From Antedon mediterranea (Eukaryota > Echinodermata > Crinoidea > Comatulida > Antedonidae): a stretch of 64,000 nucleotides of DNA. Location of the stretch: the NCBI RefSeq assembly GCF_964355755.1, contig NC_092679.1, positions 24,242,432-24,306,431 of the forward strand. Reading direction: 5' to 3'. The translations under genes and the position numbers were made by a program. Positions 1 to 64,000 of this stretch are shown here, one piece after another. Below the pieces are notes generated by a model. It did no database searches. It saw only the letters and a program-made list of their open reading frames with translations, and had not been told where the DNA came from. The first letter of the stretch is position 1. Each line of letters begins with the position of its first letter.

Positions 1-153
1 TGTCTGCAATTCCGCGATCAAATCACGGTTTTGGTTTTCCTCATTCTCACTGTTTACAATCCACAAGATATATATATATATATGTAGACTTGGATTTATT
101 GTGTATTTACCTATAGAGTGCAAAAACACGCTTTATACTTTCTGAATACTTAG

Positions 154-596
154 TGACAATGTCTGCAGTAGCGCAGTATCTACTCTACATTCACGGCAAG
201 TGTCTTACTCCGTCTCTCGTCAAACATCATCTCAGACGAAGTGTGGCTTTCTTAGTTGGGGCCGATGCACGGAGTATAGGTAATAACATCTATTTTGCTC
301 TCACTTGAATCAATTGATTCATTTAATGCCAAGAAAGGATTCAAAATTGATAACAAATGTTGATATGTTTATAAGTGACAGGTGCATTTAAAAGGCATAG
401 ATAGTGAAACAATAACCCAACTACATAGAGGCTGTTTAACAATACTGAGTACAATACAATTTTATCATCAAAACAATTAATTTTAATAGCCGGCAATATA
501 GCGTGGCATATCGCAGAGAGTACTACCGTGTATACTCGACAAATTACTTTTGCTGTACGGGTTGGGCCGAAGATGGACAAGGAGGATGTCCAATCG
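154..596 (+). CDS. EMI domain, two exons of the modular receptor
   Basis: Exons 154-279 and 490-596. The first reads DNVCSS..., then [20 protein letters not shown]; after the intron the reading continues with [19 protein letters not shown] and a GQGGC ending. The spaced cysteines, the W..C..YR signature, the Y..EY..VY run and the CC-GW ending are the hallmarks of the EMI (emilin-type) module that starts many extracellular multi-EGF proteins. The first exon enters in phase 2 after a TTTCTGAATACTTAG acceptor and leaves through GTAATA. Since EMI modules normally follow directly after a signal peptide, only a short N-terminal exon is probably missing before position 154. Confidence 0.8.
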
Positions 597-3500
597 GTAA
601 GTAAATCTTTGCTACAGCTAATTTTGATAAACAGTTTATAAATAGATTAACAATAGATATTAAATAAATTTATAATGATTTGTTTACAATGCTTATACAG
701 CCATATGTACAACAAACTGTGGTAGTGGAGGGGAATGCGTTTCTCCAGACGTTTGTTCTTGCTTCTCTGGATTTGAAGGATCACGCTGTAGTAGTAAGTT
801 ACTTTTAAAATATATGTTACTATTTACTAAAAAAAAAATACACATTACTATTTTGTTATTGTTTTCTTGAAACTTTGTAATTTCTGACTCCATAATTAAT
901 TAGTAGGCCCCAAAGCATATTAATACCGCACAGTAATGTTAGGACTATTGTTCACAATAATAACATATTACAGAGATTCGTACAGTAAAATCAAATAACG
1001 CTTTATATTGATTTCTAATTTTCTTGATTGAACTAATGTGTGAAGATAATACAATACACACAGCCCTAACAAAAGGTAGGCCTAAATTAAGTAGATTGAA
1101 CCTCATTTTGCACCCCTTGTAAGTGGATTCCCATAACGGAAAAATTTCTAAAAACATCTCTTAAACTAATACGGCCAGTTTTATTTTGCAGTAAGCCTAC
1201 ATTATGATTTTATGTGTGTTAATTTACCTCCAGTAAGCGGTAAACAAGTGTTTAGTGTACGCTTGGGAGAAGTTTAAACTGTATTTCTTTATAATTACAG
1301 ACATTAATGAATGTTTAGAAAACAATGGAGGGTGTCAGCAAAGTTGTATTGATACCCTAGGAAGCTTTTATTGTCAATGTTACACTGGCTACGTAGAGGC
1401 AAACAACGAATGCATAGGTAGCCTAACATATATATTCAAACTATAAGATAACATGTTCTTCTATGTTTCATCATTCTGACATAATTTGTTGGGTTCCCAA
1501 AAAAGAGAGGTTATTTTCCATGTTTTTTACAGTAAACTTTTAAACATAAGTTTCTAGCATACTATTCATTCATTTATAAACAACAAATGTATCAAGGAAT
1601 TCATAATCAGGTAATAGAAAAACCTGTTTTAAATACAAAAAAAGTGTTAGTTTTGTGAAAAGAAATAAGATTGATATCCATTGCTTTGAATGAAGTAATT
1701 GTTGGAGAATAATTAACATAAGTTGGTAAGTTATTCCATATTTTAGTGCCATATTTTAACATCAGTTTCACTTGTCTGTATTAGCTACGTGCAATTTGCC
1801 ATGTATTCACGGAGAGTGTACATCACCAGATTATTGTGATTGTGAAACTAATTATGTGGGGTCAACTTGTGACGATTGTAAGTATTTTTGCTGACTTTAT
1901 GTTACACAAACAACCTTTGTGTTCTCTTCTTTATTGTATCAAACAAAAAACAATTTAATACAAAAGGTAGCCAAGATATAGCCGAAGCTAATCAAGCTTG
2001 GTACCTTTTATCGTAACTAACTTAAGCTACGAAATCAACAAATAAATAACAGAACTTAAAAGAAAATAAAAATTTGATAACGTCAAAAACAAAACAAAAA
2101 ATGTTGAATAATAAATAAATAACATAACATAAAGTGCTGTATGTACTATACTGTTCAATAGATAATATCTGATGAATTAACAATATATAAAAACATTGTA
2201 AATTATAGATTATTCTTTTATATACTTAGATAAAAGTAATTCTTTAAGTTGTTTAGAGAAAGCAAATCTAGATGTAATTGTTCGTAATTCTAAAGGTAAA
2301 TCATTCCAAATAACAGCACCAGAAAAAGAAATTCTAAATCGTCCACAATTAATACGACAAGGGGGAATGGCTAAATTAAAATAATGATTAATTCTTGTAT
2401 TATATGCATGATCAGTAGTTTCAAAATAATCAGATAAACTATGAGGTAATCTATTATTAAATAGATCAGAAACAAATTTAGAAACACATAAGGTATATAG
2501 TTTATTTATATCTAATATTTTAAGTAAATGAAATAAAGGCAATGAATGTGTTCCAAACTTAGAAAAAGTCATACACCTGACACACATTTTTTGTGTAACT
2601 AAAAGGGGTTTTAAATACGAATCATATGTGCTACCCCATATCTCAATACCATACATTAGATGTGGCTGAATAAAAGCATTATAAAGCAAGATTAAAGTGT
2701 TCCGAGGGATATAGTGCCGTAATTTAAATAAAATACCAACCCGCTTCCTTAATTTATTGTTCAAATCAACAATGTGGTCTTTGAATGAAAGAAATTTATC
2801 CAAAATAATACCAACAAAAGAAATCGTATCCGTTTCAGAAATCTTATTATTATTTATCTTGATAGAGCCATTGATACTAATATTTTTATTTCTTGAACGA
2901 AAAACAATAAACTTTGTTTTGTCAGTATTAATTGTTAATTTATTGGCATTACACCAATTAATTACTTTTTGAAATTGTATGTTAATTTCGTCAAGATTTA
3001 ACATATTTCCAGATAAAGGTTTAAATAGGTTGGAATCATCAGCAAAAAGTCTAAAATCAAAAAAATCAGTAGAATTTGGCAAATCATTAATATAAATTAA
3101 AAACAAAATGACACCGAGCACCGATCCCTGGGGAACACCACAATTGATGGGCAATCTATCTGATATAAAGTTTCCTGAAGACACAAACTGAAATCTGTTA
3201 CTAAGATAATTAGAAATCCACTGTAGAGGATTACCTCTTACTCCGTAGTAATTTAGTTTAGAAATTCCGCTCATGTGTAAAAATACATTTATTTGTTACA
3301 CTATTGCAATATCGAAATTGTATTTAGTTGATGAATGTACAGCAACAGTGAATGGTGGATGTGCCCAGATATGCAATAACCTCTTCGGCGGATATCAGTG
3401 CGAATGCTTACCGGGACATGTCCTTTCAAATCTAACAGAATGTATAGGTAAGTAGATTTTTATGAAGTATTGTGGAAGGAAAAGTCTTTTATATTTAAAT

Positions 3501-6500
3501 TCTGTATTGCCTAAAAAATTTCAGTTAAGTATTCTTTTTGTAAATCTTTGTTTTGGCCTTTTTTTCTGGTCTCAAACTTGATAGATAGGCTTAAAGATGA
3601 TAAATAGTTTTGCTCGCAGTTTGTAAATTTGTAATTGTATATTCTTTATTTTTTTTAATGCATTTATGTATATATATATATATATATATTTTTATATTTT
3701 CTTTATAGCGTTGTGCGAACCTACGTGTGAGAACGGCGGACAATGTGTAGGAGTTAACGACTGTGATTGTCTCAATACCTACACAGGTGACAGATGCCAA
3801 TATGGTTAGTGTAGCCTTAGTTAAAGTAAAAAATAAACCAAACTATACAAATACACCTGCTATGCGCTCTTTCTAAAACTTTGCAGGAGAGATTTGTAAA
3901 GGAAAATAATTTTACCTAAATAAGAATCTTTCTGGAATAATAATTATTACACTCAACGCTTTCTTAATTTTTAATTAAATAAAAAGTACATAAACATAAG
4001 TTAAGAAATATACCTTTTCTTACGTGTTTGAAATGTCTATTAGCAAAATAGATTGATGATACAACCAGTGTTGCAATGCAATACAAAAATAATTATAATT
4101 GAATATAAAACAAGCATAACTCACAATTCTTTTTGACAGACGTCAATGAATGTGAAGTGAATAATGGCGGATGTGACCATTCTTGTGAGAACTTACCTGG
4201 ATCATTTAGATGCCACTGTTTAGATGGATTCTCCGGAACTAGTACTTGTACAGGTGAAAATATATTAAATCCTAACTAAGTTATTGACATAATCATAGTG
4301 TGTTTTTCATTCAGCCTCTTTAAATGATCACCTTCCTTCATGTTATCTTCTGATGTAGCCTACGAAAGAAAAAAAAACCAACATTAGCTTACATATCATT
4401 ATCATATCATTGTCATTGTCATTTATTTCGCCTGAAAAAAAAACCAAAATGTAAAATAATGAGGCAGGATTACGAAAATGTTTACAAGAAAAAAAAGAAA
4501 TTAATAATAACAGTCTCCACATTGCGATACACGTAGAAATATTAAATTTATATAAATATAGGCCTACATATTATGCAGTCAACAGGTTGATGCAAGCGTT
4601 TCATCGGCAATTTCCAATCAGTTTTGCGATTCATCATCATTCAGAATTCAATGAATTATAAAATATTATTTTTTTTAAAAAATAGATATTGATGAATGTA
4701 CCTTTGCAAATTGTCACAATTGTACCAATTACCAGGGAAGTTTCGAGTGTCTATGCAAAATTGGATATGAAGCCTACGATTTATACAACTGTGAAGGTAA
4801 ATTAAACAATATAAAAGTGTATTAACTACAGACAGTAGCCTAATATTTTTTAGAAATAACATTAACTTAACTTAAATGTAATCACAACATTAAATCGAAT
4901 ACAGAATTACTTTAAAAAAAAAAAAAAAGAAAATACCAGATCCTATCTTCATTGACAAAAAAAAAACCGAATTTGATAGTAATTGATCTTAACAATCTAC
5001 CACGCAAATAATAAAATAACACCTGGTTTTCTCTGAACGAATATACTCGCACAGATAGAAAGCGTTGGTTTCTGCGCATGCGTATTCAGTTTACATACTA
5101 TTTGTGATGAAAAGAAAAAACACAGACATGTTTGATTCACTTAGTACTGAAAAAAAGGTCTTAATATCTGAAAAAATGTAATGTTTTTTAAGATGTTAAT
5201 GAGTGTGAAGGTGGCGTCGATGGATGTGGCCAACTGTGTTTAAACTCAATCGGTAGCTTCAGATGTGATTGCAATGACGGATGGACACTTCAACCTGATG
5301 GAAAAGGATGTACAGGTGTGTTTTGATTTCGTTCATCATATTACGATTATGATTTAAATAATAATTTAATAATAATTTTTGTTCAACTAATTATTTCATA
5401 TAAAATCACATTGTTATATAAAAAAAATCGTTATCGTTTAAAGCCAATCCATGTGTTGAAATCGGTGTACCGTTCATGGGGAATCGAAGCTGTACTGGAT
5501 TTACAACAGGGGAATTGTGTACATTCGAATGTGAAACGAGTCATCGTCTGGAAGGTACTCAAGTCAGACACTGTCTATCAAACGGTGTTTGGAGTGGTCA
5601 AACTACTAAATGTGAAGGTTTGTTTTCTACATTTTATGTAATATAAATTATTTGTCTTGGTGCCACAGTGCAAAATTATGGCAATCGGAACTTGGCCGCT
5701 AACGTTTCACGAGTCCCCATGTATTCCAAATATAGCTCTGTCCAAAAACGTATCCTATATTAAACGGATGTTCACTAACCCCACACCAACTGTAAGGAGA
5801 GATCCAACTAATGCACGGCAAGTGATACGTACTAAACCCATAAAATTGAATAATAAATAATAATGTAATATAATAGGTCAGTATGTAATATGTATTATAG
5901 AGATTATATGTCCTGAAGTGCCATCGCCGGTTAATGGATACATTCATTTTCCATGTGAAAATAAAATTGGGGATCGCTGTAGATTTGGGTGTGATTTAGG
6001 ATTCTACTTAGAAGGTGATACTGTAACACAGTGTTTATTCGCTGGAGTTTGGAACATCACATTTCCAGTATGTAAAGGTGAGCAATTATCTACTGTACTT
6101 TAAATAATTATATTATTTTGTAAGCATATACTTTGTCACGTCCTAAAATTCAGCCGGCCCTAAAAAAGCAGTTTGTGGCTATATCACGGCTGGTGATATC
6201 AAATAAAAAGTTGAATTAAAAGTTTTTGTATAATGCATTTTTTAAATAGAAATACAAGCATGTACGCCTTCCCCATGTTTAAATAATGGTGTTTGCCAAG
6301 TATCACATCATGATATCAGGAGTTATACATGCGACTGCTCTAAAAGTGGCTATGTAAGAAACAACTGTGAGAAAAGATTTGTAACAACACCTGATTGGCC
6401 TGAGATTTGGGTAGGAGAAATTTATAATTTAACATTTTTTGCGAAGACGGAGAAAACCCTTCTATTATCAATTGAACTGGATTCCAAAAACGTGCAAATT

Positions 6501-9500
6501 GAACCATCGAACCTTCTCTTTACTGAGAAAATAAACAAACATTATGTTTCTATTAGAGGAATTGGTCAAGGATTCACAAGGATATCATACATTCTGAGAC
6601 ATGATGAATCACATAGTTTTACTACACCAGATGACGACGAAATATTTGTGTTTCAGAACCATTCTCAGATAAATTCAGAAATATTTACACCGGGGTACCA
6701 ACTACCTTCGGGTTGTTTTCTACTATTAGATCAGTCTGTATGTACACATTTTATTTCTACCGAGGAGTGGAAGACAGTTACTGGTAAAAGTAATGGAATT
6801 ACGTCTTTGGCAACAGAAACATTTGAGCTTCCCCTAAATCTCATTGGACACGCAATCGGAAGAAGCAGCAAGACCACAACAAAATTACTCAGCAATTGTC
6901 ACAGTGAAGAAATAACACTAGATGATATCCAGGCCTTTGTTCATTTTAACTCATTGTATCGCAATTACACACGTCAACTAGAACACGTTTTGCCGGAATG
7001 GATGACGTTTATATCTCTTAACATTGATCCTCGTAATGCTGATACATCATTTTCTACGTTGAGTCTGAGTGGCTCTGATGTACAATCAATCGGCTGGTGT
7101 TCCAATGCACCCGTTACAAAAGATGGCATGTACTCTGTTTATTTACTCTACAAAACACAACTTACATTAGGAGGCAGACGTGTTTCTTTGCCAAAACCAC
7201 CTTTTAAACGAAAGTATTGCTTTATAGTGGGCATATGTGAAATAACTTCTGGAACAGTGGTATTAGTTTTTCCTGAAGGTTCAAGAGATATTTTAAGTCA
7301 CATTGACGGTCTGGATCACAAACGTTCACTTGAGGTGAATGTCAATTATCTTGCGTTTTCTAAAACTAATATGCTTAATTCAAATATCAATGACAAGAGC
7401 AACATTAGCATTTTGGCCAATCTTCAATATTCTTACTATATCAACAACACAGTTTCTGCAAAGATCGAAGGTAGCGGCGATCTTCAAGTTTCTCTCGAAA
7501 ATGTAAATCAGGTGAGCATATTGTGTTCATTTAAAAGATGTATATTGTAATATTTAAAATATTTCTATTTCAGAAATAACCAAGCAAGTATACCGGTATG
7601 TTGTATTATTTTTTCTTATAGTTATTCAGTCATCTGTTTATACAACGTTGGGTTTTCAAACAATTTGGAAATTCCAAAATAAGCCTCTTCTGGAAAATGT
7701 TAGGAGAAAACATTGAGTTGCCTTTCATTTCCAAACAACAAGACCTGCTACCAACTTTGAATGCTACCGTAGGTGGTAAGTATTTGTTCGGTATGAGATA
7801 AATCATAACCACTAAAGTGCATTAAGGTCATAAAAATAGATATAAACTTCAAGCAACCAATAGCGTCTTACAAATAAGATCACAACATTGATGCTGTATG
7901 TTCCTGAGTTCTAGGCTAAATAGCATTTTTAAATGTATAATAACAACTAGATGGTGCGCTCGCTTACCTTTTTAGTAAGTATAAACCGCCGTAAAGTCCG
8001 AAAGTAACCTCGGCAAATCGAATTCGGAAGCAAGTGAGCGAGTTTTAAGCGTGTCGTAGATACGAAATGGAAAGGTTTCGATTGAAACATTTAGTCGTTC
8101 TGCATTGTGTTCGCATATCTTATTATTAAGCATGATTGTTTGCCATATACGATAATGTGGTCACTGTTTAAAACTAATAAAATTGTGAATAAAGAAATAT
8201 AATTATGTTTTATTCATTTATATTATTATATTTGTAGAAATAATACGTGATTTAATATTTTAAATTAGAAAATTAAATGTATGATATATTTTTTAATTCA
8301 TAAAACCTAACTAGAAAATTGTTCTAAAGATGCATTGGTTTACTCCTTATATTAGGTTATCCTGTTGGTGAACATTCGTTGGATCGAGGCATATTAATGG
8401 AATCGACAACGTCATTGGGTGTTTTCGACAACACACCATTTTCCTGGTTGCTTAAGACGAGCAACAGTTCAGTAAATGTCTTTCTAGATTATGACTTGAC
8501 ACCAATTCTATACACTCAATCTGATCTTAATACCTTAACAGACATTATACAAGCTCTTGAAAACAAACGAAGTGACCTAGATGATTTAGTTGAACAGCTC
8601 AATGTGATTAAATATAGAAATCTGTACTCAAATACAAAATCTGCTCTCAATTTATTACAAAAAAGCCTGAAAAAATACCATGCAGCAAAATTTCAAGAAG
8701 TGAGAACAATTAGCGACTCTTTACATGATTTACGTATACAGAATAAACTGGCATTGAACAGCCTTTGGTCGGTTATTGACACGCTCTCCGGTGATGCTAG
8801 TTTACAAATAGAGTTTCAGAGTGTCACAACTCGCTTTGAGAAGCTCAGCAATCAGGTTCTTTTTGAAGTGCAAGATATTTTTGCTCACGAAAGTACATCA
8901 GAGTCAGGATTTTACATGAATTCCGAGGTCTGTTTATCACCACACCTTTGTTTTCCGTCATTGGAAGTCAAAATCTTAAACTCATATAAGAATTGTCCAG
9001 GCCAAATTGAATCAATTTATTTAAATACGTCAAACGTCTGCTTGACAGGTGAATACAATTCAAACAAAAAGCTCAATAGATTTATTAGTATTCCTGCAGA
9101 ATCAACGTTTAGCTTAGTATTAGAATCATTTAACAACCACTGGCAAGGTAATACCCCAGTGCTTATAAATATTCTTGGTATAGAACAAGTAACGACTATG
9201 CGATTAGAAATGACGAAAATGTACTTCAGTTTTTCTGGAAAACTTTGGGATTTATTCGATATGCAAGCAAACGCCAGTTCTGACCTGAGGTCGTTGGAAT
9301 CGATGGTACTAAATGTAAATGGAGAAATTTCAGTTGAAGGTTCATTGACATTAGGAAGGATCCTCAAGGACAAAATTATTTTTCTATCACAGAAATCAGT
9401 TGATGACAGTGAACGAAGAATTAGTCAAGCTGTTAAATCTGTTGAAAAAGCCGCATTAAACTTCCGTGATGTTTCAGAAGAAGCAGCTCTAAAAGATGAA

Positions 9501-12500
9501 CATGTTGCTGAGGCTAAAACTAAATATGTGTCTGCTGAGAACGAATTTCTAGCAGCAAAAACTGCGGTTGAGATAGTGCGTCAGTCTCTGGAAAATGCCC
9601 ACTACGAAACGAAAGAGATTGAGAAATACTTGAATAATGTATGTGAAGTTTATGAGTGCAATGGTGTTTGTCTACCAGGAAGTAAAATTGTTACTATCAA
9701 AGAAGATGTTTTTGGACTTGTATCATACAAATGCTGTGCTGGTAAAACTGAAACAACAGTCATTAATGAGACAACCAGCTGTTGTTGGACTTGCTATGTA
9801 CCAACCCCAGTTAATTCCTTCGGGTTTAACCCATTTAAGCTAATTATTGGAGTTTACAAAGTTGCCACTGGTAGCTGGCTTAATGGTGTAACAGAGATTA
9901 TCGAATCTATAGGAAATAACAAACGACTGTCCTATTCAGAAGGTGTGTGCTGCAAAGAGTGTAAAAGGCCAGTTGAAATAACAGTTATGTTTGACTCGTG
10001 TAGTACATGTGTCAGAAATGAGGTCATAGGTCAAATTGAGAAACTTCAAATAGAAGAAGTTCCTTGCAGTGTACAGATACCTGACGCCAATTGTGTAAAG
10101 AATAACGAAGAATGTCGAAAGTTGCGAAGTTAGTTATTTGATCAGTTTAGAAAAACAACATTTGACTTAGCTGCTCCAATTAAAGAGTTTGATAATGCTG
10201 TTGTACGTGCATCAGTTGCAGAAGCAGCATTCAACAAAGCACTTATCGAACTAGACGATGCAATGAACCAAGAAAAAGAGGTATTAGAAAGAGTTGTGAT
10301 AACACAGAACCATCTCAACAATACTCAGGATGCATTGGATAAACTTTCTACAGATTTCGGAGCAGCGTTGGCTATAAGAGAACACCAAATCAATGGATCA
10401 CTAGAAGAAAGTTTACAGTTAAACGGACTAACTTTTAACATTGATCTTGTCGGAAAAGATACTTCTGTGATTCCAATAGTCTGTGACATGACATTGTCGT
10501 CTTTTCCTGTACTGATTCAAATATTCATTGATTTCAACAATTTAAATTATACAGTTGACAATGCAGCGCTTTTTATAACAGAAGAACTGTTCGGCGATAC
10601 AACCAGATTGATTAGACGAAATGAGATACCCCGTAAAAAACTGGATATAATAAATGGAATAATTACACAACCACCCTTTGAAACTGTCGTTTATAATATA
10701 ATCAACAACACCAATCTGAATATAACCAGAAACCTGTTACGAGATCAAAATATTGTTCAGAATGATGAGAGATGTCAAGAATTTGATGATATACTAGGTT
10801 TTGTCGAATTTTCATTTCAAACACTACTCGAAATTGTAAATATCAGTAAAATTGGTTCTATAAAAGCAATACAAAAAGAAGAAAAGTTTCAAAATCAATA
10901 CTTGTACAATTTATCTCTATTTATTTCACCAGCTGTTACAAATTACAGTTCAACATTACTCTATTTCAACTTAACTATGGATGACTTGAACAAATCTAAT
11001 GCTGGTGATGGAGTTGAGGAAAATGCGTTAACGAAAGTTATTGATTCTGCAAAGATGAAAACAAACAACACACAATCATTACTTGATGTTGATGTTCTTA
11101 GCAAATGGAAAATTGCAATGGACATCTATATCCATAATTCCAATGGTTTATCTGACTGTGAAGGGTTCTATGATTGCTTAACAACAGCGTTGATTGCTTT
11201 GAGATATATGTCAGAAGGTCGACAGAGTTTTGAGAATGCTGTGGCACTTGATGAGTATGTTTCACATTTTATATACAGCAACATGTTTACTTCAGATGTC
11301 AGTGAGGCTGAAGCAAGTAGTTTGATTGCACTGGGTCTTATACTTGTTCTTAAAGAGAATAACGATGTTTATATGAAAGAGCCTAACATTATAGAGCATC
11401 CTGAACCAAGCATTGTAGCAGTTGAAGGGGAAGATATTACACTGTCGTGCGCAGCTACTGGTAACCCTTTACCAACATTTACATGGATATTTAATGGTCA
11501 AACATTGATTGGTAGGAATTCAAACACACTGATTCTGAATCAAATAAATCCATCCGATTCTGGTAGCTACAATTGTCATGCAAGTAATTTAGTGACTTCA
11601 GTTTCGTCTTTAAATTGTGAAGTGACCGTTGAATTCGCACCATACATTCTCAAACACCCACAGGACATTGCCCTTGAACATGGCAATCTCGATGGTGTGT
11701 ATTTTACATGCGAAGCTAAAGCAGTTCCATTAGCACACTATCGATGGTACTTCCAGTCTAATACTTCATTCGATATGGAACCCATCTTCGGCCAGAATAG
11801 CTCAAGTATTGAGATAATAAGTCCGAGGTTCAGTAACGATGGGTGGTATGTGTGTGAAGCTTGGAACAAACATGGACATCGGTTTTCGAAACCCGCTAGA
11901 CTTAACATCCTTGGAATCTCGATGCCAGAGTTCTCAAGCGATATCACCATAATGCTTTACCGAGTAGAATATTTAAGTTCGAAACATACAAATAACAAAT
12001 CACTAGGAGATGTCATCAGTAGCTATGATGACGACCTAGAATTGGAGCTTCTCCATTACCAAGAGGCAAGTCCAATTGGCAAGCCATTTCTTACACAGAT
12101 CATATTTGACATCAAAAGTACCAATGCAACATCACTTGACATTGTAATTGCTAGTCGAGAAAAATCAGTTTACCAGGTAAAAGACAAGGTTGAAAGTATT
12201 CGTAAAAATGTTGTTCAACTTCAACGTTTAATGATACCTGGTGAGCTATTTGAACATCGAGGTGAAATATATGAGGTGATACAGTTCAACTCTGGTATAA
12301 ATGGACCAATATGTACCAACACTCAATATGCTCACAAAGATGGATATGTTTGTGGTGAGTTCACATTCCTACATTAAAACTATATTAAAATAAAGTATTT
12401 TAAAGTAGTAGTAGTAGTAGTAGTATTGCAAAACAAGGCCATATACATGGCTGCAGTTGCGTGCTCAAGTTAGTGTTTACCGACCAACTGACAGACCGAC

Positions 12501-14318
12501 CGACCGACTAACCGACCGACATAGTGAGCTGTAGAGTCGCGTTGCACGCGACTAATAAGGCTTTAGGATAGTGCTATTTTTTATCTATACAAAATCTGGT
12601 GATTTGAAACATTTTGTAATTCATCTAGCTGCTTTCTACTTTACCCGGTATTTGGTAATATTAGCTTTCCACTTAATTACATGGTAATATTTAAACATAA
12701 CGTAAACCATTATTTAATTTCAGTGAACTGTCGTCCAGGTTCATACCGAGGAAACGACAAGCTACCTGCAGTGTGTGAGCAGTGTCCAGAAGGATTTTAC
12801 CAGCCCAAAGAAGGACAAACAGAATGCCTGAAATGTGATGGATATGTTGAGGTTGGATCAAGAGTTTGCATCCCTAACTATAGTAAGTTATTTCAGGACT
12901 TGTGTAACTACTTGTACTCGTCTCCTAGGTTATCTACACAGAGGCATACGTTACTGACTCAATGCTGAATGTCCTGTTCTAAATCATTTGTCGATTTATG
13001 AAAATATAGTATGTATAGGATATCTTTATACACGATGGAAGTAGAGTTAAAAACATCATAAGCAAAATGGCAGTGTTATATAACGTACGTGATACGCTTC
13101 TTAATCTCAGCAGAACTTACAAATATATTTAGAATTTGATTTAGAAAAAACATTGACAAAAATTATCGTTCAATAACATTTTAAAAAGAATGAAATAAGT
13201 TAACGTTGAATGAAATGGTCCTACTCCGGAAGAATTTGCATGAACGTTGAAAACGCTCACACTAAAATCAAGAAAAACTACAAACTAAAAACCAAATACT
13301 TTGCGTACCTGACTGATAGGGGCGGAGGGAGGGGGGGAACCTAGTTAAATTATATTACTGACTGAAAACATAACAAAATAAGAATAATTCTTTAGCTACA
13401 GAGTATTTGTAACACTTTGTCAATGTTTTTTATTTATAAGGTATGACGAATATTCCTACGACCGATGACAATGAGGTAATTTAATGTTTTAACTTGATTT
13501 TTATTTTTGTTTTATAAGAAAACATTATACAGCCTAAACATTTGTTTGCGAAATGTTTGTTAAGAGTAGAGGTGAAGGATATCCTGGAATCTCTTTTCTT
13601 CTGTATTGACGTGACCAAGTCTGCGGTGAACAACTTAAACATTAAATTACGTACTGACATCTTTATATTTAAATTTTGGAATAGGACAAGTATATGTTGA
13701 TCTTCGCACTTACAGGCGGAGGATGCGCTGTGTTGATGTTAATTGTGCTTTTAATCGGTTTGTATATTTTTACAGTAATTACATACAAAAATAAATAAAG
13801 AGGTACTACATTTCGAAATTGAAATATCGGGAAATTCTATGAAAGCATTTCCAAACAAGAGAGGGCGCTATAAAACATAGTATTTCATTATTATAGAGGG
13901 CACTTTTACAACAAAATATTAGGTATTTGCTTAATAGTAAACAATGGGTATATGCCAGGCACTTCCAGCTGTTACATTGTGGCAATGCATTTTAGAGTAA
14001 ACACACTAAGGCAGTGCAGTAGAGCCTGGGTTAAGTTATACATTGTTGGGTTGTTTTTTTGTTGTTGATATAAGTTTAATCATGTGCAACTTTTTCGTTT
14101 CAGTTTACTTGAAGAAAGAAAACTGCAAGGAAGAAGATGCTAAAAGCATTAGTAAAAATGTAGAAAACAATGACGTATATTTAAATCCAGACATTGAAAT
14201 ACGAGAAATTGACAATGATGAAATGCATGAAAATGGAGTATATGCAGAACCAGACGTGATGAATACCCATGACAAGGATAAACCAACAAATGATGAAAAT
14301 GTGTATTCAGAAATTTAA
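154..14318 (+). CDS. Large modular EMI/EGF/sushi/Ig transmembrane receptor-like gene (5' partial)
   Basis: Exons I can join with consistent phase: 154-279, 490-596, 701-793, 1301-1417, 1785-1877, 3328-3447, 3709-3804, 4140-4253, 4686-4796, 5193-5315, 5444-5617, 5901-6077, 6250-7511, 7622-7775, 8356-12354, 12724-12882, 13716-13757, 14104-14318 (stop TAA). Together they give about 2,400 codons. Domain order is EMI, eight EGF exons, two sushi, one EGF, a long unassigned region with coiled coils, two Ig domains, a GCC2/GCC3-type cysteine domain, one membrane segment and a tyrosine-containing tail. EMI plus EGF repeats recalls MEGF/Draper-type engulfment receptors and extracellular-matrix proteins, but the whole architecture matches no family I can name. 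The signal peptide exon is missing upstream. An in-frame TAG at 10131-10133 interrupts the giant exon, so the locus may be a damaged allele, a sequence error or a readthrough gene. A role in adhesion or recognition is inference. Confidence 0.8.
701..5315 (+). CDS. Eight EGF-like exons alternating plain and calcium-binding type
   Basis: Each exon encodes one six-cysteine module and is phase 1 at both ends: 701-793, 1301-1417, 1785-1877, 3328-3447, 3709-3804, 4140-4253, 4686-4796 and 5193-5315. Exons 701, 1785 and 3709 are short EGF modules of the [12 protein letters not shown] or [12 protein letters not shown] kind. Exons 1301, 4140, 4686 and 5193 open with NINEC, DVNEC, DIDEC or DVNEC and have the NN..GSF.C.C pattern of calcium-binding EGF; exon 3328 opens with FDEC. 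The first five alternate plain and calcium-binding forms, which suggests duplication of a two-exon unit. Symmetrical phase-1 exons are the classic product of exon shuffling. Confidence 0.88.
1930..3275 (-). mobile_element. 5'-truncated non-LTR retrotransposon (CR1/Jockey-like LINE) reverse transcriptase fragment
   Basis: A 354-codon minus-strand reading frame (2210-3274) encodes the C-terminal part of a LINE reverse transcriptase. It starts inside the finger-palm region, has the GVPQGSVLG motif, the FADDSNLF box carrying the catalytic Asp pair, and then a thumb region of the usual type ([22 protein letters not shown]). It ends in a C-terminal region with WNDLPLELR, common in CR1/Jockey-group elements. 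The endonuclease and N-terminal polymerase are missing, so this is a dead 5'-truncated copy, though the remaining frame is intact, suggesting a fairly recent insertion. The 3' end of the element is estimated near 1930-1960. It lies in the intron between EGF exons 1785-1877 and 3328-3447, antisense to the host gene. Confidence 0.85.
5444..6077 (+). CDS. Two sushi (CCP) domain exons
   Basis: Exons 5444-5617 and 5901-6077, both phase 1 to phase 1, encode about 58 residues each. The first has cysteines at [35 protein letters not shown] and TKCE. The second has [44 protein letters not shown] and FPVCK. The G.C.F.C.....L.G....C...G.W....P.C pattern is that of sushi/complement control protein modules, with an extra cysteine pair near the N terminus of each. 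The separate exons and matching phases fit modular shuffling. Confidence 0.85.
6250..7775 (+). CDS. Ninth EGF module followed by an unassigned extracellular region
   Basis: Exon 6250-7511 begins with an EGF module ([16 protein letters not shown] through [15 protein letters not shown], near 6255-6375). The following 380 residues have no family I recognise: a beta-rich stretch ([43 protein letters not shown]) that loosely resembles an Ig-like sandwich, then regions with scattered cysteines and many N-linked sequons. The exon ends in phase 0 at GTGAGC. Exon 7622-7775 (starts [15 protein letters not shown]) continues it and ends in phase 1 at GTAAGT. The beta-sandwich idea is inference from residue pattern only. 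Confidence 0.7.
7776..8355 (+). other. Intron of the modular receptor with a low-complexity/repeat-like stretch
   Basis: Between exons 7622-7775 and 8356-12354. It contains a stretch near 7945-8110 of higher GC content than its surroundings (CTAGATGGTGCGCTCGCTTAC onward) that looks like a dispersed repeat; the ACAACTAGATG string also occurs in reverse at the distal end of the element at 15250-15560. The rest is AT-rich with no reading frame worth noting. Confidence 0.4.
8356..12354 (+). CDS. Giant 4-kb exon: coiled coils, Cys-rich block, two Ig domains; carries an in-frame TAG
   Basis: One uninterrupted 3,999-nt exon, phase 1 at both ends, apart from a single in-frame TAG at 10131-10133. Upstream of the stop (8358-10130) there is an unassigned globular part, a heptad-rich Ala/Glu/Lys segment near 9385-9630, and a cysteine-rich block near 9635-10080 with CC, CCWTC and VCCKECK clusters. 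Downstream, a second alpha-helical segment (about 10135-10390) mirrors the first, followed by another unassigned region. Two I-set-like Ig domains close the exon: about 11380-11635 ([26 protein letters not shown]) and 11636-11912 ([22 protein letters not shown]). Metazoan extracellular domains are rarely packed in so long an exon, which may point to a retroposed or expanded ancestral segment (inference). Confidence 0.75.
10131..10133 (+). other. In-frame TAG stop inside the giant receptor exon
   Basis: The codon follows AAG TTG CGA AGT and precedes TTA TTT GAT CAG. The same frame is open for about 590 codons before and 740 after it. No GT..AG pair close to the stop removes it while keeping frame: the two tightest candidate introns (17 and 25 nt) are too short for animals and both lead to new stops. 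Confidence 0.8.
12355..12723 (+). other. Receptor intron with (TAG)n microsatellite and dispersed element copy A
   Basis: The intron has a GTGAGT donor and a TTTCAG acceptor. It carries a short AGT/TAG repeat at about 12405-12425, then copy A of the short element at 12432-12555, including its CCGACCGACCGAC-type tract. Confidence 0.6.
12432..12555 (+). repeat. Short dispersed element, copy A (GTCGCG/GACCGACC family)
   Basis: Begins AACAAGGCCATATACATGG, then CTGCAGTTGCGTGCTCAAG, TTAGTGTTTACCGACC, a run of GACC units, GACATAGTGAGCTGTAGAG and TCGCGTTGCACGCGACTAA. The same order of blocks occurs at 15251-15358 (reverse), 38902-39006 and, diverged, 42952-43174. Imperfect inverted blocks near the ends (AGTCGCGTGC in other copies versus GCACGCGACT) suggest a fold-back or MITE-like unit. 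Confidence 0.7.
12724..12882 (+). CDS. Ephrin-receptor-like (GCC2/GCC3-type) cysteine module exon
   Basis: A 159-nt phase-1 exon. It reads [28 protein letters not shown] and [14 protein letters not shown]. The C.PG.Y.......C..CP.G.YQ...GQ..C..C pattern is that of the tyrosine-protein kinase ephrin type A/B receptor-like module, also found in SVEP1 and SCUBE-type proteins next to EGF and sushi domains. It is the last extracellular module before the membrane segment. Confidence 0.82.
12883..13715 (+). other. Receptor intron, mostly featureless
   Basis: Long intron between the cysteine-module exon and the membrane exon. It has G-rich stretch GGGGCGGAGGGAGGGGGGG near 13319-13338 and a possible but phase-incompatible mini-exon at 13441-13475. 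I see nothing else. Confidence 0.4.
13716..14318 (+). CDS. Membrane-spanning exon and tyrosine-containing cytoplasmic tail
   Basis: Exon 13716-13757 (phase 1 to 1) encodes [13 protein letters not shown], and exon 14104-14318 continues with [12 protein letters not shown], so the hydrophobic stretch is followed by basic residues as expected for a type I membrane protein. The donor GTTTGT of the small exon is weak. The 70-residue tail is acidic and has three tyrosines in signalling-like contexts: VYLNPD (Tyr codon 14178-14180), VYAEPD (14241-14243) and the C-terminal VYSEI (14304-14306), immediately before TAA. YxN and YxxI resemble SH2-docking motifs of the Grb2 and Src type respectively; that they are phosphorylated is inference. 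Reading through the weak donor would instead end the protein after ITYKNK. Confidence 0.75.
13758..14103 (+). other. Last receptor intron
   Basis: Between the membrane exon and the tail exon. It opens with GTTTGTATATTT, an atypical donor, and ends with TTTTTCGTTTCAG. No repeat or reading frame stands out. Confidence 0.45.
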
Positions 14319-14669
14319 GAACCCTAAATAATGACTTTATATTTGTAGTATCTTTTCCACGTCAGATGTCTTTTTAAGTTTGTATATAATTTTATGGATA
14401 CAGATAAATAGGAGGAATTAAGTACATAATGATGTCGACAAAGCTTTTGACGATGATCAAACTAAAGTACTATGATCATCTTGTTCTTCGGATCCATGGT
14501 TTTCCCGTGTCAAAGAAAGCAATGAATTAAAACTGGTAACGTGGTTCTTGGATGAAGCCAAAAATACTCTTTAGATTTTTCGTGTGTCAAATACATGTAA
14601 ATTACCACTGCATCCTTTTGGGAGAATTGGCAAGGGTATGTATAGTTACTTTAGAACGCCCTCAATAAA
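14319..14669 (+). other. Putative 3' UTR of the receptor gene with poly(A) signal
   Basis: AT-rich sequence after the TAA. The first canonical AATAAA is at 14664-14669 (CCTCAATAAAAGTTTC); a second is at 14954-14959. Either could define the transcript end. Confidence 0.5.
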
Positions 14670-17461
14670 AGTTTCAGATAAATTAATGATGTCATTTTGT
14701 AGGATCCAACTACAGTTGTAACGCAGACGCCGTGGTGATTACATTTTAGTTGTTCACATCTTTACCATATCATTGTTTATTAAGGGGTTTTAAAGAGAAT
14801 CTGTAGATCTTATGGCTTATTAATTAACAATAATAATTTAAGTCTAAATTGCATATATTTATAGGGCTTAATATTTTTTTATATTTTTGTCTTATTTAAG
14901 AGTTTTTAACAGTACACAGAATATTGGATATTGGTATAATTATGACAATTTGTAATAAATGCATACTATACGGTTGGTCACCATAAATGTTTCATTTACT
15001 ACGAAAGTATGAATTTACTCCATTTTTGCTGTTATTTACCACCATTTTCATCACAACGATAACATACAGAAATAATCATCGGTTGTGGATATTAAAATTG
15101 GACAGTTTAAAAATCTGTTTGAGGAATTGTTTCCCTCGTTTTACAGCTTTGACTAGCACGAATCGAAAGCCTCAGCGTTTATGCGTGTGTATTTGCATGT
15201 TCTTCTTCGAAATACATTTCTGCGACGAATCACACTTCCAATTCAATTTTTAGCCGCGTGCGTGCAACGCGACTCTACAGCTCACTATGTCAGTCGGTTG
15301 GTCGGTCGGTAAACACTAACTTGAGCACGCGACTGCATCCATGTATATGGCCTTGTTTTTTGTACTTTCGAATTTCTAATGTTTGTCAAAAATAGCACAA
15401 CCAATCAGAGCTCAGTAAATGAGCTATGACGCGTTTATGCTAATCAAAAAGCTCAGCAGACACGCAGTGGAAATGTAAATCGCAGCGATTAGCGCGATTG
15501 TTTTTCTCAACGAAAACATTGGATTCACGCGCTAACAAAAATTAATCATCTAGTTGTAAAAACAGGTTTTACGGATAACAATGAAAAGATCTACATTATG
15601 ATACAAAATTGGCCACAGGTTGACACCGTTATTTTAACATTTAAAAAAAATCTTTATTTATCTATATTTTTCAAATAAAATGCAATTAATGTAGTTTTCA
15701 ACTTTTTCTATCGTACATTATTACAATATTAATCCGTCGTGCACACAGCTTCCTTTTTTGTTTTGAATAAAGTGTTTCACGTTTAACCGAGAGGTACCTT
15801 CTTTTAATTTATTGCTTAATTGTTATTATGGTAAATATCAAATCTGAATATTTATTTAAAAAAAAATCACGTTGTAAATTAAACAACATATGACTATCTA
15901 ATTTTATTGATGTTAGTTTCCCATTTTAAGTGAATTTACTACTCTAGATTTCGCCTTGTCATTCGTGGTGTATATTTACTATTTAATAAAATCTTATAAT
16001 ACCAGCATCTTCTACGATTCGTTAAGCTACTTTTTTCGTTGACGTAATTAGTATTACAAGTACATGGTACATAAGATAAGAAACGTTCAGTAAAAAAAAA
16101 CCCGTATGAACGCCAAAAAAGGTACCGGTACACCTCCTAAGATAAGCCATGATGCAAAAATGCTCTTAAATTCAATGTCTTACTACTAAGATCATATATT
16201 TTATGTTGTATTACTGTTGTAAACAGATAAATCAGGCCGTGAAATCTACATTTTCTATAATTTTCAAAATATAATTATTTTAATTTCCAATAAACGTACA
16301 GTATCCTAATTAAATAATATAGCCTCTTAAAAAAATAGTACAATTTCACACAATAATACTGAAAATGTCAAAACCTTCTTCTACATTATTCGTTGTATAG
16401 CCCACAGTAGCCTACTATTATTAACATGGCTGAATGCTATGTAGATTGCAGAGTGGGGATATCAATTAATATGATGTCTCCTTCCCCGAAAATGGACTAC
16501 ACATTATATGCTTTGATGAGGAGTGATGGTGGACCAGGTATTTTAAGGCTGCAAAAACAGTGTCACGTGCATGACATGTGACATGGTACTGTATACGCAT
16601 ACGTATCCGCATACATTTGAATATTTATAGCTTTTTTTTAATTTGGGCAATATGAGTTTACGTATCGATAGAGGGCTAATTTCTTGAAACCTTTTTATAC
16701 AAAAGCTCAAACTGCCTATATTAGCATATAGAACGAGAACTAGGCTACTACCAGGGAAGCGTATTCACTTGTCCCTGTTACTACAAAGCCGCTACTCTTG
16801 AGTTACGGGATTACGTAACTGTACTGCACTTTGCATGACTTGATTTATTTTGTTTTTTTATATTGGTGGAATATAAATACATTTTAATAATTATTTAAGG
16901 TTAATGTCGGTGGCCCTTGTTTGTAAAACATCTAACTTTGAATCTATAGAATAAAATATACTTATAATGTGATACATTATTAGTCTAACATACTATATAC
17001 TAAAAGCTATATTACAAATACAAAATCATAGCAAAATAAATAGAAATACATATGTTTATAGTCGTCTGTATTGAAAATAAACCATGGTCACGCTATCAAA
17101 TTCGAACATAAATAGATATATTTTTTATTCCAAAACAATACAAATCTTACTAAGTCATAAAAATAAAAATCGTGTATATACATAACGATTTAGTGTAAAG
17201 ATTAATACTAAGGTAACATACTGAAAGGTTCCTTTACCACTGATTTCAATATGGTCAGTGGCCCACTTCTTGTCGAAACTCCGCCCAGTACGTTTAATAA
17301 ATAATACGTCATAATACTCGGAAAAGAATCATCAAAACCTTTATGCCTACAATACGCTTATTGATGCGATCAAATTTGAGTAGTAAACACAATTAACTGC
17401 GCGGTTATGAAAGAGAGGATATCATTATTGTAACGAATTATTGAGCATCATATCAGGAACT
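14670..17461. other. Intergenic region between the receptor gene and XDH copy 1
   Basis: AT-rich, no convincing coding exon on either strand. It contains repeat copy B at about 15250-15560 and otherwise unremarkable sequence. The XDH copy 1 promoter should lie near 17200-17461, but no clear TATA or initiator element can be defended. Confidence 0.5.
15250..15560 (-). repeat. Short dispersed element, copy B, with a possible longer body
   Basis: In reverse orientation, 15251-15358 repeats the block order of copy A: GTGCAACGCGACTCTACAG, CTCACTATGTCAGTCGG, GGTCGGTAAACACTAAC, TTGAGCACGCGACTGCATCC, ATGTATATGGCCTTG. The more GC-rich adjoining sequence, with ATCATCTAGTTG near 15546-15556, could be the rest of a roughly 310-bp element; the reverse of that end (CAACTAGATG) is also seen near 7948. 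Confidence 0.65.
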
Positions 17462-17506
17462 ATGGAAGGCAATACGCAATTAATATTTTTCTGTAACGGG
17501 AACAAG
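17462..17506 (+). CDS. XDH: XDH copy 1, exon 1 with start codon
   Basis: Forty-five nucleotides from ATG to a GTAAGC donor, encoding [15 protein letters not shown]. The LIFF.NG.K string matches the first beta-strand of the N-terminal 2Fe-2S domain of XDH. The corresponding exons of copies 2 (45275-45325) and 3 (61767-61817) encode [17 protein letters not shown] and [17 protein letters not shown], which supports the start choice. Confidence 0.88.
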
Positions 17507-20500
17507 GTAAGCGATACTAACTTGTGTTTGTGAAAAGCCGATTCTTATATGGTATCATGTTTAGCGGCAATAAACATCCTACTGTATCGTGTCTGTTGAC
17601 GGCAACCCTTACCCCAACCTCACCCCTAACCCCACCATAGGACCTAACTCGTTAATATTTAACTTAATCTAAACTATATAACATTTCACTATTTTATGAA
17701 GGAAAAAACCATAACCATAACTTGGGTAAGTAAGTAATATGTGTTGCTTTCCATGAACAGTACAATTTATGAAACAGCATAAAAATGAATGAAAATAAAC
17801 ACATAGAATAATACAAAATATGAGAAATTAAACATGGAAAGCAGGGGATTACCCTTAAGCCCAAAGGCTTGTTGTAAACATGGAAAGCAGGGGATTATCC
17901 TTTAAGCCCAAAGGCTTGTTGTAAACATGTAAAGCAGGGGATAACCCTTTAAGCTTAACGGCTTGTTGTAAACATGGAAAGCAGGGGATAACCCTTTAAG
18001 CCCAAAGGCTTGTTGTAAACATGGAAAGCAGGGGATAACCCTTAAGCCCAAAGGCTTGTTGTAAACATGGAAAGCAGGGGATAACCCTTAAGCCCAAAGG
18101 CTTGTTGTAAACATGGAAAGCAGGGGATAACCCTTTAAGCCCAAAGGCTTGTTGTAAACATGGAAAGCAGGGGATAACCCTTAAGCCCAAAGGCTTGTTG
18201 TAAACATGGAAAGCAGGGGATAACCCTTAAGCCCAAAGGCTTGTTGTAAACATGGAAAGCAGGGGATAACCCTTTAAGCCCAAAGGCTTGTTGTAAACAT
18301 GGAAAGCAGGGGATAACCCTTAAGCCCAAAGGCTTGTTGTAAACATGGAAAGCAGGGGATAACCCTTAAGCCCAAAGGCTTGTTGTAAACATGGAAAGCA
18401 GGGGATAACCCTTAAGCCCAAAGGCTTGTTGTAAACATGTAAAGCAGGGGATAACCCTTTAAGCCCAAAGGCTTGTTGTAAACATGGAAAGCAGGGGATA
18501 ACCCTTTAAGCCCAAAGGCTTGTTGTAAACATGGAAAGCAGGGGATAACCCTTTAAGCCCAAAGGCTTGTTGTAAACACGGAAAGCAGGGGATAACCCTT
18601 TAAGCCCAAAGGCTTGTTGTAAACACGGAAAGCAGGGGATTACCCTTTAAGCTTAACGGCTTGTTGTAAACATGTAAAGCAGGGGATAACCCTTTAAGCT
18701 TAACGGCTTGTTGTAAACATGTAAAGCAGGGGATAACCCTTTAAGCCCAAAGGCTTGTTGTAAACACGGAAAGCAGGGGATTACCCTTTAAGCTTAACGG
18801 CTTGTTGTAAACATGTAAAGCAGGGGATAACCCTTTAAGCTTAACGGCTTGTTGTAAACATGTAAAGCAGGGGATAACCCTTTAAGCCCAAAGGCTTGTT
18901 GTAAACACGGAAAGCAGGGGATTACCCTTTAAGCTTAACGGCTTGTTGTAAACATGTAAAGCAGGGGATAACCCTTTAAGCTTAACGGCTTGTTGTAAAC
19001 ATGTAAAGCAGGGGATAACCCTTTAAGCCCAAAGGCTTGTTGTAAACACGGAAAGCAGGGGATTACCCTTTAAGCTTAACGGCTTGTTGTAAACATGTAA
19101 AGCAGGGGATAACCGTTTAAGCTTAACGGCTTGTTGTAAACATGTAAAGCAGGGGATAACCCTTTAAGCTTAACGGCTTGTTGTAAACATGTAAAGCAGG
19201 GGATAACCCTTTAAGCTTAACGGCTTGTTGTAAACATGTAAAGCAGGGGATAACCCTTTAAGCTTAACGGCTTGTTGTAAACATGTAAAGCAGGGGATAA
19301 CCCTTTAAGCTGGGGATAACCCTTTAAGCTTAACGGCTTGTTGTAAACATGGAAAGCAGGGGATAACCCTTTAAGCTTAACGGCTTGTTGTAAACATGGA
19401 AAGCAGGGGATTACCCTTTAAGCCCAACGGCTTGTTGTAAACATGGAAAGCAGGAGATAACCCTTAAGCCCAAAGGCTTGTTGTAAACATGGAAAGCAGG
19501 GGATAACCCTTTAAGCCCAAAGGCTTGTTGTAAACATGGAAAGCAGGGGATAACCCTTAAGCCCAAAGGCTTGTTGTAAACATGGAAAGCAGGGGATAAC
19601 CCTTTAAGCCCAAAGGCTTGTTGTAAACATGGAAAGCAGGGGATAACCCTTAAGCCCAAAGGCTTGTTGTAAACATGGAAAGCAGGGGATAACCCTTAAG
19701 CCCAAAGGCTTGTTGTAAACATGGAAAGCAGGGGATAACCCTTTAAGCCCAAAGGCTTGTTGTAAACATGGAAAGCAGGGGATAACCCTTAAGCCCAAAG
19801 GCTTGTTGTAAACATGGAAAGCAGGGGATAACCCTTAAGCCCAAAGGCTTGTTGTAAACATGGAAAGCAGGGGATAACCCTTAAGCCCAAAGGCTTGTTG
19901 TAAACATGTAAAGCAGGGGATAACCCTTTAAGCCCAAAGGCTTGTTGTAAACATGGAAAGCAGGGGATAACCCTTTAAGCCCAAAGGCTTGTTGTAAACA
20001 TGGAAAGCAGGGGATAACCCTTTAAGCCCAAAGGCTTGTTGTAAACACGGAAAGCAGGGGATAACCCTTTAAGCCCAAAGGCTTGTTGTAAACACGGAAA
20101 GCAGGGGATTACCCTTTAAGCTTAACGGCTTGTTGTAAACATGTAAAGCAGGGGATAACCCTTTAAGCTTAACGGCTTGTTGTAAACATGTAAAGCAGGG
20201 GATAACCCTTTAAGCCCAAAGGCTTGTTGTAAACACGGAAAGCAGGGGATTACCCTTTAAGCTTAACGGCTTGTTGTAAACATGTAAAGCAGGGGATAAC
20301 CCTTTAAGCTTAACGGCTTGTTGTAAACATGTAAAGCAGGGGATAACCCTTTAAGCCCAAAGGCTTGTTGTAAACACGGAAAGCAGGGGATTACCCTTTA
20401 AGCTTAACGGCTTGTTGTAAACATGTAAAGCAGGGGATAACCCTTTAAGCTTAACGGCTTGTTGTAAACATGTAAAGCAGGGGATAACCCTTTAAGCCCA

Positions 20501-23500
20501 AAGGCTTGTTGTAAACACGGAAAGCAGGGGATTACCCTTTAAGCTTAACGGCTTGTTGTAAACATGTAAAGCAGGGGATAACCGTTTAAGCTTAACGGCT
20601 TGTTGAAAACATGTAAAGCAGGGGATAACCCTTTAAGCTTAACGGCTTGTTGTAAACATGTAAAGCAGGGGATAACCCTTTAAGCTTAACGGCTTGTTGT
20701 AAACATGTAAAGCAGGGGATAACCCTTTAAGCTTAACGGCTTGTTGTAAACATGTAAAGCAGGGGATAACCCTTTAAGCTTAACGGCTTGTTGTAAACAT
20801 GGAAAGCAGGGGATAACCCTTTAAGCTTAACGGCTTGTTGTAAACATGGAAAGCAGGGGATTACCCTTTAAGCCCAACGGCTTGTTGTAAACATGGAAAG
20901 CAGGAGATAACCCTTAAGCCCAAAGGCTTGTTGTAAACATGGAAAGCAGGGGATAACCCTTTAAGCCCAAAGGCTTGTTGTAAACATGGAAAGCAGGGGA
21001 TTACCCTTTAAGCCCAAAGGCTTGTTGTAAACATGGAAAGCAGGGGATAACCCTTTAAGCCCAAAGGCTTGTTGTAAACATGGAAAGCAGGGGATTATCC
21101 TTTAAGCCCAAAGGCTTGTTGTAAACATGGAAAGCAGGGGATTACCCTTTAAGCCCAACGGCTTGTTGTAAACATGGAAAGCAGGGGATAACACTTTAAG
21201 CCCAAAGGCTTGTTGTAAACATGGAAAGCAGGGGATAACACTTTAAGCCCAACGGCTTGTTGTAAACATGGAAAGCAGGGGATTACCCTTAAAGCCCAAC
21301 GGCTTGTTGGAAACATGGAAAGCAGGGGATTACCCTTTAAGCCTAACGGCTTGTTGTAAACATGGAAAGCAGGGGATTACCCTTTAAGCCCAACGGCTTT
21401 TTCCCAAAGGGGTCTCCAGTGGGGATTTAACCAAGTTCTATACTTGGAAAGCTAAAGCAATAACAAATATTACGAGCAGATATAGGCTTATGGAATGAAG
21501 TCTGTTGTCATACCACATGCGCATTTCTGGTCGTGATGTGGATATGGTTTCTCTTTTTATTGACACAAGTATATGATATCAAGTTAAACTTACCTGTAGT
21601 AGTAACAGCCTAGTATCATAAAGTTGGTTTGTTAGGCCACGAGTTACATACACCTGAACGTCCAAAAAACTCCATAGTTGTGGTATATAGACCTACGTGA
21701 CTATAATTATAGCAATTATATCAGTTCGTAATTTTGTTGACACAATTCTAAAACTACATTTTCTTTCTTAGATCGTAGATGATAATGTTGATCCTGAAAT
21801 GACGTTACTGACGTATCTCCGTATAAAATGTATCCTTTCAGAAACATTGGTGTTGATAGGCTACAGTTTGGGGTTCTGAAACAAAACAAAAACAATTTTC
21901 TTCGATTGTACAAACATCATATCATTATATTGAGTTTCGCCTTGCAAACTATCAATATTATGCTTTTTGATATAAAAGTTACATTTTTTAAAGTAGGCCG
22001 ATATTCAAAGTTAGAGTATCAAGCAATAATATGCCTCCAGGACATTGAGAGTTCGGACTATTACCTACCGGAAAACTACCTTTTTTGAGGACAACAACCA
22101 TCCCGGTAACTAACACACTCCACCCGGGGGACCGGCCCGTACGACGTGGGATGCGTGTACGTACGTTACTATAAGGGAAATTATTATTAGGGTATTTGGT
22201 CTATTAGATGTCATAGGGTCCTAAGGGGTAATTAGGGGTAGACATGATTAAAATGAGGGTGCAGCACACGATTCTAGATTCTGACTCTGACTATCGTGTG
22301 ACGAGTACAAAGCAGGACGCAACACAAATCCAAGCTATTAACACTTGATATGAATATAAACGAACTGAAAAGAATATCTAATCCATTCATAATAACAATC
22401 TTCCTCAACAAACAACAGTATGATAAAGGTTAGTAGCGTAGATATTGCCTTGACCTAAGAACACTTTTAAATCCATTGACAAATAAATTGCTGATAAAAT
22501 ACTTCAGGTATTAATAGGCAAATATTTATTATTCAACGTTGACCATTATCATTGTCCGTAGTGTGGTCAGTTACACAGATCGTAGGCTATCATTGTCAGT
22601 ATGGTCAGCCAGTTACACCATGGAGGAAAAAATAATAATAATTATTATTTTTTCCTCCATGGTTACACGGATCGTAGGCTGTAAACAATAATTCGATCGT
22701 CTTCAGCCAACCGTACCTATAATTGAAAATTCCACCCACAAAAGAGTATACAGAACTCCTTCTTTGGGACACCCACCTCTATTATTCAGGAGTAAGGGTA
22801 CAATTTCCGTTAAAATGAACGATCGGGAATATATGTTTTAACACGTTTACAGGGAACATTATGCCTACTACTTGTTTTTTTCACTATTAAATTATGGAGG
22901 CACTTTGTTTGGTCCCGAAAATGTCCCTTACCGAGAGATTCTACTGTACACGTGATAGTATTTAAAATAGTCAAAATCAACACAAAACGGAACTCATGCC
23001 CGTTAATACTTTAACCGAATAGTTTTCTTTTGGTTTGATTGTGCAAAATCAATATTACAATGTTATCGTTAGTTTTCATCACGCTGAATAACAATGTACC
23101 TCAATTTTTGTTGCAACAAATATAACTAACAATAGGAAATCAAAAGGATCACTATATTACTGTTTAAACTGGCGGATTTCAATAAACCTTGAAATACTCC
23201 GCAGGATTTCCTCATGCATAGCCATTTTGTCAACGATAAATTTTGTTTTGATTGTTCATGCCACTTATTTTGTACAGTATTTTCCAGGGAAGGTTCTCAT
23301 AGCTTTATGCTCGAAAGCTTTTACTAACGGTCCATGGTGTTCAAAGGAGGTGTGTGTGTTCAAATAAATATAATAGGCCTAATACGAAAAAATACAACAC
23401 AAGTAATATAAAATGATAGAATTCATTAGAAATTGTGTAAAAAGGCTTGGTAAATAGATCGTGGAAGGCAGTGAACTTGATAGAAATGTGTTGTAATACA

Positions 23501-26500
23501 ATGTATATGCAAGGTGCCGGGAGTTTATTTGAGGAATAAATAGATGTCCCTGGGTATTATTTGAGTGTGGGAGTGGGAGGGTGAGTTTATTCAAAATGAT
23601 GTTCTGTTGGGGGCGTTTATTCAAGCGGGTGTGTGTGTGTGTGGTGGGGTTATTCTAATAAATATGGTATATCTTAGTTGACTTTCATACAGTCGATTTC
23701 AGCTAAACCAATATCAGTATTGTCAAATTGGCAATCGCTCAATAATAACAAACTTAAAAAATAAGAACCAACGGGTAATGATTTGCGGTTTACAGACTGT
23801 GACTGTATTGCCATGAATATCAAACGAATGGATTATCCTGTTACAATCTAACTTTCCTGTCCCGACGTACAATTAGGCATACAGGCCATCATTGTTGATT
23901 TGTCACTCTTCCAATATCTTTAACAAACATTAAAGCTAAAAAGTGAAGCTACCAGTTCTTTTATCGAAAGACAGATCATTCAATTTATTGTAATTATGTT
24001 ATAAAAGTTTATGCGATTTTCCAAAGCTTTACTTTGACAGTCTGTTTTTTTCATGGAAATCAATTTTTTCACTTCTTCCGATAATCGAAATTCAATACGT
24101 GAAAAATCCACCATACTTTTAAACAGAAATGTAGATTGAGAATAATATGCGTATTGCAAACCAATAGAACAGGAATTGAATCACACTACAATAACATTAT
24201 TCAATCACTTTTTTTGTTTAGTTTAGTTTGGTATGTTTTTTTTTAGGTTTTTGAGGGGTTGCAGAATATAACGAGAATATAACCTAAAATGCAAACTGGT
24301 AAACGTAGATTTAGTGTGCGTTCTCTTTTTAGAATTATCTTTTTATGTAATGAGAAGTAGAATCTTTATTAAACAACGAAAGTACACAGTAGCCGAACAC
24401 TTTTATGACGGTATCATGTGATTATAAGTGTTAACAGTCTGGTGGCTAATTAACCCGTTTTATTTTAATCGCCATAATATTAAAATAAATGACAATTCAA
24501 AAATGGATATGTACTTTCTTAACGTTGACTCAAAAGTAAGATTAACTGGTTCTAAACTTGGATGTGGAGAAGGAGGATGCGGGGCATGTACAGTCATGGT
24601 ATCAAGTTACAATCCAATAACCAAACAGATAAGGTAAAATAAAATGATTATAATTGCGCTTCCAATCTGAAAATCGGCAATATTTAAAAAAGGAGTTATT
24701 AAACGTATCACAATGAAAAGTGTATCTAAATGTTTAGTAGGCAGTAGAGAGAGTCAGTTTGTGATCACAATTGTTTAAACATAGTATTTTGATTTTTCTG
24801 TTTACAGACATATGTCAGTGAACGCTTGTCTGGCTCCAATATGTTCTGTTCACATGATGGCTGTGACAACAGTAGAAGGTATTGGGAACACTAAAGATGG
24901 TTTACATCCAGTACAGGTAGGAACATAATAGAATGACAATGCAATAGAAGGTATTGGGAACACTAAAGATGGTTTACATCCAGTACAGGTAGGAACATAA
25001 TAGAATGGCAATGCAGTAGAAGGTATTGGGATCACTAAAGATGGTTTACATCCAGTACAGGTAGGAACATAATAGAATGGCAATGCAGTAGAAGGTATTG
25101 GGATCACTAAAGATGGTTTACATCCAGTACAGGTAGGAACATAATAGAATGGCAATGCAATAGAAGGTATTGGGATCACTAAAGATGGTTTACATCCAGT
25201 ACAGGTAGGAACATAATAGAATGGCAATGCAGTAGAAGGTATTGGGATCACTAAAGATGGTTTACATCCAGTACAGGTAGGAACATAATAGAATGACAAT
25301 GCAATAGAAGGTATTGGGAACACTAAAGATGGTTTACATCCAGTACAGGTAGGAACATAATAGAATGGCAATGCAATAGAAGGTATTGGGAACAGGTAGG
25401 ACCATAATATAACGACAATGCAGTAGAAAGGTTCACTTGTTTCCATCGTTTACCCTCTTTAAGTGTACACATGTTTGGTTCTCGAAAACTGCAATAATAA
25501 TAATACCTCGAGCTTGAGTCTATAACAATCTGTATCCATCATTACAAAATAACACATTAAACATAAAACCACACTCTAAACCCAATGAATTGCTATTATA
25601 GCAGTGTAATGTAATAATGTACCATATTGGTATCATCTTATGTCCAGTAATCCAATGGGCTAGTCATAAAATATACTGTATTTATGTTTGATATACTATA
25701 CCAAACCAATACAATACCTTATTTTACTTCAATAATGCATTAATTTAATTTTCAAAATCATTGGTAACAGATATTAACCTAATAAATTGCATACGTGATG
25801 TGGACGAGAAATTATTTAATTTCATGTTAGTTCTCGTATAGATAATTATTCAAAATATGGTTATAATAATCATAACCATATGACATATCTTTGAGTAGTA
25901 TTTTTTTTACTAGTATTAATAAGAATAATAAAGAATAAAATATAATAATAAAACATAATCAATCTTGGATATAACGGTAGACACAATTTTTGTGTTTGTA
26001 ATCACCAAGACACAAACTCATCAATTTAATTTATTTACAAATGATTTTTAGATCTATCCTATTATATTTTACAATAGTAGTAGTATTATAACTAATGCAT
26101 TTTATATCAAAGTATTGTGTTTATTGTTTTTGCTATTCTAATTTCTATTTTTTTTAGCAGTCATTGATTATTGCATGTTAAACGTTTTAATGGCATAAAC
26201 GTTTAATATGTAATTTACGGTACTTTTACCATACACCCATTCTGTTCCTATTATTACAGTCAGCTTTGGCTGAATGAATTCTATTTTTCGGTTGATTCTT
26301 TCTTTCTTTCTTTCTTTACCAAGCCAGCTTCGGCTGACTGGGTTTTGTTTTCTAGTCGTTTATATCTTTCTGAATACTGTACTTGCCTCACGGATAACAT
26401 AGTACTGTTGTCTTATATACTGCATCAAATAAGGAACAGTTTGGTAATGTTAATAACTTCCTAAGTTGATTTTAAACCAGATATCTCCGGGCCGAGATAC

Positions 26501-29500
26501 CTATTTTGTGAAAAGGTTGTGGAGTAAAAGACTACATTATATTTAACGATTGGGCTGATTTCAATCACACTTAGCTCTCAATAATTAAATTCATGAACTG
26601 GTTAAAGCTTAGGTTCAAATGTCACAGAATTCATCTGACTAGGTTCATGTTCTATCGAACATAATATTCGTATAAAACAATAATAATGTTAGTTTATTAT
26701 TATGTTCTCACCTACTTGCCGGAGTAGGTGCGCATATGTTTTTTTTTCAATTGCAGCTCACGTAGGCATATTTTACGCTTATGCCTATATTTTTATTTAA
26801 CATAATCACTGAACATAATTGAAAGTGGCATACTATTTTTTTTTAATTGTAAAGGAACGTATTGCAAAAGCTCATGGATCTCAATGCGGTTTCTGTACCC
26901 CGGGTATTGTGATGTCAATGTACACTCTCCTGAGAAACAACCATCAACCAACAATGACAGACATTGAGGATACCTTCCAGGGAAATCTGTGCAGATGTAC
27001 TGGATATCGACCTATCTTGGAAGGTTATAGGACCTTTACAAAGGTATATTTATAAGATTATTGGTAATATACCATTAAAAGTTAAGAAAGTAAAACATTC
27101 AGATGACATTTCGAACGATATCTTGGACTAGACAACACAACTATAATTAGAGAAAATGATTACTATGTATGTATAGAGTAATTTATTACTTTTATTCTTT
27201 TAGTCTGATGCATAGTATGTTCTATTCTATGAATATTCATCTGAAATGAATAAATGAATGAATGAAATAGTATAATCAGTATGCAATTGAAAAAAATAAT
27301 AATTACAACTAAAATGTTTCCACTGACACTTTTGCCAATACGTTTAAGTTCAATATATTGTATTAAAGGGTACCCCGGCTGCGGGTTGCAGTATGAATGG
27401 CACCGCCGGTGGATGTTGTCAGAATGGCTCAAGCCAGCCTCGCAGTATGAATGGCACCACCAGTGGATGTTGTCAGAATGGTTCAAGTCAGCCCCGCGGT
27501 AAAGACGATGATCATAAAATGAAAGGAGTAAGTATTAAATATTAATAATGGTAAATATACTAGTCCAACCAGGGCCGTAGCCAGGATCTGTCAAGGGGGG
27601 GGGGGGGGTTCGCACACTAAGTATTTGGGTCACCCCCACCCCCATACCTACCCCCCCCCCCCCCCCCCGGGGTGGGGCCTGAGGCGAAGCAAATTTTGTT
27701 AAATGACACCCCTAGATGGCCGGAAAAGACACTCTCATGCAGCATGCTACCAATGAGCAAAACGATCGTACTTGGACTCGTGGACTATTTAAACGATAAC
27801 ATTTGTTGCCGTATGTTAGATGCGCGTGCTCTGTGCGGAACCGCCGATTGTTTGATCATTTACTCGATATTTTGTTTTGCGTTCAAGTTCAATACGAACG
27901 TACGTCTAGGAGAAGCCCCGAAAAAAGCACACTGGGTGAAGGCAAATGCAATTCTTATTATAGCTCTATCTATAATATTTATTTACAGCAATTTGTTGAG
28001 GAAATTAAATATGCCATTGTAAATAGGTGATATTGATACATTGAGTACGTATCGGCTGGTGGTCTAGAAAAAAATAATCGGATGCCATAATGTGAACTAC
28101 AGTACATGATACCATAGATATTATAGTGTAAAATATTAATATTCACTATAATCATCTATGATACATTATACTTCATAGCCACACATAAATACTGATGTAT
28201 GTCGGAAAGCTATATACTTTATGCATGCTGCCTGACTGCCAGTGATCTAAACAATTGGTGCGCAGTTGTCTGGCGGTGTCCTTTGTACGAATCGTTCGTC
28301 CCCCAGCTCGCTGTGAGGCGCGTCAATATCATGTTACATGCAGGGACCAAACATTTATTTTTCAGGTTAAAATCCGCAATTCATTTGCAACTCTTTACAG
28401 ACTATATCGCTCGAAGTACGCTCATACAGGGAAGAAGGTACTGTATGAGTTATTCCGAACGAGTTTACGAATTTTTTAATTTACGAACAACTTTTTGTAC
28501 TGTGGGGCACGTATTTGGACGATTTTCATAGATGAGGGTGAGGTATTGGGCATGTCGGGGATGGGGGTTCGCAGTCGGTTAAGGGGGGTTCGCTGTAAAG
28601 GGGGGGGGGGGTTCGCCCGAACCATAAAAACCCCCCCTGGCTACGGGCCTGCAACACAAGTGATAAAACGAAATTAGATAGAAAGAGTTAGGAAACATGC
28701 AAGAAAAACTTCTGGTCTTTAACTCGATAAATGTTACTTATTTATTACAGATATCGTCAACACTATTCAAACCTGGAACTTTTAAGCCGTACGACCCAAC
28801 AATGGAAATTATATTTCCTCCAGAACTTATATTGGTAAATACATGTGTAGTTAATACCCTAATCACGTGTACAGTTATGCCAAAACACATTGTATACGAT
28901 GCTTAAGATAACATAAATAAATGAAATAAACATAAAGTTACCGTTTATACTGTCAATTCTGTCTTTTCCGACAGAGATGGCGCAGTACTAATTTATTTAA
29001 CGTGGTAGTCGAATACATATATAATAGAATAGGATATCCCATTGTAAAGAAATGGTTATGTTCCATATTTTCCCATTCAACTGATAAACATTACTTTAAT
29101 TATATCTAACAGACTTTAGAAAAGGTTGAACCAACATTTTTGAAATTTACAAATGAGAGGCAGATTTGGTTAAGACCAGTGAGCCTCAAACAGTTACTAA
29201 AAAGCAAGTCACAATATCCTGATTCGAAGTTGATTGTTGGAAATACAGAAGTTGGTAAGTGCCTATTTACATACTGTATTAAATTAGAATAAAGACTCAT
29301 TTAAACTTTCTGAAATTGTATTTAAAATACAGAATTTGTCGAGGTTTGAAGACAAAAACTACCAATTAACATAATATTATGCTTATATCATACGCTAAAT
29401 AAACATAAATGAAATACATTGTCGGAAAACATCAAAGAACAGAATCTTGATTTTGGTTTTTAAACACATCAAATATACCTGATATTGTTGGCATACCTTC

Positions 29501-32500
29501 GACTAGCCTGTATATTTCTAATTTTCTATAAAATATGGTATTCCTAACAATATTTAAATAGTAAAACGAATTTAGGGCCTTTTGTAGGGTTTTTTTGTTT
29601 CAAAGAGTCCAGAATTGGCAGAGCTAACTGAATACTTTTATAGCCTTACAGTTGGCATAATGAAAATCTCCAGGCACTGTTAAAAGGGAATGATATACTT
29701 CCAGTAAGATAAGTTGATAAAAGAAACCGTAATAAAACCTTTCCGGAGGTTAGAAGTTCTTTGATTACTGTATTCAAAATTATTCACCATTGAAAAATAG
29801 ATGCTAATAAATTGTAATTTCTATTGTCTGCTAAAAAAGTTCACTGTATTCATTATCTTCAATAAAAAAAGGCTCATTGAGTTAATATTATTTTGTCGAT
29901 AAGCTTATATCTTGTCATTAAGTCTAACTACTACAGTAACTATTTATAACTATTGAGATAAATGGATTAGTGTATTACATTTAACCACAGTTAAACTATC
30001 TTAAATCTATAAGCTGCTCTAAACTTGCATCCTACGGTTTATAACGCTAACAGAACAATTTCTAAACCATATTTAATGTACGTAAAACACATATTTGTTA
30101 TTAATATTGCGCATTTGTAAAGGGCTATATTCTTGGTGAACTTCATAAACTTATTTCAGTTGAATAATTATACAAGTAGTTTTTATTTGTTTTTCTCTTC
30201 TAAATTATTAAACCCCTCATCAAAGCAACCGAATGGGTGTATAATATTGTTTTCTGTTTACAGGTATTGAAATGAAGTTCAAACGAATGGAGTATCCTGT
30301 TATAATCACGTGTTCAGATGTCCCTGAACTCAACACATTACTGGTAGACAGCAAAGGCATCAGTGTTGGTTCATCTGTCACCCTTTCAACATTAGCACAT
30401 TTTCTAAAACAACAACTGAAGAAGTTACCAGGTCTCCTTATCTTTTATTTTGAAACATTTTAGATCGTTAAATTTAATGAATTAATAATAATTGTATTTA
30501 TAATACAAATGATAAAACAACATTATTGTATTCTTTTCATAAAAATCGACCCACTATAAAATATTACAATGGTATTAATTATGATATTTATGACGAAACA
30601 ACGACAATGAATAAAGAATAAGATTATGATGATGATATTAATGATAATAGCATATTTGTTTATTAGTATTTTATTATCGTGATCTAAACTTTTAATTTTA
30701 ATTAACATTAATTAAAATAATATAATTATTTATTTTTAAATCCGAAGTAATACTTCCTAATAGGCTAGCAGAATAGTTATAGTGCTAAGAGGTAATCTTG
30801 GTAATCCTATTCTTGAGAAAAGTTCAAAGTTTAAACTTTTGTAATTATGGGGCACTTTTAAAAATCCGGTAACTAAAACAATTAAAATTCAACAATACGC
30901 TATACAGAAAACAACAGATACTTCCGTTTAGTTAAGGATGTGGTTTATGCTTGTGGGTACATTGAATGTTAAGAGTAGACTAGTTCCGATCGTTCGGAAT
31001 GGTAATTAAAAGGAGATAACGGTATAGTAAATCTATCTATTAAAATGGAAATGTGTGTGGGATAATCTATATATTAAATGCGTACTACTGGGGAAAAAAG
31101 GAAGTAATATTCTTTTGGCAATAAGTGTACAATGCATAAGAAGCCACAATAAACTTAATGTATTAGGCATACCTACACATTACCTGCTACTTCTAAAGTC
31201 ATGCTTTTTCATTTCAATTATAATCAAACTTAAGTATTTTATTTTCAAAGTCATTATGAAATCTAAATTTCAGAGTACAAATGCAGAACATTTGCAGCTA
31301 TTATCGAAATGCTACATTGGTTTGCTGGCAACCAAATACGAAACGTTGCGGTGAGTAAATCCGCCGCCTACAGATTATTACCTAACAAACTCACGTGACT
31401 ATATGTAATCCTGTAAAACTAGTAGGCCAATTATAGAGTATCCCACTAAATGAATTTTGACAAACATTCCTTTATTTTTTTATTTCGTATAATAGCAAGG
31501 GTGTAAAGGGCATTTTCCAAACCATCTTAATATATTTTATCTTATCATCCAGTCTGCTGACGGGAAATTGTGTAGTCATTTACTCTTTCATTATTCTAGA
31601 TAAAACTAAATGGGTATAAGCTTCATTTCAGTTTACTGTTACTCATTCAATACAAAGTTGAAGTGATAACATTGACAAGTTTTTATCTTTATTAACATTA
31701 ACATTGTTTCCCTTTTAGGCGATAGGTGGCAACATAATAACTGGAAGTCCTATTTCTGACCTTAACCCGATTCTTATGGCTGCAAAATCTACATTAACAG
31801 TCATTTCAACGGAAGGTAAACTATATTTTTGCCCGTATATTTTAACGCGCCAGGCATCTAATATAAAGATATCAAATATTCATGCATGACCTCGAATCGA
31901 ATTAAATATACGCGCTCAGATACTATGTGTACCCGTCTATATGTAGTTAATTAAAACATATATTTTAATTAAGGTTTTAACTAACAGTTTATTGCAAAAT
32001 GTCAATAACACATATAGCTTCAGTGCAGCATCGTGTGGTACAGACAATTTTCCAAGGACTAAAAGTGATGAAGTTTGAACATTTAGGCTATACGTCTACA
32101 GTAGTTTGTTTTGTTTAGTTTATAGTTCGAATGCTTGTTGTTAATGCTAACGCATAGAAAATATTATGCAGGTAATAAAAGGGCGCTTTGACAACTAAAA
32201 TGAAACTACCAACTACTTTATTTCTACTTTGACCGATTATTAATGTATGTTAGCTCTCCCACTGACTTATAATACACGTTTAGAAGCCATCAGTGAAGGA
32301 ATAATTTTGAAACGGATTTTTAATTTTGTTTATAGGAAATTCTCGAAAACTTCGCATGGATGAAAACTTTTTCACTGGTTATCGAAAGAATGCTATGCTA
32401 CCAAACGAGGTTCTAGTATCGATACATGTACCATTCACTGAAGAGGTATGTAATGGAGGATTCATTACCTCTGTTTCTAGATTTTTAATTTTGCATCAAA

Positions 32501-35500
32501 ATCTTTAACGAATCATAGGCAATGGATAATTCGAACAGTCGCTTGTCGTTGGTCAACTCGCCTGCGTTGCGTCTGCAGTAAGAGAACCAAGCTTTAGCTT
32601 GACCAATAACGACGCGATCTACGCTTGGAGAAATTGGAGAAGTGCGCGTTTCATAATAAGACCCATAATATATATTTTTTTACTATTTCAGACTGAATAC
32701 TTTATGGCATACAAGCAGGCCCATCGACGTGACGATGATATTGCGATTGTAAATGCCGCATTCAGGGTGAAGATGGCATCCAGTGTGGTTGAAGACTGCT
32801 CAATGGCATTCGGAGGAATGGCACCGACAACCAAACTTGCTCTTCAGGCGATGAAATACATAAAGAAAAGGTATATCTAACACTCTTAGTACTCAAACCG
32901 TAATGTTCAATTTATTGTATTAATCATTCATTCATTTATATTGATGTATATTTATTCATTCATATTATTTATATTAAACAATAAATCGTGAAATCAGTGG
33001 GATGTGTAATCATCTCTAGACAAATTGAATAGTTAACATCTGATTTCGATGAAACCATTTCTAAATAAAATTTTACAATATTATTTACATTAGGGAAGAG
33101 TAAAGTTACATTCGCAATCAATGTAAATATTACTTAATTGCTTGGTATTATATAATTGCTATTTTAGAAACTGGGATAATCTCCTGTTAGAAGACGTCAG
33201 TTCTCAGCTTGCTGACGAGATGTACCTTCCACCAGGCGTACCTGGAGGAATGGCGGAATACCGACAGTCTCTTGTTTTAAGTTTTTTCTTCAAGTTTCAT
33301 CAGTATGTTTCTCAACTTATAATTCCTACCAACAATGTAAGTACAATTATAATAACAAGTCGATTTAAGAATAAAAATATGAACTTTATGATGGTTTTAA
33401 GTATAACCTTTCGCCTATTAACATGTGCTCTTATCTAACCATACTAATGATACATTTCAATTTCAGCATATTATTCCGCCAGTCTTGTCTGAGTCTTCTG
33501 CCACATCATCAATTAGCAGACCTGAAGCCAAGAGTACGCAGATGTTTCAGGTACTAAACCTATTTTGTTATTTATGTATATAGGCACATGTGGCCAAAGA
33601 TTGCCAATAGTAAATATATCACTGTCCTATCATTTAGTAATCACTATGAAGAGGGACTATTTTGTGAACCATTTCGCCACGGTAAACCCCTATTGAACTG
33701 GGTTCTTGAAAGTGCACACGGACCTATGGTATGTAGTTCTTATCCGAGAAGACTCGGAACCAGGAGAGTCGGCCTCACACCCATGCCGATATTGCTGGCG
33801 CTCGGCTCGGCCATTTGAATATAATAGTGACAATAGACGACTAAGAAGTTGAATGGTGGAATAGTTTAATAGTTTAATTGAGCAATAACACTAATACTAT
33901 AGACATGGCATTCATAGACGTGCAAACTGAATACACTAGAAATGATGCGATACCCGCAAAATAGAATAGTTTTGACATAATTTAATTTTTGTTTAGGAGA
34001 CACATGATGATCAATCCACCTGTGAGAACGTTGGTCACCCAATTGTTCATAAGTCAGCGTATAAACAAGTCACTGGAGAGGCTATTTACATTGACGATAT
34101 GCTTCCATTTAAAAGTAAGAAACTTTGTAGACTGTTTGTTGCAACATTCTTACACAATAACAACTTTCAGGAAATTAGCCTTTTATTATCTCATTATTAT
34201 TTAGTTTGGTAAGTAACGTTCTGTTTAAGGTTTTTATAGAATCATAATTTTATAATTTCAAAGGAAATTTATATAAGAAGTTTTCAATACGTTTCTGATA
34301 ATATGGTATAATAGAAATGGCATGGCCGCATACCACGTTAGCTACAGACCATGAAACATTGGATATCGAATGCTTTTCTTAAGTTTAAATGGAATTCTTA
34401 TTATGCAGTCATCAGACTAGAACGTAATCTTATTGTGTTTTATTTTTAAACTATTTTAATCCGACAATTGAACACATAATTTTATGAGCTTGATGGCTAG
34501 AGAATAAATTATCATGAGTTGAAATATTGACTGTGTGGTGATCGTAATCAACTCTATTGTGTGAGCAATGCTTCAAATACTTTCCCTGTATGTCGCATCC
34601 CCAAAACTATTTAACAGAATGTTCCACGTTCAAATCGAAATGTTCCGCTTTTCAACAACTAGAGGTCGAAATGACCGGACAATCCCGGGATATATGTATA
34701 ATATATGAAGTTCTCTCAAGATTGAGGAAAACGGTCGAACTATTTATTTAATACATAAATTACATCCTTATTTCAGATGAGCTACATATGGCGTTAGTTT
34801 ATAGTACAAAAGCACATGCGAAAATAATGTAAGTATTTTATATTAATAGACAAATTAAATAAGGATCATGAATAATAAAATAATTTTGCAAATAAAATTA
34901 TAAACTATATAAATAAGCTGAAATTGTTACTCGACGATTTCATTAGATCCGTCGATCCCAGTGAAGCATTGTTGATGGACGGTGTTTGTACATATGTTGA
35001 CCACAGAGATGTTCCAGGAAGTAACACTACCGGACCAGTATTACAAGATGAAGAAGTTTTTGTAACTGAATTGGTAAGAGAATAGGCCTAACTTAAGATG
35101 CTGCTGTAGTTTTTAACGATGATTCTTTCCTAAAGTAGTTAGCAAATTCAAATAATTCAGCTATAATAAAATGTATAACCCAATCCCATCATGACAGACG
35201 ATGATCTCAAATCCAAAGATTACTATTTATGTTTTACTCATTATTTATCAATTAAGTACAGTATTTGACTAATGATTTCTGTTAATGATGGGTTCCATTT
35301 GGTTATTTCACATTCAACAACATAAGCAAGGCTCCAAAGATGCTTATTTATTAAATTCCTAGCCTCAGTGTTATAATTAATTAAGTTTTAATTATATTAT
35401 ATAAACATCTAAATAGATTCATTTGATTGGATGATTGTGGACGGTGGCCTGAATAAAAGAAATTTGGACAGGAATACAAAATCAAAATCATCTTGTTTTA

Positions 35501-38500
35501 AATAAGTAACGCCCTCTATAATATATCACTAAACTGAAACAGTTGATACCATTATGCTATGAAATTATTTGTAGGTAACTTGCGTCGGACAAATTATTGG
35601 AGCAATCGTTGCAGATACACAGTATATAGCACAGAGGGCAGCAAACAAAGTACATATTGAATATAAAGAATTGGTACCTATTATTACTATTGAAGTGAGT
35701 AAGATTGGGGAACAACAAAATTTTGCTTTGTAATTAAATGTATTATATTAAGCTCTGTCTACACTACTCAACTAGTTTGAAAAACAAACAAACAATTGTA
35801 ATGGTGTGTACAAATATGGTAGTGATATGCCGTCATCGTGTCCATATATGGGCACATTATAGTTTGGTGTGTACAAATATGGTAGTGATATGCCGTCATC
35901 GTGTCCAATATGGGCACATTATAGTTTTTGTAGCATAAAGTTTTACTCAATTATTTACGTAGCAATAATAAACTCAATTTAAAATATAATAGTTTATGTT
36001 TTGCAAGTAATGACATATTTTTTTCGTGAAGGATTCTATCGATAAACAAAGTTTCTTGGCAAAACCGAAGAGCATTACAAATGGAAGCATAAAAAAAGGA
36101 TTTGACCAATCCGACCATGTTATTGAGGGAGAAATGAGAATGGGAGAACAGGAACATTTTTATTTGGAAACAAATGCGTGTGTAGTCGTTCCGGGTGAAG
36201 ACCAAGGAATAGAAATATTCTCCTCCACTCAAAATCCAACATTGACTCAGGTATGACGTCATTAGAACACGTTTATTTCGATAGTCGAATATTAATATTA
36301 TAACTTACTGTTTAAATGTGTTGTTGTTTGTTTCTACAGTGGTTGGCAGCAAATGTGTTAGGATTACAAAACCATGTAGTTTCCTGTCGTGTGAAAAGGA
36401 TAGGAGGCGGATTTGGAGGGAAAGAAACAAGATCTTTGATATTATCGTCTGCCGTTGCAGTTGCAGCTAATAAGTATGCATAACCTATTTCATACTATTT
36501 TTCAGAAAAACGGAAGACAAATCGACGATTAGATTAGTTATTAATACAAATATCACTCATAATAATGTTTTATTACACCAAACATTTAGAGTTGGACAAC
36601 CAGTCAGATGTGTTCTCGATCGGGATGAAGACATGGCGAGTATGGGAACTAGACACGCTTTTCTAGGTCGTTATAAGGTCGGATTTACGAACGACGGTAA
36701 AATACAAGCATTGGATATTGACATGTACAGCAATTGCGGAAACTCAATGGATCTTTCATTCTCGGTTTGTTTAGTTTAAATTCTTTATATTTCCAATCAT
36801 GTTTAACTGCAATATTATATTTAACGGGACGGTTAGATCAGAAATAGGTGCATAATAATTATGAGAACAATTCAGAAGAGAAATAGTGTTTTAGTCAATT
36901 GTTTCAATAAATTATTTTGCATCTTTTCTGTTTGTTTGTTATTGTTCAAATTCAGCTATAGACATTATTGTTAAATGCGAAAATATTATATATTCTATAG
37001 GTTATGGAACGTGCATTATTTCATATGGATAATACTTATAACATTCCCAACATCAAAGGGACTGGGTATTTATGCAAAACAAATATTCCATCGAATACAG
37101 CTTTTAGAGGATTTGGAGGTCCTCAGGGTATGATGATAGCCGAGAATTGGATAAGTGATATTGCAAGACTCTGTGGCATATCTCAAAGAAAGGTAACGTT
37201 TAATATATTGCCTCCTTCACAAAACTCGCAATTTGGAAATAGGTCTATGGACAAGTTATAATGTTACCTTATTGTCAATACCTAACCAGTATAAAATAAA
37301 GATAATGTTCCACCACATTTAGGGTTGAGTAAACTGTGTGAAACAGATAAACAGCTAATTCTGAAGATCTATTAACGTATACATCTCTTTCAGGTTCGCG
37401 AGATAAACATGTATAATGAAGAAGATATAACATTCTTCAACCAGAAACTTGTTGATTTTAACTTGAAACGGTGTTGGAACGAGTGCTTGGAAAACAGTGA
37501 TTATGAAAAGAGACAGAAAGATATAGAGCATTACAACAAGTGAGGTTTACCATTTTAGCAACATTATAGCATATACCATAACTCTTCGGCATTATTTTCG
37601 AGATGGGCATAATTTCCAGTTGGGCATCTTTTCGAGATTACTTTTGCAAACCAAAAAAAAAGGAATGGGGACCCTTTTTCAAGAAATTATTTCACAAGTA
37701 TTTATCTCATGGAATTATACGTAACTAATTATAACACACTTTAAGAAAATTGCGAACAGAAGTTTGCTATTTTATTGGGTAGAATCATAATAAACTACTT
37801 CAATTTGCGATTATAAATGACATTTTCTCCATTTGAAATTAAGTTTCGTGTACAAAGTCGTACATGTAAATCTGTGTTTAGAAAAGGGTTGAAATGATAA
37901 TCCAAGATATTCATGGAGCCTATTTTCACTCTTCAGTGCTCTGCTAATTACATGATTGGTTTAAGACAAAACAAGGTGATTTGCATCTATTTGATAGGGT
38001 GTAAATTTCTGACCAAAAATTAGTTATCTAACCCTATAATTAAAAAAATAGAAATTCCCTAAAATGTTTATTGTTAATTTATATAGGAATAACCGATGGA
38101 AGAAGAGGGGGATATTTGCTATTCCAACTAAATTCGGCATTGCATTCACAGCTACGTTCATGAATCAGGTACAGTACATTTAAAACTCATGTTTTCATAG
38201 AATAAACTAGTACATTAGTAACATACAATAAATATTTAGGCCTAACAAATATGCTTTAATCAATGCACTTCATTATTAATTCATTTGATGTAAGTAATCA
38301 AAATCATTTTTGTCTCATGTGCAGTTATCCTTTACAAATTATTTGGTATCATCATTAAATCACATTTGATGAAACATAATTTAACAATTAGGCCTATATT
38401 GTCAATTTATAACATTAATTTTACTGGTATCGTCTAAACTAATTTACACAAGCAGTGATATATATCTACTATTTATTATATCTATAATATGCTTTTTCGT

Positions 38501-41500
38501 GATTGTGTGTTGCAGTCCGGTGCATTGGTATTGGTTTATAAAGATGGAAGTGTACTACTGACACATGGTGGAGTTGAAATGGGTCAAGGGTTACACACGA
38601 AAATGATTCAAGTAGCCAGTCAGACACTAGGAATTCCAACTCAAAAGATATATATTAATGAAACGTCAACATCAACAGTACCAAACACTTCACCTTCCGC
38701 AGCTAGTGCTACTTCCGATTTGAATGGAATGGCAATTAAGGTAAGAATTATTATACATTTGAAATGTTAAAATCAGATTTGTTTTTTACCAAATTCATAC
38801 AATATTTCCATTTTTGTTTAAGAAGGGAAGAACATACGTTTTGTTGATTGTAATCTAACTTATAGTGTAATCAATGATTACAAACGAGTGGAGTCAATAA
38901 GAACAAGGCCGCCATATACATGGCTGCAGTCGCGTGCTCAATTAGTGTTTACCGACCGACCGACCACCCGACCGACATAGCTGTAGAGTTGCGTTGCACG
39001 CGATTAAAATTAAAAAGTAGCAGCGTTTAGTTTTTTCTGATTATGAGTCTGCCATCGTTAGAGGGCGTGATTCTGAAACATAATAGAATGAACGGAAATT
39101 TAAAGATTGCGATTAAAATATTTGCTAAAAAATGATACAATTACAGAAAAACTGTATTATAATGTTTCTAATATATAAATAAGTACATAGGCCTAATTCA
39201 CCACGAATTTTATGTAATTATATTTTTCCATTAGAACGCTTGCAAGAAAATTCTCGATCGTCTGAAACCATACGTCATCGAAAAGCCAAAGGCATCATGG
39301 GAAGACTGGGTAAGAAAAATATTCAGTTATTTTATGAACTTAGTAATATTGTCGAATGTGGTTTCTTTACTGTTTATTATTGCATATCGTCTTAAAATGA
39401 ACAAAACAAAAAGAACATTATAATTTAATTGCCTTCATCCTTATGGATGGTGGATCAGAAGAGTAATATTGAAAAATTCTTTCGTATTATACTGTAAAGT
39501 TTTCGATTTTTAAAATCATCTAATCATCTATGCCCATTAAAAGTCTTGAGTTTCAAAGCTCTTAGGTCTGTTGTCTTTTATATTACTTGATCAGTTGTTG
39601 TTGTTAGTTCCATGTTGATCACGAATGTAAATATTATGTGTGTATTGTTTTGCTTGTGTTTTTTTGCTGCCAAGAAAATACTATGTATTAATTACTGCTA
39701 TGCATCTATTTATTTCAAATAGATAACTAAATATTATTAATTTTGTTTCAGATAAAAGCTGCCTACTTTGATAGAGTTAGTCTTTCAGCAACTGGTTTTT
39801 ACATGTAAGGTATTTTTTTAAATTAATTTTGTAGTTTGACAAATATGAATATTCTTGAGAGAAGATAAGTTGGAAAAAAGGGAGTTTTATCTGAATATTA
39901 TTAAATTGTTCAAAACACTAACATTATAAATTTAAAAATAAAAACTCGATCAAACACATTTATTTAGTGTCCAAAATGTTTCTGGTGATTTGTCTGAATG
40001 TATGAGTGTTATTGTTACGTATATTGTTGGCAAATACTGATTTTCTTTTGCAATTTACCAACCTACTTTTTAAAATTAATTAATTTATTACTGTAGTCAG
40101 GATTTACAATAAATTTAAATCAGTACAGTAGTTATAAAACGATTCTCATATAAAACGTTTCTCTTACACACGTCTCGTTTTAGGACACCTGATATCGGAT
40201 ATGACTGGGATACAAACACCGGTACACCATTTAATTATTTTACATTCGGGGCGGCTGTATCTGAAGTTGAAATTGATTGCTTAACTGGAGATCACGTGGT
40301 TCTGAGAACAGACATTGTAATGGATGTAGGCGACAGTATCAATCCAGCAATTGATATCGGCCAGGTAGTAAATCCAGAATCATTATCTCGCTTTTGCCAT
40401 GTATCGTCATGACTTAATAAGAATTGAAAAATGCTGGTCTGAAATGCCTAGAATAACGTGGTTTGGGTGACGCAGTCTTCTAAAGACAAAACAAAATAAG
40501 TACGCGTCTCACTAGATAAGATTGTCGTAGGCCTATCATTTAATTTTTTTAGGGAAATATATATTTTTGTATTTCAACATAATGTTTCTGCGTTGGCATC
40601 CTATGGAAATGTATTGCTTAAAGCTGGACAAGCTATTGCTATAGTTTAAATTTCCTGTATGAATGGTGTATATGAGTTCAGAATCTTCACAGTTTTGGAT
40701 TTGAAACATTAAATGTCAACTGATGGTCGCGATCATGTATTCATTGGAATTGTATATATTCCATTGGCTAAATATTTCCGTTTTATATTAATAAAAACAC
40801 ACGGACTTTACTTTCTGATAATGATTTGTATTTTCCAGATCGAAGGCGGCTTTATACAAGGATATGGACTTTTCACGTTGGAAGAGCACCGATGGAGTCC
40901 TTCTGGACAGTTGCTGACCAAGGGTCCCGGATTTTACAAAATACCAGGTTTCACGGATATTCCAGTTGAATTTAACGTCAGCCTTCTAGCAGGTGTGCCG
41001 AATAAAAGAGCTGTCTGTTCATCCAAAGTAATTAATACAATAATCATTTGACCTAACAATGTCATTTTACGAATCATGTAACTACTTCGAACAAAATGAA
41101 TTGGATCTAATTTAATATCGATTACGTTTGCTTTGGTTATAGGCAATTGGCGAACCACCTCTTTTTTTAGCATCTTCTGTTTTCTACGCTATAAAGGAGG
41201 CTGTTTGTTCAGCTAGACAAGATGCTGGAATTGAGGGTGTATTCCGCATGGACAGTCCAGCTACTGCCGAGAGAATCAGAATGGCATGCGCCGATAAAAT
41301 AACTAAAAAGGTAAGATACACATTGGGCCTATTAGTCACAACGTTTACAAGAGCGTAATAAGTTTGGCCGGGGAAGGTGCAAATCTTTAGAAGATAAACT
41401 AAATTGTAACAATACGACATAGGGCATTGGTCAGACATCGGGACCATAGTTTTAGGTGTTTTTACAGTGTACTTCGCCTTCAGATTATCAGGTCTTTTCA

Positions 41501-41734
41501 TCTCTCTATGATGGTCTCTTGTTTCATTTACCTGTGCTTTTGCTTGAAGTGAATTTGTTGTTTACTGTTTGTTTATTGTAATATTTGGAAAGTGTTTTGG
41601 AACTAATTTTGATCAAATCACAATTAACACATTTTTAAAAATCATAAGTTAACGCTTAAAACAATGTATTGTTTAAATTTCAGTTTCCATCCGCTGAACC
41701 TGGTACTTTCAAACCTTTCTTCGTCAGAGCATAA
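17462..41734 (+). CDS. XDH: Xanthine dehydrogenase, tandem copy 1 (32 exons, complete)
   Basis: Exons: 17462-17506, 21772-21829, 24537-24633, 24808-24916, 26855-27043, 27369-27527, 28751-28834, 29113-29254, 30264-30431, 31274-31350, 31719-31815, 32336-32445, 32692-32870, 33168-33336, 33467-33550, 33997-34114, 34777-34828, 34947-35073, 35575-35694, 36032-36250, 36340-36473, 36590-36764, 37001-37192, 37394-37539, 38087-38168, 38516-38740, 39235-39309, 39752-39804, 40184-40364, 40839-41027, 41143-41310, 41684-41734. All phases join, giving about 1,357 residues against about 1,330 in mammals. XDH oxidises hypoxanthine to xanthine and urate in purine breakdown, in the cytosol, using 2Fe-2S, FAD and molybdopterin. 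The start ATG precedes [10 protein letters not shown]. Substrate-pocket motifs [20 protein letters not shown] and AIGEPPLF are those of XDH, not aldehyde oxidase. First of three tandem paralogues; poly(A) signal at 41820. Confidence 0.95.
17833..21403 (+). repeat. Satellite array in intron 1 of XDH copy 1, 46-47-bp monomer, about 76 units
   Basis: The monomer runs AAACATGGAAAGCAGGGG, ATAACCCTTTAAG, CCCAAAGGCTTGTTGT. Variants differ at fixed places: ATGG/ATGT/ACGG, GATA/GATT, CCCTT/CCCTTT and CCCAAAGG/CTTAACGG. Two higher orders are visible. A trimer of about 141 bp, marked by ACGGAAAGCAGGGGATTACC, repeats near 18625, 18765, 18907 and 19048. A large block of about 1.45-1.47 kb is duplicated: the rare ACCGTTTAAG variant is at about 19111 and 20581, and CAGGAGATAA at about 19451 and 20901. 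The AAGCC-CAAA-GGCTT core can form a 5-bp hairpin. Long minus-strand frames here are repeat artefacts. Confidence 0.95.
21772..27043 (+). CDS. XDH: XDH copy 1, exons 2-5: two 2Fe-2S cluster domains
   Basis: Exons 21772-21829, 24537-24633, 24808-24916 and 26855-27043. The ferredoxin-like domain has the cluster ligands in [14 protein letters not shown] and NACLAPIC. The helical second domain has [15 protein letters not shown] and [13 protein letters not shown]. All eight cluster cysteines expected for XDH are present. Exon 5 (189 nt) is nearly identical at the nucleotide level to exon 5 of copy 2 (48891-49079). Electrons pass through these clusters from the molybdenum site to FAD. Confidence 0.93.
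22617..22663. repeat. Perfect 47-bp palindrome in intron 2 of XDH copy 1
   Basis: ACCATGGAGGAAAAAATAAT and its exact reverse complement form 23-bp arms around a single central base. It is bounded by near-identical direct repeats: GTTACACAGATCGTAGGCT (from about 22570) on the left and GTTACACGGATCGTAGGCT (about 22662-22680) on the right. Confidence 0.92.
23510..23670. repeat. Dispersed TTTATTCAA-rich repeat, copy 1
   Basis: Contains GTTTATTTGAGG, GTTTATTCAAAATGATGTT and GGGGGCGTTTATTCAAGCGGG. A related block, with the same order of motifs, lies at about 61420-61556. It sits in intron 2 of XDH copy 1. The family is not one I can name. Confidence 0.6.
24871..25411 (+). repeat. 72-bp minisatellite spanning the exon 4 end and splice donor of XDH copy 1
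   Basis: The unit contains the last 46 nt of exon 4 (GTAGAAGGTATTGGGAACAC through CATCCAGTACAG) plus the first 26 nt of the intron (GTAGGAACATAATAG, AATGRCAATGCA). Seven full units and a truncated one follow each other, so the donor CAG|GTAGG recurs at 24917, 24989, 25061, 25133, 25205, 25277 and 25349. Only the first keeps the frame open: the intron part reads GTA GGA ACA TAA. Because 72 is a multiple of 3, a 24-residue repeat frame appears on the minus strand; it is an artefact. Confidence 0.93.
25412..26854 (+). other. Rest of XDH copy 1 intron 4
   Basis: AT-rich. It includes a repeat-like stretch near 26259-26345 with CAGCTTTGGCTGAATG, a (CTTT)n run and CAGCTTCGGCTGACTGGG, and CACCTACTTGCCGGAGTAGGTG, a short inverted repeat, at 26710-26731. 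No exon seen. Confidence 0.5.
27369..27527 (+). CDS. XDH: XDH copy 1, exon 6: cysteine-rich interdomain linker with internal duplication
   Basis: A 159-nt exon encodes the flexible linker between the 2Fe-2S and FAD domains. It contains two tandem 54-bp units (27390-27443 and 27444-27497) encoding [18 protein letters not shown] and [18 protein letters not shown], then a charged [10 protein letters not shown]. The vertebrate linker likewise carries CC pairs. The equivalent exon of copy 2 is 81 nt longer and barely alignable, so the linker evolves rapidly. The exon is more GC-rich than its surroundings. Confidence 0.85.
27570..28651. mobile_element. Terminal-inverted-repeat DNA transposon, probably non-autonomous (1.08 kb)
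   Basis: The left end reads CAGGGCCGTAGCCAGG and the right end CCTGGCTACGGGCCTG, an inverted repeat matching at 15 of 16 positions. CAAC flanks both ends (27566-27569 and 28652-28655), consistent with a 4-bp target duplication. Next to each terminus lies a long G or C homopolymer followed by GGTTCGC or its reverse. The inside has no recognisable transposase; the overlapping frames there look random. It lies in intron 6 of XDH copy 1. Confidence 0.8.
28751..33550 (+). CDS. XDH: XDH copy 1, exons 7-15: FAD domain
   Basis: Nine exons from 28751-28834 to 33467-33550. Recognisable features are IFPPELIL leading into the domain, [15 protein letters not shown], the [20 protein letters not shown] flavin-binding segment, [10 protein letters not shown] at the NAD/FAD-proximal loop, [29 protein letters not shown], and [19 protein letters not shown] near the end. 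These are diagnostic of the XDH FAD domain and differ from aldehyde oxidase around the NAD site. Exon 10 (31274-31350) is read in frame as [20 protein letters not shown]. Confidence 0.92.
32540..32625. repeat. Small imperfect inverted repeat in XDH copy 1 intron 12
   Basis: GTCGCTTGTCGTTGGTCAA and TTGACCAATAACGACGCGAT face each other around about 45 bp, with higher GC content than the intron. It resembles a fold-back or MITE fragment. Confidence 0.45.
33660..33825 (-). repeat. SINE-like element, short reverse copy
   Basis: Read on the minus strand it has GAGTCTTCTCGGATAAGAAC, ACCATAGGTCCGTGTGCACT, TTCAAGAACCCAGTTC and GGGGTTTACC. The same blocks in the same order (GAGTCTTCTCGGATAAGGAC, ACCGTAGGTCC, GTGTGCACTTTAAAGAACC) occur in the longer element at about 45480-45760. 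It lies in intron 15 of XDH copy 1. Confidence 0.65.
33997..41734 (+). CDS. XDH: XDH copy 1, exons 16-32: molybdopterin domain
   Basis: Seventeen exons from 33997-34114 to 41684-41734. Landmarks in order: [189 protein letters not shown] and LDSPAT-like [14 protein letters not shown]. The residues I associate with bovine Gln767, Glu802, Arg880, Phe914, Phe1009, Thr1010 and Glu1261 are all present (numbering from memory). It ends FKPFFVRA followed by TAA. Confidence 0.93.
35749..35935 (+). repeat. MITE-like element with GCTCTGTCTAC terminus and internal tandem duplication
   Basis: Starts AAGCTCTGTCTACACTACTC, followed by AACTAGTTTGAAAAAC. It then has two tandem copies of a unit of about 62 bp (GTGTGTACAAATATGGTAGT, GATATGCCGTCATCGTGTCC, ATATGGGCACATTATAGTTT). 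The segment near 54190-54290, read in reverse, carries the same blocks (GCTCTGTCTAC, AGTTTGACAAA, TATGGTAGTGATA). It lies in intron 19 of XDH copy 1. Confidence 0.65.
38902..39006 (+). repeat. Short dispersed element, copy C
   Basis: AACAAGGCCGCCATATACAT, GGCTGCAGTCGCGTGCTCA, ATTAGTGTTTACCGACCGAC, then GACATAGCTGTAGAG and TTGCGTTGCACGCGATTAA. Same block order as copy A, in intron 26 of XDH copy 1. Confidence 0.75.
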
Positions 41735-41819
41735 TGCTCAAAGATGCTGTTTAAATAATATCATTAAAAACTATTTTATGAAGTAAATTCTTGTGGAATA
41801 GGTGTTTAAGGATGCATTA

Positions 41820-41829
41820 AATAAATAAA
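41820..41829 (+). promoter_or_regulatory. Poly(A) signals of XDH copy 1
   Basis: Two overlapping AATAAA hexamers about 85 nt after the stop codon of copy 1 (TTAAATAAATAAATATC). Position and sequence fit a short 3' UTR. Confidence 0.55.
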
Positions 41830-44800
41830 TATCTACGTATTGTTAGCTGAGGTGGTGTGGTATAGTACCGTAACCCCATAGCTACAGCATTATGGTTGTT
41901 GGCAAATTATATCAGTATTAAATATTACAACACTATGTATTTAGCCTGTTAGTATTTACATGTTAAAGAGATTAGAGACTATATAAACAGTAAAATGAAA
42001 ATAATATATCATTAGGGTCACATACGGTAACTATTTAAATATTGTGTAAATAAAATATTCATTTTATAGTATGTTAAATGTTAAAGAGACTAATAGACAT
42101 TAATAATTATTATATAGGCCTATGATTTTATATAAGTAGAACAAAACTAATAATTACATCGATATTTAATGGCATTATAGAACTTGTCAAAAACAATTTA
42201 TGCAAACAAATATTGTGCCAACAATAGGGATGAACTACTTAAATTCAATAAATTTAAGTTATTAGTTTTAGATGATAGTCATACGGGTAGTAGGCCTATA
42301 ACAAAAATATAAGTAAAAATAATATTATATATATATATATATATATTATACTATTGAAACTATAAACTGAAAAAATAAATTGTGAGAAGGATGAGAAAAC
42401 ATGGCTCAATTGTGAGTGAGAAAAACATTTATCTGTAGTACGCATGCGCAATATACAACCGCCAAAAAATTGGCCGAAATTTATAAAGGCGGAGTTTTTG
42501 GTTAATTTTGTTAGTTATCATAAAGCTTAATATACATACATTAATACATTAATGAATGCTAGAGGACGGTCTTGGATAGATATTTACATTTACTAGCTGG
42601 TTTGGTTTATTTCCTGCAAAAATCACCTATTCCATTTAACCGGCCTAGCCTAGTTAAAATTGAACGAAATGTTGAAGTCAAGTTAATACCGATGTGAAGC
42701 AGTTGTAAGGATTAAACTACAAATATGTTTGATGATCCAAAAGTTTAAAAAAATCCTAAAAAAACTCTAAAAATCTATTATCGCCTTTTTTTAGTTGGAA
42801 TTGAGTACTGCATTTGTAACATTTTTGTGTAGAATCAACGTTAGTGAAATTTCTATAGCGCCCTCTATATTTGTATTTAGATTATATTATTGCCAATTCG
42901 TCTTCGAAACATAATTATATCAACACAAAATCATATAATAGAAAGTAATTTTAACAAGGCCATATACATGGCTCCCGTCGCGTAGTGAGCAGCAAGCAGT
43001 ATTAAATGTTTAATATCGTCAAAACCGTCACAATTTGCAGGGGGCTTCTTCCTCATACTCCTTTGTTGGCCCCAACAAATGGCTGTTTGTTTCGCACGTA
43101 CGGCCGCCCCGTCGGGGAATTCGCACCACCACTGCTAGTGAGCATCTGTAGAGTCACGTTTTCCCGCGGCTAAAAATGTGTCTAGATCAGCGCTGCAATT
43201 TATAGGCTTATTTATGATGCAAGAAAGAGAAACATATCGAACAACAATGGAAGAACCTTTTTGTTGATGAACTATGCTTGATAGTACATATTTTTTTTTA
43301 AATACTGTACCAAAAATACACCACCAACTAATGTTAATCAATAAAATAATTAACAGAGAGGGCAGTATTATTGATTCTGAATGGAATATTTTAAACGAAT
43401 ACGAGAGCGGGCAGTATTATTTGTTCTAAATGGAATATTTGAAACGAATACGAGAAGTACGAGGTTCCATATTGATGTTTAATAGCGCCACCAATAATGA
43501 TGGTGGGCAACGTTTCCTCTTTTTTTATGCAAATTATATTGTAAATGGCTTGAAAAGGGTTGCCATTTGGAAAATGATAGACCTTAATGTATGCATGTAG
43601 CGGTCATTTTGCAATTGAAAAAAAAAACTTATTAGTACAGTTTGTACTACAGTACTAGCCTTGTACTGGTACTAATTTGTAGTAAATATTTATATCTGAG
43701 CTGTGTAGTAAAATTGTACATGGTAGGTTTAATTAATAGTATAATTAGCTTCACATCATGCATTATACTACATAGGCAGGCTGAAGTTTAGCTTGCTTGC
43801 TGGCGGTCCGAGTCGTCGACAAAGCGGGTAAAAATAACGGAATTTACAAATGACGTTCACCTTCATTCACAATTTATTTAATTTATTTATACTTACAAAA
43901 CAATGTTATTTTATATATCCATTGAATCATCAGTTTAGAAATAAAGTCTTAAACTTTCGTTAATATTTTAATAAATCCACCAAAAAAAAATGAGTACAGA
44001 AAAAATGAAAATATTGAGGGTAGGCCTATCTATGGAGAAAAATAAGCTAAAAGCTAAATAAAAACGATAAAGTAAAATAGCCATACAGTAGCCCTTCTCA
44101 AGTGTGATATTATTCCAGTTTCAAGAGTCGCGTGAGAAGTTGAGACATTAACCAAATAAGGCAATCTCAGACTGAATACAACATAAGCAGTCCAGCCACT
44201 TATGAAATCCAGAATTTTAAATTTACCGTAAGTTTTGTACAAGAATGAAAAATAAATATAACTTTTTGTTATAATTTATAAATACCAGTATCTAAAATCT
44301 TTGAATTCACTGAGTATGACCAAATAGCGTACATTGTAAATAATATTGGCACGTGAGTAGCATATGGACATTATCAAAGTGTCGTATCTTCCTATAAACT
44401 TATACAGTCTGTTATCGTGTAAAATGATTAGGCCCAAGTGTGTAGCAATATGCTAACATTCAGACATGTAGAGAGACGTGTAAATGCATATATAGGCAAA
44501 GACACGGTATACAAGAAAACAAATACACAAACCACACGGTAGGCCTGGCCTATGTAATTTTAGTGGCCATGTTACATGTGCCAATTTGGTGTTTTCGATA
44601 GAATAAATTATCATAAGCTTGAGAAAGCACCGCCAATGATGCTTCTCGTTTACATTGACATGCAACCCATTTTTCAATTCAATGGGCTGCTGAATAGTGC
44701 TATTGATCGTCGTAAGGATGACCAGTCTCTGCTCTTTAAAACAAAATAGATAATACAGATAAATAACATTATTTACTAAATACAATCAAATAATTCAATT

Positions 44801-45274
44801 ACTCAGACAATGAAGAAATAATTTTTAATCAAGGAAATCACGTATATAGAAATGGGGTAGACCATCATGTATTTTTAGGAACATACAAATTATAATACAT
44901 TTGAGGGACGAACTAAAAGAAAAGTAAAGTATGTAGGCCTACTAGTGGAGAGGCGCTAAATGTTTATCGTAGTAGTGATAGTACGAGATTTAACAAACAA
45001 TTGAAATAAGTGTACGATAGAAAATAGTTATGATTTACGAGTATTATGACGAATTATCATGTGCTTTACTCAGTAGTAACTGATGTGCATGGTGGTCAGA
45101 CCCTTACTTCTTAAAGGATTGAAAGATTTGTTGTATAAAAGCCATGTAAATCACACAGATGGTCTTAAAATGTTAGTGCATTGCAATAAGAAAGCGGGCA
45201 TCTTTAGAGATCATTATTCTACTACAACTTGATCAAGGTTGTTGTCGATTTGGCAACCGAGAGAAAAAAAATCA
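41830..45274. other. Intergenic region between XDH copies 1 and 2
   Basis: AT-rich, with a (TA)n run at about 42325-42346, three TAGGCCTA octamers and one short-element copy (D). No coding exon found on either strand. Two imperfect copies of GAGAG.GGGCAGTATTATT..TTCT, GAATGGAATATTT near 43357-43394 and 43404-43443 form a small tandem duplication. Confidence 0.5.
42952..43174 (+). repeat. Short dispersed element, copy D (diverged, with insertion)
   Basis: AACAAGGCCATATACATGG, CTCCCGTCGCGTAGTGAGC at the left and GTGAGCATCTGTAGAGTCAC, GTTTTCCCGCGGCTAAAAA at the right match the ends of copies A-C. The middle has about 110 bp of unrelated, GC-richer sequence in place of the GACC tract. Confidence 0.5.
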
Positions 45275-48200
45275 ATGTCGCTCAAGGAAAACAATGTTTT
45301 GATTTTCTTTTGCAATGGGCAAAAGGTAAGCTTTGTTCTTGATTATTGTTTGCAAAGTGTTTGTAGATTATTGAATCTTCTGTATCTTTATTTATTATTT
45401 ATTTATTTATTTCTTTATTTATTGAATCTTTTGAGTGAGTGAGTTAAGACAGTGGAACCGTAATTACGTAGCCATAACATCGGCAGGGGTTCAAGGCACA
45501 CTCACTCCATGGTTCTGGTGGTAGAACGAGTCTTCTCGGATAAGGACTATAAACCGTAGGTCCAGTGTACACATCTAGCTCGTGTGCACTTTAAAGAACC
45601 TAGTACATCTTTCGAGAAGAGTAGGGGGTTACCCCGGTGTATTAGTACATCACAGCCACTGATCACCAACTGGGCCCTCTGGGAGACCAGTCTTTGACTG
45701 AAGAGGTTACCCAGTATAAATATATATTTCAATCAATCAATTCAATCAATCAATACCAAACCATACACTATACCGATAGAAAGTTTCTTTAGTCTTTTTA
45801 ATGAATCCAAAGGCTAATTACTGACAAATGATAATGTTGTGTGTATCTATGGGTGGATCACAATGGAGATAAAAATAAAATAGGCAAAACGATAAAAGTA
45901 AAGCAATCAGATTGCAGATCTTTTGGGCAATCATTTTTAAATAATACATAGTGTTTTTAAATATTGTAATTAATTATTTTTATATGAAACGTTTTATATA
46001 TTTTTGTACTATATTTTGAAAAGCACTCAAAATATTTTCCTATGTGGACGAAATAAAGTTATCAATCAATCAATCAATCAATCAATCAGTGAGAGTGAGA
46101 GTACTTGAAGAAGATTAAGAACCTAGGGCAGACAAGCGCTGCCCGAGTGGATTGGAATAAAAGAAAGTAGAACAAAGGAGGCATACGCTGATGAATAGAT
46201 GATGGAGAGAGTAAACTTGGTAGTAGATATAAACAATTTTTGTGTTAATAATGAAACTTGAATTTAGGATGTCAGTGGAATATTTTTACCGAACTAGGAA
46301 TATGTTCCTAATGTTAATTTCAAAAGGTTTTGCAGTTTTAAATAGTAATTCCGAGTGTTTTTCTTTGTCTTTGCGCAATTCGACATCTAAAACTATTTTA
46401 TCATAAATCCAGGAAATGACAACAAAGTTGTTAAATGTGTAAATCATGTAACTTGTGATAGTGTGAAGATCTGCTTTATTGAATTGCAGAAAGGAAAGTT
46501 ATTACAAGTTTTATAATAAGAGTAATTGAATGAAGAACACACAGGTTTTGTGTTATTGTAGGAGATGACTCTTTTAGAAGCTACAACACTTAATATTAAA
46601 AACAGCCTATTAGAAATGAAAGAAAAATGGTGTATTCGGATGATGGGGCCATTCTAATAGGATTACATAAGAAATTGATATATTTATTAAGCGCAAATGA
46701 ACAGTTTATGCAGCTGTTTTAACAAGTCACACAGACGGTTTGATCTAATATACACTTACAGACAATTGGCGAACATCTTTTATTTTTTAGATCACAGACG
46801 ATAATGTGGACCCTAACTTGACCCTACTAAGTTACCTGCGTCTAAAATGTATCCTTTTAAACAACTTGACGGCTAATCATTTTGCATGGAAACAACAATG
46901 ACCAACTTAGCTTTGGAGTATTACAACAAAACATGTTCGTGTATGACTTGACGTACACCGATAAATAATAATAGACCAATTAACTGTCATACTTGATCGG
47001 CCTAGCTTGACTTTCTTTATTAAGCAATTAAGGTCAATTAAAATACATAAATATTAAAGATGTATTGTCCCTTGAAACACAAAAAATGAAGGTCAAAATA
47101 TTCTAAATTTAAATCGGCCATATCAAAGTAATATTAAAGTTGTTCACTTTAAGTCGAAAATTCGAGCCAAAAACAACAAGTTTACGTAATAAACAGGTAA
47201 ATTAATTTGATTACATTTCGTCTGGAAAATCGTCGCGAGCAAAAGTAAACAAAGATTTCAAACCACGAGTATGCATTATGCATGATGCTAATTAGGATTG
47301 TTTACAACTCGTCACGGTTGAGAAGGTATTTTCACACAGATCGCGAGGAAGTTTTATGATTATGCATACAGAGTAGCCAAACAAGAGCAATGCATTATGA
47401 GATATGTTTTTATCAAAAACTTTGACTGGAAGTCAAAGTTATTTTTTGAACAAAAAAACGTCTGTATTTCAATTAAATGATTTTTTTTTCGACTAATTTT
47501 TGGTGAAAGTTAATAACTATTATGATACTTCAAAATAACCCACTTTTTTTCGAAATCTTTTATTTTTTATTTTTTTGGAATTAGTCAAAGGGACAATACA
47601 TCTTTAAAATAAAACTTACGACGTTTGCGCAAAGGAACAAACCTTGACCACAAGGATAGCCAAGTTTGCTTATAAATACTACTCTATGAATAAATAAATA
47701 ATATAACCTATATGTACACATTGTTTGATACAATTGTCAGAAATCATGTGTGCGTGTCAGTATGTGTAATAAATTAATTTGATCACATTTATGATCTGAC
47801 GTACGTGTAAATAATGAATGTATCGAACTATCATGGAAATTATACATACTATCTAATATCTATCTAAATTTCCTTTCACCCCTTTCAATAGCATTTGCAC
47901 CATATGTTCGTTATATAATGACATTGCAATTTGCCACCGTGGATTTTCAACATTTACTAGATTCATTAAAAATAAATTTATATAAACTTTTGGTAGAGAA
48001 AAACATGTACTGATTTCAGTATAAATATATTGCACATTATTACTATCAAGCTTAACAAGACAATGTGTAGTAAGATTGACAGGTTCCAAACTTGGTTGTG
48101 GTGAAGGAGGTTGTGGTGCCTGCACTGTTATGATATCAAGCTATGATAGGCTGACTAAGAAAATAACGTAAGCTCATAATATAAACAACCACACCCAAAC

Positions 48201-51200
48201 TTCTAGGCTTAAACGGAATATATTTGTACAGTATCAGTTAAACATACATGAAAAGGAATATAGCAAATATGGCATACTTTGTAAAGCACAGAGGAACTCT
48301 AAATTCAAGATAGAAACATGGCATTGCCTCACAAAAAGCTATTTTCTTAAAATAACATGGGCTGGTTAATCATGAATTAATGCTTAATGGCAAAAATAGG
48401 TGGTCAAATATTACATGCTATTAATTAAGTATTACAGGCCATGTTGGATATGTATATACACACTGGCAATTATTAAAAATAATAAAATGTTTCCATTAAG
48501 CTGCTTTAAAATTGAATTATCTGTGTGGTATTTATTTTGACTATAGCCACATATCGGCGAATGCTTGCTTGACTCCCATATGTCAAGTACATATGATGGC
48601 AGTAACGACAGTTGAAGGTATTGGAAGCATAAAAGATGGCCTACACCCAGTTCAGGTAATATTTAAATTGCCTCAGACAAAATAATCAATAATAACAACA
48701 TTTTCTCAGTATAATAAGATTAAAAATACATTATATTTGTTCATAATCATTATAAGACTACAATCTGTGGCTTTAGATAGATATAAACATACAATTAAAT
48801 AATTTTAAATCTACACCAATAGAAATGCATGAGTTATAAAATCATACAAAATATACTTTACAATACAATATATAAATGTCATTTCATAAGGAACGTATTG
48901 CAAAAGCTCATGGATCTCAATGTGGTTTCTGTACTCCGGGTATAGTGATGTCAATGTACACTCTCCTGAGAAACAACCATCAACCAACAATGACAGACAT
49001 TGAGGATACCTTCCAGGGAAATCTGTGCAGATGTACTGGATATCGACCAATCTTAGAAGGTTATAGAACCTTTACAAAGGTAGAGATAGAGATAGTGATT
49101 GACGGTGTTACATTTTAAAGGACTTTCTTAAGTTAACAATTTTTAAATACTTTTCTGTGTATACCACTATAAAACAATGTTGCTAAGGACAAATAGTGAA
49201 CAATGTTGCTACGGACCAATAGTGAACAATGTTGCTAAGGACCAATAGTGAACTGATTAAATATAAATATTTATTAATATATTTATTCGATTGACATTGC
49301 ATAATACATCACATTGGCAGACAGCAATTGTTTAAACTTGCACTGTATCATAGTGTTCTTAATTATCATTAAGAACAAAAAACATTTTATCTTTTGTTCT
49401 TCTTCGGTTCTCTGTATTTTCGTTATTAGTATTAGTTTCTACAATTGTTTTATTATTTTCTTTCATTTTATCTGTTGTTCTAAATTAAATATTACATTTC
49501 GATGTGTGCCAAATCCAGCAAAATAATAATAAACACAGAGAAAAATTTAATCTAACCGAATTGTTTTAAGGATTATCAAAATGATGCGTTAGACGAATAC
49601 AAATCACAAGCTAACTGTTGCCAAATAAGGGATGATGTGAATAATGGAAACCATGTTAGATCGTCTAAAGATGAAGGGTTAAACGGTAGACAATGTTATC
49701 AAGTCAACTGTTGTCAAATGCAGGACGATTTAAAGAATCGAGAAGAACATTGTGTGAATTCTCAAAGTAATGGTAACAAATGCTGTATGATTTCAAATGG
49801 AAAGCGTCAGGTGAGTTGGAATGTTTAATAAACAATGTATTCTTTCATAATAACATGAACTATATACATATGTCAAGTTAAAACATTTCCAAATAATAAG
49901 CAACATTAATTTCTTCTTGAAAAGAAAAGTCCACCATAGTGTTTATATTCTCATTCAGCATGGAATAAAGACAACACTAGGAATAAAAACAACTGACCAG
50001 AACCACGCAGAAATATACCAGTAGTATTAGATATTAAAAAAGACATCAACTAAAAGAAAAATCGTCAAACATTACAAACATTACAAAAATATTGGACTCA
50101 AAATAGTAAGATTGTGTTAGTAGCAGAAAAAAAAGCTCAACAATAATGTACTTAAATCTAAAATCAATTAAAATATCGGAGCAAAATGGCGACGAAACAT
50201 AAGATTCATAAACAAAAACAGAAAGCAATCGCATGGTTAATAGAATAACTGCTATATTTTGTTTTTATTTTACAGATATCTACAAAACTTTTTCAACCTT
50301 CAGAATTCATGGAGTATGATCCCACACAAGAAAAGATTTTCCCACCAGAACTTATATTGGTACATTGATCTCACAATAATAATAATAATAATTTAAAAAC
50401 AATATTTGTATCAGTACATATTTTATGTTATCTAAATTATATCGACGTATTATAATTATGGAACATTCATTGATCCCAAGACTTGGAACTTTTAGTAAAT
50501 GGATTATAATCGCTTAATTGTCCTTAATTTACCAAAACTATTTTGTTATTTTAAAGCATCTTATTTTACCAATATACAGTATGTGTTATTATTGTGTGTT
50601 GTCACATATAGATGCTTGAAAAAGAAGAACCAAAACTTGTAAAGTTTGAAAGAAATGGTTTGACATGGATTAGGCCGGTAAATCTTCTTCAACTCTCTGC
50701 CGTCAGAAATAACTTTCCGAATTCAAAACTAGTTTCAGGAAACACCGAAATTGGTATGTACAGTCTAATGTGTACAGTGTACAAAATAACAACAAATATC
50801 ACAATCTTTTCTAAATCAGATAACCTCCTAATTCTGCTATGACTTTCTTTCTTTAGGTGTTGATGTAAAATTAAAGAAAATGCAATACCCGGTACTAGTA
50901 TCAGTATCACACGTGACAGAGTTGAACAACATTTATTTATGCGAGACAGGTGTAAGTATTGGAGCTTCAGTAACTCTGTCTCGAATTGAAGATTTTTTAA
51001 AAGAGAACATGGACAAGCTTCCTGGTAAGATAACAAGATTAGGAGCAAGAAGATCCTCGGTCGTTTTAATTGAGTTGTTTCCTAGTCAGTTTAGTTACTG
51101 TTTTTTTTTTGTTCTGGACCCTCCAGTTTCTATTATTAAGAGGCGCCCTTTGATTTGAAGGGTAACATGGACTTCCGCTTTCTCTCTTTTTCTAGAACCA

Positions 51201-54200
51201 CAGGGAAAATTTAATTTTTCATTTTTCTGCTTGAACATGTCACTTGTTATTCACAGCCTTTCGAGACTTTTTGTTAATGAAACATAGTTCATGACGTTTG
51301 TCAAAAATTTTATTGGAAATTTAGCTGGTTAATTTCTAATTTTTTTCATCAGATTTCCAATGTAAAAGTTTTGCCGCAATTGTCGATATGCTTCACTGGT
51401 TTGCAGGTCAGCAAATAAGAAACGTTGCGGTAAGATTTCATATTTCTCTTTTATAACAGCATTATGTATATGATTATCTATTATTATTATTATCATTTAT
51501 TACGGAACATTATAAGACAAAGCGTTGTCGAATTCAGAAAGATGAAATGTATTTAATTATATTAAAATGGTTATCAGCTCGGTACTGAACGTAGACCTAA
51601 CCCCTGTCGATTACACAGCTAAATAATCAACCTAACTCAGGAATAACCGAAAACTAAATTATTGTTGTTATTATTATCAACTGAGACAAATCGACAAGGA
51701 CCCAATTGAGTGGTTCCGAATCTCCCGTCTCTTTCCAAAATCAATCGTAATCAATTTCAAATTTCTTATTCAGGGTATTGGTGGAAATATAATTACTGGT
51801 AGTCCAATATCTGATCTAAATCCAATACTGATGGCTGCTGGATGCACTCTTGATTTTGCAGATACAAAAGGTACATGTAAGCCATAATTAATCAATGTTA
51901 TGATCCCAACAGTTATGTAAACATAAAGTCATGATCGAGTAGAGTAATTATGCTGAAGTAGAATTAAACGTTTTCGTAAAATAATAATATATTATAACTG
52001 TTTTTAAATTTCAATACAGGTGTTCATCGTTCATTACCAATTGCTGAGCAATTCTATACTGGTTACAGGAAAAATGCAATGAAAGCAAATGAAACTCTTA
52101 TATCAATAAATATTCCATATACAAAAAAGGTAACATAAACGTTGGTATTACGTTGAGGACACAAACAACAATATAATGGCCAACGAGCTCAAGTAGTTTA
52201 AAAACAAAATAAACTTATATGACTTTACGTTTATAAACCTATTTACTGAATGGTAAAACCCTGTTAGAAGACATGTTCAAAAATTCATTAAGTGTCCTTT
52301 CAAAGGGTTGACCCCGTGGGCACGTTTCTACTTAGTTGTCCGAAAGGAGGGGTCATTCTTTACATACTATATTTTGAAAGTTTTTGTCGAAATAATGTTT
52401 CCTTGATCGTTGAATCAAATTGTAGATGGAGGAAAATAATGGAGAAGAATGGTATTGTCCTAATAGTTGACATGAAATTTAATTAATTTAGTTATACACA
52501 GACGCCATATTAAAGCGTTATAAAGAAACTAGTTTTGTTGAAACACTAATTTGTTTACTGACTGATCTTTTAAATGCAGACGGAACACTTCAAAGCATTT
52601 AAGCAAGCACATCGTCGTGATGACGACATAGCAATAGTAAATGCTGCATTCAGAGTTGATCTACATGATGAAGTTGTTCATGACTCTTCAATGGCTTTTG
52701 GAGGAATGGCGCCCACAACAAAGATGGCAAAGCAAACCATGAACAAGATAATTGGAAGGTATACCGAGAGTACAAGATGTGAACATTTGCAACTAAGGGT
52801 GATTCTTCCGTAAGCAGACACAAAGATCTGTAAAATGTCTATGCTAACTTTCTTTTATATTCTCTCCTGTTTGTCTTCAGGCATTGGGATAAGTCGTTAC
52901 TTGATGATGTCATTGTTTCGCTTGCCAATGAGATGACTCTCGCACCTGGCGCGCCAGGTGGAATGACTGAATACAGACAGTCACTTGTTCTAAGTTTCTT
53001 CTTTAAGTTTTACCTCAGTATCAATCAAGAAACATGTAATAAGGTAACAGTCGTTTGTATTTATTGAAAAAAAAAACTATTATTATTAATTAAGTGAATT
53101 TAATAAAATAACTAAAATAATAATAAAGTCTATTCTATCTAAAAACCTCCAACTTTATAAATAATAACATACAGTATCGGATGCATTTTCATAACATGCT
53201 CTTGATTCTCTAAATCAATTAATGTTTATGATAATATATAGAACATTCCAAAAGTATCACCATCTGACACGTCAGCAACGTTTCCATTCAAAAGAGATGA
53301 AGTAAAAAGCACTCAGATGTTTCAGGTATTTACTTTATTAAGTACTACTAAAGCCGTATAACTTGATTTATGTCACACACGGATGTGAATTGTTAAGAAT
53401 AGTTAGAATAATTAGATTCTAAATTTAAATGAGGATTGGAAATGGGATAAAACTATGGCGGTCCGCCACACTGAAGATTCCACACATAAATCACACTAAA
53501 TAATTCAAAATTTCTATAGCATATTTCATTCATTTTCACAAAATATGAATCGAGTATGACGATTCTATGAACTTTTTTCTTTCAGGAGATTGCTAACGAT
53601 CAGTCACCAATTGATCCAGTAGGTAGACCGTTGGTTCACCTATCAGCTTATCAGCAGGCTACAGGCGAGGCTGTCTACGTTGATGATATTGTTGCTTTCC
53701 AAAGTAAGACTCGACTCCAATAATTTCAAAATGAACGTAGCTATACTTAGGCTTTGTTTTCAAGTAGAAGTAGAACACTTTTTTTTATTGAAATCCTAGA
53801 ATATTGGATGATTGTTTATTACAATATTATGTTGGTACATAATATTGTAATAAACAAATAAATATAACAAAAATTTATTTGATTCTTTTTTGATAGATGA
53901 ACTTTACATGGCTGTTGTGTTAAGTAAGAAGGCACTTGCAAAAATAAAGTAAGGGTTTAAAAAAAATATATAATACATTTTAATTACAGTATATTGGCTA
54001 AGCAGAGCCTCTTACGATTCAACATTATGTTTAGTTATGTCACATGACCTTTAATGCCAAAAAGTATCGTCCTTTATTATGTACGTTTGTAAATATATTT
54101 TTGATTACTCTACATTTACAAAGCAACTACTAAGTACAGCTATAGAATCTTGACAGTTTCTATTCTCATGTATAATCTCTGTGTACATTATCGAATTGTA

Positions 54201-57200
54201 TGCGACAAAAAATATCACTACCATACTTGGACACATCACAATTTTTGTCAAACTAATCTGATTAGTAGACAGAGCAACGCTACCGGGAAAGCTTCTAGAA
54301 CAATTCTTTAGTGTTTCATTCGTAAAATGTACTTCTCAATTTAATAGATATGTTGATGCTACATCGGCATTGAGCATGCGTGGTGTGCATGCTTTTATTG
54401 ATCACAAAGACGTCCCTGGAAGTAACTTGATAGGTGAAATCGAACAAGATGAAGAACTTTTTGCAACTGATAAGGTAAACTTGTGTTGTTGCTTTACATT
54501 TCGTATCCTTTCAACTCAATTAATTCGATGTTCTACTTGATGAAGCCAGCCCATATCACTATACAATTCATGTACTTTTTAAAATCAAGTTTACAATGTG
54601 AATATTATCAATTCTTATTCCATTATGATAAGGTAACTTGTGTTGGTCAGTACATTGGGGCAATTGTGGCAGATAATCAGGAAATTGCACAAAGAGCCGC
54701 TAGGATGGTGCGCGTAGAGTACCAGGATTTGGAGCCTATACTATCTATCAAAGTATGTAACTTATTAATTATGCTTGACAATTTTCAGTCAATAATTTCA
54801 ACAAATGATTCAAATTATAAATTGTATTCAACGCAAAAGATACCGCATGGCACATTCAAGGAAAAACTTTTAAAACATATATTTAACTTTTCAGGATGCA
54901 ATAGCAAAAGAAAGTTATTTTAAACCAATATACAGGCTAGAAAAAGGTAACGTGACAAACGGGTTTGAAAGCTCAGACAAGATGATTGAGGGTGAAATGA
55001 GAATAGGTGAACAGGAACATTTCTATTTGGAGACACAATCATGCATCGCAGTACCGAAGCAAGAAGAAGATTTTATGGAAGTATTTTCGGCCACTCAGGA
55101 TCTGCAGTTAGCCCAGGTAAAATACACTTATATAAACTAGTTTTATATTAACAGTATATGTAGTATTTGAGTCAGTTATGAATAGATCTAAGGTATATAT
55201 ATATATTTTTCTGCCGCTCAGGATCTTTACTTATCCCAGGTATACTTATAAATTGAGTATACACCGTGTTTGAATTATTATTCACACAATGATTATGATA
55301 CTTCATATTAACATCATATATTAATGATAATTATGTATATATAATTACAGACTACAATTGCTAATGTCTTGGGTGTGAAATATCACAAAGTTAATATTCG
55401 AACAAAAAGACTTGGAGGTGGCTTTGGTGGAAAAGAAACTCGAAGTTGTAACTTATCTGCTGCTCTCGCTGTTGCAGCCAGAAGGTAATGTAGTGCTGAT
55501 TAAATGATGAATTAACTAATGAATATTAAATGAAACAATGTCACAATTACATATTATATTAATTGTTATACTTAGAGTTGGACGACCATTGAGGTGTATG
55601 CTTGACCGAGACGAGGACATGGCCAGTACAGGAACCAGGCACGCATTTCTCGGACGTTATAAAGTGGGTTTCTCCAATGATGGCAAAATACAATCACTAA
55701 AGATTTGCTTGTACAGTAACTCAGGGAATGCTTTGGATCTATCCGCATCGGTATGCTAATTATAATGTTTTCTTGCTTTAATACTTTTGGTTTAAAGTGG
55801 GTCTCAATTCAACTAATAAAATATGGAACGTAAAGTTCAACCAAGTTGCACAGAGTTTGCGTGAGATACCAGTTTGACTTGGGACATACTTGACTTGGGA
55901 CCGAGTTGAATAGAACTAAGTTGGAACAAATTTATGTTAACAAATATCATTTATCTTTCATTTTCAGAATCAGTAGCTAATCATTGTATTTTTCATTTTG
56001 TTTCTCTCTTAGGTAATGGAATGTGCTTTGTTTCACTTGCAAAATGCTTATCACCTTCCTAATGTGGATGCTTATGGATATTGCTGTAAGACAAACATAC
56101 CGTCCAACACAGCCTTTAGAGGATTTGGACGTCCACAAGCATTTCTGATTATGGAAAACTTGATGAGTGAAATATCATTTTCGTGTGGGATGACTAAGAA
56201 TATGGTATGTTTTAAACTGTCAATAGTTTGTTTGATGAATTATCATCCGAATCACGTACTTGTTTGATCATTTCTATTAGGCTATTTAAGAAAATAATCT
56301 TTGTATAGGCCTTAACACATGATTGTGTCTCCTGTTCACCTATTTTCATTTCGCTCTCAATTATCTTGTCTGAACTTTCAAACCCATATGTCACATTACC
56401 ATTTCCCAACCTGGTTTAAAATAACCTTACCAAATGTTGTATCTTTTTTCTCCTTAATGTCAGTCAACAAATTGTTCCCCACGTATAACTGTTCTACTTC
56501 TAAACCAAATCAATTGTAGCTTTTCATGAATATGAGAGTTCATATTTTTATGTAAGCAAGATGTTTTTTTTTTCAGATACGAGAGTTAAACTTTCTTCAA
56601 GTAGGACAATCGACATATTACAATCAAAAGATTGACGAAGTACACTTGTTGAAGAGGTGTTGGGATGAATGCTTAGAGAAAAGTGATTACGAAGTCAGGC
56701 AATCAAAAGTAGCTGAATTCAACAGGTTAGATTTTGTATTTCTTCCATACATTTTTACTTTAAATCACAAACGATATCGACTTTCTTGATATAAAGTTTG
56801 CAGTACACCACGTCTATTAGTTTTGAAAAGAAATGTTATCGTCCTCATGAGTGAGTATTTTATCGTCCTCATGAGTGAGTATTTTATCGTCCTCATGAGT
56901 GAGTATTTTATCGTCCTCATGAGTGAGTACAGTATGTTATCGTCCTCATGAGTGAGTATTTTATCGTCCTCATGAGTGAGTATTTTCATAAATATTAAAT
57001 GTATAAATAAATATTCATGTTTTATTACATTAACAGATTACACAGATGGAAAAAGAGAGGTTTATCTATAATTCCACTATTATATGGAGTTGGTTTTACT
57101 GAAGTGTTTATGAATAAGGTTTGTCTATCATTCATCACTTTCTATACTCTGTATTAAGTTAAGTAAAACGTTTAAGTGACATTTTTTATTTTACAATTAA

Positions 57201-60200
57201 TTAATATGTAAAGCGGCTATAAAGCCCAGCGGTAGCCAACACGAGATTACAAGGCAATTTAAGAGCGAAGTACTGTTACTTTAAAATGTATTTTTGAAAC
57301 ATAATGACAAGTATTATATGTATGCAAGGTAAACCAAATAAATCGTTTCTTGAAAGGAATTCAGACATAAAATACGTATTATTGAAAATGAAACTATATT
57401 GATTGAATTTAGCGAGATTTTTAAAATGTTTTTTTTTTTTTTTATAATTTTTTGTTTAAATAGGGAGCAGCATTTGTAATTATCTATCAAGATGGCAGTG
57501 TTCTACTGTCTCACGGTGGAGTTGAGATGGGACAGGGATTGTACACCAAAATGATTCAAGTTGCAAGTCGCACGTTGAAAATTCCATCTGATCAGATTTT
57601 CACAGATGAAACGTCAACAAACAAAGTACCAAATACTTCTCCAACTGCTGGAAGTGTCAGTTCAGATCTAAACGGAATGGCTGTTAAGGTAAGGTAATAC
57701 ATTTGGTTTTGGATACTGGTATTTAAAATTCAGGTGATTCAGTGATCACGTACAAAAACAAAAAGGGTGGAGGTCTAATGGTGCCCCGGATTTTGGACGC
57801 GTAACCACCACATGACGTTAATGGTATACTTTGTGATAAACTAGGTCTACGAATATTATATTTTAAGAAAGAAAAGGAACAAATGTCCCCACCCCTTAAG
57901 AAGTGATGTTTAACTATCGAATTATTAGTCTTAACTCTGTAAATAACGTGTGACAATTTACTGTTGCTTTACAATACCAAGATGAAGTAAACTATACCAG
58001 TAGTACAATTTATAGTATAACATTTTTTTTAAATTAAAGTATTATATGCCTACTTTTAAAACACCTATTGACTAACATAGAATATAATGAATTTTTTTTT
58101 TCATTGGTTCAAACATTTCTTATGTTTCATGAGCCATTATGCAAAAAAAAAAAATAAGTGATGGGTGAAAATGGTCCGTCCAAACTATTTACGCTACACT
58201 AAAAAATAAGCCTGAATTAATTTTAATTTTTTCTTTTAAGATCGCATGCGAAAAACTATACAAACGACTTGAGCCATACAGAAAACAGAAACCGGACAAA
58301 ACATGGAGTGACTGGGTAGGTACACCAAATGTAGCTATACAAAACATGGAGTGACTGGGTAGGTACACCAAATGTAGCTATACAAAACATGGGAGTAACT
58401 GGATAGGTACACCAAATGTAGCTATACAAAACATGGAGTGACTGGGTAGGTACACCAAATGTAGCTATACAAAACATGGGAGTGACTGGGTAGGTACACC
58501 AAATGTAGCTATACAAAACATGGGAGTGACTGGGTAGGTACACCAAATGTAGCTATACAAAACATGGGAGTGACTGGGTAGGTACACCAAATGTAGCTAT
58601 ACAAAACATGGAGTGACTGGGTAGGTACACAAAGTGCATCCGAAACTATGTTTGAAATAAAAGCAACTTACCATGTCATTGGTTCATACTTGCTTCCGAG
58701 TATAATTCCCAAGAGGTAGACCACAGTCCAATGTAATAATAATATTCCTACATTTAGGCTACGAAACTACGCGCTGGCTTTTTAAACAATCGCAAAAACA
58801 GAAATCCTACATGGCTGTCCATATTGTGTTTATAATACATGACGTTTGTAGGTACAGTTGTAATGAATTAATTCTTTCCTTCAGTAACTAGAATGTGCAG
58901 CTGTAGATTATTTGCATATTCCATCGCCCTCTATATACCGGGTATTATTCAATAAAGAAGCAGATCTCAATTCTGTTTCTATACAAATCAATATAGTTAT
59001 ATGTCCAGTTTCATAGACAAATTCATTCAATCCTAGCCTATAGCATTTTGATATTTATTTTGACATTTATTTATTTATAACTGTTCAAGAAAGAAATAAC
59101 TGTGGAGAATCACTGTGTGCCGACAGAGAAATGCCGATCACCCAATATTGAGTACCGTAGTTATTAATAATATTAAAGTATATTATTAAATATTGTTAGT
59201 TTATTCTTTCGGCTAAATTAGCATTCATTGTTATATCATTTTGTTTAGGTTGCAGCGTCTTATATGGATCGAGTAAGCTTGTTTGCAACAGGATTTTACA
59301 AGTAAGTAAATGTACATTATACACTGCAACTCATGTATTGCCTTTCTAATGTTAATATTTTAAGTCATTGTTGACATGTCGACCTGTTTTATTGTATTGT
59401 AAAAGAACGCCGTTGACTGGATTTGATTGGAACACCAAGACAGGTGAACCGTTTCACTATTTTACAAGCGGTGCGGCCGTTTCCGAAGTTGAGATTGATT
59501 GTCTGACTGGTGATCACGTGGTTCTGCGTACTGATATTGTCATGGATGTTGGAGACAGTATCAATCCCGCTATTGATATCGGACAGGTGACTTTCGAGAT
59601 TAATTATACAAAAACACTTTCACATTGTTCTTGAATAATTATCAGGATCAAATTATTATCTTCATTAGGTAGACATATTTTCAGAGTTTTCAATTTGGAA
59701 ATGTCATAATTGTTGATCTGCCTTTAAAGTAGGCCTACATAAATAGGTTCTATCAGAACCATTTCAACCATTTTTGTTGTTTAAGTAATAACTTAAAATT
59801 GAGAACATAACATCACTTGAATCACCTCAACAACATTTCCCTTTCATCAGATTGAAGGCGGGTTCATACAAGGTTACGGCTTATTTACGCTAGAAGAGCA
59901 TCGTTGGAGTCCTAGTGGTCAACTACTGACAAAGGGACCAGGGTTCTACAAGATACCAAGTTTTACTGATATTCCTGTTGAATTCAATGTTAGTTTGCTG
60001 GATGGGGTACCTCATACAAAAGTAGTTTGTTCATCAAAGGTACTAAAAAAAAAAATCACAGAACACAAAATTTCTCCTCCATATAAATCTTGTCCTCCGT
60101 AAGATCAGCTCTATGTATATAAATTAATTTGCATATTCATTTTTAATGTCTTTTCTCTAATATTAAGTAACTTTAAAAAAATAAAATATTAGGAGTACAG

Positions 60201-60634
60201 TATTATCAAACGTTTCTTTTACAGGCGATAGGTGAACCTCCTCTTTTCTTGGCTGGGTCCGTTTTCTTCGCAATAAAAGAAGCTATTCTGGCGTCAAGGA
60301 AAGATTGTGGCATAGAGAGCAGTTTTCGATTGGACAGTCCAGCAACAGCCGAACGAATAAGGATGGCATGCAGTGATACATTCACTGAAAAGGTATGTAT
60401 AAATAGATAAAGAGAGTCTAATAAAATGTTTTTTAAGGAGTTGTGATATACAGTAACAACATTTGTAGGCGTTTGAAAGGTTGTATCAGGTTGTCATTAG
60501 GATTCTTTATACAACGGTTGTTATAGGTCTGTTGATTTTAAAAAAATAAATGAATAACGATAAACTTATTTATTCTTTTTCAGTTTCCACCATCAGTTCC
60601 TGGAACATTTACACCGTTCTTCATTCGTTCATGA
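45275..60634 (+). CDS. XDH: Xanthine dehydrogenase, tandem copy 2 (32 exons, complete)
   Basis: Exons: 45275-45325, 46791-46848, 48071-48167, 48547-48655, 48891-49079, 49571-49810, 50276-50359, 50612-50753, 50857-51024, 51353-51429, 51774-51870, 52020-52129, 52580-52758, 52881-53043, 53242-53325, 53586-53703, 53897-53948, 54348-54474, 54633-54752, 54895-55116, 55351-55484, 55576-55750, 56013-56204, 56577-56725, 57037-57118, 57464-57688, 58241-58315, 59249-59301, 59406-59586, 59851-60039, 60225-60392, 60584-60634. Every boundary has the same phase as in copy 1; the product is about 1,386 residues. All cluster cysteines, the FAD-domain motifs, [10 protein letters not shown] and GEPPLF are kept, so a working XDH-type enzyme is expected. 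It differs from copy 1 at FRGFGRPQ (Arg for Gly) and STYYNQ (Tyr for Phe) near the molybdenum site, which may alter substrate preference (inference). Confidence 0.95.
45440..45760 (+). repeat. SINE-like element with (TCAA)n tail
   Basis: The left part includes GGGGTTCAAGGCACACTC, which could derive from a tRNA B box. It is followed by GAGTCTTCTCGGATAAGGAC, ACCGTAGGTCCAG, GTGTGCACTTTAAAGAACC, GTTACCCCGGTG and GGGAGACCAGTC. It ends ATATTTCAATCAATCAATTC with (TCAA)n-like repeats, as in SINEs mobilised by L2/CR1-type LINEs. The reverse copy at 33660-33825 shares the central blocks. The RNA ancestry is inference. Confidence 0.65.
45890..46089 (+). repeat. Probable LINE/SINE 3' end with (ATCA)n tail
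   Basis: AT-rich sequence ending CTATGTGGACGAAATAAAGT followed by at least six ATCA units to 46089. An AATAAA before a simple-repeat tail is typical of CR1/L2-type 3' ends. Extent upstream is a guess. Confidence 0.5.
46791..49079 (+). CDS. XDH: XDH copy 2, exons 2-5: 2Fe-2S domains
   Basis: Exons 46791-46848, 48071-48167, 48547-48655 and 48891-49079. Cluster motifs [37 protein letters not shown] and [13 protein letters not shown] are complete. Exon 3 is almost identical in DNA to exon 3 of copy 3 (63625-63721). Exon 5 is almost identical to exon 5 of copy 1, whereas exons 2 and 4 of copy 2 are clearly diverged from those of copy 1. Confidence 0.93.
47690..48177 (+). repeat. Duplicated segment shared with 63275-63727 (intron 2/exon 3 of XDH copies 2 and 3)
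   Basis: Shared strings include AATCATGTGTGCGTGTCAGT, TTTGCCACCGTGGATTTT, ATATTGCACATTATTACTAT and CAAGCTTAACAAGACAATGT, then exon 3. The intronic part differs by small indels and substitutions, while exon 3 differs at only two positions. Confidence 0.85.
49171..49252 (+). repeat. Three tandem 26-bp units in XDH copy 2 intron 5
   Basis: AACAATGTTGCTAAGGAC followed by MAATAGTG, repeated three times with one or two changes per unit. Confidence 0.85.
49571..49810 (+). CDS. XDH: XDH copy 2, exon 6: expanded interdomain linker
   Basis: An 80-residue linker, against 53 in copy 1. It contains [26 protein letters not shown] and [14 protein letters not shown], suggesting two or three degenerate CC(Q/M)-centred units. 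Apart from the CC pairs it does not align with copy 1. It ends CAG|GTGAGT in phase 0. Confidence 0.82.
50276..53325 (+). CDS. XDH: XDH copy 2, exons 7-15: FAD domain
   Basis: Nine exons from 50276-50359 to 53242-53325. Motifs: [106 protein letters not shown] and [19 protein letters not shown]. Phases match copy 1 throughout; exon 14 is 6 nt shorter. Confidence 0.92.
53586..60634 (+). CDS. XDH: XDH copy 2, exons 16-32: molybdopterin domain with altered pocket residues
   Basis: Seventeen exons. Landmarks: [176 protein letters not shown]; it ends FTPFFIRS then TGA. The Arg codon replacing the second Gly of FRGFGG is CGT at 56130-56132. Exon 24 (56577-56725) is one codon longer than in copy 1 and has Tyr where XDH has the substrate-stacking Phe. 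Confidence 0.92.
54175..54290 (-). repeat. MITE-like element, second copy of the GCTCTGTCTAC family
   Basis: Read in reverse: GCTCTGTCTACTAATCAGAT, TAGTTTGACAAAAATTGTGA, TGTGTCCAAGTATGGTAGTG, ATATTTTTTGTCGCA. These blocks correspond to the element at 35749-35935. It lies in intron 17 of XDH copy 2. Confidence 0.65.
56836..56986 (+). repeat. Six 24-bp tandem units containing GTGAGT, XDH copy 2 intron 24
   Basis: The unit is TTATCGTCCTCATGA followed by GTGAGTATT. One junction carries a 4-base variant (GTGAGTACAGTATG). Each unit contains a consensus splice-donor hexamer GTGAGT, though the array lies about 110 bp inside the intron, not at its edge. Confidence 0.88.
58299..58630 (+). repeat. 43-44-bp minisatellite spanning the exon 27 end and donor of XDH copy 2
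   Basis: The unit combines the last nucleotides of exon 27 (AAAACATGGAGTGACTGG) with the start of intron 27 (GTAGGTACACCAAATGTAGC, TATAC). About 7.5 units follow, so the donor ACTGG|GTAGGT recurs seven more times, once with a mutated GT (ACTGGATAGGT at about 58398). The first donor, 58316, is the one that matches copy 1. Reading past it gives a TGA within the first unit. Confidence 0.92.
58631..59248 (+). other. Rest of XDH copy 2 intron 27
   Basis: AT-rich, ends TTTTGTTTAG. No exon or clear repeat. Confidence 0.5.
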
Positions 60635-61766
60635 GAAAAGCAATATGACTAAGCATAATTGTACAAAATATAATAATATACTTATAATATAATATATTGT
60701 TAATAGGTAACAAGCAACATTAAAGTAAACTATGGGTATCCTATAAAAAGGTAAAATAAGCAAACGATAAAGTGGTTGTTTGATCAATTGATGGATTGTT
60801 ATTGTTAAAACATAATAAAATGAAGGCTATATTATATCTAATGAAGCATTGGGATTTTTTTGTACCATTTAAATTTAAATGGAGCTGTTTAAAAAGAATA
60901 TTCGTTATGTAAAACCTTCAACCCCGGAAAATCCAGTATATTACCTTTTTCTAATAAAACATGCATTATCTAAAATAAAATCAAATCAAATCAACATTTA
61001 TTTCTTCCACATAAAATAAGAACAAAATATCCAATGTAAATTGAAATATGAAAGAGAGGTTAGTAGTATTTGCAGAGTGAATGTATTACTTCACGGTCTG
61101 TAGCTAACATTTTGTGTGTAGGAAAATACTCAATTGTGACTATTTTCAAAATATAGATATATTTTAAACTCCGGAAGTACTTTACGTAGTTTCCAAACAA
61201 ACATAGCTATGAGATTAACAGCAAATTTTCCTAAATTAAAGAAAACAATTACTTTTTTTGCTAGTATTTTTGTTTTGTTTTATTTAGTTATTTTTTTTTT
61301 TTTTTGCCAAATAAATAAATAAATTTTGACATATTTTTTTGGTTTTATTTTATGTCGAAATTTCTATATTTATATTTGTGTGGCAGGATTAGGCTTTCGT
61401 AAAAATGAGTTGTAATACAATATTGTATATGTGGTGGGGCATTTGTTCGAGGAAATAAATTAAAATTAAATTTATTCGACGGCGTCGTTTATTCAAAATG
61501 ATGTTTTACGGGGAGCGTTTATTTAAAGCGGGGTGTTTATTCGATTAAATACGGTAGCTAAATAAAGTTATTGCTGTTGTTCACGCTTTGCTGCACATAC
61601 GAATCGAACTTGACCAATTTGCCTATCGTGAAAAGGCGTGTACTTATATAAACAAGCACTGTATCAAGCCATCTTGGCAGTCATAAACAGACGCACGGAA
61701 GTAGAGCACATCCTTTAAGGGAATCCATGACATTAGTGTATGAATGTATGTGAACTTTTTCAAAAT
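60635..61766. other. Intergenic region between XDH copies 2 and 3
   Basis: About 1.1 kb. It has candidate poly(A) signals AATAAA at 60814-60819 and 60953-60958, a LINE-tail-like AAATCAAATCAAATCAACAT near 60980, and the TTTATTCAA repeat at 61420-61556. The short distance means the copy 3 promoter must lie in this segment. Confidence 0.55.
61420..61556. repeat. Dispersed TTTATTCAA-rich repeat, copy 2
   Basis: GGTGGGGCATTTGTTCGAGG, CGTTTATTCAAAATGATGTT, GGGGAGCGTTTATTTAAAGC, GGGGTGTTTATTCGATTAAA. It matches the motif order at 23510-23670. Confidence 0.6.
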
Positions 61767-64000
61767 ATGTCTCTAAGTGAAAACACTGTCTTGATTTTCT
61801 TTTGTAATGGAAAAAGGGTAAGTAACTCATTCCGTGTGGTTGTGTATTAGGCTACATTGAGCAGTTTTGCTTTACCTTACAAAGTTCGACTTGCCAATGT
61901 AAAGAATCGTAACATATTATAATTATTGCATTTGACAATATCATATGTATGGGCTACAGTATGTTAAGCCTAAAACATGTGTAAAGTTGTGGCCTAGCTT
62001 ATATCGAGTTCCAACTTCCTTATTCAACTTGTTTTGGTTTTTAGACTTTGCCATCAGCTTATTTACTTATGGTATACTGTATCAACTTTGATTGATGGTC
62101 AATGTTGTGACCTAGTGACCTGCTTACAATTTCTATTCGACGAGTTTAGGTCGCAAGAAAATAATCAAGTAATTCCAAATAAAATAAGTTTAATGCAAGT
62201 GTATGTAATTAAGCTATGTCGATGTGAATATTAAAAGCTGAATAAATGTCGACCGAGACTTATTCCGAATAATGATCAGTGGTCAGCTTTCCTTTAAATC
62301 CATATAAGTGTTTTCTAATTGCAATATACATTATTCACACAGTTTTCATTGTCACTTTTAGGTTACAGATGAAAAGGTTGACCCTAGTATGACATTGCTG
62401 AGTTACCTTCGCTTAAAACGTATCCTTTGTTCTATGAATAGAAAATACCAGAGAATGTACACTAAATACATTTCTAAAGACGGAAGCAAAACTCGTTCAA
62501 TGATGCGTAAAAATTACAAAACATGTTAAGGTTAAATGGCAACTACTATTTTTAGTTCCTATTATATAATTCTCTAAGCTATTTTACCGATTTTCTATAC
62601 TTCTACTCTCTAATTCTTGCTTTGTTTATCGAGGCTGTAAAACCAATTGCTATATTGTAAAAAATGTTAAAACTGAAAAAATTACTGATTCATAAAACAA
62701 CACCGATTCTATTGCAAATATAGGCTATAATTTCTTTATACGTCTTAACAATATTTGCACCTATTGGTAACATATGTTGAATTTTCTTTCCAGTTAAGTT
62801 TATCATCAGTTATTGTACCTAAAATATTTAGGTTTTACATCAGCTCACCGTGGTTCTTATCATCTTTCCTATAATCAATAATCATCTCTTGTTTTCTTGA
62901 TATTCAACTTTAAGTGTATCAGTACACCAATAAGAGAAACGATTTACATTATCAAAGTTTAACTGAGTATTTATCGTTTAAAAGCTCAACAAGTATCATC
63001 TGCATATTTTACAGTAAAACACTTTGTTAAAACTTGGTCATCTATATTAGGTTTACACTCGTAAAACAGAAAATTGTTGCATATCCATTAAAAAAGCATT
63101 GATCCATAAACTAATAAAGACTGGTTTACATCTAAACTATTCATTTTCTTCATTAAAATTCCGACATTATGGATTAAAATTAAAACTTTGTCACGATAGG
63201 TCTAACACTTGCAGAGAGTAACAAACAGACAAACTGGCATAGAATTTACACATTTAACATTGTAATGTGTAATGGAAAAGCTTTATAACCAAATGTACAT
63301 ATTGTTTGATTATACTACTGTCAGAAATCATGTGTGCGTGTCAGTATGTGTAATAACATTTTAATTTCACATTTATGACGTACGTGTATCCTGGAAATTG
63401 TACATACTATCTGATACCAAAAATGTCCTTCAGCGTTTTAGTAGCTTGAAACTTGCACCATATCGTTATATAATGCAATTTGCCACCGTGGATTTTAAAC
63501 ATTATTTACTAGATTCATTTAAAATAAATGTAGATAAATTTAATTGGTACAGAAAAACTTGTACTGATTTAAGTATAAATATATTGCACATTATTACTAT
63601 CAAGCTTAACAAGACAATGTGTAGTAAGATTGACAGGTTCCAAACTTGGTTGTGGTGAAGGAGGTTGTGGTGCCTGCACTGTTATGATATCAAGCTATGA
63701 TAGGCTGACCAAAAAAATAACGTAAGCAAATTTTCAGCCGATTCTCGGTACCGTACATTTTCTATACATTATAAAACGACATCAAACGTAGGCCTACATT
63801 AAAATGATTATACTTTACCCTACAGTTGCAAACGCATAGACCTACGTAGTAACGTTGATATACATCAAAATGCAATAGCCTATGGATGGATACGTCTCCG
63901 TTTAAACAAATGATATGCTTTTAGATTGAATTGAATGATATTTCTTTTATTAGTAACATATCGGCAAATGCTTGCTTGACTCCTATATGTCAAGTACATA
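61767..64000 (+). CDS. XDH: Xanthine dehydrogenase, tandem copy 3 (exons 1-4, runs off the window)
   Basis: Exons 61767-61817 ([17 protein letters not shown]), 62362-62419 ([19 protein letters not shown]), 63625-63721 ([19 protein letters not shown]) and 63954 to the window end ([15 protein letters not shown]). Phases 0, 1, 2 match copies 1 and 2, and four cluster-I cysteines are present, so the visible part is intact. Exon 3 is nearly identical to that of copy 2, but exons 1 and 2 differ clearly. The remaining exons lie beyond 64000, so whether this copy is complete cannot be told. Confidence 0.9.
63275..63727 (+). repeat. Duplicated segment matching 47690-48177
   Basis: Intron 2 end plus exon 3 of XDH copy 3. 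It shares AATCATGTGTGCGTGTCAGT, TTTGCCACCGTGGATTTT and CAAGCTTAACAAGACAATGT with copy 2, then 95 of 97 exon 3 bases. Confidence 0.85.

What the first reader, a model, noticed from the sequence alone, without database searches (positions are those of the whole stretch)
6376..11379. About 1,650 unassigned extracellular residues inside a new EMI-EGF-sushi-Ig membrane protein
The sequence shows recognisable modules on both sides of a long central part with paired coiled-coil-like helices (about 9385-9630 and 10135-10390) around a cysteine-rich block with CC, CCWTC and VCCKECK clusters, largely in one 4-kb exon. I know no family with this order of domains. The EMI start and the tyrosine tail suggest a surface receptor, possibly in recognition or engulfment; that role is inference.
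Basis: partly seen in the sequence, partly recalled or inferred. Interest (0 to 1): 0.75.

Follow-up and report, generated by a model that had tools for sequence, protein, structure and literature searches.

The report
Ten-copy family of giant surface receptors

Summary
The window holds 19 predicted exons (a signal-peptide exon lies 0.9 kb upstream) of a single-pass protein: EMI, eight EGF, two sushi, a ninth EGF, an unassigned stretch, two Ig, 144 more unassigned residues, an ephrin-receptor-like module, membrane helix and tyrosine tail. The unassigned stretch is about 1,440 residues, not 1,650. It has two heptad-periodic helices around a 16-cysteine block; Pfam and solved structures give only weak or coiled-coil-type matches. 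The family has ten loci in this genome, eight with the 4-kb exon unbroken; six pairs compared show purifying selection. Other animals' genomes could not be searched.

Two things were missed. This copy has an in-frame TAG (10131-10133) that would end it as a secreted protein of about 1,570 residues, yet shows no sign of decay on either side, so the stop is recent, allelic, an assembly error or read through. And eight of eight intact copies carry a furin-type site R-x-[KR]-R before the Ig domains; this copy has none. A surface receptor fits; engulfment is untested, and NPxY is absent from the four tails found.

The parts
154..279 (+). exon: EMI domain, first half (the signal-peptide exon is outside the window, about 0.88 kb upstream)
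   Evidence: EMI PF07546 E 1.1e-7; splice sites and phase; signal-peptide exon in L019 and in 4 of 4 paralogues examined
490..596 (+). exon: EMI domain, second half
701..793 (+). exon: EGF 1
1301..1417 (+). exon: calcium-type EGF 2
1785..1877 (+). exon: EGF 3
3328..3447 (+). exon: EGF 4
3709..3804 (+). exon: EGF 5
4140..4253 (+). exon: calcium-type EGF 6
4686..4796 (+). exon: calcium-type EGF 7
5193..5315 (+). exon: calcium-type EGF 8
5444..5617 (+). exon: sushi 1
5901..6077 (+). exon: sushi 2
   Evidence: PF00084 E 9.2e-12, two stretches in the protein
6250..7511 (+). exon: EGF 9, then about 379 unassigned residues
   Evidence: 10 loci in the genome; alignment A3; beyond EGF only weak matches (PDB E 0.14 and up; two Pfam families in one member each, E 0.049 and 0.085)
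7622..7775 (+). exon: 51 unassigned residues
   Evidence: splice sites and phase; no Pfam or NCBIfam match, one PDB match at E 0.61
8356..12354 (+). 3,999-nt central exon, open in 8 paralogues, interrupted here
8530..8900 (+). helix-like stretch with 3.5-residue hydrophobic periodicity
   Evidence: 7 of 2000 shuffles
9363..9635 (+). coiled-coil-like helix 1
   Evidence: 6 of 2000 shuffles; PDB matches here are mostly coiled-coil chains, E 0.083-10; helix in a low-confidence model
9624..10130 (+). cysteine block, 16 Cys with conserved spacing
   Evidence: 16 Cys in 7 of 9 copies, 15 in L011, 14 in L017; no convincing match (ribosomal S14 at E 0.24; one Pfam match in one member at 0.049)
10131..10133 (+). 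in-frame TAG stop codon
   Evidence: sense codon in all 8 intact paralogues
10134..10436 (+). coiled-coil-like helix 2
   Evidence: 11 of 2000 shuffles; helix in a low-confidence model
10437..11378 (+). unassigned region; holds the furin-type site R-x-[KR]-R in 8 of 8 intact copies, absent here (aligned place about 10590-10680)
   Evidence: no PDB match at E up to 10; site pattern
11379..11924 (+). two Ig domains
   Evidence: PF13927 E 2.9e-28, two stretches
11925..12354 (+). second unassigned region, about 144 residues
   Evidence: alignment A6; best PDB match E 0.07, an ATP synthase subunit
12724..12882 (+). exon: Ephrin_rec_like module (two such modules in L009, L010, L011, L012)
   Evidence: PF07699 E 3.1e-6
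13441..13475 (+). short linker exon (predicted)
   Evidence: splice sites and phase only
13685..13757 (+). exon: membrane helix
14104..14318 (+). exon: cytoplasmic tail with YLNP, YAEP and YSEI motifs, and the natural stop

Best explanation
The locus is one member of a ten-copy family of very large type I membrane receptors. Shown by sequence: predicted signal peptide, N-terminal EMI-EGF-sushi arm, a conserved middle of about 1,440 residues of unknown fold, two Ig domains, an ephrin-receptor-like stalk, one predicted membrane helix and, in the four tails found, a closing tyrosine motif of the type N-[VI]-Y-[ST]; purifying selection; a furin-type site in all eight intact copies. Inferred: the two helices of about 90-100 residues, joined by the 16-cysteine block, fold back as a hairpin with the cysteine block at its tip; the precursor is cut at the furin-type site into an N-terminal chain and an Ig-bearing membrane chain; ligand binding by the arm or tip is passed to SH2 proteins through tail tyrosines, so it serves as an adhesion or recognition receptor. 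The window copy was under the same constraint as its sisters for most of its history, and now carries a stop that is a young or segregating null, a sequencing or assembly error, or is read through. If real and not read through, it yields a secreted protein of about 1,570 residues without helix 2, Ig domains and anchor. It also lacks the furin-type site.
For: Ten loci; unbroken exon in 8; dN/dS 0.35-0.36 in four close pairs, 0.26 and 0.27 in two distant pairs; window branch ratio of codon positions 1+2 to 3 is 0.404 before and 0.420 after the stop, against 0.35-0.69 in the eight intact copies (150 bootstraps, difference -0.14 to 0.18); 25 of 26 invariant Cys and 7 of 7 Trp kept; complete predicted splice sites; signal-peptide exon in 5 of 5 loci examined; furin-type site 8 of 8 against none in the window copy; heptad periodicity in 3 of 9 stretches tested.
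Against: No transcript, protein or other species was available. The hairpin is not modelled with confidence: the single-sequence AlphaFold2 model had mean pLDDT 40.7, the two helices at block means of about 40-78, nothing for the cysteine block, and a further helix at pLDDT about 30 where none is expected. Of 10 loci scanned, a membrane helix was picked up in 7 and a tail in 4. The silent sites are near saturation in the window comparison (dS 1.2 against L012). Ligand and signalling are not shown by anything. By my rough reckoning the bootstrap bound leaves room for unconstrained evolution over about a fifth of the window branch.
Confidence: 0.68

Rival explanations
1. The coiled-coil helices serve to oligomerise the protein, as in EMILINs and multimerins, and the product is a matrix or adhesion protein rather than a signalling receptor.
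For: EMI at the N-terminus and coiled-coil stretches resemble multimerin (PMC8881648, passages seen); heptad periodicity.
Against: No C1q domain found at E up to 0.1; a membrane helix and tail follow instead. The two helices are of similar length (91 and 101 residues) and joined by a conserved cysteine block, which suits a hairpin as well.
Confidence: 0.25
2. It is an engulfment receptor of the CED-1/Draper/MEGF10 type.
For: EMI, EGF modules, one membrane helix and tail tyrosines.
Against: No NPxY in the 4 tails found, YxxL only in L011; several EGF modules are of the calcium type and are followed by sushi and Ig modules that those receptors lack (recalled).
Confidence: 0.12
3. The window copy is a settled pseudogene.
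For: In-frame TAG; furin-type site absent; another copy at C5:20.74 Mb is broken by several stops.
Against: All other predicted exons, splice sites and the signal-peptide exon are intact; no relaxation before or after the stop.
Confidence: 0.25
4. The stop separates two genes, or marks a naturally secreted form with a distinct downstream gene.
For: In the window the frame ends at 10131-10133. Botryllus fuhc was likewise first read as one gene and then split into a secreted and a membrane gene (PMC3691228, listing and passages seen).
Against: In 8 of 8 intact copies one exon runs through this point without a stop.
Confidence: 0.05

Closest known systems
CED-1 / Draper / MEGF10 engulfment receptors
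   Same: EMI domain, EGF modules, single membrane helix, tail tyrosines
   Different: no NPxY in the four tails found; sushi, Ig, ephrin-receptor-like modules and an unassigned middle of about 1,440 residues are extra
EMILIN / multimerin family
   Same: N-terminal EMI, EGF (multimerin-1), coiled-coil stretches
   Different: no C-terminal gC1q; predicted membrane anchor and two Ig domains; cysteine block between two helices
Botryllus FuHC products
   Same: EGF and Ig modules, secreted versus membrane-bound products
   Different: far larger, with EMI, sushi and the unassigned middle; no sequence comparison could be made here
SVEP1/SNED1-type EGF-sushi proteins (recalled)
   Same: EGF, sushi and ephrin-receptor-like modules mixed in one chain
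   Different: no membrane helix or Ig domains in those, to my recall; not compared by any search

Membership tests
CED-1/Draper/MEGF10 engulfment receptors | N-terminal EMI domain | tested here: met
   PF07546 above cut-off in 4 of 4 sequences submitted
CED-1/Draper/MEGF10 engulfment receptors | NPxY motif in the tail (PMC8092387, passages seen) | tested here: not met
   absent from the 4 tails found: window, L009, L011, L012; tails not located in the other 6 of 10 loci scanned
CED-1/Draper/MEGF10 engulfment receptors | ITAM or YxxL motif | tested here: inconclusive
   one YSTL in L011, YFEI in L012, none in L009; window has YSEI, YLNP, YAEP
CED-1/Draper/MEGF10 engulfment receptors | drives uptake of dying cells | not testable with these tools
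   needs cells or animals
EMILIN/multimerin | N-terminal EMI domain | tested here: met
EMILIN/multimerin | coiled-coil region | tested here: met
   heptad periodicity in 3 of 9 stretches tested; no experimental support
EMILIN/multimerin | C-terminal gC1q domain | tested here: not met
   no C1q match at E up to 0.1; membrane helix and tail instead
Botryllus FuHC | sequence relation to FuHC proteins | not tested
   no FuHC sequence was at hand
Proprotein-convertase-processed receptors | conserved R-x-[KR]-R site in the ectodomain | tested here: met
   met in 8 of 8 intact copies, not met in the window copy; cleavage itself not testable here

The most novel reading that the evidence does not exclude
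A previously undescribed animal recognition-receptor family in which a long helical hairpin presents a 16-cysteine tip that diversifies between tandem copies (in the C10 trio the cysteine block carries 2.8-3.5 times the odds of amino-acid-changing differences of the rest of the exon), with furin-type processing, and in which single copies can become secreted decoys by a stop codon.
Probability: 0.15. Interest if true: 0.72.

Novelty: new variant of a known kind. Interest (0 to 1): 0.5.

Why it matters
About 1,440 residues of conserved, selected extracellular protein without a convincing match in the family and structure libraries searched is a sizeable gap in the catalogue of animal receptor domains. 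The family is multi-copy, partly in tandem arrays, and its cysteine block is the fastest-changing part of one array, so it is a testable candidate for adhesion or self/non-self recognition in this animal. The window copy is a test of whether a stop can turn such a receptor into a secreted form.

Tried and rejected
Nothing found: relatives of the helix-cysteine part (alignment A4, or one sequence of it) in viral contigs (21 pattern matches, none confirmed), in prokaryote genomes (46 pattern matches, none confirmed), phages and plasmids. The other unassigned parts were not searched there, and none of these collections holds animals, so this says nothing about other animals. Internal duplication in the unassigned part: six profile-profile comparisons gave nothing convincing; helix 1 against helix 2 is weak, probability 7%. 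A cystine-knot or VWC reading of the cysteine block, suggested by its CxGxC and PVxITV patterns (recalled), had no support. NCBIfam and PHROGs gave, for 8361-10130 and its paralogues, a surface-exclusion protein (4 of 9 members, best E 1.3e-6), a phage tape-measure family (4 of 9, best E 1.8e-5) and single-member matches to a histidine kinase (2 of 9), SMC-like, ATP synthase b and RecN models, and Pfam one member to YvbH_ext at E 0.00075; I read these as coiled-coil likeness, since members disagree and the window sequence itself has none at E up to 0.01. The two structure predictions were too poor to search with (mean pLDDT 40.7 and 37.3), so no fold search was made. Positive selection in the cysteine block: stretch 9918-10272 in L009/L010 has more replacement than silent change, but not significantly (p 0.26); in L014/L016 the same stretch has significantly less (p 8e-5); silent change is also raised in 2 of 3 trio pairs, which points to gene conversion elsewhere or older divergence; the C5 pair shows no excess (p 0.44). 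A hidden intron around the stop was considered by eye and left: it would remove sequence conserved in the other copies. Naming the animal failed: no COX1 match, the 18S search gave errors, a genome-size text search gave 0 papers. Literature searches for the domain order gave 0, 1 and 2 papers, and a recognition-family search gave 1; judged from listings only, none bears on this. A scan for AATAAA was of no use.
Full report
The sequence. The finding covers part of a gene on the plus strand. Six-frame reading shows a 434-codon frame at 6246-7550, a 601-codon frame at 8328-10133 and a 747-codon frame at 10134-12377. The last two are in the same reading frame and are separated only by a TAG at 10131-10133.

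Gene model. Comparing translated segments with four paralogues and checking splice signals gave 19 predicted exons inside the window, from 154 to 14318. I chose the boundaries so that every joint has AG and GT and the phases chain; a first choice for the last small exons broke the frame and was corrected. The linker exon rests on splice signals alone. A search of 6 kb upstream for a short exon with a start codon, a hydrophobic core and a phase-2 donor gave a single signal-peptide exon of 21-23 residues (up to the choice of start codon) in each of five loci examined: the window gene, about 0.88 kb before the window, and four paralogues. All five end in S-[AVI]-P-x-x-G. The predicted product is 22 + 2,449 residues, with the stop at residue 1,549 of the second part.

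Known modules. EMI is above Pfam's cut-off in four of four sequences submitted. EGF_CA, EGF and two sushi repeats are found before the middle, two Ig domains after it, then Ephrin_rec_like, a membrane helix and a tail. Four paralogues (L009, L010, L011, L012) have two ephrin-receptor-like modules.

The unassigned part. Single sequences and nine-sequence alignments were compared with Pfam, the sequences of solved structures and NCBIfam; PHROGs was used for the 8361-10130 part only, and the list was capped at 60 of 266 sequences, the 60 shown being matched in the Ig region. Outside EGF and Ig the matches are of coiled-coil type or weak and scattered; the strongest, in some paralogues and not in the window sequence, are a surface-exclusion model at E 1.3e-6 and a phage tape-measure family at 1.8e-5. 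In one search, profile positions 316-438, around helix 1, match mostly coiled-coil chains such as myosin, NEMO, tropomyosin and ELKS at E 0.083-10; the best match of that call is an esterase elsewhere at E 0.042. Hydrophobicity averaged over nine copies is periodic at 3.45-3.65 residues in helix 1 (6 of 2000 shuffles), helix 2 (11 of 2000) and a third stretch at 8530-8900 (7 of 2000); the other six stretches tested, the cysteine block and Ig domains among them, are not (1020 to 1640 of 2000). The EGF 9 exon was not tested for this. The cysteine block has 16 cysteines with closely similar spacing in 7 of 9 copies, 15 in L011 and 14 in L017. A single-sequence AlphaFold2 model gives helices on both sides at low to moderate confidence and nothing in between; the 144 residues after the Ig domains gave no usable model.

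The family. The genome (354 Mb, 18 contigs, unnamed) holds ten loci: three in a row at C10:4.10-4.15 Mb, three at C5:20.71-20.79 Mb (one broken), and single copies on C1, C6, C9 and at C10:24.25 Mb, the window. Searching with another copy gave the same ten, plus one decayed fragment at C5:20.736 Mb. Eight copies have an uninterrupted central exon of about 1,345 codons. Whole-exon dN/dS was computed for six pairs: 0.35-0.36 in four close pairs, 0.26 and 0.27 in two distant ones, where dS is 0.7 and 1.2.

Is the window copy dead? At the stop all eight intact copies have a sense codon. On a fixed tree the window branch has a ratio of changes at codon positions 1+2 to position 3 of 0.404 before the stop and 0.420 after it; the eight intact copies range from 0.35 to 0.69. 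This used 1,291 gap-free codon columns (567 before, 724 after) of 1,374; columns with a gap in any copy, and the stop, were dropped. In 150 bootstraps the difference after minus before is -0.14 to 0.18. The window copy keeps 25 of 26 cysteines, 7 of 7 tryptophans and 26 of 29 glycines that are invariant in the other eight; L017, a copy on a similarly long branch, keeps the same numbers against its own set. So the gene was maintained through most of its history. The stop must be recent, segregating, an error, or read through; these cannot be told apart here.

A processing site. Between helix 2 and the Ig domains, eight of eight intact copies have at least one R-x-[KR]-R; the window copy has none anywhere in the exon, though basic residues remain at the place. 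That such a site is a furin-type cleavage signal is established knowledge (recalled); cleavage is inferred.

Rate differences. In the C10 tandem trio the cysteine block has more replacement differences than the rest of the exon in all three pairs (odds 2.8, 3.5, 3.4; p 3e-7, 1e-10, 2e-11), but silent differences are raised too in two of three pairs (p 1e-6, 0.001), and the one C5 pair tested shows no excess (p 0.44). This may be gene conversion sparing the block rather than selection.

Comparison with known systems. CED-1, Draper and MEGF10 have EMI and EGF-like domains and an NPxY motif with an ITAM or YxxL in the tail (PMC8092387, passages seen). Tails were found here in four of ten loci; none has NPxY. 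Multimerin-1 has EMI, EGF, coiled coil and gC1q (PMC8881648, passages seen); gC1q was not found here. Botryllus fuhc encodes a secreted protein with two EGF domains and a membrane protein with three Ig domains (PMC3691228, passages seen); no sequence comparison was possible. Searches for papers describing this domain order found none that bears on it, judged from listings, in an open-access library only.

Verdict. A real and apparently undescribed family of large single-pass receptors, a new arrangement of known modules around a long region of unknown fold. The role in recognition is plausible and untested. Other animals' genomes could not be searched, so whether the family is confined to this lineage is open.

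Noticed in passing
window 2210-3295, minus strand: A reverse-transcriptase frame (PF00078, E 3.4e-12), probably a LINE-type retrotransposon fragment, lies in the intron between EGF 3 and EGF 4.
   Followed up: partly
window 17829-21399: A tandem array of a 47-base unit, about 76 copies, 90% matches, about 3.5 kb after the gene; it creates long spurious frames on the minus strand.
   Followed up: no
window 36474-41051 and 50832-54923: Exons of molybdenum hydroxylases (xanthine dehydrogenase / aldehyde oxidase type): MoCoBD_1 and MoCoBD_2 in the first stretch, FAD_binding_5 and Ald_Xan_dh_C in the second, an order that suggests two neighbouring genes.
   Followed up: partly
L018 (G000:C5:20736001-20746000): A broken copy of the family with several stops and frame breaks between two copies whose central exon is intact, and a decayed fragment beside it at C5:20736076-20736492.
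   Followed up: partly
L014/L015 (C5:20.78-20.79 Mb): In this copy about 12 kb separate the EGF 9 exon from the central exon, against about 0.3-0.85 kb in eight others measured between frame ends.
   Followed up: no
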